DNA of 64,000 nucleotides from Jaapia argillacea MUCL 33604 (Eukaryota > Basidiomycota > Agaricomycetes > Jaapiales > Jaapiaceae), in assembly GCA_000697665.1 (NCBI GenBank), contig KL197747.1, forward strand, positions 230,719 through 294,718, written 5' to 3'. Shown in pieces: positions 1 to 64,000 of this stretch. Each line of letters starts with the position of its first letter. Position 1 is the first letter of the stretch. A program made the position numbers and the translations under genes. The notes beneath the pieces are model-generated. The model made no database searches. It was not told the origin of the DNA and was given only the letters and a program-made list of their open reading frames with translations.

Positions 1-1335
1 CACAAAAAAGCACGCAATGATCCGGTTCTTCGTCATTTCGCTGGTGGGGTAGAGCACAGCCAATCAACTGTATTATCGATTCGTTTTCGGGGCGATAGCC
101 GCGAATAGAGACAGTAGAACACGCCTAGGATTGCTACTTGGCGACAGAAAAACAAATACTTTGAGCTCGCGGCGGGAAAGGCTATAACTAGGCTTCCTGC
201 CTATGTCATCGCCAGTTGTTCATCGAGGAAGACCCTGGAACTATGGCAAATCAGGAATCCTGAATGGGTGTCGCGGGGGGGATGAAGGAATACACACCTC
301 CTTCGTAGCACGTGTTGGAAGTATAACTACCATCACGCGGACTCGGTCAAGATCGGCTGACGCTTAGTGATCTGCGAGTGTCTAGAACACGCGACAGTTG
401 CTTTTGAGAGACGTTGATGGAGCAGATACAGTTTGAGAAACGAAGGGTCGAAGGCACAACTGAGGTAGGCCGCCACGCTACAACCTGCTGCATATCGAGT
501 GGAAAGCCCACGACTACCGAGGGCGAGCGAGCGAGGTGGGACATCGAGGAGGTGGTATGCCCTGATTTGCCGTCGCCTTTTCGCGGTAGCATTTGATCGC
601 ACGTGCGGACGGCGCCCTAAACATGGGGAGAGGGCGGACTTGGATAATCGTGGAGGAGTCCGCATCGATAGGGCGCGAAAACAGAACTTGATTAGAATTC
701 TGAATCCCAGAGCGAGGCGCAGGGCTGCAAGCACTAGATGAGCGGTTCGGATCATTTGACGCTGAAGGGTTCACAAGCCTTCAGGGTCCAGAGTCGAAAG
801 GTCAGTGACGCAGTTCAAGATATCGGAAGACCTTCAATCTGCGTGTATCTTCGACTATGGACACCTTCAAATTCCAATTCCCACGAGATCACAAGGAGCG
901 CAAAGATGGACCCAAAAAGACATTACGCACCAGAGATATGGAAGTAGGTCGCCTCGTGATGGCCGAGCGTGAATGGGAGGTTCTATACGCACCCATACAG
1001 CCCAACAAGGAGTAGGCTCCATCCTTGAGGAAACATCGGCCTTAATAAGGCGATACTGCCAGAAGCCCTCGCGGAGTAAGGAATCCACGGTTAGCACGAC
1101 AGGTTGGTGGAAGGCAAGAGGCTAATCTGTGGAAATTTCGGCTAAATTCCATGCCGGTGTGAAGAATGTCCGCAGATGACTCCGACCGAAGCGATGGACC
1201 ATCCCAGACATACAGCGAAAAGGACTCACGCTACGAACGGAAGGGCTCTAGCATGCAGAGAACAAAGACCACCCGAAAAAGAGGATCAGAGGTCATCCGA
1301 GGATCGGAAAATGTGGTGCCAATTTCAGTGTCATG
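1..1335. other. No gene recognised
   Basis: Open frames here are short and none resembles a family I know. I see no splice-connected reading frame, transposon domain or RNA gene. It may be intergenic DNA or decayed sequence. Confidence 0.5.
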
Positions 1336-1779
1336 TCAGACATGAATTTTCATGCGGATATACTCGATAGTACCCTTCCAAAATCTCTCGCCAAAAGGCG
1401 TCATCCCTCTAGCTTGATACCACGATGCACTCTCCACACGAGCATCGCACCAGATGACTTCCGCCCCAAGCGTAGAACGCGCCACCAAGAAGACATGATT
1501 CAACAAACTTGTCCCGATGCCTTTTCCTTGATGCGGGGGATCGCACGCAAACTTGCGGAAGCGAGCGGCGACGGGGAGGCGACCAGGATCAGTGATGGGC
1601 AGAGGATCGGTGAACAATGAGATCACTGCGGTCGGCGTGTCGTGGTGAGGTAGGAAGGCACCGAAGTGATGGCCGTTATCATCTTCTGGTAACCGTACGT
1701 AGGAAATTGGAGCGTTCGGCCACAAGACAGAATGACGGAGGGGGATAGTGTCGTCGGCTCCTGTGGGTCGTATTTCCAC
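1336..1779 (-). CDS. GNAT-family N-acetyltransferase (main exon)
   Basis: GNAT enzymes transfer an acetyl group from acetyl-CoA to an amine; the substrate here cannot be told. The reading frame starts with EIRP, a typical GNAT first strand. It has the acetyl-CoA pyrophosphate-binding motif HQGKGIGTSLL near residue 90 and ends with a usual GNAT C-terminus (YQARGMTPFGERF, then IEYIRMKI). The frame does not begin with ATG. The bases just upstream read as a 3' splice site (a run ending ttttag), so a short first exon probably supplies the start, perhaps as little as the A of a split ATG. That exon was not located. The length of about 148 residues is normal for a small GNAT protein. There is no linked gene that hints at its substrate. 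Confidence 0.75.
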   Translation of the reverse strand: MEIRPTGADDTIPLRHSVLWPNAPISYVRLPEDDNGHHFGAFLPHHDTPTAVISLFTDPLPITDPGRLPVAARFRKFACDPPHQGKGIGTSLLNHVFLVARSTLGAEVIWCDARVESASWYQARGMTPFGERFWKGTIEYIRMKIHV

Positions 1780-4318
1780 TAAAAGAAGATTTATGGTCAG
1801 GCACGTTCAACGGAGTGCAAATCTTGACAAGGGCGAGGCGAGAGGCCATTCATGGAGGCAGCGAGGCCAGCAAATTGTGCGAAGTCGAACTTCAAATTGA
1901 GCAGATCGACAGGGCGTGATTCTGCCAACGTTCGCAACTCCAAAGAAGGAGTTCCGTGGATCAAACGCCACTAAGGGGGAGGGCGACAACGCGAGACATC
2001 GACGCGGTGATTTTGCAGAAAGGAGGGCGGATGAAAGAGGCAAAAGGATCGGTACGCACACGGATTCGGGTTATCGGGACATCCCATCGCGGAAAATTTC
2101 GAAGCTGATCAACCTGATCAACCAGTGGCCTACAGTGAAATTTATCGACGAAGCAGTGGGCTCTACTAGTCCAGAAATGCGATAGCACCCGTCTGCATCT
2201 TACCTCGTTACTGCTCGGTGCTTGACCTTGGGAGACGCTCACACGCATGGTGGTGATACAGAAAGAACTGAACCGTGTCACGTCACATGGTCACAAGCGC
2301 TTCTTTCCGAGCATTGGTTCTAACTGAATGAGGGACAGGTGCTCCATCTGAAACCAAATTAGTATGTTCACGACTTGACATAGATAATAATTGAGTAACA
2401 GGAGCGACAAATGACCTCTGATTTTTCTGGAGAGGATGGTGGTGGATCGTGTAGGCGCTGCGGAGCCTGTCAGATGCAGTAAGTAATATTGGTGGTCGCC
2501 CGTCGTGGGCACCTGACAACGGGAAAATAAACTCTCCCTCACCGCATGGTCCCGAGTCTTCGTGTCTTTGTGCGGGAGCCTTTTTCCGTGATGATCGCTT
2601 CGGCCGAGCTTCCCATCCGCGCAAAATCGTCCCGCCAACTCGTCGCTTCCAATGGCTCTGACGCCGCAAAGGGCGGATGAGATGAATTGTTTCAGCAGCA
2701 GCGTCTCGCCGTTGCAGACATATCAAAGGGGCGAGGCCACATACCAGGGGAGCGACGGCACGATAAAGCTCAGAGACTGACTTCCGTCGAGACACCCACT
2801 CGGAGGAGGAAATCGCGTTTGGGGAGCAAGTTCGTGCCAGAGGCGCATAGACGGGTCATCTTGGTCGGTGAGGCTTCTCTTCTTTCTCGCCAGTGAGAGG
2901 TTCAGAAGGCTTGTCGACGGATTTGTTTGTAGAAGGGTGACTCGATCAAGCTACGCAAGCTCTGCGACCACCAGCTGGAGATTTGTGTTCCGCTGGACAA
3001 GGGAGTATCGGACGATGAAGCCCATGTCGCTTGACGATCCAAAGACCAAGCCAAAGACTATCCAAATCCCCGACTTTACAGGTGGCCGTTGTTGAGTATG
3101 GTTCTAGATTCGACACTGGTCGAGGATCATGCGCCACCGAAAACCGCCTCGTCATAGGCAGGAGCTCTCGCTCTTAGGAGGCGTGGGATCTCCTCGATCG
3201 AGCTCTGCGCACTAGCTGTAGACTTGTGTCCCGCTACTTCGAATCACTGGACAAGGGGGTCTCTGACGATGAAGTCCAAGTCGTTGGACACTCCAAAGAC
3301 TATCCAGATCTCCGACTTTCCAGACCGCCGTTGCTGAGTACGGTTCCGGATTTAGCACTGATCGAAGATCATGAGCCATCTAAGACCGCCTGGTCATAGG
3401 CAGGAGCTTTCGCTCTTAGGAGGCTCAGGATCTGCCCCGGCATCACAGGCGAAACCAAGAATGTTGTGTGGTGGAAAAGCAGTATAATCCCCCAGAGTTG
3501 CCAGATTTCTGCCCAGGAGACGGTGGGGTTCGACGGTCCAGCTAGCCCCCCTGTCGATCCACGAGGTGAGACGAGCGCTCGATATCCAATAGTTGCCATC
3601 TACACGACGATGCAACCTGACTGGAACCCTGCAAGAGGATTCTTCTTGATGATCGCCGCTCAGGCGTCGGGAACCATAACGCGACGAACCTTGACACTTG
3701 TGGACGAGTGGGAGACACAGGACCGACCCTCACGAACGCAGCGCCTACCCAATCTCGTATCCCTCCGTGGCAGCTTTGGTGTATGACCTGGACGACGCCT
3801 CCAACTCGAAGGCAGACATGACTCGGAGACATAAGTCCGTTCGTGGTGAAGTCAACGGTGCAGTCGGATGAATTCTGGATAGCTGGTTAGGTGGTTTGGC
3901 GGATCTGGTCTTCGAGATGGTAGTTTGTCGCCTGGAAATGTAAGTAACCCTTGTTGTCGCAGGGTGCGATGTGCCGACTGAAGCAAATTTGTTCCGTGTC
4001 ACGTAGATCCTCTCAAAGCAGCGAGTCCTGAGCTAGAGCTCGGGTCCAAGGTATGCCCTGTCGTAGGTTCGTGATCAATCGTGGTTTTCAGAGTCACTAG
4101 TACTTCGGTCAACGAACTAAATGGCGGCAATTGCCAAATATGGAGTACCCGTCGCCTCATGGCCTTCGCGCAGAACCTGCCGAATTCTGTCGTCCACGTT
4201 TATGATCATTTACCTCACCACGCCCCCGATTGTCCTATGACTCCCCCGATTTCCGTATGACTCGATAGACTATTTGCCTCGATGTTCACCCCTGCATTTC
4301 TTAGAGTGGTGGGGCCGG
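1780..4318. other. Long region with no supported gene
   Basis: Apart from the tandem repeat listed separately, I find only short overlapping frames in conflicting directions. The minus-strand frame at about 3369-3600 has a hydrophobic stretch, but it lacks a start or splice context and lies partly in the repeat, so I do not call it. Confidence 0.5.
2945..3432. repeat. Diverged two-unit tandem repeat, about 240 bp per unit
   Basis: Unit 1 (about 2945-3187) and unit 2 (about 3196-3432) share long matching stretches, for example a GACGATGAAG core followed by CCAAAGACTATCCA and a shared GTCATAGGCAGGAGCT tail. Unit 1 carries a roughly 12-bp insertion. The divergence suggests an old local duplication. 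Neither unit keeps a convincing reading frame. Confidence 0.75.
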
Positions 4319-4326
4319 TATATAAA
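4319..4326 (+). promoter_or_regulatory. TATA box of the first oxygenase gene
   Basis: TATATAAA lies 47 bp upstream of the ATG at 4373. With a usual TATA-to-start distance of about 30 bp, the 5' leader would be only about 20 nt. Confidence 0.6.
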
Positions 4327-4372
4327 GGGGGGCATTCCTCTCTTCGTCTCGTCAAACCACTTCTGCGAAATC

Positions 4373-5828
4373 ATGTCGACATCTGAGACCAACTCTCAAG
4401 CGCCACCGGCCTCATCTATCAAACAGCATCTCGAAGTTCTTCGAGAGGCTATAGGGAGCAAGACTCCCTACTGCAGTGGAACTTGCGGCATATCTTCCAA
4501 AAATTTCATCCTTTTCTACGGGAAAGATGAACTTGCGCAGTGAGCCGTCTTCTTACCCTCTGTCCGTTGTGACGTGATCCTTAATATATTGTTCTTTAGC
4601 CGCCTCGATCTTGCCAGTGCCACCGAGGAGCAACTTGAGCGCCTCTCTCAAGCTTGTGACGTCGCAACGTTCGGAGTCGATCAACAGGACGTTCACGATG
4701 AATCCTATAGAAAGGCTGGGAAGCTCGATCAAGACCATTTTGCGACGTCTTTCAACCCCGACTCAGTCGGTTTAACGAACATCATTCGCTCGAATCTCCT
4801 CGAAGGTCATGACGAGAAGAAGGCCATCCATATGGAACTATACAAGTTGAACGTCTATGGTGTGTTTCTTTTGCGAAGTACTTACACGCTGAGAATTGCT
4901 GACGAGATATCTTGCTTAAGGCAAAGGATCCTTCTTTAAAGCCCACAAAGATACTCCTCGCGCTGAGAACATGTTCGGTTCTCTCGTCGTCGTCTTTCCA
5001 TCTCGTCACGAGGGCGGATCCCTCATTCTTCGACACGACAGCAAAGAATGGAGCTACGACTCCGCAAAAGAACTCTCGAATACCACCGAGCCTTCAATTG
5101 GTTACGTCGCTTTCTACAGCGACGTCGAACACGAAGTCGCTCCAGTTCAGTCCGGATATCGTGTTACCATCACGTATAACCTCTACTTTGCGAACGAATC
5201 GCCCATCACCGCCCTTCCCGCCTGCGAGAACGGTCTCCTCACCGCATTCGAGAAACTCCTGTTGGACGAAACGTTCTTACCCGCGGGAGGGTCTCTGGGC
5301 TTTGGTCTTCGCCACCAATACCCACTTCCCAAGAACGGCACGCTATCGCATCTGTCCGACTGCCTGAAGGGTAGTGATGCGGTCGTTATGAGGGTTTGCC
5401 AGACACTGTCGCTATCGGCGTCAGTCTGTGTGACCTTTGAGAAGAAGGGCGATGTCGTCTTGTTGAAGTCTATGCCTTCGATGCCCACGGAAGCGGACCA
5501 TGATGAGCTTGGTATTATCGGGATCCTCAGGGGACAGGACTATACGCGCAAGAATAGGGCTGGTCAGCCCATTCAAGTTTCCCGAGATGGAGACGTGATT
5601 AAAGTCAAGCAGAACCCCAAGAATTATAGTTACTATCCGCTTAGCGTTGACAGGGAGGTGTTTTGGGTCACCAAGTCCCTTGCCCTGAACAGGGAGAAGA
5701 AGCCTTTCCTTGCGTACGGGAACGAAGCCAGTTTGGACTATGTTTATGGGGATGTTTGCTTGATTGTCTCCGTTGGGCCATTGGACAAACGTGCTACTAT
5801 CGAGACTGTTGCACCCCAGGTAGCATGA
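4373..5828 (+). CDS. 2-oxoglutarate/Fe(II)-dependent oxygenase, copy 1
   Basis: Predicted 444-residue protein from three exons: 4373-4539, 4600-4859 and 4921-5828. Joining them gives one open frame with GT-AG introns. The family fold is the prolyl-4-hydroxylase type: 2-oxoglutarate and O2 are used to hydroxylate a substrate at an iron centre. The iron ligands are visible as HKD (His about 151, Asp about 153) in FFKAHKDTPR and a distal His (about 212) in SDVEHEV. The 2-oxoglutarate-binding Arg (about 222) is in SGYRVTITY. The N-terminal about 140 residues hold a second conserved block (YCSGTCGISSKNFILFYGK) seen again in copy 2. No signal peptide is visible, so a cytosolic or nuclear location is likely. 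The substrate is unknown. It is the tandem paralogue of the next gene, with identical intron phases. Confidence 0.88.
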
Positions 5829-6221
5829 TGATACACGAAGTAATCTTGTAAAGTTGGTCGTATTCTGCGATGATGGCAATCTGACGGGCTCACTACGACT
5901 TTTGGCACATTTTCGCTCGAATTGAGCTTCCCAGCGCTAGCGCTTCCCGCTTACAGTATTGGGGCCTGGGATTCAGAGTTGTTCAACGAGCTCGAGTCGA
6001 CTGACTCGACGCGCCTGCTCGTCGGAACCCTCGCCACACCTTTCTGCTTGGTGTTGGAAACTTACCTGTGATCCATTCACCAAACGACGAGCCTCGAGTT
6101 TGACCATGCGACAACTTAATCAAAACCCAATGCTTCGAAGCCCATACCAATATTGAAATTCTGGCTTCGCGGTTGCCAGGGGTTCATCTTCAAGGTCTTA
6201 GGTATTGATCATGGGGAAAAC

Positions 6222-6228
6222 TATAAAT
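6222..6228 (+). promoter_or_regulatory. TATA-like box of the second oxygenase gene
   Basis: TATAAAT lies 33 bp before the ATG at 6261, in the same relative place as the TATA box of copy 1. Confidence 0.5.
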
Positions 6229-6260
6229 CTTTGAATCCGCACATTCACATCCCCCCCACG

Positions 6261-7782
6261 ATGGTAGCAAGCAAAAGGAAACAGTCGTCTCCACCCTCCG
6301 AGCCATCCTCCGACGAAGAACCACATGCCTTGGCCCTACCCAGTGGTCCTACAAGCGACCCCAGGTTCAAGGCCATTAACGATGCCATATCAGACAAGCC
6401 ACCATTCTGTACAGGTACGATGGTGTTGCCTCCTGAGGCCTTTGTTTTATTTTATGGGAAGAGTGATGGTGATGCGCGGTGCGTCATCTCTTCAGACTTC
6501 ATCTTGGATTTTGGCTCATGAGTACTTGAAAAGTCGAATCGACCTCGTGAAAACCTCTGAATCAGCACTTCGGCACTTGGTGCAGACCTGTGATCCTGCT
6601 TCCTTTGGAGTGAACGCCCAGGAGGTCTACGACGAATCTTACCGCAAGGCGGGGAAGTTGGACTCGGATGCCTTTGCCACGAAATTCGACTTGGAACGTT
6701 CTGGTCTGTTGGATGTTGTACGTTCGGGTTTGTTTGAAGGACTTGACGAGCTCAAACCTATTCGAGCTGAAATGTACAAGTTGAATGTCTATAGTAAGTC
6801 TTCGCACACATTCGTATCGTTATGGCCATGGGACGATGACACAAGGATAGGCGAGGGATCCTTCTTCAAGTCTCACGTCGATACGCCAAGAGGAGACGAT
6901 ATGTTCGGATCTCTTGTCATCATATTCCCCACTGAACATATGGGTGGCGAACTCCTCTTCCGGCATCACAAGAAAGAATGGAGTTTCGACGCCGCGGCGG
7001 CGATAGCCTCCTCCAACGCCGCCAGTCCGTCAATCGCATACGTCGCATTCTTTAGTGATGTCGAACACGAAGTCTCGAGAGTTACTTCCGGATATCGTGT
7101 AACCTTGACCTACAACCTGTACTGGACCACACCTCCGAACCCTCTCAGATTCCCATCCGAGGAAGTGGCAAAGCCTTCGGCACCGGCCAACGAAGCCGCC
7201 CTCAAATCCGCTGTAGAGTCCTTGTTGAACGACCCGACTTTCTTGCCCAAAGGCGGCAAGATGGGCTTCGGGTTGCGCCATCAATATCCAGTCAAGAAAA
7301 CCCTAACTCATGTCATCTCCCACCTCAAAGGATCCGACCACATAATCTCCAACGCGCTCCAATCTCTCTACCTAACCCCCTCCATCAAAATGGTCTTCCA
7401 AACCGAATACAACTGTCTCTATCTCTGCGACGAAGTTCCCACCCTCTTCGATCCAGGCGAAGATGAAGTCGTGTTACAATCCTTCATCGATAACGTACCC
7501 GGTACAGTGATTTACTTATCCGAAGATTTTGAGGATTTGGAGACGGGGATTAAGGTGAAGGAAGGGGATAAGGTCGAGTGGGTTACGGATTTGACGAAGG
7601 TTAACGAGAGGGGGGAGAAGTTGGCTACGTATGGGAATGGGCCGGCTGAGATTGAGTGTGTGTATGGGGATATGGTGCTCCTGGTCGATGTGGGACCGGC
7701 GGCCAGGAGGGCTGCTAGGGTCAGGGCTGCTGCTGCCAAGGCCAAGACGAGGACTACGAGTAGAAAGAAGGGGAGATGGTAG
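6261..7782 (+). CDS. 2-oxoglutarate/Fe(II)-dependent oxygenase, copy 2
   Basis: Predicted 469-residue protein from three exons: 6261-6478, 6534-6793 and 6851-7782. The middle exon is 260 bp, exactly as in copy 1, which supports both models. The catalytic set is complete: HVD (His about 168, Asp about 170) in FFKSHVDTPRG, the distal His about 231 in SDVEHEV, and the 2-oxoglutarate Arg about 242 in SGYRVTLTY. It differs from copy 1 by a longer Ser/Glu-rich N-terminus (KRKQSSPPSEPSSDEEP), an insert after the second core strand and a basic C-terminal tail (KTRTTSRKKGRW) that could act as a nuclear signal. Both genes read in the same direction, 432 bp apart. Substrate unknown. Confidence 0.88.
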
Positions 7783-8030
7783 AGCCATGCTTCGGCAACA
7801 CGACGGTTCAGGCTGTTGGCGCCCTCTCGAGCCCGATGTATGATACTCCCTTTCGATGTTTTCCTATGTCCTACACTTGCAACATCAACATCGACGAACC
7901 TTTGTCACAGCCTTGTAGAAGCGATCTGATCTTTTTAAGATGTGCAGATGACTGGCGACTGCTAAGGAAACCTGAAGGCGGGTGGGATGAAATAGCCTGA
8001 GACGACAAGGCTCTATGTACGTGTACCCAA

Positions 8031-9560
8031 CTAGTCGGCAACTTGGCTCATATTCGGCCTCTCGTTTGGCGCGAAGGCCCAACACCGCTCGGCAACTTCC
8101 CAAAGGTCATTGGGCACCTCCTTGTAATGGTGCCTATCCAAGACCATCCCCTCAGGAACTCTAATCGCAATCTGATAATCGACATGTTTGCGGAAGGGCT
8201 CGTTTCCGCTGGCAATCTGTCGCACATATTAGCTACCGCAAATGTGACAGGAGGGATCCAGAGCGGCAAAGATCTTAGCGATGAATTCGCCAATCGTAGA
8301 ACAACATCGATATCGAACCACCACCATCACGACCTGAAAGGACCCAAATCAAAACAAAATACTCCACATACCTGGATTGCTGTCAACCCAAAGCTGTACA
8401 CGTCGCCCTTCTTGCTGAACTGCAGTCGGATCGGATCGTCCCGATCTTCATCCCAATGGTCCAAGTATTCGGGTGGTGCGAATCGAACGTCAAAAAGTTC
8501 ATATTCCTGAGCTGCATCATCCCAGAATGCACCTTCAAAGCCGGCTATTTTTGCTTGTCCGTCATCACCAACCAAGATGTTGGACTGTTTAAAGTGGGCA
8601 CAGAAATGAACAAACAAGCTCGCGAAAGGTGATAAAGGGGGCAACTGACCGGATTTATACCGCCGTGGATAATAGGAGGCTCACGGGAGTGAAGGTAATC
8701 GATTCCCTCGGCAATTGATTTGATCTGACAACGGAACTTAAGTTAGGGTGCGCTGTAAAGGAAACGGCCAACACACCAGATATCGTCTACTTGAATACGA
8801 TAGGGAGCGCTCACGTTGCAGCCAGTCGAGGACGGACCCTCTGGAGCAGAAACTAGACACCAGAGTCGGCAGGTTAGGATTCAAGTGGGTGTAACATACT
8901 CCGTGGAGTTTTGAAATACTAGTGTGTTCGAGTGATACCCATCTTTCCATCTCATGGATGACGCGCTGTCAGGCAGCATGTTAGGTCAAGGTATCATAAC
9001 AGCTGTTCGAACAACAAACACGCTGAGCCCTCTCGATCTCTTCATCAGTAGAGCGCCGACGGGCAACTTTGAGAGCAACCTATGAGCAAAATAGCTCGAT
9101 AAACATGGCCTTGGAGACAACCTGGACTTGCGACAATACGATCTCCGCCACGGGCGCTGTCGCCCTCCATCTGCCCTTCGTATTCATCTGAAAGTCTAGA
9201 GCTTCGATAGGGCCATCTCCACCTGAGTTTGACCTTGCTACCGAGATTCTGGTAATTCGTGTGGCTTGGTAATGATGGAATGCGTGTCAGGGGGACAAGA
9301 CACCAACCTCGAGTTTCATTCTCGCAGATGTCAGATATAACAGAGGTAGGAATCACCCCGTTTGGCAAATTCTGAAGATATCCGCCAAATGCATCCGGAG
9401 GGTTATCACGGTAGCCATCGACACGAGTAGGTTCGACAATAATTGGATGGTATGGGGGGCATTGTGCGGGAAGGTCTTTTTTGGAGGCAAAGAGTCGACC
9501 GACGATGACTCGCGGGTTTCCGAGGGTGTGGAGGCAGCTTGGGCAGTGATCCTGCCGACT
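8031..9560 (-). CDS. K1: TKL-like pseudokinase
   Basis: Several exons on the minus strand give a protein-kinase fold. The ATP-site Lys region reads VALKVARRRST, followed by a helix-C and hinge region with ISKLHGV, then YLHS, then a catalytic loop, an activation segment ending PPEYL, and a C-lobe with DLWEVAERCWAF and the usual RP. The catalytic loop is IIHGGINP, so the HRD Asp is Gly. The metal-binding DFG is GFE in KIAGFEGAF. Both changes predict a loss of phosphotransfer, so I call it a pseudokinase. An N-terminal extension with CPSC and VIVGRLFASKKD runs to about 9560. The junction between the Gly-loop exon (GHVYRAIL) and the VALK exon does not splice cleanly and may hide a frameshift. The start codon is not certain. 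Confidence 0.65.
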
Positions 9561-9603
9561 GTTTAGAGGGAAAGATAAGTCGTCGAAAAACGTTCTGTAT
9601 TTC

Positions 9604-10620
9604 CTACAAGGGCGTCGACACAACACCGTTGGTAACAGAGATCTGCGGCGTCCATCCATCGGGAGACTCGGCCTATCAAATATGATCGAGTCAGTTCGAT
9701 TGGATGGTACATATCGACATACTTTACGGAAAGAGGTCAAATCTTCATCGTGCGCGATGGCCACCTCCCCTCGTGGGTCCTACTTTGCATTAGCATTTCG
9801 ATCATGATGGGAAATGGATGATCCAAGCACCTTCAGTATACAGCCCAGAACGGGGGTGATTAAATTGACGTCCTGCGCAATATCGTGGGATCAGCATAAC
9901 ATAGTGTCTGGATGGATGGAGTCGAAGCAACATTTGATCGATCGTCAGTTTCCTCGTCTTCCGACTCTGTTCCAACTTGGCTAGGTACGAGACCAACATC
10001 GGAGTTGTCCCTGTCACCGGACCCAAGATCGTCGGGACCTGCTGCCGCACGAATGGTCACCGTATTTGTCGAGATACGTTCCTGCAAGGGTGTGCTTCCT
10101 CCGTTCGGCTTCTCCCGAATTGCATCAAGTAGATTCTGCGAAGAAACCCGAAGAAACGAGTTCTTGTCGGCCAGCAACAACTTGAGACGTTCCCCTGTCG
10201 CATACGAGATTGAATGCCCATCGATCCCTACAAATGCATTGTCGACCTGACCCTGGGAGAGAGTGGTAAGGATAAGCAAGCAAAATGTTGGCCGTGCGCT
10301 CACAGAAAGCCATTGCAGCCAATCCTCCGAGGGCTCCAAGAGGATGAAACGCCAATCGTGGGATAGCACTTGGGCTTCGACAACACCTTGTTCATGCGGT
10401 TGAACAAGGATATATGCAGCTGTTTGCGACACTATGCCAATACCACACTTGCCTGTATATCTGCGGCAGGGAGGTCAGCATCAATGGATACATACTTGAG
10501 AACATCCTCACCCTGAGAGCGACTCAAACCCTTCTCGGCTTCCAGTTGAACAGGATACACTTTGAATGGGAATGATACTTTCGAAGTCGCCCGGCTGTGA
10601 GAAGCTGGGAGTGAGAGAGT
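9604..10620 (-). CDS. G2: chimeric member of an uncharacterised Agaricomycete family
   Basis: The C-terminal half matches G1 (17.1-18.5 kb) almost motif for motif: IRAAAGPDDLGSGDRDNSD, an acidic SEDEE stretch, LCYADPTILRR, then an exon beginning DVNLITP, a 50-bp intron and EVAIAHDEDLTSF, ending in AESPDGWTPQISVTNG. The N-terminal half is different. It contains SHDWRFILLEPSEDWLQWL, an intron, and VDNAFVGIDGHSISYATGE, none of which I recognise. Two frames are open in the first exon, so the 5' structure is unresolved and a frameshift is possible. I treat it as a recombinant copy, intact or recently broken. Function unknown. Confidence 0.45.
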
Positions 10621-10631
10621 ACTGATACTCA

Positions 10632-11851
10632 CTAGTAATCGAATGACATTGGTTCCTCTTCCATGGCGCGGCGGAGTACAGTCAACCTCCCATGATGCCG
10701 CACGTGTTTCATCGTCGTCACCACCTATGAGGCGGTGGGTCTCTGAGCTGGTTCCTGATTCCAACATTGCAGAATCCAAGCCCAAAGTTCTTGTGATAAA
10801 TGACGGCCGTATCTGCCTGGGCCGGGGTTGGCCGGTCGGATGCAATCATGGAGAGCCGCCACGACTTGCATGTCATGCCTAAACTCTGTATATGGAGGCA
10901 TCCCACTGTAAAGCTGAAATTGACCTTAGCTTGGCTGGCGTGAACATAGTGAGATGGTCAAACCTCCAAGCAGACACGCCCAAAGGCAAAGACATCCGTT
11001 TCGAAGGTGAGCTCGCTCATCGGAGATAGGATCTCTGGTGCCATCCAGCGAAGTGTCCCCCCCGGCGTATGGGTGCTAGACTGCGCGTATGCGACCGATT
11101 CTTTGTCACAAAAAAACTTTGCAAGGCCAAAGTCACAAAGACGGGCATGATAGACCCCGTCACGTTCGTCAATCAAGATATTTCTCTGCTCAAGGTAATC
11201 AATATAAATTCTAGGCGGATAGGTCGCGTCGACGCTTCGCAAGAGGTATAAGGAGCCGTATCATCCGCCTCCGAAGAGTTTGTACATCGCCAACAGAAGA
11301 AGCAGGGAATAATCCCCGAACTCCTTCCGTATCACGGCACCAGTCCAAGACCTATAGCATCAGTAGTAAGCAGACAGGCCAGAATCCAGTATAACGATTC
11401 GACTGACCTGTTGTAGCGCTTCTAGATAAGCTTCTGCTTGATCCCCCGTTAGCTTCAGGACAAGGTCGCGCACGGCCTGGCAGTCAAGAATGGCCTGAAG
11501 CCACGATATCACCAGAGTGCGCACCCTGTTAGCCCTTCGGTCGACCAGGATTTCTTCTAAGTCTTGATGAATATCAGGGCGCATGTGGAAGACTTCAGGT
11601 TTGATGGGTAAGGCTTTATTCATGGCATTGATTTCGGTGATGTTGTTTGTGAGCTCTGTTTGTAGGTCGGTGGCTGCCTCGAGGGCTGCCTCCTGAAGAT
11701 TGTCTTGTGTCAACAAGGAGGACCGGTTTGGCCAATCGAGAACACTTGCCCGGAATTGAGTATTGTCATCTTGCTTCCCGACAAGTGGAACCATTGGTGG
11801 ATGTGCAGCGTGAGGGACGAGAAAGATCTCAGTCGAGCGTGAAGGTCGCAA
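10632..11851 (-). pseudogene. K2: kinase remnant lacking the N-lobe
   Basis: The helical N-terminal domain (VISWLQAILDCQ, then GDQAEAYLEALQQ) is followed by the usual linker exon (VLDWCRDTEGVRGLFP, then RRRMIRLLIPLAKRR). The text then jumps at about 11205-11253 straight to NILIDERDG, LCDFGLAKFF and WMAPEILS. The Gly loop, ATP-site Lys, helix C, hinge and HxD loop are all missing, so about 120 residues have been deleted. The C-lobe continues as LYSGMPPYTEFRHDMQ with RYGRHLSQELW. It meets a TAG at 10725-10727 (in RPTAS, stop, VVTTMKH), after which the same frame stays open to 10632. It is therefore a broken kinase copy. The activation segment still has DFG and APE. Confidence 0.75.
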
Positions 11852-11989
11852 GTTTGTCTAAATTGACTGCAGCAAATGCACGGCGTAACCACGGTCGGGC
11901 GCCTGTTTGCCGTTTGGGCGCTTGGAAGAGCATGGGAGAAAAGTTGTAGGGCCCACCGACATTTTGCAGAGCTTCGTGTGGTATATGTG

Positions 11990-12244
11990 CATGTTGGCTT
12001 CGGATGTCAGAGTACTTGTTCGACACAAAACGGCTGCCACGCCTTGACGGCGGATTCAACAACCACAAAGAAAACCGCAGGTACATCGAATACAACTTGA
12101 AGGGAGGTCGCGCGAATGTTCACGATATACAAATGGAGATGTACACAACTCATCACCGAAAGGAGGGAACAGATGTGGATATCAAAGAAACAAAAAAAGA
12201 CACGCGGGGTGTCACAAACATCAAGTCGTCCACCCAAGGAGCTA
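11990..12244. repeat. Copy of the GLO3 3' flank
   Basis: This stretch matches 19180-19401, the region just past the GLO3 stop, with scattered differences (shared AACCACAAAGAAAACCGCAGGT-like and GATATCAAAGAAACA stretches). It shows that the duplicated segment carrying the GLO3 fossil extends beyond the gene. Confidence 0.7.
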
Positions 12245-13186
12245 TCAACGTTCTCCTATCGTAGCCAAATAATCCGAAAGCTAACGAAAAAAAGTACTCG
12301 TCAGTTCACTCTCAATCCAACTCCCCACCAACCTTCCCCAAAAATCACAACTCACCTTCAGAGCCCCACTCCTAATACTATCAGCCGCATTCTGTACATC
12401 CGGGTTCGCCAAAACCCTGCAAATAGCATCCCGTGCAGCAACTTCCAACCCACTCAAACTTCCCTCTCCCCAAAACACTCCATCACCTCTTCCCCCTCCC
12501 CCACCACCACCACCCATCTCATCCTCACGTCCAAAATATTGATTAAAAAAGAGAAGTAGCACCTTAGAAAGCCGAAAGGTGTTGTTGAGCTTCGGATAGG
12601 GCGTCAGAGTCATAAGAGTTTCTTCCGAAATACATATCGGAAGAAATGGCTTCTTGAGTGCCGAATTTTTCGCACGTGAATGTGGGCGAGTCTTCGGTTG
12701 GTGCGCTGGAGGGGTGTGATAAGTCGTTAGTGATTAAGCACCTCAAGTCCTGGCAAGAAAACTAAGCACGTACCAACTGCTTGAAGTCGAAGCAGGAGCG
12801 TTAGCGACAGGTATACCACCAAATCCCAACCTCTTTGTCCCCATCACCAATCTTTCAACTTCCTTGCCTCCCACCGCACCTCCCGCCACGCCCTCCTTCC
12901 ACCCATCGCCCTCGCCTTAACTTTAGTAGTAGCCTCCAACAACTCCGCCTCCTTCCTCCTCTGTTCCTCAGCTTCAGCCGCAGCTTCGAAATCCAGTGGG
13001 GAGGTTTTCCGAGCGCCTGGATCGTCCAATTTCGATTTCTTGGCACCAGCACTTCCTGCTCCTCCATCGGGTGTGGTAGAGGTGGAAGAGGGAGGCGGAT
13101 CTAGAAGCTCCGAGTCTAGGTTTAGAAGCAGTGGACGAGGCGGAAGGGGAGTGAAGGGAGGAAGAGCCACGTGACTGTACGAGGAC
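12245..13186 (-). pseudogene. GLO3 fossil (3' part only)
   Basis: This is a degenerate copy of GLO3 (19402-21251). It keeps the last exons: the Glo3-type FGRE motif, the Gly run, [34 protein letters not shown], and the Lys/Glu/Ala-rich coiled segment ([14 protein letters not shown]). The Arf-GAP zinc-finger domain and first exons are absent. Alignment to the intact gene stops abruptly at 13186, where a run of nine G follows. Internal blocks, such as the segment encoding [11 protein letters not shown], are deleted. It cannot encode a GAP. Confidence 0.85.
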
Positions 13187-13195
13187 GGGGGGGGG

Positions 13196-13740
13196 ATATA
13201 ATCATTTTGTAGTCGACAGCGATGTCTCCTGTGCTCACGATCTTCAAGAGGAAGGATTGGACAATCTTCATCGTCGTGGCCCACAGTCCTGTGGATAAAT
13301 CGGCGAAGCCAACATCCGCTAAGGTGTGGTTGTTTCCGTACTGAGAGACCATTTCTCCGGCAGACTTAATGGTATTCTGGATCTCCTGCGAGAAGTCGTT
13401 GACCGAGTATCTATACAACTGTTTGCCAGACGATGTCGCACCAGTGAGTCACTCTTGCCTGCGATTGCAAGACGCTGAGATGACAACTCACGTTCGCCGT
13501 ACTTCGCAATGACATCATCGGGCTAGGATTGCTCAAATTCTCCAAGAGTACGGATATGATCCAAGGCCTGCATAGTTAAAATTGGTACCGCATCCTCTTC
13601 GTCCAAGTAAATGATGGTAGCACCTTTCGGTCGAAGATTCGATACCGACGGAAATCTTCCTACCCTACCCCACCTTCGCGTCGACATAGACTTCAGCAAT
13701 ATTGTGAACCATCCTGGGTTCCGGTGAGTTCAGTGGACTG
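13196..13740 (-). other. Unrecognised coding-like fragment joined to the GLO3 fossil
   Basis: On the minus strand one reads YSVNDFSQEIQNTIKSAGE, NNHTLADVGFADLSTG and MKIVQSFLLKIVSTGDIAVD. Upstream, across a possible intron, come ATIIYLDEEDAVPILTMQ and LDHIRTLGEF. The composition looks like a real protein but frames are interrupted. It has no other copy in the window and I do not recognise the family. It probably came from another gene and was joined to the GLO3 fossil during rearrangement. Confidence 0.4.
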
Positions 13741-14289
13741 TCAGTTATATGATAGGAAGATCGCGAACCCGAAAGAGATCAAGCTTGAAGTTGCTTCATA
13801 TTGCTTCATCCATGAGCGCTACCTGGAGATGTTCGACAGTAAAGCTGCTCAGGTGGGTGGACCTCACAAGTCGCCTGCGTGTGGGACGGTTAGCTTGGGT
13901 AAATGTAGCGTACGACATCACGTCCAACACGGGTGGTCATAGAATTGGTGAATACTTACGCATGGCCATCTCATGTCAGAGCTTCAGAATGGAGTGAGCG
14001 GATTCGGTACACCAGGGTTGAAGGGAAAGATGAGAAGAATGGTTTGTCGCAGACGAGCCACTAGCAAGTTGTTCGTATCTCCCAACTTGAAGATGTCGAT
14101 TGTGACAAACAGTCGCGGTTCACGTGTCACATTAGTTCACTTTCCGATCGGTGTTCTTCCTCTTCCTCGTCTTCGACTCTTCGTGTGCTCGCGTTGGACC
14201 CGAAATGCATCACCTTTTGGCTCAAATGTTGCCTCCTTTGTCATTGATGTGACTACGCACCATCACGCTGGGTTGGGAGACTGAGTCGT
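13741..14289. other. No gene recognised
   Basis: There is a short plus-strand frame with KEIKLEVASYCFIHERYLEM that looks coding-like, but no start, splice partner or known family. The rest shows nothing I can support. Confidence 0.4.
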
Positions 14290-15035
14290 GCCAGTGTCTA
14301 CACCGCTCGCCCTCTCCACCATCCTGCTGGATTCGCACCAGAGGGCAACATAAGAGGAACATTCGAATCGCTGAGAACAAGGAACCCAACGGTCCAACCA
14401 TCCCCACTGATTATCAGTACTTTGAAATCGCGGAACCTCTGAAGGAGGGCGAGATTGGTCAGGGCGGGGTAATGGCTTGGGTGGCTCGGTGGAGAGTGCA
14501 ATCGTACCGCTTCCTAATTCTTTCAAGAGGAAGCCAAACATTTCCATTCAGTCCTAAAAGCTGGCCGTGACCAGCATGACACTGATCGTTCCGGCCTGAA
14601 AAAATTAGCGCGATGAATACCCTTGTCTACCCCATCGTCAAGAAGCTTGCGACATTGGTGCTATCTTCATCGACGACCTCTCCGACGAACATCCCAAACA
14701 CCTCCCATCCACCCCAAAACCCCTTCCGAACTCTTCTCCTCTATCAAGACGGTGGGCGACTCATTCGGACCTTCCTCCTCCCCCATCTGGACGAAATACA
14801 CGTCCCTCCCTCGTGTCGAATATACGCGAAGGTGACAGTTACGGAGGAGGGGCAGATGAGTCGGGTTCATGATCGAGGGGTGATGTTTGGGTCGATGACT
14901 CTCGCTGTGAGGACTGAGAGCATCTGAGTTTGCCGGAGGTTGTTAGGTGAGAGTATATGACGGAGATGGGATGGATGAAGGGACGGAGGAGCGGAAGTTG
15001 ATCCAGGTCTTGAGACGCCAAGGGAATGGGTTTAG
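14290..15035 (+). pseudogene. HEM13 fossil 1 (inverted, most diverged)
   Basis: Plus-strand remnant of coproporphyrinogen III oxidase. Recognisable pieces in order are YFEIAEPLKEGEIGQG, VMAW, DDLSDEHPKHLPS, PSELFSSIKT, a SFGPSS block, and the tail EERKLIQVLRR. Frames are broken many times and the first third is missing. It lies tail to tail with kinase K3, as the intact HEM13 does with K7, but the whole pair is inverted. It is much more diverged than the copy at 31.1 kb, so it is probably the older duplicate. Confidence 0.85.
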
Positions 15036-15314
15036 AAGCGGATCGGAAGAACTCAGTTTATTGTTGTATTTCTATTCGACTTGCAAAACATTCCACACGG
15101 ACCCTCTGGTCAACATATCTACGCCCTCCGAGGGTTGAGCTTCCAAAATGGTGACGACGACGCTTGGCGAAAAATAAAATGAGGTGCCTCCAAGAATCGA
15201 AATGCCCAGAGTAGTTACATGCAGAACGAGATTGAGAAAGATTTCCAAGAAGGTCTATGGTACAGGTTAGGGGCCACAGTGTCTAAGGACAGACGCAAGC
15301 ATGATTGTCCAGCC

Positions 15315-17095
15315 TCAGGGTTGAGAAACATGGTGAACGAATACCTCATCCCGGAGCTTACGGAGCACCTCATCCGCCGTAGGACGATCCGAAGGTGTCT
15401 CCTTCCAGCACTGCTTCATCACGTCCCAAAGGGTCAGGGGGAGTGTTCGTCCGTACTTTCCTGCACCAGGGTACTGAGGTCGAGTTCCGGATACCACGGC
15501 GGCAGCAACCTGGATCTCGTGCTGATATTCGGGGAACGGAACCTGCCCGGTGTACAACTGTCGGATCGCGGATTAGATCAACCTATTTCTAGTGGAGTTC
15601 ATTGTCGAAGGGGACGAACCTCGAGTGCTACGTAACCGAATTGATACATGTCAGTTTCGAAACTTTGTTGGGCACATGTGGGAAAGTGAGTCTCTGGAGC
15701 CATCCATCGAACAGTCCCATATCCACCTGAACTACTGGGAGGGGTGTAGAGTTCCGACGAAGATGATGTAAAGAGAATTTTGAGGCCGAAGTCGCAAAGT
15801 CGAGCGTTGTATGCTCCGTCATTCTCTTCAACTAGAACATTGTTCTAGAACAAAATGGTAAGTCAACATGTAGACAATGAGACAACGTTGACACTGACCA
15901 CGGTGAGGTCGCCATGAATGATTCCTTCCCGGTGGAGATAGGCCAGACCATCCACAACTTCAACCAGCTGTTCGAGGCTCTCCACGTAAGATTCAGCTAA
16001 TGTGGGGTAGCGTCACTCACGAGTTGGTCAATGACCTTGCTTGGACGTTCAGCTCGACCGAAGTCGTGTGCATTCCCACCCTCCATCCACGGTGCAAGTA
16101 AATAGGGTATTGAATATTCCTTTTCTTGCCAGACGCCGTGGAATGGTAAGATAGATGGGTGGTCGATCTGTCGCCACAAAAGGGCCTCCTGGAATAGCAT
16201 CTAACACCACACATAGCGTGAGTGAGGCGATGAACGAAAATGATGCAACAAACAAGAAGATTCCCACTGTTTGGTTTTCGCGCTTCCTGCCAGTCGGAGT
16301 ATTCCGATTCTCGACGAAGATCCGAAATCGTTTGAAGGCGGTAACTCTTCCCAGGTAAGAGCCCTTGAAGATATCAGCATATTCACCTCCCCCTTCAGGA
16401 TCCCGGCCAGGAAGACGATCCACCTCCAGTTCCGGGATGAACAGTGACGGGGGTAATTCTCCGGAAGCCTTCGACAGGCTTATCAACAATCGAATACTAC
16501 GCCGACGCATGTTGCGAAGTTCTTGATCGGAAGCTGAGGGTAGGGTCGCGACAATTCGTTTCGTATCCCGCATCCAGTCAAGGAACTATGTGGGTCTCAG
16601 TATTGATTCGCGAACTGTGTGATCGGGAATGAGAACCTTTTGTAACGCATCCATGTAGGCTTTTGCGGCATCGCCTCTCAACTGACAAATATGTTCCCGC
16701 GCCTCCTTTGAACCCAGGATGGAGTTTAGCCACAAGGCGATCAAACCGTGGATCTCAGTGATAGGTCGACGTCGCCTCTGGTCGTAACCGGACCCGTGCG
16801 GTGGGACGACTGGGCCGGAGTATGGTTCGTCTGCACTAGGCATAGTACCCTGAATGAAGGTAGAATTCCTCCGTATCTCGTCCTGTTCCAATAATGATAC
16901 GTCGTCAAGGTTGTCTTGATACAGAAGGGGAGACTTGGAGGACCACAACTCGACACTTTCCAATAAAGTGGGTGACCGTTGCTTGCGAAGGCGTGCGTGT
17001 AATCGTGACTCGTCAGTTCCCGGCTGTGGGGTGGCAATTTGTGGAGCGATCCTGCCGACTGTTGTTGAATGGAAAACGTGAATTGTCAAATACAT
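15315..17095 (-). CDS. K3: TKL-like protein kinase with helical N-terminal domain
   Basis: Multi-exon minus-strand gene, closely related to K5 and K7. Order: SVELWSSKSPLLYQDNLDD; a helical domain ending CQLRGDAAKAYMDALQK at a phase-0 intron; a linker FLDWMRDTKRIVATLP with RRRSIRLLISLSKAS and LPPSLFIPE; a Gly loop EGGGEYADIFKGSYLG; Lys in AFKRFRIF; QEALLWRQIDHPSILPFHG; catalytic loop GIIHGDLT; LCDFGLKILF; RWMAPETHF; C-lobe TGQVPFPEYQHE and KYGRTLPLTLWDVMKQCW. The catalytic Lys, HGD Asp and DFG are present, so it should be active, probably on Ser/Thr. The start is unclear: the open frame reaches 17095, overlapping the end of G1, and a short upstream exon is possible. Confidence 0.8.
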
Positions 17096-18518
17096 TCCTG
17101 CGAGGGTGCGGACATACCACCGTTAGTAACAGAAATTGGCAGCGTCCATGCATCGGGAGACTCGGCCTGTCAGATGTTATCGAGTCAGGTCGATTGGATA
17201 TGACATATTGACATACTTGGAGGAAAGAGATCAAATCTTCATCGTGAGCAATGGCCACTTCCGCTTCCGAGTTCTGCTCTGGATAAGCATTTCGATCAAA
17301 ATGGGGAAGGGACAATTTAAGTACCTCGAGTATATAGTCCAGAATAGGGGTGAGTAAATTGACGTCCTGCGCAATAATGTTGGGTCAGCATAGCATAGCG
17401 GCTGGATGGATGGAGTCGAACAGACATTTGACCGATCGTCAACCTCCTCAGCTTCCCAATCCATTTCAGTAGCGTCTGAATGGGATGTAGTTGAACCAAC
17501 ATTGGTACAAACTTCCATCTCCTCGTCTTCCGATTGTGATCCGACTTGGGTGGGTACGGGTCTAAAATCGGAGTTGTCCCTGTCACCGGGCCCAAGATCG
17601 TCCGGACCTGCAGCCGCACGAATGAGCTTCGGGCCCAACGCCCGCCGCTCCTTCAAGCGCAGCATGCTCATAAAGACGCATTGGTCGTAAGAACTCGGGA
17701 CTTGTCGCGGAGCTTGATTTTCGTCACTTTCAGGAGGTATAGTAGGGCCCTCCTTGCCAACCATGCTCGCAGTGCGCTGCCATCCCTTGCCAACTTCGAA
17801 TCGAGCGGAAAATATCCCCGAAACTTCGGCGCCTGCAGCGATTCGTCCTTGGGATTCAGACTGCAGGAAAACGGCGGCTGCCCATTGACGAGTCAGCGTT
17901 CTGCCAGTGACGAAGACGAGATCCTCGGCTTTAAGGGAATGATATATGTCAGAAGTCTTGAAGTGTGCAAGCCAAGTCTTGTAGTTGGCGAGAATGTAGT
18001 CGTTGAACATGTCGAATCTCTTCGCCTGGCGTCGACGACCTGGATAAACAAGAACCAGAGCCGCCGCATCTTGACTTGAAGATTGATATGATACTTCGCC
18101 TGATACAGTGTTGGAGGGCGTACTACTCCAGATATCAGTCCCATATCATAACACGTCTGACCCTGACATACCTTAACACCAGTTTGCATTCCCCTTTAAC
18201 CGTATGAGAGGATTGATAATTTCCAAGAGGAACATCAGCAATACAAGCTGTGTATCTCGAAATACGATCTGTGCAATTTCCTTCGCCTGGATAGGGTTGG
18301 TAGCCTGAACTTGGAACACATTCTCCTTGGGCAGGATCTTGAGCTTCCCTGAGGAAATTCAACAGCCGCTGGAAACGACCATTTTCGAAACACCCAACGT
18401 CGCCGACTTCTACGGGAGGAGCACCATCGGGATCAGGCTCCCAGACAGCGTGACCAAGCCCGAGGTGTGCGAGCTGGTCAGCATAAAGCTTCCAGCACTG
18501 GGGCGACTCGGATGTCAT
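17086..18518 (-). CDS. G1: uncharacterised Agaricomycete-expanded protein
   Basis: The start ATG at 18518 opens with SPQCWKLYADQLAHLGLGHA, then WEPDPDGAPPVEVGDVG and ENGRFQRLLNF. A later exon reads YQSSSSQDAAALVLVYPG, MFNDYILANYKTWLAHF and DLVFVTGRTLTRQWAAAVF. It ends with RAAAGPDDLGPGDRDNSD, an acidic linker, an exon DVNLLTPILDYILE, a 51-bp intron, NSEAEVAIAHDEDLISF, and AESPDAWTLPISVTNGG. I know this layout from many hypothetical proteins of mushroom-forming fungi; no function is established that I can cite. The gene appears intact. It is followed within a few bases by K3, as G2 is followed by K1, so the pairing with a kinase is repeated. Confidence 0.75.
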
Positions 18519-19401
18519 GCTGGAGGATATAGTGGGGTATGAGACCGAAGGGAGCCCTGGAGAAGGATTTTATAACTGCTCGGAAAGCCCTTGCACTGCT
18601 CGACTGCGCGATGATGGCATCCCTGGGCAGTGCCGTCCTCGTGGGGGATTCGACCAGGTTTGTGAAAATTGAACCATCCGATTGAGTACAAAGGACGGTA
18701 GTCGTCAACTTGAAGTGCGACGACCATGAATAGAGGCAGCGAACAAATGCGTACCTTACAAGTGGGGAGCTCTGATAGGGTAACGATAAGGACGCATAGT
18801 TTCGTCGTTGCGTTCCCAAAACCAGTACTTAGCCGTGGTTGGGTGAGAGACCAAACAGCCGTTGGCACAATTGCAAGGCACTGCCAGTCTTCCAAAATGA
18901 CTGATGTAAGTAGATTGACGCTCATGCTAACACAGTACAAAGAAGTTGAAAGAACCGTCGGTTGGATTCCGATACATTGATGAACGCTCAGTGGACATCG
19001 TTACGGATGCCGTTTGGGTAGATACCATGGAAAAGTTGGAAACATAGCAGGGCGTAGGAAGACAACCGCACAGGCTTGGGAAGGATAGTCAAGGGCCGGA
19101 ATATCGTATACAAGCTCCAGGGGCAATTTTGGTGAAGGATAGATCAAGGAGGTAGACGACCTCGCTCAAGCGCTTGCTTCCCGTGTCTCGACACAATACG
19201 GGTGCCACGCAATGACGGGGAAATCACAAAGAAAACCGCAGGTGCATCGAGCGTAACTTGAAGTTAGGCTGCGCGAACGTTCAAGGTCCAAAACTGAGAT
19301 GTACAACTCTTCGCCACAGCTCGGGAATATATATGGATATCAAAGAAACACGAAATAGACGGGAGGTGTAACAAACACAAAGAGGTCCGCCCAAAGAGCC
19401 A
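18519..19401. other. Intergenic; right part duplicated at 12 kb
   Basis: I see no supported gene. The last 220 bp (19180-19401) is the GLO3 3' flank that recurs at 11990-12244. A minus-strand frame at 18515-18940 is hydrophobic in places but matches nothing I know. Confidence 0.5.
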
Positions 19402-21251
19402 TCAACGTTCTCCCATTGTAGCCAGATAATCCGAAAGCTACACGAAAAAAAGGTACACGTCAGTTCACTCTCGATCCAACTCCCACCAAAAAAACTACAA
19501 CTCACCTTCAAAGCCCCACTCCTAATACTATCCGCCGCATTCTGCACATCAGGGTTCGCCAAAACCCGAGAAATAGCATCCCGCGCAGCAACTTCCAACC
19601 CACTCAAACTTCCCTCTCCCAAAAACACTCCATCACCCCCTCCCCCTCCCCCACCACCACCACCCATCTCATCATTCATCTCATCCTCACGTCCAAAATA
19701 TTGATTAGAAGAAATAGAAGTGGCGCCTTGGAAAGCCGAAAGACGCTGTTGAGCTTCGGATACGGCGTTAGGATCATAAGCGTTTCTTCCGAAGTACATG
19801 TCGGAAGAAATGGCTTTTTGGGTGCCGAATTTTTCGCGGGCGAATGTGGGCGAGTCCTCGGTAGGTGCGCTGGAGGTGTATCAAGTCGTCAGTTCACCAC
19901 AAGCCTAGGCAAAAAAATGAGCACGTACCGACTGCTTGAACTCGAAGCAGGAGCGTTAGCAACAGGCATACCACCAAATCCCAACCTCTTGATCCCCATC
20001 CCCAATCTCTCAACTTCCTTCCCTCCTCCCGCACCTCCCGTCACTCCCTCTTTCCCACCCATCTCCCGGGCCTTAATCTTAGCAGCAGCCTCCAACAACT
20101 CCGCCTCCTTCCTCCTCTGTTCCTCAGCTTCAGCTTCCCGTTGCCGATCATACCCAAGCTGTTTAACACGCTCAGCTTCAGCCGCCGCTTTCTGCGCTGC
20201 AGCTTCGAAATCTAGCGGGGAAGCTTTCCGGGCGCCTAAACCACCCAATTTCGATTTCTTAGCGCCAACACCTGATCCTCCACCGGGTGTGGTAGAAGCG
20301 GAAGAGGGAGTTAAGGAAGAGGCGGAATTGAGCCTCGAAGCTCCGAGTTTGGGTTTGGAAGTAGTAGCAGAGGTGGAGGTGGAACGAAGGGAGGAAGAAG
20401 TGACTGTACGAGGAGCGGCTTTGCCTAGTACGGGTGGAGGGACGGGAGAAGAGGGTTTGGGAGAGGGTGTACCTGAAGTGGTGGGGGTTTTGGGTTTATC
20501 CCAGGATGTGAAGAAATCTTCTTCTTCGGCTGGTTGGTCGAGTGAGGGAGTTGAAGATTCTGTCATGCCTTCTACGAATATACGTGCTGGGTATCTGTAC
20601 ACAACGTCAGTGCCACATTGATGGTCCGCCGGTCACATGATAGAAAGGAAAGCAATGGGAGGGGATGACACTAACTTGATGACGTCCTCTTTAACCCTCT
20701 TCGCCAATTCCTCTTTGTACAACTCCGCCACCCGGCTCGAGTATTTGCGTTTGGTGTCTGAATCGTTGAGTAGGGAGGAACCACCGTGTTTCGTGAAGAA
20801 TTCCGTGGCGGAGGCGTTACCGCCAACTTTCATGTTTCGGAGTTGGTTGAGTTGCCAAGTGTCTAGGTTTGTTGAGCTGTGAATTGATGGGTGAGTGGGC
20901 GTTCGTTCGAATACGTCATGAAAACGTCGGAGAAATGGGGAAGTAGCGTAGTTTTGGACTGGATTGCAAGATATGCGGGATGAGAGGGAGATGTGCTTAC
21001 CGGACGAAAGATATATGAACGCCCATATTCCGATGGACAGACGAACAATCCAGACAGATATAAACGCCAAAAGTGACGCTCGACCACGTTGGATTTCGGG
21101 CTTGACAATCAAAGCACATCTACCACATGATAATTAGCTTTCATACCCTTCGCGCAGTAGTGATTGAGGTGTGGGGACTCGCCTTGTTACCCTTCTGAGC
21201 TTTCAAGATCTTGAAGACCTGCTCCGTTTCTGATTTCGTCGGATCTGCCAT
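19402..21251 (-). CDS. GLO3: Arf GTPase-activating protein GLO3
   Basis: ARFGAP2/3-type protein that triggers GTP hydrolysis on Arf1 during COPI vesicle coat turnover at the Golgi. The ATG at 21251 opens with [18 protein letters not shown]. Exon 2 gives the GAP zinc finger, [11 protein letters not shown] with [16 protein letters not shown], including the four Cys and the Arg finger region. Exon 3 completes the GAP domain ([18 protein letters not shown]). The long middle is Ser/Pro-rich, then has a charged coiled coil ([19 protein letters not shown]-like). Two Glo3 regulatory motifs, [10 protein letters not shown] and [10 protein letters not shown], mark it as GLO3 rather than GCS1. A Gly run and [14 protein letters not shown] precede the tiny last exon, DYLATMGER. 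It is divergent from APS2. A truncated copy lies at 12.2-13.2 kb. Confidence 0.93.
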
Positions 21252-21430
21252 GGCGGGGTAGTGAGGAGGCCAGGAGGAGGGATGGGATGGGAGGAGGGAG
21301 GAGGGTTGCTGGGTTGGACACGTCCGACACAACGCTGAATGGAGGTACAGGTCCCCCATGGACCTCCGGACCATGGGACCATTACATGAGACCATGTGGA
21401 CCACCCCCTCTCCATCCTCCAAAGTCCACT
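21252..21430. promoter_or_regulatory. Shared promoter between GLO3 and APS2
   Basis: Only 179 bp separate two divergent ATGs, so regulatory elements must be shared or overlapping. There is no TATA box. The region is rich in short CCATG/CATGG and GGACC/GGTCC motifs in both orientations around 21355-21415 (for example CCCCCATGGACC and GGACCATGG), which form small dyad symmetries. Confidence 0.6.
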
Positions 21431-22160
21431 ATGATCAGGTTCATTCTCGTCCAAGTACGTTCTTTCCTCTGTTTACCCCTGCCAACCCACGTTCTCATTT
21501 ATTTTGGCTCAGAACCGTCAAGGAAAGACGCGTTTGTCCAAATGGTATGTCCCATACGACGATGACGAAAAGGTTAGCCCAAGCCCCCGGACTGTAAGGA
21601 TGCGTGTATCATGGCCTTACTCAAGACCTAGGATGATTAGGTGCGGTTACGTGGTGAGGTACATCGACTAGTCGCTCCCCGAGATCAGAAATATCAGTCC
21701 AATTTTGTCGAGGTGAGTCCTGTCTTGTCCTGGTTTGCAGTGGGTCTGGGGTTGATGAGAGGTGGTCCTAGTTCAAGAACTTCAAGATCGTGTACAGACG
21801 TTACGCCGGTCTCTTCTTCTGCGTATGTGTAGATGCAAATGACAACGAACTGGCATACTTGGAGGCTATACATTTGTTCGTCGAGGTTTTAGGTCGGTTC
21901 CTTGGTTCCTCTCATCTACCGACCCAACCTCTCATCGCATATTCCAGATTCCTTCTTCGACAATGTATGCGAACTAGACCTCGTCTTCAACTTCTACAAG
22001 GTATGTCGCTCAGTCTCTTTACCCTCTCTCAAGATCTTGACGTCCGGACGTACCTCAGGTCTACGCAATACTGGATGAGATATTCCTCGCTGGAGAGATC
22101 GAAGAGACGAGTAAGGATGTTGTACTAGACCGGCTGGGGGTGCTTGATAAACTTGAATGA
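21431..22160 (+). CDS. APS2: AP-2 clathrin adaptor sigma subunit
   Basis: Small sigma chain of the AP-2 complex, which links clathrin to cargo at the plasma membrane in endocytosis. Exons in order give [108 protein letters not shown] and a C-terminus ending [12 protein letters not shown]. This matches the family's usual length of about 142 residues end to end. At least five short introns are present. It diverges from GLO3; both act in vesicle coat function, but whether they are co-regulated is inference. Confidence 0.95.
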
Positions 22161-22498
22161 TATCGTCCATCATTCGCTCTCCTGTACATCATTTTGTGTA
22201 CTATCATCTCGTTGATCCAACATTCCTGCTGGCAGGCTGAGGGTACCCTTGAAGTCGTTCGCCCAGGTCTCGAAGACGACGAATGATAATCAGTCTAAGT
22301 TTACAACGATTGCTTCGGTGCTTCGGGATCTGACAACCCTGAAATCGGTAAAACTCGAATGGAGACAAGGTTTGCAAGTCGTTCACAGCTATGCCGACGT
22401 GGATAGCACGGCTTTACACCGAGCGCTGCACCTCCTGGCACCTCGGGCTCTGATCTGACACCAATAAACCACCAAAAATATAATCCCACCTCGCCCTC
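22161..22498. other. Intergenic, no gene seen
   Basis: 3' flank of APS2 and promoter of the next gene. No strong TATA box or reading frame. Confidence 0.6.
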
Positions 22499-23797
22499 AT
22501 GTCCATTCACCCTGACTCTTCCTCAGTCCTTGAACACACCACCTCCGACACAGATTCCCAAGATGCCATCGAGATCATCCCATTAAAGGGCGGGGGAGGT
22601 CGCACCGGAGGAGGGGGTCGCCGATCGGGGGGAGGCCGTCGAACAGGAGGTTGGGGAGGTCGTTGGACTGGCGGCAAGAGTCGAAGCTCTCCTCCCTCGC
22701 CAAGGTTAAAACTTGGATCGCGCACCGGAGTCCCAAAGGGCAAGTACATCTCAGCTTATTCACCTGGAGGAGGCAAACGTTTTACACTCGGAGCTACTTC
22801 CCCTTTTAGTGGGAGGTTGGCTGGTGGTGGGACTCGGGTACGTTCACCTCTCATCCCGACTTGAATTGTTGGACTGGAGCGCGCATGATGCTGACTTTTC
22901 CTTTCGTTCTGCAGGGTCAGGTATTTGGGAACTCGAGGTATGGAAGTGGATATCCATATGGCGGGTCTGGGACTTATATCAATCACCGACCATTTCCATA
23001 CGTCTTCTTCCCCATCCCAATTTACCCTCACTACTACGGTTCCGACACAGTGCGCCTGTCTCTCCCCTTCCTCGTTGGATAGATACTGAACCATCACATA
23101 ACAGTACGCAAACCTAACTGAAACCCAACGTCCAGGAGGTAACATAACCACCGCAATCCTCCTCTCCTCCTCCCCAAACACAACCGAAATCTACCGCATA
23201 ATAGGCGACCAACTCTCCCTCACATCAGTCCTAACCTCCCTAACAACAGAATGCCATATCCAAAACACCTCTATAACGCCTTTCAATGCGTCGGATGGGA
23301 CGCATCCTTGGCCTCTTCCCGAACAGATGATCCAATGGTATCGTGCATCATCCTTCGGCTTATCGTTAGATTCGTACAACAAGTCCGCCTCACTCCCATC
23401 TAACATGCCTCCCTCGAACGACTCCTTACCTCCCCCGCTCACCTCCGACACACCGCTACCATCCGGGCTCAACCAAACATACCCAACATGTTTAAACACT
23501 ACCATAGGAGCTTCCATCCCTCTCATCGACCCACCACCAAGTATAAGTACGATCGTGGTATGGGTTTTTACTGGGGCGATTGCCCTCATTTATCTAGTCA
23601 TCTTCGGGTTTGTGGTACTTGTTTCTTTGGTTGATCTGGGGAGGTTGGTGGGGGAGGTGTTTAGGAGGAGAGATTATGAGACATTGGGGGAGGAGAGGGG
23701 GTTTTGCGAACGGGTTTTACCTTCTGTTTTTTGGTTGGGGTTTGGTGTTGGGTGTATTGTCTTAATTGTTTACAGACCGGAGTACCTTGTCGGATAG
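22499..23797 (+). CDS. Gly-rich membrane glycoprotein, copy 1
   Basis: Predicted 388-residue protein from exons 22499-22837, 22915-23049 and 23105-23797. Residues about 30-75 are a Gly/Arg-rich tract. A conserved core follows: SAYSPGGGKRFTLGATSPFS, FGNSRYGSGYPYGGSGTY and a Pro/Tyr-rich PIPIYPHYYGSDT. The third exon encodes a Ser/Thr/Asn-rich domain with about nine N-x-S/T sequons, then a strongly hydrophobic segment at about 305-330 (VVWVFTGAIALIYLVIFGF). A second hydrophobic segment is near the C-terminus (VFWLGFGVGCIVLIV). No classical signal peptide. I recall similar sequences only as hypothetical proteins of basidiomycetes. The sequons imply that the domain before the membrane segment is lumenal or extracellular. 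Tandem paralogue of the next gene, with identical intron positions. Confidence 0.8.
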
Positions 23798-24047
23798 GAA
23801 AGAGATTGATTTGCTCGGATCTGCGAGCTTGGATGGTTAACTGCACGTCGCATATGAATCGCCACGTCACGTGCAACTTTCACGCTTTTCCGTCTCGTCG
23901 GACAGTTGCTGCATCGAACCACACTGAGTTCGTTGCCTGAGCGCGAATTTATCTACGCAAGTATCAGAGGAGTTTGGTTCTGTGCTCTCGGGATCAAATC
24001 GCCAGCAAGATTAGTATGCATTATGCCCTCTTCCGGTTGACTGCAAT

Positions 24048-24320
24048 ATTCCATACTTACCCAAACCATACCACCTTTGACAGGATGGTCACTGCCTTCG
24101 CTTCAGGTTCAATTTTACGGCCGCATTTCACAATTTGTTCCTGAGGCCCTGATTCCGTGCTATTCAGCTCGTGAGTGAAGTTACAGTATCGTGCCTCGTT
24201 TCGTTTGACCAAACCTTGACGTATCCCCAAACCATATCACCTTTGACAGGATGCTCACCGCCTTCGCTTCATGTTCCATTTTATGGGCGCTGGCTGTCGA
24301 CATTTTGCTCCTGACTTGAT
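24048..24320. repeat. Tandem repeat upstream of copy 2
   Basis: About 100 bp is repeated with a spacing of about 175 bp. Both units hold CCCAAACCATA(C/T)CACC, TTTGACAGGATG and CCTTCGCTTCA. It lies directly upstream of the second membrane glycoprotein gene, so it may duplicate promoter elements. Confidence 0.7.
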
Positions 24321-24394
24321 AAACCGAACCTTCGTTCAAGTGTTGTCCAACTTGGCACACTTGGACGATAATCCAGTTGCTAAGCAAGCCTTCG

Positions 24395-25611
24395 ATGTAC
24401 ACCCATCGGCACGCGGATTCCTCTGACCTTGGCGACACTTCACACCCAGGCTTCCCAGGAGCTATGTCAATCTTTCCTAGAAAAGGTGGTGGCGGTCGCG
24501 GAAGTAGTCATTCGTCGGGTAGCAAGGGTGGGGGTTCGTCCTCCCATGTCCAGTTAGGGAGCCACACTGGAATGCCAAGTGGCAAGACCGTTTCCGCTTA
24601 TTCGGCAGGCGGGGGCAAAAGCTTCACGCTTGGTAGTTCTTCTCCGTTCAGTGGAAGATTGGCGGGGGGTGGAACGAGGGTACGTATGTTGCGACTTTTC
24701 CCTATTCGCACCACTGACTGGGGATGTTTTGTCTTTTTGTTATGCAGTCTCAAGTCTTTGGGAACTCACGATATGGAAGTGGCTATCCTTATGGCAGTTA
24801 TGGGACCTACATCGACGACCGACCACTGCCATACGTTTTCTACCCCGTCCCGATTTACCCTAACTACTACGGCTCAGACACGGTACATATCCTTATCCAT
24901 TCTAATCCCTTTCTTCGTTCTGATGTATCTTGATATCACCAGTATACAAACTTTAATGAAACCCAGCGTCCAGGCGGCAATATCACCATTGCAGTCCTCC
25001 GCGCTCCTTCGTTACCAAACACAACCGAGATCTACCGAATCGTAGGGGACCAACTCTCCACCTCGGCGGTCCTCGATGCCTTAGTAACCGATTGCAACGT
25101 TCAAAACACGACACTCTCACCTTTCAACGCGTCCGATGGAACGGATTCGTGGCCACTTCCCGAACAAATCGTTCAGTGGTATCGAGCCTCCTCTTTTGGC
25201 TTGTCCTTGGACTCGTATAACAACACCGCCGCTCTACCATCCAACATGCCTCCATCGAACGATTCGTTATCTCCACCACTGAGCGACGATACCCCCTTGC
25301 CCACCGATCTGAACACCACGTACCTCTCATGTCTAAACAAGACTATTGGAGCTTCAGTGCCACTAGTGGATCCACCTTACAAACCCAGCGCAGCCATGAT
25401 CGTCTTGTTCGTTTTCGCTGGCATTGTGATCCTTTGGTGTGCTGTTGCCGCCATTTATAATTTTGCCCTCGCCTGCGTTCCGCTGCTGGAGTTGATGGGT
25501 GATTTGTGGAGTGCGATAGATCATTGGTTGTGGAAGATAAGGGATAAGCATAGGAGGAGGCAATATTCGACTGTTGAGGAAACTGATTGGGAGGTGGGTG
25601 CCGGGTCGTAG
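24395..25611 (+). CDS. Gly-rich membrane glycoprotein, copy 2
   Basis: Predicted 362-residue protein from exons 24395-24679, 24748-24882 and 24943-25611. The middle exon is 135 bp, identical in length to copy 1. It shares SAYSAGGGKSFTLGSSSPFS, FGNSRYGSGYPYGSYGTY, PVPIYPNYYGSDT and QRPGGNITIAVLRAPS, plus about nine N-x-S/T sequons. One membrane segment lies at about 290-315 (AAMIVLFVFAGIVILWCAV). The tail after it is cytosolic-looking and basic, then acidic (DKHRRRQYSTVEETDWE), with a Tyr-containing stretch. It lacks the second C-terminal hydrophobic segment of copy 1, so the two tails have diverged. The ATG at 24395 is the first in frame. Function unknown; a surface protein is likely. Confidence 0.78.
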
Positions 25612-26123
25612 CCAGCAGTAGTGAAGGAAGAGAGCTTCGTGCCGGGGGGAAACGATATATCGAAGCTCCATCGGTGCTCCTATTTTCAAGAACAATTCAT
25701 TTACGAGACTACTTTTGAGGCACTGCCAATTGAATGTACTACAATATACACGGTTTTGCGGAGGTATGGGGACCATGTGACCTGTGACGCCGTGATGGTC
25801 ACGGTAGATGGTATACAAGACCCCGGACAAAGAAGAAATTGAAAACTCAGACGAAGAGCACAAACCTATATTTGCTCTGCTCAATCTTCTGGCTACCTCG
25901 AGTTGCACTGGAAAATCTCCGTTTCAGTTGCTCTCAAGATGTTCCCAAGTTGAGAACAAGAAGATGCCGTCCAATCGTCGTTAGGGCCCAGAAGTTTAAA
26001 TAGCTCCTCATCGGAATGACCGGGCGTCAATCTGGCTGGTTTCTCCTCTCCTTGTGCTCCCAACGTTCATCTGCATTACTTAATCCCTACCCTTGGAATC
26101 ATACCTACAAGAACAGTTCATCG
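25612..26123. other. Intergenic; left edge of a large duplication
   Basis: No gene supported. From about 25935 the sequence matches the region from about 32255 onward (shared CCCAAGTTGAGAACAAGA and GGGCGTCAATCTG), marking the left border of the K4-K5-HEM13 duplication. Confidence 0.6.
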
Positions 26124-29100
26124 ATGGCGGTAAACGGGTTCGCAATCAACATTGATAGCTGGCGCCCTCCTGCTCCTGACAACTTGAACACATCACACAC
26201 GAAACCTGGTGGACATGGATATACCAGTAAGGTACGGTTTCAACCAACTATTTCTTCGCGTAGGGACTTATGGTGTTTCTGAAGGAAGTTGCGAGAGCTC
26301 GGCTTGAGCGTTTAAGGGTGGTAATGGGGCGGGAACAACTGGATTACTAGTACATCCGTGAACTATTCAGCGGGGTGAACATTTTGCTAAGCACGTTCAT
26401 CCCAGCGTCATCCCGTCCCAGAATGCTCACGGAGTTGTGGATCCGAAAGACAGTAGGTTAGAGTATCTATCAGGGTGAGTACGCCCACGACTTCCAGCCA
26501 ATTCAAAGGTTCATTAGAGTACCAGATACGGGGGAGCTCTCAGTTTAGCAATCGTTTCGAAGATTGCCGCATATCTGTTCGTGGACCGTAAAGAACTCCT
26601 CGTTGCACAAGAGAAGGTGCAGCGGGGGGATTGGTTCATAATTCCTATTGACGCGGACAGATCGCCTGACTTTTGGGTGTCATGGCTGGCAGTAAGCATG
26701 GTCGTTCATGTCTTGTCCATCCTTGAAATTCATCAGCACTCAGACTCGCGTCGAGGAGGCCACTGTTGGGATCGACCCGCGTCTCATCTGGGACGATACA
26801 GCAGTCATGCTTAGGTCACTATTGGCTATCAAACAGTCCCATCTCAAAACTCCTACACAAAACCTCATTGATAACATTCGGGCGCAGAAATCTGGCAGAT
26901 CGAGCGCATCCCTTTCGGATCTCCCTACAAGTCTTGGTGAGTGGGCCAATGTCGTTGTTTTACTTAGCTCCTTCCAACCGAGCGTTGGTACAATTAGAAC
27001 CGTCTCGAAGGCTAGGCCAAGTACAAGATTGGATAAAGAAACAGCCCCCGTCCATTGTCGTCAACGCTGCTGGACGAATATCCAAAGAAAGGTCATCCGG
27101 AACTATTTTCGTTTCCCCAGAGGACATCTGTAAGCTCCAGGTCCATATCCTCCGTTTTCGTCACGTCTCAAACCATTCCGTCCATTGCCCAGCATTTCTC
27201 ATGCATCTGGAAGGCGCTCGTCACTTCCACGCTTACTTGTACATCGGGCTTTCCAACTGCTTGCTGTTCATGGGTGAAATGCATGAAAAAGTTGATGACA
27301 ATCTCAGAAAGCACCTGGAAACGATGGAAGTCGAAATCAGACCGTACAATGACTTTTACATGTTTCTGAGGAGCCGGGAGTGGGGAGCGGGAAAGGTGAG
27401 TCTATCGCCCGTATTCAACTTCCTTGCACCACTTGCTTATCTCGAGAGCCATTTGCTAGATCCTCATATCCCCTCGCACAACGCATATCGTTGTTTTGCT
27501 CCTCACGAATGGGGATACACAATGGTACTCCCTCGCGCCGTCCTTCGTTGACCATATTAGGTCTGTGGAGCACAGTGTTGAGGAGAGCGTCCTGGTCTGG
27601 TTGAAATATCATGATTCGTTGTTCAAGGAAAACCCTCTCGACGCACATTTGGTCGGGGAAATCATTACTCAGGACGCTACTTCGCTCCTCTTCCGCAATG
27701 CAGAGCAATCATCTGTGAGTACTGGACTGGTTGAAACGGACGATAACGATCCATCGACTTGGACTTCCGTTCGCCCCATGCTCTTGACTTGGCTACAATA
27801 CATCGTCGCATCTCATGATGCATGCCACCAAGTTTGCCGGCTTACGGGGCAACTTGCGGATGACTTTGTGGAGGCCTTGCTGAAGGTTGGTCATGTTCTA
27901 TCTAGATCGGGAAAACATCTCAGTTGATTTGTTGTTGAAAAGGTTATTGTATGGATCAATACTACCTCACATTTCCATTGGCAGTTCCGTTCGTTCAGTC
28001 CTCAAGATGTGCGCACCCTGCGCAGACGGACTCGCCGACTCCTGATGGACTCGGTCAAGATTTCTGAACGCATGCCCTTGTCCTTATTCGTGGACAAAGA
28101 CACCGTTGACCACGACGAGCCCCCTGAGCCTGTTGGTGGTGGAATATTCGCCGAGATGTTCAAAGGAACTTATGAGGGAAAGCCAGTTGTGATGAAGAGG
28201 TTTCGTTGCTTCCTCTCCCCAGAGAATGATCGAGAGACTCAAGCATCACGTCGAGTATGGCCACTGGCATGGCATTTACGCTTGACGTATCGCTGACCTT
28301 CACCTGTAGATGTTTTTCCGAGAAACCCTGGTTTGGCGCCAGGTAGGTTTTGTTCACACCAATTATAACCTTCTATAATGCTCAGACCGCGCAGCTTGAT
28401 CATCGGTTCATACTTCCCATGTGGGGTATCTGGTCTGAACGACCAGAGACTGTCCCGTACATGATCCTACCTTGGATGAAGCGTGGCAATGCAAGGGACT
28501 ATACACGAGCTCCGATATCGAGGCAAGAAGTTGACAGGCTGGTGAGCGGCCGCCGTTCACGTTGCAGTTGTCTCTAATCTATTCTTGAAGCTCTTGGAGA
28601 TCACAGAGGGGTTGATTTATCTGCACGGTGAAGGCATTATCCATGGCGATCTCTGTGGAGTTAGTGCTCCATTCAGAACGTCGTCAGTTGACTGATATCC
28701 GTATTGAAGACGAACATCCTCATCGACGACGAATACCACGTCCAACTGTGTGGTTTTGAACTGGTATCCTTATTCGCGGATCCAACATCGAAACCGTATC
28801 TCCACGACAGTCGTAAGGCAGGGGCGTGGATGGCTCCCGAGTTGATCAGGTCCATTCCCGCCGTTTGCTCACTTTTAGGGACGGACGCAGCAGGCCCTTC
28901 AAAGTCAACTGATATATATGCTTTCGGGGTTGTGGCTTGGGAGGTGAGGTTCTCCGACTTTCCGTGTCGTCAATCCAGCCTCTTACCACCAGCACAGCTA
29001 TACAGTGGAAAAGTCCCTTTCGCTGGCCTGACGGAGCATGACATATGCACCGGAGTATTATCCGGTGAGCTGGTCCTGGAGGATCCGGGAGTAGGAGATT

Positions 29101-30819
29101 TTGGCAGGAGCATGGGCCATGGCTTGTGGGCTCTTGCTCAGCTATGCCTGGACTGCACTTCTTCTAGCAGACCCACTGCAGCTAAGCTGAGCGAACGGCT
29201 GACGGCGCTTTTTTGCTACGAGTCGTGGCCCTCCAAGTCTCGCTATCTTTATCAAGAGAATCTTGACGACCTATCTTCATCGGAACGGGATGAGATACAT
29301 AGGAACTCTACGTCCCTCTATCAGAATGCTATGTCGAGTGGGGCCTCACTACAATACGGCCAAGTTGTCCCGGTGGACGGGTCTGGTTACGACCAGAGGC
29401 CTCGTCTCTCCACCGCCGAGATTCATGCTTTGATTGTCGTGTGGCTGGCATCCATCCTAGGTTCAAAGGAGTCCCAGGAACAGATATGCCAGTTGAGAGG
29501 CGATGCTGCAAAAGCCTATATGGATGCGTTACAAAAGGTTCTCGCTCCTGATCCCACACTCCATGGATCAATACTGATATTCACATAGTTCCTCGACTGG
29601 ATGCGGGATCCGAGGCGAATCGTCGCGATTCTACCTGCAGCTTCCGATCGAGAACTTCGCGATATACGTCGACGCAGCATTCGATTGTTGATCAGTCTCT
29701 CGAAGTCTTCCACTGAACTACCACCATCACTCTTCATCCCGCGAGTGGATCTTCTCCCTAGCAGCCATCCTGCTGTGGGTGGTGGATTCGCTGACATCTT
29801 CACGGGTGTTTACCTTGGAAGGGTTACTGGTTTCAAACGCATGCGGGTCTTCATCGATAATCAGCGTATGAAGCATGTAGCACAAAAGGTGGAACGCTTT
29901 CTTTCAAATAGTCATATCCGTTTATCACCTCACTCACACTACGCACTGCGCCAGATGCTGCTCCAGGAGGTCCTCGTATGGCGACAGATCGACCACCCCT
30001 CTATCTTACCATTCGACGGTGTCTGGCGAGAAAGTGATGACTCGATTCCCTACTTGCTCACACCTTGGATGGCGCATGGGAACGCTCACAGCTTCGCTCA
30101 GGCTGAACATCCAGGCCAGGTCATTGACCGACTGGTAAGTGGTGCTATCACCTACCTTTCTTACGCTTATTTCTATAATGAACCTCGAACAATAGTTGAT
30201 TGAAGTTGTCGAGGGTCTGGCCTATCTCCACCGGGAAGAAATTAGTCATGGCGACCTCACCGGGGTCAGTATCAAGATCGTCTCCCCGTCGACATGTCGA
30301 CTTACCATTTTTGTTCTAGCAAAATGTTCTGATTGAGGAGAGCGACGGGGAATACCACGCCCGACTATGCGACTTTGGCCTAGCAATTCTCTTCAAGTTG
30401 CCGTCTTCTCTACTCTACTGTCCTTCCAGCAGCGGAGGTGACCAATTCGGAAATATTCGATGGATGGCGCCAGAAACTCACTATCCCCAACTTGCCAAAC
30501 CAAGTTTTGAAACTGACATATATCAATTCGCATGTGTCGCACTTGAGGTTCGTTCCCTCCGACCATGAACTCCACTAGAAATAGGAGGATCTAATCCACA
30601 GTCTGGTAGTTGTACACCGGGCAGGTTCCGTTCCCAGAGCTACGCGATATCCAGGTTCCTAGCGTCGTGGTATCCGGAGCTCGACCACGGTACCCTGGTG
30701 CAGGACAGTACGGACGCACACTCCCGCAGACCCTTTGGGGCGTGATGGAGCAGTGCTGGGAGCAGACACCTTCGGATCGCCCCACAGCCCTTGACGTGCT
30801 CAAAATGCTCCAGATTTAA
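26124..30819 (+). CDS. K4-K5: fused tandem kinase (pseudokinase + kinase)
   Basis: One continuous exon chain encodes two kinase modules. Module 1 (K4) exons include 26124-26231, 26371-26474, 26526-26691, 26744-26936, 26998-27129, 27193-27395, 27460-27885, 27943-28254, 28310-28342, 28386-28541, 28591-28659 and 28710-28943. All phases agree. It has KPVVMKRFRCF and IIHGDLCG, but its DFG is GFE (LCGFELVSLF), so it is probably a weak or dead kinase. Exon 28998-29537 runs without a stop from the K4 C-lobe (SSRPTAAKLSERLTAL) into the N-terminal helical domain of module 2 (LYQENLDDLSSSERDE, LRGDAAKAYMDALQK). Module 2 (K5) keeps GFADIFTGVYLG, FKRMRVF, SHGDLTG, LCDFGLAILF and RWMAPET and looks active. 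The equivalents K6 and K7 are separate genes, so the fusion followed loss of the K4 stop and the intergenic DNA at about 29215. Confidence 0.8.
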
Positions 30820-31107
30820 GTGTTCATTCGATGTTTCTGAGGCCTGAGCTTCACAATAACATCTTGCACCTGTCTTTCTTGCTCGCCCACCGTCTGTACC
30901 CTTTACCCTATACCATTTACCTTCTTGGAAGTCTCCCGATGTTGTTGTACCGTCGCTACCCTTATGGATTTGATTACTCGAAACTCACACGATATCTCGA
31001 CGGTGTTGGCCAGAGTGAGGGATGTATTCATAGTCAAATAGAAATACAACAATAAATTGAATTCTTCTTCCGATCCGCGATCTGAACGAACGAGGACTCA
31101 TCCACTT

Positions 31108-32125
<1,018 letters not shown>

Positions 32126-32444
32126 CGGACCCAAATTGACTTGGACGTTGTAATTCTGTCGACCGACAGCCGTATTCCCAGATTTGTTTCGGCATCTCTC
32201 AGAATCATACACAGAATTTAAACGCGAGCAATGTTCCGTGCATGGATGTGTCCTTTGTCCCCAAGTTGAGAACAAGATGAGTGGTCATCCCAGCCAATCG
32301 TCTTCAGTCCGCAGTAAGTCAGCTCCTTGTTGATATCACTGGGCGTCAATCTGATGGATTCCTCCTTCGATTGCGAGTTTCCTCGCGCTCCCAACGCTCA
32401 TTCGTATAGGCCTCCACCCTTGAGCCCACAAGAAAAGTTTATCA

Positions 32445-35400
32445 ATGGCAGCGAACGACTTCACGATCCATGTTAGCCCTCCTCCCCCCGACAACCTGAA
32501 CGAATCTCGCGTGATACCCGTTGGACAAGGAGATGTCACTGAGGTACGATTTAAAACAGCTATTTCTTCTTATATGGACTCACGGTGTTTCTGAAGGAAG
32601 TTGCAAGAGCTCGGCTTGCACGTTTAAGAGAAGTAATGACGAAGGAACAACTGGATTACTAGTACATTCGTGAACTATTCTACGAGATCGACAACACTCT
32701 GCTGAGACTCCGCTTTCAACCCAGTATCATCCCGTCCCAAAATGCTCACGGAGTTGCGGATCTGAACGATAGCAGGTTAGAGTATATATCAGGGTGAGTA
32801 CGCCCACGACTTCCAGCCAATTCAAAGGCTCATTAGAGTACCAGATACGCGGGATCTCTCAGTTTAGCAGTCGTTTCGAAGATTGCTGCGTATCTGTTCG
32901 TCGACCGTAAAGAACTCCTCGTTGCTCAAGAGAAGGTGCAGCGGGGGCATTGGTTCGTGATTCCTGTTGACGTGGACAAGTCGCCTGACTTTTGGGTGTC
33001 GTGGCTTGCAGTAAGTATAGTCGTTCACGTCTTTTCCATCCTCGTAACTCATCGGCACTCAGACTCGCACCGAGAAGGCCACTGTTGGGATCGACCCTCG
33101 TCTTATCTGGGACGATACCGCAGTCATGCTTCGGTCACTACTGGCTATCAAACAGTCCCAGCTCAAGACTCCTACACAAAACCTCATTGATAAAATTTGG
33201 GCGGAGAAATCAGGCAGATCGAGCGGAGCATCGTTCCCGGATCTCCCCACAAGCCTCCGTAAGTGGACCAATATCGTCGTTGTACTTAGTTCTTCTAAAT
33301 GAGAGTTGGCACAATTAGATCCGTCTCGAAGGATAGGCCAAGTACAAGATTGGATAAAGAAACAACCACCGTCTACTATTGTCAACACTGATGGGCGAAT
33401 GTCCACGGAAAGGCCATCCGGAACTGTTCTTGTTTCCCCAGAGGACATATGTAAGCTCTAGGTCCATATTCGCCATCGCCTTACGTCTCAAGCCATTCCA
33501 TTTATCACCCAGCATTTCTCATGCATCTGGAAGGCGCCTGCCACTTCCAAGCTTACTTATACATTGGACTATCCCAATGCTTCCTATTCATGGGTGAAAG
33601 CGACGAAAGCGTCGATGAAAGAGTCAGCAAGTTCCTGGAAGCAATCAAAATCAAAATCAGACCGTACAAAGACTTTTACACGTTTTTGAGGAGGCGGGAG
33701 TGGGGAGCGGGAAAGGCAAGTGCATCGCCCGTCATCGTATTCAACTTCTTTGCTCCACTTGCTTACTCGGAGAACCACGTTCTAGATCCTCATATCCTCT
33801 CGCACAACACATGCCACTGTGTTATTCCTCACGAAGGGGGATACGCGATGTTACACTCTCGCTCCCTCGCTCATCGACCATATCAAGTCTGTGGAACACA
33901 GTGTCGAGGAGAGTGTCCTGCTCTGGTTGAAATATCATGATTCGTTGTTTAAGGAAAGCCCTCTCGACGCACACTCGGTCGGGGAAATCATTGCTCAGGA
34001 TGCTACGTCACTCCTGTTTCGTAATGAAGAGCAATCGCCTGCGAACACCACACTGGTCGAACTGGACGACAATGATCCATCGGCTTGGACTTCCGTTCGC
34101 ACCAAGCTTTTGACTTGGCTCCAGCACATCGTCGAATCTCATGACGCATGCCACCAAGTTTGCCGACTTACGGGGCAACTTGCGGATAACTTTGCGGAGG
34201 CTTTGCTGAAGGTTGGTCATGTTCTGGATCGTGAAAACGTCTCAGTTGAGAATTGATTTGTTTTTGAAAAGGTTGTTGTATGGATCAATACCACCTCTCA
34301 TTTCCATCGGAAATTCCCTTGGTTAACTCCTGAAGATGTGCGCACCCTCCGCAGACGCACACGCCGGCTCCTGATGAACTTAGTCAAGGCTTCTGAACGC
34401 TTGCCCCCATCCTTGTTCCTAGGAAAAAATACTGTTGTCGACGACGGACGCACTGATCCCGTGGGTGGTGGGGGGTTCGCTGATATATTCAAGGGAACTT
34501 ATGAGGGAAAGCCAGTTGCAATGAAGCGGTTCCGCCGCTTCCTCCCCCTAGCCATTGATCGAAAGACTCAAGCATCACGACGAGTATGGCCACTGTCATT
34601 AAATTTGCGCCTGCCAGATCACTGACCTTCACTTGTAGATGTTTTTACAAGAAGCCCTTGTCTGGCGTCAGGTAAGGTATACCCACACTGGCCACAACCT
34701 TCCACAATGCTCAGATCGACACAGCTTGACCATCGTTTTATACTCCCCATGTGGGGTATCTGGTCTGAACGACCAGAGACTGTCCCGTACATGATTCTGC
34801 CTTGGATGAAGCGTGGGAATGCAATGGACTATACCCAAGCTCGAATATCAAGGCAGGAAGTTGATAGGCTGGTGAGCGGTCACCATTCACGTTGCGGTGG
34901 TTTCTAATCTACTATTCAAGCTCTTGGAGATCACAGAGGGGTTGATTTATTTGCACGGTGAAGACATTATCCATGGTGATCTCTGTGGAGTTCGTGTTCC
35001 ATTTCAGAACGTCTTCAATTCACTGATATCCGTATTGAAGAGGAATATACTCATCGATGACGAATACCACGTCCAACTCTGTGACTTTGGACTAGTCTCT
35101 TTATTTGCGGATCCGACATCGAAACTCTATCTCCCCAACAGCCGTCGGGCAGGCGGAACGATGGCATGGATGGCGCCCGAGTTGTTCAGGTCCACTCCCA
35201 CTGTGGGCTCAAATTTACCGACGGACGTAGCGAGCCCGTCGAAACCAACTGATATCTATGCCTTCGGGGTTGTGGTTTGGGAGGTGAGGTCCTGCAATCA
35301 CTCGTGTCATCGATCGAACCGCTTACCGAGAGCAATAGCTATACAGCGGAAAGGTTCCTTTCGACGGCGTGATGGAGTATGACATACGCACCAGAGTATC

Positions 35401-35569
35401 CTCCGGCGAGCTGATCTTGGAGAATCCGGGAGTAGGGGATTTTGGCAGGAGAATGGGCTCTGGCTTGTGGGGCCTTGCTCAACTTTGCTTGGGTCGCACC
35501 CCGTCAAGCAGACCCAATGCAGCTGAGCTCAGCAAACAACTGAAGGCTCTTCAGGATCCTGTCGTCTAG
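32445..35569 (+). CDS. K6: TKL-like protein kinase, long N-terminus
   Basis: Same exon plan as K4. N-terminal region: PPPPDNLNESRVIPVGQGD; NAHGVADLNDSRLEYISG; GHWFVIPVDVDKSPDFWVSW; IDPRLIWDDTAVMLRSLL; AYLYIGLSQCFLFMGES; FYTFLRRREWGAGK; a helical CHQVCRLTGQLADNFAEALL. Then the kinase domain: GGGGFADIFKGTYEGK, VAMKRFRRF, ALVWRQ, LDHRFILPMWGIWSE, IIHGDLCG, LCDFGLVSLF, AWMAPELF, GKVPFDGVMEYD, and a C-terminus KALQDPVV. All catalytic residues are present. The intron after EWGAGK starts with GC rather than GT (AAAG, then gcaagt); K4 has GT there. At about 34672 the donor may be shifted 5 bp downstream (gtatac) to keep frame. It is probably a functional cytosolic Ser/Thr kinase. Confidence 0.8.
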
Positions 35570-47960: not shown

Positions 47961-48856
47961 GTGCGTGAACTTAACCTTCGTCTTGACTACCCTTCATACT
48001 CCACTTCCAGAGCAACTCACTTCCAAGTGGTAGATATTAGCTACTTCCCTGAAGCTCGGTGGCCTTTCATTCACCACCGAACGCACGACCCATTATACCT
48101 GGCCAACGCATATCCTTTCGGCGCCGACGATGATGAATTTGGATTCGTTTCCGACAACTTTGATGTGAAGGTCTTCCATCTTGCCATTGCCAGTACTGGA
48201 TCGTGCTACCAGGTCCAAGTTGCAGTTGGTCCCGTCATAGGGCGTTCGCTGTTCGATCCCTTCGAGCCCTGAACCATAACAACACTTCAAATCCTCAGGC
48301 TGGTTTTCATCTGAGGTTATTTCTCCACGATGGGAACTTTTAACTTTCGAAAGACGACGAAGAGGGTTTCCGTGTTCCCCATTTTCCCTTTCAACTATAC
48401 TCTGCCGGCGAAGTCCATCAACCCATCGTTGTCAACGACGCACCATTCATTTCGTATTCTGGGATCAGAGTCTCTGAATCCATCATATTGGTTCCTGGAG
48501 CACCAATCTCGTCCTTCACTCATGGCCCGTATCTGCCACCTCCGCGGCAGTTACACCTCCCCTTCGTTTCCATCACGAATTCGAGACCACCCTTCTGCGG
48601 CAAGATATGCGGCACTCTTACTCCAGACGCAGAAGGTCACCTCCTTCTATTTCCGAGCGGCATCGGGCAGACATACTCTCCTCCTCATGTGGATGGATGT
48701 AGTGGAGCCGGAATGATACTGGCGTACTTTCTCATCCATTATCAAGCCGGCTCTCCTCTCACATTGTGTGGCCTTCCATTGCCCCACTTTCATCATCCTT
48801 GGAAAAGTCAATTCTATCACCCTGCACGGTCGTCGTGGTGTTATAATTCTGGCTGA
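47961..48856 (+). CDS. Unrecognised protein gene, at least two exons
   Basis: Exon 1 reads THFQVVDISYFPEARWPFIH, DPLYLANAYPFGADDDEFGF and KVFHLAIASTGSCYQVQVAV. After an unresolved intron in about 48250-48350, exon 2 gives FRVPHFPFQLYSAGEVHQPI, VVNDAPFISYSGIRVSESI, PAPISSF-like, GPYLPPPRQLHLPFVS and QTYSPPHVDGCSGAGMILAY, ending at a stop near 48856. Strand-like, Pro- and aromatic-rich text suggests a beta-sandwich or secreted-type fold, but I do not recognise it. The start is not found; a 3' splice site (CACTTCCAG) may precede the first exon. Confidence 0.45.
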
Positions 48857-49035
48857 TTCTTTGGCCACCGTATATACCATTTCTTATACTTGAATTCATA
48901 TCAATGTACAATGTAATTAATGTCAGTCTGCAACCAAATCATAGATAACTTGCTTCAAGAATCAACCCTTAACTGCCCTGAATCGAATAGCCAAGAAATA
49001 GTACGTGCGGAAGATGACTAGGCCCGCCTTCAAGT

Positions 49036-51255
49036 TTACAAAGCTTGTAGACTTTGGAGGATATTGGAAGCTTCGGGCCTGTCTGACGCGGTATGGTGCA
49101 TGCAATGAAGAAGAAGCGCCCATAATCCACGACTCATCATCCTTCCATAGGCTCCAGCATTGGGGTTTTCAAGTCTACGACCCAACAACACTCCGGAGTA
49201 GATCTCGGGGTCTCTCTTGCCAGCGAAGGGTATCTGTCCGCTATAGAGCTATCTTTTGGGTTAGTGAGGATCCTGTGAAAGTAATAACGAACTGTCCTAC
49301 CTCATAACCGACTACCCCGAAAGCATACACGTCGCTACGGTATGTTGGCTGAGAGGAGTCGGCTCCTAAAACCGGGCCGGAGTCCAGCAGCTCGGGAGCC
49401 ATCCATGCGAGACTCCCTTGCGTCATACGACTGGTAGCCGAATATAGTTGGGAATTGGGAGCAGTGAAGAGGGAGGCCAGACCGAAATCAGAGAGCTTTG
49501 CATGACAATTCTCGTCAATGAGGATGTTCCTCTGTAGACTGGGTTTAGCAAGGTCATCTTTTAAGGAGAACAAAGACTGACTCCACAGAGATCCCCGTGA
49601 ATGATGTCTTCCGCGTGGAGATAAATGAGGCCCTCAGCGATTTCACGAAGCTATGGACACGAATGAGATAGACAAAGGTTGGGATGCAAGGTCTTACCAT
49701 TCGATCCACCATTTGACTAGTAACAGTTACATCTTGTGTATAATTCATCACATTTCCATTTTCCATCCAAGGGAGAATCATATAAGGGACCAATTCTGGT
49801 GATTGGGACCAGATGCCCCACAATGGAACAATCGAGTCATGTTTTAGCTGGCACCAAACTAATACTTGCTGAGCAAACATCTGCAGCAGAACCATTAGTG
49901 ATGAAGAAAAGTAGAATGTTGCAACATGTGTTGTTACCTGCTGATGTTTCACCAGCTCACGAGTTTGAGTAAGGAAGAACCGTACCCTCTTCATTGCAAC
50001 TGCCTTTCCACCCCATGACCCTTTGAATATGTCGGCAAAGCCGCCACCTGCTATGGGATCCTTTCCGTAGTTGTAAATGTCTTTGATAAACAAAGAAGGA
50101 GGTAGCTGCTGTGACATTTTTGCCAGATTGATAAGAAGATGGCGGGTGCGCCTGCATAATGTCTGGATGTCCTTGTCGGAGGCTAGTGGAAAGAGGCATT
50201 TGAAGTTGGTGGTATTGCTGGTCCAGTCCAGAACCTTTGTTATCAGTGAGTAGCAGGCTTAGTTATATAATGTAGAAAGTTAAACAATCAGAGGTAAAAA
50301 CCTTAATAAGTGCTTCTTCACATTTCACAGCATCATTTCCTTGTATCTGACAGACTTGTCGACATATGTCTTGTGAGGTTACAATATTTTGTAGCCATAG
50401 CAAGATGAAGGCAAGGATTGCTTTCCAGACTGAGCCTATAGAGCCAGCCTGAAAATTGAACCCCATTGGAAGCTCTAGTATATGGGTCTTGGCATAAGAG
50501 ATAGCATCATGAATGACTGCTGCTCTATCTTGAAGTGATACCCTGGTGCCATAAGAATCAAAAAGATGATGGTAGTGTTGCAGCCACCACTGCATGGAAA
50601 GCTTTTGATGCTCCTGAATGGTTCTCATACTGTTCACAAAAGAGGGGGTAATTGTGTACCACTGAGCCCATTGATCTGTTAATAATTTTGTGATGAAAGT
50701 AGAGGGCTGAGATATGAGAATCTAAAATATGGGAATAGTCTGGATTCACTTTTACTTGAGTAGTCAGAAACTTCTTACCTTTCCCATTCCCCACTGGCGT
50801 TTAGACAAGAACTGATTGAGTTTACCATACATCTGCAGTGAGATGTTCAACACATCAAGATGACTTGTAAGGGCTTTCTCAGCTGTTCCATCAAGAAATA
50901 GACAGCATTGTTGGAGTCCAACGTAGAAGCAGGATTCAAGTGGGAGTTGTCTACCAAGGCAGAGGATATAATCTAGAAAATTCAAAAGAATGAAAAATAT
51001 TATTACACCCTCTATACACAACAACTTACCAATGTCTTGACAAACTGTAATTAGGACTCCTACATGGGACTCAATTGACAGATTGCCATCACTGTGGAAC
51101 ACAATTAAGGGTGGCTGTTTCTCTATCCAGGCCTGAAGTTGACTTAGTTGCCAATGTGATTCTATGACAATGGTGAGTGTGGTGAAATCTGTGATAATAG
51201 ATACCCACCAGCAACATCAGGTGGTTGGACCAATATAGACACAGGAGGAGAGCTG
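49036..51255 (-). CDS. K9: TKL-like protein kinase, AT-rich
   Basis: The minus-strand exons give NSAISSPPVSILVQPPDVA, SHWQLSQLQAWIEKQPP, CFYVGLQQCCLFLDG and NQFLSKRQWGMGK (matching the K6 block ending REWGAGK). Then come QWYTITPSFVNSMRTI, a helical ICRQVCQIQGNDAVKCEEAL, VLDWTSNTTNFKCLFPL and LPPSLFIKDI. The kinase domain reads GGGFADIFKGSWGG, VAMKRVRFF, VLVWCQLKHDSIVPLWG, IIHGDLCG, LSDFGLASLF, AWMAPELL, SGQIPFAGKRDPE and ASNILQSLQAL. Lys, HGD and DFG are present, so it may be active. No own start ATG was found. The first exon begins at a TAG acceptor right at the end of K10, so it may be the second half of a joint K10-K9 gene. Introns and codons are much richer in A and T than in K3-K7. Confidence 0.65.
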
Positions 51256-51261
51256 ATGGCA

Positions 51262-53359
51262 CTATTCTTGCTGGATTGATTCTAGATATGAAAGAAATTC
51301 GTCATATAAGTTCCACTTTGCATAGAAACAAATGGTACATCCCTCAATCTTTCTTATACCATTAATAACAGCCAATATTGATGGTCTATCACACTGCTCT
51401 TGTGACCAACATGTAACAATCAACCTCCACATATCATCTTCCAAACATAAACCATGGCAGTCAACTGTGGATGGTTGAGAAGGTCGGCACCCTTTAACAA
51501 CCTCTGAAGCAACTGAAACATCTTGTAGAATGTTGAAAAATGGAGGGTGCCTTGTGAAAACCTGTTGATACAGAGATAAGTGATATGTTAGATAAGTGAT
51601 ATGTTAATAAAGGAGCCATAGAGATAATACCTCATAACAAGTACATCCAAATGCATAAATATCTGTTTCTTGACATGTTTGATAGGTGCCCAAGGGAGAA
51701 TGATGAAGCTCTGGAGCCATCCACCTAGTTGACCCACCAGGATTCTGTGTGGTAAATGCCCCTTTTGTGGCATAATCAAATACAGCCAACCCAAAATCTG
51801 CAAGGTGAGGTCAAAATTTATTATCAATCAAAATGTTTCTCTAAAAATGTGTCAGAACAGTTACAGTTCTGAAAAAAAAAAGTTCTCATACTGCACACAA
51901 GTCTCCATGAATAATGTTCTCATGATGAAGATACTTAAGACCTTCTGCCACCCAACGTAGCTAAGTTCTTCAATGAGTAATCAGACTACTACTCCAACAC
52001 AAATACACACCAGTTTTATGATGTCTTTGACTGCCAACCCCCCTTCGCTTACATAGTCAAGCAAAGTTCCATGATCCATCCAAGGTGAGAGAATACACAG
52101 AGAGTAAGAGGCTGATGCAGGTGCAGATGCAAATAGTTCACAATTAACACCAAAACAAGGCATAATGAAGGGGTGGCATAATTGTCTTCAAATGAGTACT
52201 TCTCGGCAAAGAATCTAGGAGAAACTTAACAATCAGATACCACTCAGGCCGGTGAGTTTGATGTAACAAGAACCTTGATTAACTTTGCCCGATCCTGTGT
52301 TTTGGGGATCAAATGGATTCTCAGCCTTTTGATTGCCACTTTTTGCTGACCGATCATGCCGGTGTAGACATCAGCAAAGCCTCCTCCGTGGACGGGATCA
52401 GCTTCCCGCAGCGTCAATTCGCGGATGAAAAGACTGCTGGGTAGATGACCTGACGCCTCCGATAGTTTCACCAACAAGCGGTGAGTCATTTGGGTGAAAT
52501 CAATATAAAATGGAGAGTTGACGCTGAGGGGGAGCTCGATATATATTTGGGACGAGGATTTGAAAGAATCAAGGATCTGGTCAAGCGGACATCACGTGCA
52601 GGCTATGAGTCGGAAGGGAACAAACCCACCCGTTGCAGCATATCAAGTACATGTTGGATATCTTCGGCTTCAAGGCAATTAGTACCCGCCGGCAAGCTAC
52701 ATATGGCTGAAGTTTGCAACCGGGCAACTATGCGAACGTCGTCGGCCACTAGAGCGGAGAGAAGTTTGCGATTGGGCTGTGTCATCGTGTGCCCAAGCAT
52801 CTATCACGTTATAAGCCAAGATGCCAGCATTGCCGCGGACACGCGAGATAGGGTGACACGTACGGATAGCAGCTCCGACCGAATATGATCATTCTTCGCA
52901 AGTGCGATAGGCGAATCGTCAATGGCTTGGCACTCGGAGAACCATCGGCGCAGATTGTTTCTGAAATACATCAGCACACAAGGAAACGAGAAAAAAAAGG
53001 CGGTTACATGGCGGTCTCGTCAATGTTGGAAGACGCGATTTCTTCGAGGATGGCAAGGAGGAGATACTGGGCGAGATCGATTATGATCAGCACGATCGAG
53101 TGGTCAACACAAGTAGATAACGCACCTGATTCAAATTGGGCTGCTCGTTCAGAACTCTGCATGCCGAAAGGCCGGCAGCGTTCACCAGGTGGTTCCAGCG
53201 GTCAGTGCCAACGACATCAGGAAGGGAGGTAGCCACGGTTTCCACGAAAACTTGGGTCGGATCAGCAGGGAGTTGCTTGGATCCCAATCTTCTAAGTGAG
53301 TCCAGAGCTGAACGAGGAGATTTGTTCTCGGCGAGAGGCTGTTGCACTGTTTCCGTCAT
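51262..53359 (-). pseudogene. K10: kinase with nonsense codons
   Basis: The start at 53359 opens with TETVQQPLAENKSPRSALDS, then PTQVFVETVATSLPDVVGTD and RWNHLVNAAGLSACRVLNEQ. The kinase part has HGGGFADVYTGMIGQ, VAIKRLRIH, MDHGTLLDYVSEGG, NIIHGDLC-like, ADFGLAVFDYA, RWMAPELHHS and DDMWRLIVTCWSQEQ. Compared with its duplicate K11, the Trp of VLIWRQL is a TGA (52188-52190) and the Arg of NKLRPQ is a TGA (51811-51813). Both kinase lobes are otherwise well kept, so the loss looks recent. Base composition changes sharply at about 52250: the N-terminal exons are GC-richer and the rest AT-rich. Confidence 0.75.
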
Positions 53360-55460
53360 GGATGAAAAGTTGCTTTGTCGAGTGTTCGAGTTGGTGGGTG
53401 GAAAAGCGATGGTGGGAGATAGAATAGAGCGACGCCGCACAGCAATCACGGAAGGACGCCGGCCTTGCCGGAAGCCAAATCCACCGGCGCCTGCAATCGA
53501 GATAAGCAACCGTGGACAAGCGCCCGAGAGAGACAGATCGAAGATTCGGAATGGAGCTCATTGTAGGGTTCTTCCCTCCTTTTCCCGATCCAGAATGGAA
53601 GCATTCCTGCGCAGACGTTTACGGGATACAACCCATCGATGTCCTAACCACACAGAGAGGAGAGCCTTGAACCAGATCCCTCCTTCAACCTGACGAAGCT
53701 CTGGGATCACTGGTGTGAATTTCGACACGAGGCTGGTCTCCTAACAGTTGGTCGTTCGGGAATTGGGGGAAGTATTTAATTCCAAAGGAGAGGTAAGTGC
53801 TACCCCTGATGAGCCGTAGAACGCTCGCGAGAACCTGCGGCACGTTGCACACCTAGATCAAACCCACACCAGCTACCCATCCCCCTTTATAAGCTCCTCC
53901 GTCTACCCGACACTTCCAGAGAGCCATCGACCTCGGCGTTCCAGCGCCTTACCAAAGACATCCTCCTCCCACTCCTCACAACCTTCTCGCTCAGCCATTC
54001 CCCCTCCCGTATTCGCTGAGTGTCTCAATCTCCAACTCTTCTCCGAGACAGTTCCTTCCCCCGCTCGTCGCTACGAAAGTCGTCTTGCGCTTCTGTGAGA
54101 ATCGGGCCTCCCGCCGTCCATCGCTGCGATATCCATCCTTCAGCTCCTCGCAGAGCCAGTATTCTCCCAGCCCCGGCATACAGCCTCGTCCCGCGACGAC
54201 GCTCCTCGCCCGACTCTGCTCGATCCAGACACCTCTCGCCCCTGATCTCGTTCAGCATCCCCACCTAATCCTTGGGTTCACATTCCTCCCTCTCCCGCTC
54301 AACCTTCTCCTCCCTCCCTTCGCACCACACTTCCTTTCCTCCCCTTCTCTTCCCCACGACGGCCAAACTACGACACATCCGGAAGGAAGAGTAGAACCAA
54401 GGTAGCTTCACACCGGGACTATCAGGCTGGTCGGGATTGGCTTCGTCGAGTGGATGGAGGGTATCGGGGCGAGAGGGATGAATAGGACTACGAATTGAAG
54501 CGCGAAACAAGATTGAAAGGGAGCTAAGAATTTAGAATGTCAATAGAGTTAAGAGAGACATAGTCAGGAACAGCGAAAGATAGTGGCAGAAAAAAAATGA
54601 GACAGTGTGAGACAGTGTGTGTATGCGCATCGATCGTAAGCATAAATTAGATGGCGTGGAGCCAAGAGGTGGAAGGAAATGGGACACGACAAGAAAGACT
54701 GATCGAGGAAAGCAGAGGGAGTAGAGGAGAAGGTAGAGACGACGCGACGTACAGCTGTAAAGCCCGAGCAACTAATTTGGATACTGTGGCCGATATACAT
54801 CGTCGCACGATCAGTGCTCGGTCGCGGGTGTCTGTTACTCGGATTAGTTACGTCTCGGCACGCAAAAATAACTGTAGGACAGGCGGATAGAACACACGTA
54901 CCCGAAACGAAATAATGAATCCAATCCTCCCCCACTTATTTGCGAGAACGGTGTTGTACACGCAAGTAGAAGGGCTGGTGTACGCGATAGGTCGACGTCG
55001 TGGATCGCCCACGCTTGATGGTATCAGAGCTGATGGGTTCATGTTAGAATGATCGTGATTGAATGGGGTTGTGAAGCAAGAAAGTGCGATGTGGGAGGAG
55101 CGGAAGAAGGCAAGGGGAAGGAGCTCGACATACCTAAGTGTCAACGTTAACGTGGACGAGAACAGGAAAGGCCTGTTCAGTACAGCGGCACTATATCCTT
55201 CGTACTTGGTCTGCGCTTCGATTCGTCCTCGTGCTCCTCTACCACTCCTCGCTTGTTCCCCACCAGCTTTTCCAACTCCACGCGAAGGAATCAAGAGCTA
55301 CGTGGAGAGGTGGATTGGGGTAAATCGACGCAAGGGAAGGAGTGAGAAGTACCTGCGTAGCAAGGTCGACGTGGGCGATCACAGCCTTTTGCGCATGGGA
55401 CTCTGAAGGACAGGTTGGCGAACATGTGTCCAGTGCTACTGGCGCGGTTATGAGCATTAG
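53360..55460. repeat. L segment, copy 2
   Basis: Second copy of the L segment, directly upstream of K10. It matches copy 1 from about 53600 to 55400, including the GGAAGGAAGAGTAGAACCAAGG landmark at about 54380 and ACGTACAGCTGTAAAGCCCG at about 54750. The minus-strand frame corresponding to KVFKLAIRALQL in copy 1 is shifted here, so this copy is probably non-coding. Confidence 0.7.
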
Positions 55461-57672
55461 GAAGACGATATGAACTTGTCACTGCCGCGGTGGATCAATC
55501 CGAATCGAGGTGTGTGGACGACAAGCATCCATTTGGTTGGGAGATTCTATTGGATGAGAGAGGCTGGTCAGAGCTATCTTCTCCTCGCATCGCAGGAGTG
55601 TTTTCGAGTGTGCCAAGCATACATAAGGAGCGCAATGAAATTGAATTCGACTGGCGAGGAGCTGGCAGTCAGATAATCTTTCAAAGTTCCGCCGCTGTCG
55701 GCCGGAGATAGCCTTTCTCCGCCACCGACTTCCTTCCCGAGCCTCTGCTCGTGATTGTGTCTCCGATGCTTATACTGTAAGTCAGGTCTTGACCTTGCGA
55801 ACGGACTTCATCGTTGGATTCTCTGTCAATTCTCTGTCCATAGGAACGAAAATATTATTAGACTTGACCGAGTCTCCAGGTCTGCGTCCGTTCCTTCGTC
55901 CTTTCCTTCGATATCCAGGGTCCTTTGAACCTGCAGCTGGCTATATGCGCAGGTACGTACTAGTAGACTGAGTCGACTTGCTGTCTCGTCTCCATCGAGT
56001 TCTTTTGAGTTGATCGTTGGTGTTGCGTGCTGCTCCATCTCCGATTCTCCGTCCAGACTCATCCATACTATGAGACGCAACCGCCGCGTCTGTTCTAATC
56101 TGATTTCTTCGATACGAGGGTTTCCTGCAAAGTTGGATTTAGGATCGTCGACGATCGCCGTAGACATCAGTAAGTTCTATTAGTTGAGTTCGCGACGGTT
56201 TGTTTTCGTCTGATGCGACCCCTCCGTCAATCGTTAGCTCTCTATCTCTCTCTCACAAGTGCCACACCCGAAAGCCCGTCGTATCTATGCAAGATCTCTG
56301 TCTCTGGAACACCTACCACAAACTCGATCATGACCGTTCGGAGAAGCAAGACCTCATTCCGACATCCACGTTGTATGTTGTCGTTTCGCCGTTCGCGATA
56401 AGACGAAACTTTGTGCCCCAGAAACAAGCTCTCGAAGGAACGTCCGTCCATACGTCGAGCGTCATCCTCCTTTCTCACTCACACTTCGTATTGGACCTAA
56501 TTCGTCTCTCAGATGTACACATCATTCTCGTCATTGGTCAATGGGCTGTAAATGGCCTTGGGCCTTTGAATGTCCAACGGGTAGTGGCAGATGACGTAGA
56601 GGAGAATACAAGAGTACGTCACAACAACATCTATCAGGGTGGTCATCTCGACCCCACTAATCGCTGACCACAACACTGGATCGGTATCCATAGCTTCGAC
56701 GATGGATTCAAGCTACCACGAAGCCCCGCTGGCAAACTCTAGCCCAATCACCGTCCTTCACAACTCAAAGACGAAGGATTTACCCTTCCCATCCAACTCC
56801 CCATGTTCTGACTGATCATAATGTTAGCCATCGTCGCCGCGTTCATTGATCGCGCCGCCGCAAGTTCCAACAATACTCCAAAATCGTGGCCCACCCAGTT
56901 ACCCCACTGCAGCGGTCTTGCAAGTCGAATCTATTGTCGAACTAGGATGGTCTGGACCTCAAGCCGTTGTTGGTAAAGCTACGAGTATGTGCCGACGATG
57001 AACTCATTGATATCAACCTCAATTGGTCTTACTCTCCGAACTAGCATGTGCTGAGGGAACCAAGTCCTCAAGTTCTAATTGGTTCCCGGATTGCGGAGCG
57101 CGTACCATTGGCAAGGATTCCTAGGTGCGGAGAGAAATTTCCTAGCTGCCATCTTGAGGTCTACTTACGTCACATCGTGTATGCCGCAAGATAAACCCTA
57201 TGTCTGAAATTTCGGTCCTGGGTGTATCTCACAGCCCAAGATCGGCGAAGTGGGACTTCGGCGTTACCGATCGACCATCTCTTAGTCATAACCGTGCAAG
57301 ACAGTTATTGCCAGGTATGCTATCACGAATTGTCATCATATGCGCAAGTCCTCCATACTGATAATATTGAAATGGTACAAATTCATCATCGGCGATCAGG
57401 ACAGACGGCCCCCGACAGCTCCAACGTATTCGTTACAAGTCCAGTCGTACAGTTCAGTGTTACATCAGGGTCGATCGCTGTGGGTCGGTAAGCATGGTCG
57501 AATGAATGCATGGACGCAGTAGTGGGACGAGAGAAAAAGAAAAGAAACCTTGAAAGGCTTGAACAGTGAGTAGGTGAACCTGTCCCAAGGCGAGCTGAGG
57601 GACGGTAGCTGGAACTTGAATCGTCTCGGACATTCTCGGCGTCCTTTCGCTGAAATCGATCATCCTCCCTCC
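55461..57672. other. About 2.2 kb without a supported gene
   Basis: A plus-strand frame at 55490-55711 (DDKHPFGWEILLDERGW) and one at 56200-56667 look mildly coding-like. Neither has splice partners or a known family. No transposon domain or RNA gene is recognised. Confidence 0.45.
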
Positions 57673-59920
57673 CTATCTTTCTACTTCTCCTTCTCCCTCG
57701 ACATCTACCTTCATCGTCTCACTCTCGGCTAGATCCCTCTTCCCTTCGCCTCCTTCCTCCAGTCTCGTCTCATCCATGGTGTCGTGCCACCGAGTTGACC
57801 CTTCACGCAAACGACGCAAGACAACAGCTGCGACAGGCCTATCTGCAGGGTTTTGGGCCCAACATTGGCCAATGATCTCCCAAAGTTCGTCAGGCATATC
57901 CCGACCATACTGTCCACAGCCAGGATGACGTGGCCGATGTCCACGGGCAAGGTTCAACACAACTGCCATGTCATTGGATTTATAGTAGAACGGCACCCTC
58001 CCGCTATAGAGCTGGGTGGGATCTCGTGATTAGTAGTCCCAGGATATGCAAGTGAACAGGGTAATGACAGACTTCGAGAGCAACACAACCAAAGGAATAG
58101 ATGTCACTGGCACAAGAGGGAAGACAGTTGGGACAGTTGGCAGAGTTAACTTCGTACAACAATAATTCTGGGGCCATCCAGCGAATATACCCTTGAGGGA
58201 CGAGCTCTTGATCGATACCTCGGAGCAGGAACGAGGCGTCACTGAAACCAGATAGGAGTGCTTGATGCTGTCCGTTCTTTTGGTCAATCAAAATTTTACT
58301 CTACTCAGACATCTCCATGTCAGCATAGTCCAACTTGGGAAGTGATGTGCACAAACCCCTCTCAGGTGTCCATGAATGATCCCCTTTCTATGGAGATAAA
58401 ATAGTCCTTCCATGATCTGGATCAACTACAAGATAAATGTGAGACAAATATAAGCATAAGATAGACTTGAAATCACAATGCTGTCAATAATCTTGGGTGA
58501 AACACTTGAATTTTGGGTGAAGCAATTGATGTCTCCATTTGCTATCCAAGGGGATACTAGGCAGGGGAAAGATTCCTTCTGAGTACTCTGACACCAAATG
58601 CCATAGAGTGGTAAAATTGATGGGTGTTTAAGCTGCCACCAAAGTATTGATTCACATGGAAATCTCTATTTCATAGAGATAAATGAGGATTCATCAGTAA
58701 ACCCCAAAATAACCAGGCAAGATAAGGCTTACTCTTTGTGTAGAGATTCTTTGCACCCCGTTCAAATGGAAACCATATGTATCTTTGACTGCGACATCTT
58801 CTCCTAAGTAAACTCCTTTGTAGATGTAGGCATAGCCGCCACCACCAATTATACACATTTCAGATACAGAATCTAGAGGTAGATAGAGAGATGGAGGCAG
58901 CTCTTGTGATGACACAGATAGGCAAACAAGCAGTTGAATGCAATGTTGATGCAGAGCTTGCATTTCAACAGCAGAGCCTGCCACAAAATCACCAAACTCC
59001 TGTCTGGATTTATCCATGGAATCAATAAACTAGGTAGTGAATAAGAATATAGAGGATTTTACAATAGAAGACTGTGTGCACCTTCTGGAGAATATCAAGG
59101 TAAAGCTTTGCATCAGCACCCTGGAGTGATAGAATGTATTGAAGAGCCTTTTCTGTATCACTGGGAAGTTGGATTTTGCTACCTGCAGTGAAAGTGTGAA
59201 TCCACTGCAAGATCAAATACTTGGAGTGTTCCTCAGTAACTCTCAAGTTCTCCACAATAGAGGAAGTAACTGTGTGCCAACAAGCCCACTTTTCTGAGAG
59301 AAGCCCTTTTACTTGAGCAAAAGCCTGAGAGGATAGAAAGATCTAAACAGTAGAGTTGATGAGAAGTTGAATGTAGCTCAATGATTTCATAAATATAAGA
59401 CAGTCAGCAAAGACAGGACTTACTTTTCCTTTGCCCCATTGCCGCTCATGCAAGAACTGTTTGAGTTCTATATATTTGGTAATAGTAACATTTAATGCCT
59501 CCAAATGATGCACTAGGCTTTTATCCAGTTCTGCATCTAGAAACAGGAAGCCTTGGTGAGATCCAATATAAAGATGGGCCTCAGAAAGATGATGGACATC
59601 TAGATTCAACAAATAACCTATGAGATCTAGTATTAACTTACACTCTTTGTTGAGGAATATACTTAGATGACAACCTACATATAGTTGAGGAACCAGAAAC
59701 AAGAGTACCTGAGTGCACTTCCCATGTCAATATCCCACTGGGATGCAGGACCATGGAGTAAGGCTGCGCCTGAGTCCAGAATCGTAGTTGACTCAATCGC
59801 CAATGTGCCTCTGCTGCTTTTATAAGTAGCCTGAAAAATGAAGAGCTAGAAACTAACCAGTGATGTTAACTAATGGTAGTGCCTCTGTCAAGGAATCTGA
59901 AGTCTTAGCACCACCCTCCC
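57673..59920 (-). CDS. K12: TKL-like pseudokinase, AT-rich
   Basis: Exons on the minus strand: NQTREGGAKTSDSLTEALPL; AEAHWRLSQLRFWTQAQP; LSEAHLYIGSHQGFLFLDA; KQFLHERQWGKGK (the K6/K9 block); a short helical domain (LQYILSLQGADAKLYLDILQ); QELPPSLYLPLDS; Gly loop GGGGYAYIYKGVYLG; Lys in VAVKDTYGF; catalytic loop GIIHGHLRG; LLSGFSDASF; RWMAPELLL; DIYSFGCVALE; and QYGRDMPDELWEIIGQCWAQ with an acidic tail. HRD is HGH, so the catalytic Asp is lost. DFG is GFS. ATP may still bind, but phosphotransfer is unlikely. There is no own start ATG; the first exon begins right after the K11 stop, in the same frame. Confidence 0.65.
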
Positions 59921-59930
59921 TGGTTTGATT

Positions 59931-61998
59931 CTACAAAACTTTATAAGCTAGATGGTTCTCAGCAGTGAAAATAAAGTCACTTTCCTCAATATGCCTCATA
60001 CTCCTGATAATAGATGTCATTGATGGCCGAGCAAGCTGATTTTGTGACCAACAGCTGGTGATTACATTCCACAAATCATTTGTCATGTCTAAACCACCAC
60101 AGTCTTCTATAGATGGTCTTGTAGGTCGGCGTCCATCCACAATCATTGAAGCTACAACAGCATCATGGAGGGTCTTGAAGAAAGGTATGTGTTTTGTAAA
60201 AACCTAAAGTAGGAAGAGAAGAGGTCATTCCAGATATAATGGAGGACAAGAAGGTGAGACCTCATAACAAGTGCATCCATATGCAAAGACATCTGTTTCA
60301 CAACACCTCCTGTAGGTGTTTAGGTGATAGTCGTGAAGCTCTGGAGCCATCCACCTGACTGAGCCACCACTATGCTGAGTTGTAAATGCCCCTTTTGTAG
60401 CATAATCAAACACAGCCAGCCCAAAGTCGGTAATTTGAGGTCTCAATTTATTGTCAATCAAAACATTTCTCTAACAAGATATCAGAACAACCATAATCCT
60501 AACAAAAGAAAGGTCTGTACCGCACACAAGTCCCCATGAATGATGTTCTCATCATGAAGATACTTCAGTCCATCCGCAACCCGGCGCAGCTTGAGCTCTC
60601 AAATTAGCAATCCAATAGTTACTACTCAGGGAGAAAAACAAACCAATTTTATAACCCCCCCGGCAGTCAAACCCCCCTCACTAACATAGTCAGACAAAGT
60701 TCCATGATCCATCCATGGAGAGACTATACAGAGAGACTGAGAGGCAGATGCAGATGATCCAAACAGTTCGCAGTTAACACCAAAACAAGGTAAGATGAAT
60801 CGGTGCGATAATTGTCTCCAAATAAGCACCTCCCGTAAAAGGATCTACAACAATAATCAATCAGGGTGCAGTTGAGATGGAGATAGGAAATGGAATTAAT
60901 AATTACCTGTACCAACTTTCCCGGGTCATGACTCTTGGGAATGATATGGGTCCTCAACCTTTTGATCGCGACTTTGCGCTGACCCATCATACCAGTGAAG
61001 ACATCGGCGAAGCCTCCTCCCCTTCCAGCATAGGTTTCTTCACAAGTCAATTCACTTATGAAAAGACTGCCGGGGAGTTGACCTGAAACCTCTGATAGCT
61101 TCAGCAGTAGACGATGAGTCGATCGGGTGAAGCCAATGTAGAAGGGAGAGTCAACACTGAGGGGGAGCTCGATATATATTTTGGACGAGGTTTTGAAAGA
61201 GTCGAGAATCTGGTGGAGCATAAGCCACAAGCAGCTCAGGGGAAATGGACAGACCCACCCGTTGCAACACATCAAGTACCCGTTGAACATCCTTGGCTTC
61301 AAGGCCATTGGCACCCTCCGGCGTGGTACAAATAGCCGAAGTTTGCAACCGAGCAACGATGCGGACATCATCGGCCACTAGAGCCGAGAAGAGGTTGTGA
61401 TTGGGCTGCGTTGCCGTGTGTCCAAGAATCTATCGCATTATCAGCCAAAATGCCAGTGTGGACGCGAACGCGCGAGATGGGTTGACACGTACGGAGAGTA
61501 GCTCTGACCGAACATCGTCATTCTTCACAATGGCAGTGGGCAAATCATCAATAACTTGGTACTCCGAGAACCATCGGTGAAGATTTTCACTGAAACACCT
61601 CAGCAGGCTATCGGGAAACGAGAATAAAGGGCAGTCACGTGATACACTTGTCAATGTTGGAAAATACGATGTCTTCGAGGATGGCAAGGAAGAAATACTG
61701 GGAGAGATCAATGACGATCAGCGCGATCGAGAGGTAGGCGATAACACACCTGATGTAACTTGGGCTGCTCGTTCAGAACTCTGCACGTCGAAAGGTTTGC
61801 AGCGTTCACCAGGTGGTTCCAGCGATCGGTGCCAACAACATCGGGAAGCCAGGTGGCCACAGTTTCCAGGAAAACTTGGGTGGGATCGCCGGGGAGCTGT
61901 TTGGATTGCAATCCTTGAAGCGAGTCCAGAGTAAAGCGTGCAAATGTACCCTCGGCGGGAGGCATTGGTCCTTTTTCCGTCATAGATGAGATATCCAT
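59931..61998 (-). CDS. K11: TKL-like protein kinase, AT-rich
   Basis: The ATG at 61998 (or 61982) opens with DISSMTEKGPMPPAEG. Next come PTQVFLETVATWLPDVVGTD, RWNHLVNAANLSTCRVLNEQ, FFLAILEDIVFSNIDK, HRWFSEYQVIDDLPTAIVKN and a helical block AKDVQRVLDVLQR. Kinase: LPGSLFISELT, RGGGFADVFTGMMGQ, VAIKRLRTH, EVLIWRQLSHRFILPCFG, MDHGTLSDYVSEGG, DENIIHGDLCA, ITDFGLAVFDYA, VRWMAPELHD, ETDVFAYGCTCYE and NDLWNVITSCWSQNQ. All catalytic residues are kept, unlike the near-duplicate K10. The stop is TAG at 59931-59933, and K12 continues in frame directly after it. The two may be joined by a splice I could not resolve. Confidence 0.75.
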
Positions 61999-61999
61999 T

Positions 62000-63250
62000 G
62001 TGTCAACGCAGTTCAAGCAAGGGTCAGCGGAAGAGTGACAGGGGAGATGAAGAGAGGTTGACGCCGCACAGCATTAAGGTACAAATATAAGCGCCCGCGA
62101 TTGATTGAGATAAGCAAGCGCCCAACGGAAAGTCAAGGTAACAAACGGAGACGAGTGATCACGGGATTCTCCCGCCTTCTTTTCCCCATCGGACAAGCGT
62201 GCCTGCCAGACTTCTGTGGTGCACTCTCATCAACATGTATACATACAAGAGGAAGAGCCTTCATCCCGACCCCTCCTTCTATCAGATGGGACTCTGACCC
62301 TAGTGAGAGCGTGCCAACCCCACGAGCTGGTCGTGACGAGTCGGGAAACGACGATCTCGCCCCGAAAGCTGACACGCGCTTGAAAACCGACCTTGGTCGG
62401 GCGGAGTATATGAAGATGGCGGACGACACGTCGGCTATGTGCGCATTGGCGGTGACGCTGGGATGAAAACCTTTGGCCAGGTGAGAATCGGGCGAAAGTA
62501 CTTGGGTGGCGGGAGAGGAGAGGAGTGGGGAGAAGGGAACAAGGTGAGGATGGGCATTCTTACTATCATCGCGTGGCTTTCTTCCTCCTCTCCTCATCTC
62601 ATCATCTGGAGCCCTGAGTCCCCGACTCACAGCCCTCCTGGCTTCATCGCAAATGTGATCCCCATTCCGCTGCTCGCTCCAAACATTCTCGCCCCATCTA
62701 GTTGAGAACAGTGGCACACCTTGACCGTCTCGGATAGAGCGGTATCGAAATCCATGCTAATCTTTGCCTTGGGCGAGGAGTATGATGCCGGAGACGGAGC
62801 TGGTCGTCCCTTTTGAGAAGGGAGTGGATTTGCAGACCATATTGAAAGGATCCTGAGGTTGAAGATGAGAGTGAGAACGGAGGAGGCGGAGGAGGCGGTA
62901 TTCACTGGACAGAGGAAGGGAAGAACATACAACTATAAAGGGTGTTCATAACCACCTTGACACTCTCAACCAGTAGTATTCATCCATCTTAACGAAAACG
63001 TCCTCGTGGTCAGCTTCATCGCTGCTCTCCCATCTTGTCGGAGGGTTGGAAACTGAGAAGGGAAAGTGATAAGATCGAATCGTTCTCCTATGTCTGCAGT
63101 AACACTGGCAGTGATGATTAATGGCGTTCGACTCACCGGTTGGGCGACCTTGTTTCATTCCTGAAGTACGCTTCATTTCTCCCTTAAAGTTATTGGCCGA
63201 TCTCGCGTTCGAACCTGGGCAGAAAGTAACGGGTTCGTGGATCTTTGTTC
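62000..63250. repeat. L segment, copy 3
   Basis: Third, most diverged copy, upstream of K11 as copy 2 is upstream of K10. Shared marks are GAGGAAGAGCC with CCCTCCTTCTATC at about 62250 and a gtatgt donor aligned with the gtacgt donor of copy 1 at about 62930. Confidence 0.6.
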
Positions 63251-63402
63251 AAAGACGTTTCTGCGATGTTGGAAGGTAAATTCGAATTCGAACTCCGAGG
63301 AATTTGGGACTCTGGGAGCCCCTCCAGTCCTCGAGCATCGGCAAGCATCGGCAACACATGTCCAATGATCACGACTGCCCTCGCCTGTTTGGCCGGGCTC
63401 AT
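62700..63402 (-). CDS. Possible small gene in L segment copy 3
   Basis: The ATG at 63402 opens a frame with SPAKQARAVVIIGHVLPMLA and RGLEGLPESQIPRSS. A downstream exon MKRTSGMKQGRPT, an intron (gtgagt to ctcag) and VSNPPTRWESSDEADHEDVF follow. Near 62760-62930 an exon reads KGRPAPSPASYSSPKAKIS and MDFDTALSETVK before a gtgtgc donor. The pieces look coding but their linkage is uncertain, and I do not recognise the family. Confidence 0.35.
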
Positions 63403-63682
63403 GATGGGTACAAGGGAGCGCGAATGTCAATCCGTTCTCGCCATCAACATCGACAAGTTACAACCATCCGACGTGATACAAATAGGCTGGTTTTTTTTGG
63501 CCTAGTTGTCTTGTGTGTCCCCGATCTTTGTCTATATGTCAGACGGTAGCGAAATCGACGCTTTCGGAGAACATATCGGCGCTTGTTCGAAATCTTTTGT
63601 AATCCCCTCCAATTGTTCTCGTTAAACGTCCCAGGCAGCAATCCTCGAGTCGCCCCATCTTAGAATTATCACCCACAAACAC

Positions 63683-64000
63683 ATGGCCTCAGGAGTCGAT
63701 TTAACTGACAAGTTATCGAAGTTACGAGGGATGATGACCCTCCACCAGCCATCGGTCGACTACTAGTTTGTTCTTTATTTCAGAAAGGCTGGACCAGAGA
63801 TGAATCCATCGTTTCCACCAGTATCATCTCGAATCAAGACGCACACGGATCACCCCTTGTTGGTGAGAGCGAGAAGCGGCTACAATGGATATCGGGGTAT
63901 ATCTTCTGCGGCGAACCAGTCGGTGTGAGGGCTACACCTTACCTTTCTTTCACAGGTTTTCTAGCCTCCGTGGAGTGGCTGTTGTGTCTCAACAGGCTGC
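63683..64000 (+). CDS. K13: 5' end of another K4/K6-type kinase (cut by window edge)
   Basis: After an ATG at 63683 (ASGVDLTDKLSK), an exon reads KGWTRDESIVSTSIISNQDA, HGSPLVGESEKRLQWISG. Then comes an intron (gtatat to ttcacag) and FSSLRGVAVVSQQAA. This aligns with K6: IIPSQNAHGVADLNDSRLEY, ISG, intron, YAGSLSLAVVSKIAA. Only the first part lies in the window and the first intron border is not settled. Confidence 0.65.

Follow-up and report, generated by a model that had tools for sequence, protein, structure and literature searches.

The window, the 64,000-nucleotide stretch of the Jaapia argillacea genome analysed here, carries at 26124-30819 (+) two kinase stretches within one open frame, as judged from the spliced model and Pfam. 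The model of this gene, K4K5, predicts a protein of 1229 residues and has no disabling change across its 19 exons and 18 introns; the introns are 45-66 nt long and all 18 are GT-AG. The initial annotation had read the locus as an in-frame fusion of two kinase genes, and the K4 and K5 exons do form one frame; its size estimate of 1100-1200 residues proved too small. The junction exon (28998-29537, +; 540 nt, phase 0 at both ends) had likewise been described as running without interruption from the C-lobe of K4 into the N-terminal part of K5, and it is indeed open and in frame; among the 21 genome matches to this exon, both halves are spanned only by the match from K4K5 itself. The upstream exons had been said to be twelve and to keep phase: the frame is open throughout, but 13 exons precede the junction exon.

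A model with 12 upstream exons, in which the acceptor of exon 2 lies before 26371, was rejected in favor of the exon pair 26285-26349 and 26406-26474. The chosen pair assigns a 7-nt length difference between K4 and K6 to an intron, restores an aminopeptidase P motif in K4, improves the homology to aminopeptidase P, and gives K4 an intron at the same place as in the paralogs and the peptidase gene (after K6 residue 54). The Pfam match to Creatinase_N is below the cut-off in the rejected model (E 0.00068, with the whole protein as query) and above it in the chosen one (E 1.9e-8, with the K4 part alone as query).

The first kinase module (K4; 28129-29210, +), a Pfam kinase, has GFE in place of DFG at 28752-28760, and the second (K5; 29772-30816, +), also recognized by Pfam, keeps the Gly loop, Lys, HGD, Asn, DFG and APE in an alignment of 15 modules, so that the annotated succession of a GFE module and an intact one is upheld. 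HGD replaces HRD in 13 of the 15 aligned modules and is the family norm, the exceptions being L028 (HRD) and G9b (HGH). For the K4K5 kinases the best Pfam match is PK_Tyr_Ser-Thr, and the K4 kinase best matches RIPK1, EGFR, MLK4 and MET in the PDB.

The aminopeptidase P head and its kinase family

By Pfam and PDB matches and introns, the N-terminus of K4K5 is identified as domains I and II of aminopeptidase P (residues ~37-361, exons 2-8; 26285-27600, +). In the K4 part, Creatinase_N_2 (1.7e-9) lies above the Pfam cut-off together with Creatinase_N, and residues 31-353 of the paralog K6 match domains I and II of the aminopeptidase P structure PDB 3ctz (E 2.8e-10). Six introns are common to the K6 head and the genome's own aminopeptidase P gene, two of the six being shifted in the alignment by 2 and 4 residues. 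The likeness to aminopeptidase P (XPNPEP1, M24B) is confined to these homologous domains: Pfam lists no catalytic M24 domain in K4K5 or K6, and in K4K5 a kinase follows the head instead. Across the genome there are 11 M24 matches, of which only two, at C16, adjoin a match to the head, and kinases with an aminopeptidase P head number ten genes, one of them decayed.

A second probable tandem kinase, G9, lies at 57673-61998 (-), with an open model of 17 exons, GT-AG introns and 1093 residues. Its order is kinase, aminopeptidase P domain II, degenerate kinase (HGH, GFS), the modules being joined by a 170-nt intron; 43 more residues follow the last kinase and hold no further one. Pfam recognizes both kinase stretches and places Creatinase_N_2 below its cut-off (E 0.00046). 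With K6 as query G9 had appeared broken by two frameshifts and a stop, a reading that was dropped, as the hand-built model has none. This gene at 57673-61998 (-), the aminopeptidase-P-derived head and the block duplication behind the fusion all go beyond the initial annotation. A decayed G9 paralog, G8 (49045-53371, -, from spliced alignment), is interrupted on the path homologous to G9 by three stops, two of them within module 1 and the third at the junction; its second kinase is open. We found no credible full-length family member at 8-13 kb of the window.

Duplication of a three-gene block and probable loss of a spacer

Self-BLAST shows the K4K5 locus to be a tandem copy of the neighboring block of K6, K7 and coproporphyrinogen oxidase, pairing 25940-29210 with 32256-35551 and 29219-30847 with 36507-38164; the copies are ~20% different. 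K6 (32445-35569, +; spliced model of 798 residues with one GC-AG intron) is the unfused paralog of module 1, and K7 (36326-38133, +; spliced model of 485 residues with its own start exon) that of module 2. They are separate genes, as had been annotated: the stop of K6 at 35569 and the ATG of K7 at 36326 enclose a 756-bp intergenic stretch (35570-36325, +), whose counterpart is absent from K4K5. Altogether ~950 bp of the K6/K7 block are without counterpart there, namely a K6-type stop, the spacer, a K7-type start exon, intron 1 and the initial 29 nt of exon 2. The scar is at 29211-29218 (+), with K6-type homology up to 29210 and K7-type homology from 29219.

The end of the duplicated block is marked by a truncated copy of what we take, by its sequence, to be coproporphyrinogen oxidase. 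This copy (31005-32046, -; 90% to 38361-39423) is missing its 5' end and has gaps of 1 and 14 nt, and its longest frame has 183 residues versus 357 in the intact gene of the source block (38467-39540, -). A third module-2-type kinase, K3 (15348-16975, -), is an inverted copy which adjoins another coproporphyrinogen oxidase fragment.

Other family members point to a loss in K4K5 rather than a gain in K6/K7. All eight other kinases of the K4/K6 type (A) that were tested run on for only 0-11 residues beyond the aligned kinase before their stop (L023, whose kinase is cut short, and G9 were left out), so the fusion looks derived; none of four tested genes of the second type (B), drawn from 64 genome matches, has a kinase within 400 bp upstream, as judged by eye. 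We therefore think it probable that K4K5 is a derived fusion gene, which arose by block duplication and loss of ~950 bp and most likely encodes one protein of 1229 residues. A block of three genes, comprising an aminopeptidase-P-head kinase A, a kinase B and coproporphyrinogen oxidase, would have been duplicated in tandem, after which one copy would have lost the sequence between A and B, bringing the two into one frame. A phylogenetic tree places K5 beside K3, with weak support (0.59), rather than beside K7, which runs counter to a simple story of block duplication.

The suggestion that the tandem kinase was recently born did not hold up, in that the duplicated block is not young: introns differ by 0.215 substitutions per site for type A and 0.291 for type B, and the NG86 dS of the block is 0.41-0.49. 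The fusion itself can fall anywhere within that age. The coproporphyrinogen oxidase copies were discarded as a clock for the block; their divergence per 150-bp bin is 4-9% in six of seven bins but 25% in the last, an unevenness which suggests gene conversion.

Constraint and competing readings of the locus

If the locus yielded two proteins, a retained intron or early polyadenylation would cut K4 short, with K5 expressed from an internal promoter and ATG. Constraint on K5 (omega 0.49, 95% CI 0.35-0.68; outgroup K3) is about that on K7 (0.41), as for a free kinase, and in-frame ATGs are found at 29331, the first of the K5 part, and at 29520. However, no stop separates the modules, nothing at K4K5 corresponds to the K7-type spacer, start exon or intron 1, and an internal start would cut the N-terminal part common to K5, K7 and K3. 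We consider such separate expression unlikely and infer that K4K5 would be expressed as one protein.

Equally improbable, in our assessment, is a reading of K4K5 as a young evolutionary dead end, a fusion that is turning into a pseudogene. Broken copies do occur in the family and the array (the coproporphyrinogen oxidase at 31.0-32.0 kb, module 1 of G8, and L023 elsewhere), and in the tree the kinase branch of K4 (0.245) exceeds that of K6 (0.110) in length. Against this, simulation at intron rates over two branches predicts ~35 stops or frameshifts under neutrality and none is observed; the open frame of K4K5 is thus more than chance, and K5 and the head are still constrained over the branch. 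For K4, omega is 0.54 (95% CI 0.38-0.80; outgroup L021), its kinase part not being shown to be constrained with this outgroup because the interval of 0.32-1.25 includes 1. With three of five outgroups the K4 kinase part is looser than that of K6 (p 0.0026, 0.016 and 0.0014), the remaining two giving p 0.077 and 0.38; the loosening is absent with L023 (0.21 versus 0.16), where the comparison covers 136 kinase codons from the first half of the domain. For L021 and L028 the spliced alignments flag a single frameshift each. Of five outgroups, one (L024, p 0.036) shows the linker preceding the K4 kinase to be looser than its K6 counterpart, and none shows this for the head, K4 and K6 each differing at 8 of 50 invariant head columns. 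No extra loosening is seen in the second kinase or the head. The constraint on K4K5 may mostly predate the fusion, since a fusion in the last ~8% of the branch leaves the same picture.

In the 15-module alignment, module 1 retains the ATP-anchoring Lys as well as the Asp of HGD and the Asn, and were GFE to tolerate activity the fusion would hold two active kinases; yet the DFG Asp, one loop Gly and the VAxK Ala are gone, and the activation segment is three residues shorter than in K6. Among 91 invariant kinase columns K4 alone has lost eight and K6 alone none, and six of the eight losses lie in the Gly loop, VAxK or DFG motifs (p 0.0015 for enrichment, with a motif set picked after the losses were seen). 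Activity of module 1 is accordingly the less probable state, more doubtful than either reading above; as judged from its motifs, module 1 is pseudokinase-like, with ATP-site residues lost, and module 2 looks intact. An assembly artefact at the junction is very improbable: misjoining can occur in repeats such as this block, but the copies are ~20% apart and changes private to K4 and to K5 reach the junction.

Comparison with known tandem kinases

In JAK the pseudokinase JH2 precedes the active kinase JH1, and FERM and SH2 domains lie before the pair. K4K5 shares the order of pseudokinase before kinase; unlike in JAK, no FERM or SH2 domain is listed by Pfam. D184 in kinase numbering is the DFG Asp. 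In plant tandem kinase-pseudokinases (TKPs) D184 and the Gly-loop residue G52 are among the least conserved residues, and 40 of 92 TKPs stem from gene fusion, according to excerpts of PMC6170490. K4K5 resembles them in its tandem kinase domains, one of them degenerate. The order, however, is reversed with respect to WTK1/Yr15, in which the kinase comes before the pseudokinase, and none of the 92 TKPs has a further conserved domain (PMC6170490, excerpts), whereas K4K5 has Creatinase_N and Creatinase_N_2 above cut-off. As to lineage, the genome size of 43.7 Mb and the shortness of the introns point to a fungus. The comparison with JAK and plant tandem kinases, made in the initial annotation, stays an analogy.

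A pseudokinase and a kinase in one chain are not new to fungi, since yeast Gcn2 has both, and its pseudokinase activates the kinase through direct contact (PMC4014428, excerpt). Gcn2, which occurs from yeast to mammals, is like K4K5 in joining these to an enzyme-related regulatory domain; in Gcn2 this is HisRS-related, whereas in K4K5 it is aminopeptidase P and N-terminal, and Pfam lists no RWD or HisRS domain in K4K5. Being of TK/TKL type (with PK_Tyr_Ser-Thr as best Pfam match), the K4K5 kinases also resemble the FslK/TKL kinases of fungi, which underwent lineage-specific expansion in Agaricomycetes; the paper on this expansion (PMC3937382) makes no use of the words tandem, N-terminal or domain architecture in its main text. 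A precedent for an aminopeptidase-P-related pseudoenzyme part in a regulatory protein is PID-5 of C. elegans, whose domain is probably inactive and whose dimer contacts, as discussed in excerpts of PMC10377022, extend to portions of the catalytic domain (human Trp477). The open-licence papers searched yielded no fungal tandem kinase of the K4K5 kind and no joining of aminopeptidase P to a kinase, and the excerpted text of PMC8778642 holds nothing on such a fusion.

The K4K5 chain would run from aminopeptidase P domains I and II through a linker, the pseudokinase and a second linker to the intact-looking kinase, a layout that can be likened to Gcn2 with its HisRS-related domain, pseudokinase and kinase. 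As the most likely mechanism, the head would bind a ligand or partner, and module 1, by analogy, would regulate module 2 as an allosteric or docking pseudokinase. More broadly, and only tentatively, for we hold it to be unlikely as a whole, the lineage may have built a family of intracellular kinases with a stripped aminopeptidase P sensor head, in which neighbors were repeatedly made into tandem pseudokinase-kinases (K4K5 and, independently, G9) whose role would be that of fast-evolving receptors or decoys, with peptides, nonself or stress as the signals; the likening to receptors and decoys draws on the plant tandem-kinase immunity proteins.

An aminopeptidase P head on a kinase, here found across a whole kinase family, is a domain combination not met in the open-licence literature searched, and, like the HisRS-related domain in Gcn2, the head of K4K5 would be a piece of a metabolic enzyme reused on a kinase. 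Unfused relatives of both source genes of K4K5 lie ~6 kb away, so that each step in the birth of a pseudokinase-kinase, here probably duplication, loss of the spacer and loss of the ATP site, is open to reading and testing by itself.

The fused gene and its origin

In the window (C39:230719-294718, within a genome of 43.7 Mb in 95 contigs) kinase genes form an array, and broken copies of other genes are scattered between them. The short GT-AG introns, together with such a series of TK/TKL-type kinases, suggest a fungus of the mushroom type. The fused gene K4K5 (26124-30819, plus strand) was rebuilt from the DNA as one model of 19 exons encoding 1229 residues, with 18 introns, all GT-AG and 45-66 nt long. 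The uninterrupted exon proposed in the initial annotation to link K4 to K5 is there: the junction exon (28998-29537, plus strand) is open across 540 nt, within a single frame. The exons preceding it are in frame, as claimed, but number 13 rather than twelve, since exons 26285-26349 and 26406-26474 stand in for one odd exon of the earlier reading; the Pfam Creatinase_N match moved from below the cut-off (E 0.00068, whole protein with the old exon) to E 1.9e-8 (K4 part alone, two-exon model). The paralogues K6 (32445-35569, plus strand, 798 residues) and K7 (36326-38133, plus strand, 485 residues) are separate genes 756 bp apart, close to the 750 bp first estimated. K6 carries a GC-AG intron at 33716-33785 (donor GCAAGT), the K4 counterpart of which retains GTGAGT.

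Self-comparison of the window matched 25940-29210 to 32256-35551 (81%), 29219-30847 to 36507-38164 (78%), and 31005-32046 to 38361-39423 (90%); this makes the block of K4, K5 and a truncated oxidase gene a tandem duplicate of K6, K7 and an intact gene which we take to encode coproporphyrinogen oxidase. The gap between the first two matches is 8 bp in K4K5 versus 955 bp in the K6/K7 block, where it takes in the stop codon of K6, the intergenic spacer along with whatever promoter K7 has, the first exon and first intron of K7, and 29 nt at the start of its second exon. All eight other A-type kinases tested, those with an aminopeptidase P head like K4 and K6 (L021, L022, L024-L028 and G8), stop 0-11 residues beyond the aligned kinase domain, and in four of four B-type genes (the K5/K7 kind, picked from 64 genome matches) no kinase was seen by eye in the preceding 400 bp, so that the fused state is most likely derived. 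Among 21 genome matches to the junction exon the sole one covering both halves was K4K5 itself, in a search blind to fusions whose junction is interrupted by an intron. At the DNA level, the fusion gene is well supported.

The two kinase domains of K4K5 fall on separate branches of the kinase-domain tree: K4 groups with K6 at a support of 1.00, and K5 joins K7 and K3, a third module-2-type kinase at 15348-16975 on the minus strand (0.997). K4K5 is thus a fusion of unlike paralogues rather than an internal duplication. Within the latter group K5 pairs weakly with K3 (0.59), not K7; because the three are almost equidistant, the block duplication was argued from gene order.

The array holds other copies. 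The broken oxidase copy (31005-32046) and the intact gene (38361-39423) are 4-9% apart along most of the copy, below the divergence between the neighbouring kinases, and 25% apart at one end, a pattern that suggests gene conversion; a third oxidase fragment lies at 14340-15098. Self-comparison also paired 12020-13185 with 19188-20414, two copies of one gene (presumably ArfGAP-like), and 9506-10055 with 17006-17624, a repeat located between kinases. A tandem gene pair (22723-23535 and 24565-25376, plus strand, 70% DNA identity) encodes small Gly-rich proteins with, as judged by eye, a hydrophobic segment close to the C-terminus.

An N-terminus derived from aminopeptidase P

Residues 37-361 of K4K5, overlooked in the initial annotation, are aminopeptidase P domains I and II. 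K6 residues 31-353 match human XPNPEP1 (3ctz) 5-326 (E 2.8e-10), and the K6 head matches C. elegans APP-1 (E 1e-7). L029, the aminopeptidase P gene of this genome (on C16), is identical to K6 at 137 of 357 aligned positions and runs on into M24 matches downstream of the head-like part. Six K6 head introns (after residues 54, 77, 135, 200, 244 and 312) agree with L029 introns in phase and position, two of them with an alignment offset of 2 and 4 residues. Introns without a counterpart are one in K6, after residue 33, and three in L029, which map to 17, 22 and 355 at the ends of the alignment. The most likely origin of the head is a copy of this part of the peptidase gene, introns included, with a kinase replacing the catalytic domain.

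A survey by spliced alignment covered 12 distinct places: eight with domains I and II plus kinase (L023 decayed; L021 and L028 each with one flagged frameshift), two with domain II plus kinase (the minus-strand genes G8 and G9), the peptidase itself, and the 8-13 kb region of the window, where spliced alignment found nothing credible. Members with a full head number ten, K4 and K6 included. A weak match to the head (10091-10462, minus strand, E 4.7e-4) adjoins or sits inside the 9506-10055 repeat.

Decay and constraint in the two modules

Across 15 aligned kinase modules the DFG Asp is missing only in K4 (GFE) and in G9b, the second kinase of G9 (GFS, also HGH); the GFE first read in module 1 is real, and module 2 does keep its catalytic motifs. 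Invariant columns (unchanged in outgroups, with at least four of five outgroups present) numbered 91 in the kinase and 50 in the head. K4 deviates at 14 of the kinase columns and K6 at six, all six shared with K4, leaving eight K4-specific losses versus none specific to K6; six of the eight belong to one of three motifs, Gly loop, VAxK or DFG (p 0.0015 by a hypergeometric test on 92 columns, the motif set having been picked after the loss list was known). The ATP site of module 1 is degenerate, and its activation segment lacks three residues relative to K6. Of the 50 head columns, eight deviate in K4 and eight in K6.

Pairwise omega was 0.295 for K4/K6 and 0.361 for K5/K7; on single branches it was 0.54 (CI 0.38-0.80, outgroup L021) or 0.43 (0.29-0.61, outgroup L023) for K4, 0.49 (0.35-0.68) for K5 and 0.41 (0.27-0.61) for K7. 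Three of five outgroups gave a higher ratio of amino-acid to silent changes in the kinase part for K4 than for K6 (p 0.0026, 0.016 and 0.0014), with no significant excess using G8 (p 0.077) or L022 (p 0.38); the K4 kinase part had an omega of 0.59 with outgroup L021 (CI 0.32-1.25, an interval that includes 1 and is compatible with no constraint), and with L023 there was no K4 excess over K6. The head did not differ with any outgroup (p 0.39-1.0), and the linker differed with one of five (p 0.036). The head and K5 have thus been constrained along the branch, and the K4 kinase has probably drifted, mainly at the ATP site. No stops or frameshifts were observed on the two branches, versus about 35 expected in a simulation with intron rates, which is uninformative on the time after fusion if this fell in the last ~8% of the branch.

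A probable second tandem kinase and the proposed regulation

G9 (57673-61998, minus strand; 17 exons, 1093 residues) reads as kinase, aminopeptidase P domain II (a weak match, Creatinase_N_2 E 0.00046, below cut-off), linker and degenerate kinase. Its modules are connected solely via a 170-nt intron; if this is not spliced the first kinase terminates 16 residues later, and no ATG occurs from that stop to the next exon. Its paralogue G8 (49045-53371, minus strand) has three stops along the homologous path. G9 is probably a second tandem kinase, on weaker evidence than K4K5, and tandem kinases may have formed repeatedly in the array. AT-rich islands at 49.5-52.5 kb and 58.0-61.0 kb (GC 0.38-0.46 per 500 bp vs 0.47-0.59 around) span the middles of G8 and G9, exons too, as if these genes were mosaics.

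K4K5 would produce a single polypeptide, its module 1 without catalysis and its module 2 regulated by module 1 and the head; taken jointly, we consider it fairly probable that K4K5 is a derived fusion, most likely one protein of 1229 residues, with head and module 1 controlling module 2. By analogy, Gcn2 would be the best working model: its pseudokinase touches and activates its own kinase, and a HisRS-related domain senses tRNA (PMC4014428). A probably inactive aminopeptidase-P-related domain can work within a regulatory protein, as PMC10377022 describes for PID-5 of C. elegans. The same paper reports Trp 477 of human aminopeptidase P to be vital for dimerisation; this residue falls outside the part kept in the K4K5-type head (human residues 5-326), which would make simple pairing between head and peptidase less likely. 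The family-wide aminopeptidase P head is the most remarkable aspect of K4K5 as a variant of the tandem pseudokinase-kinase.
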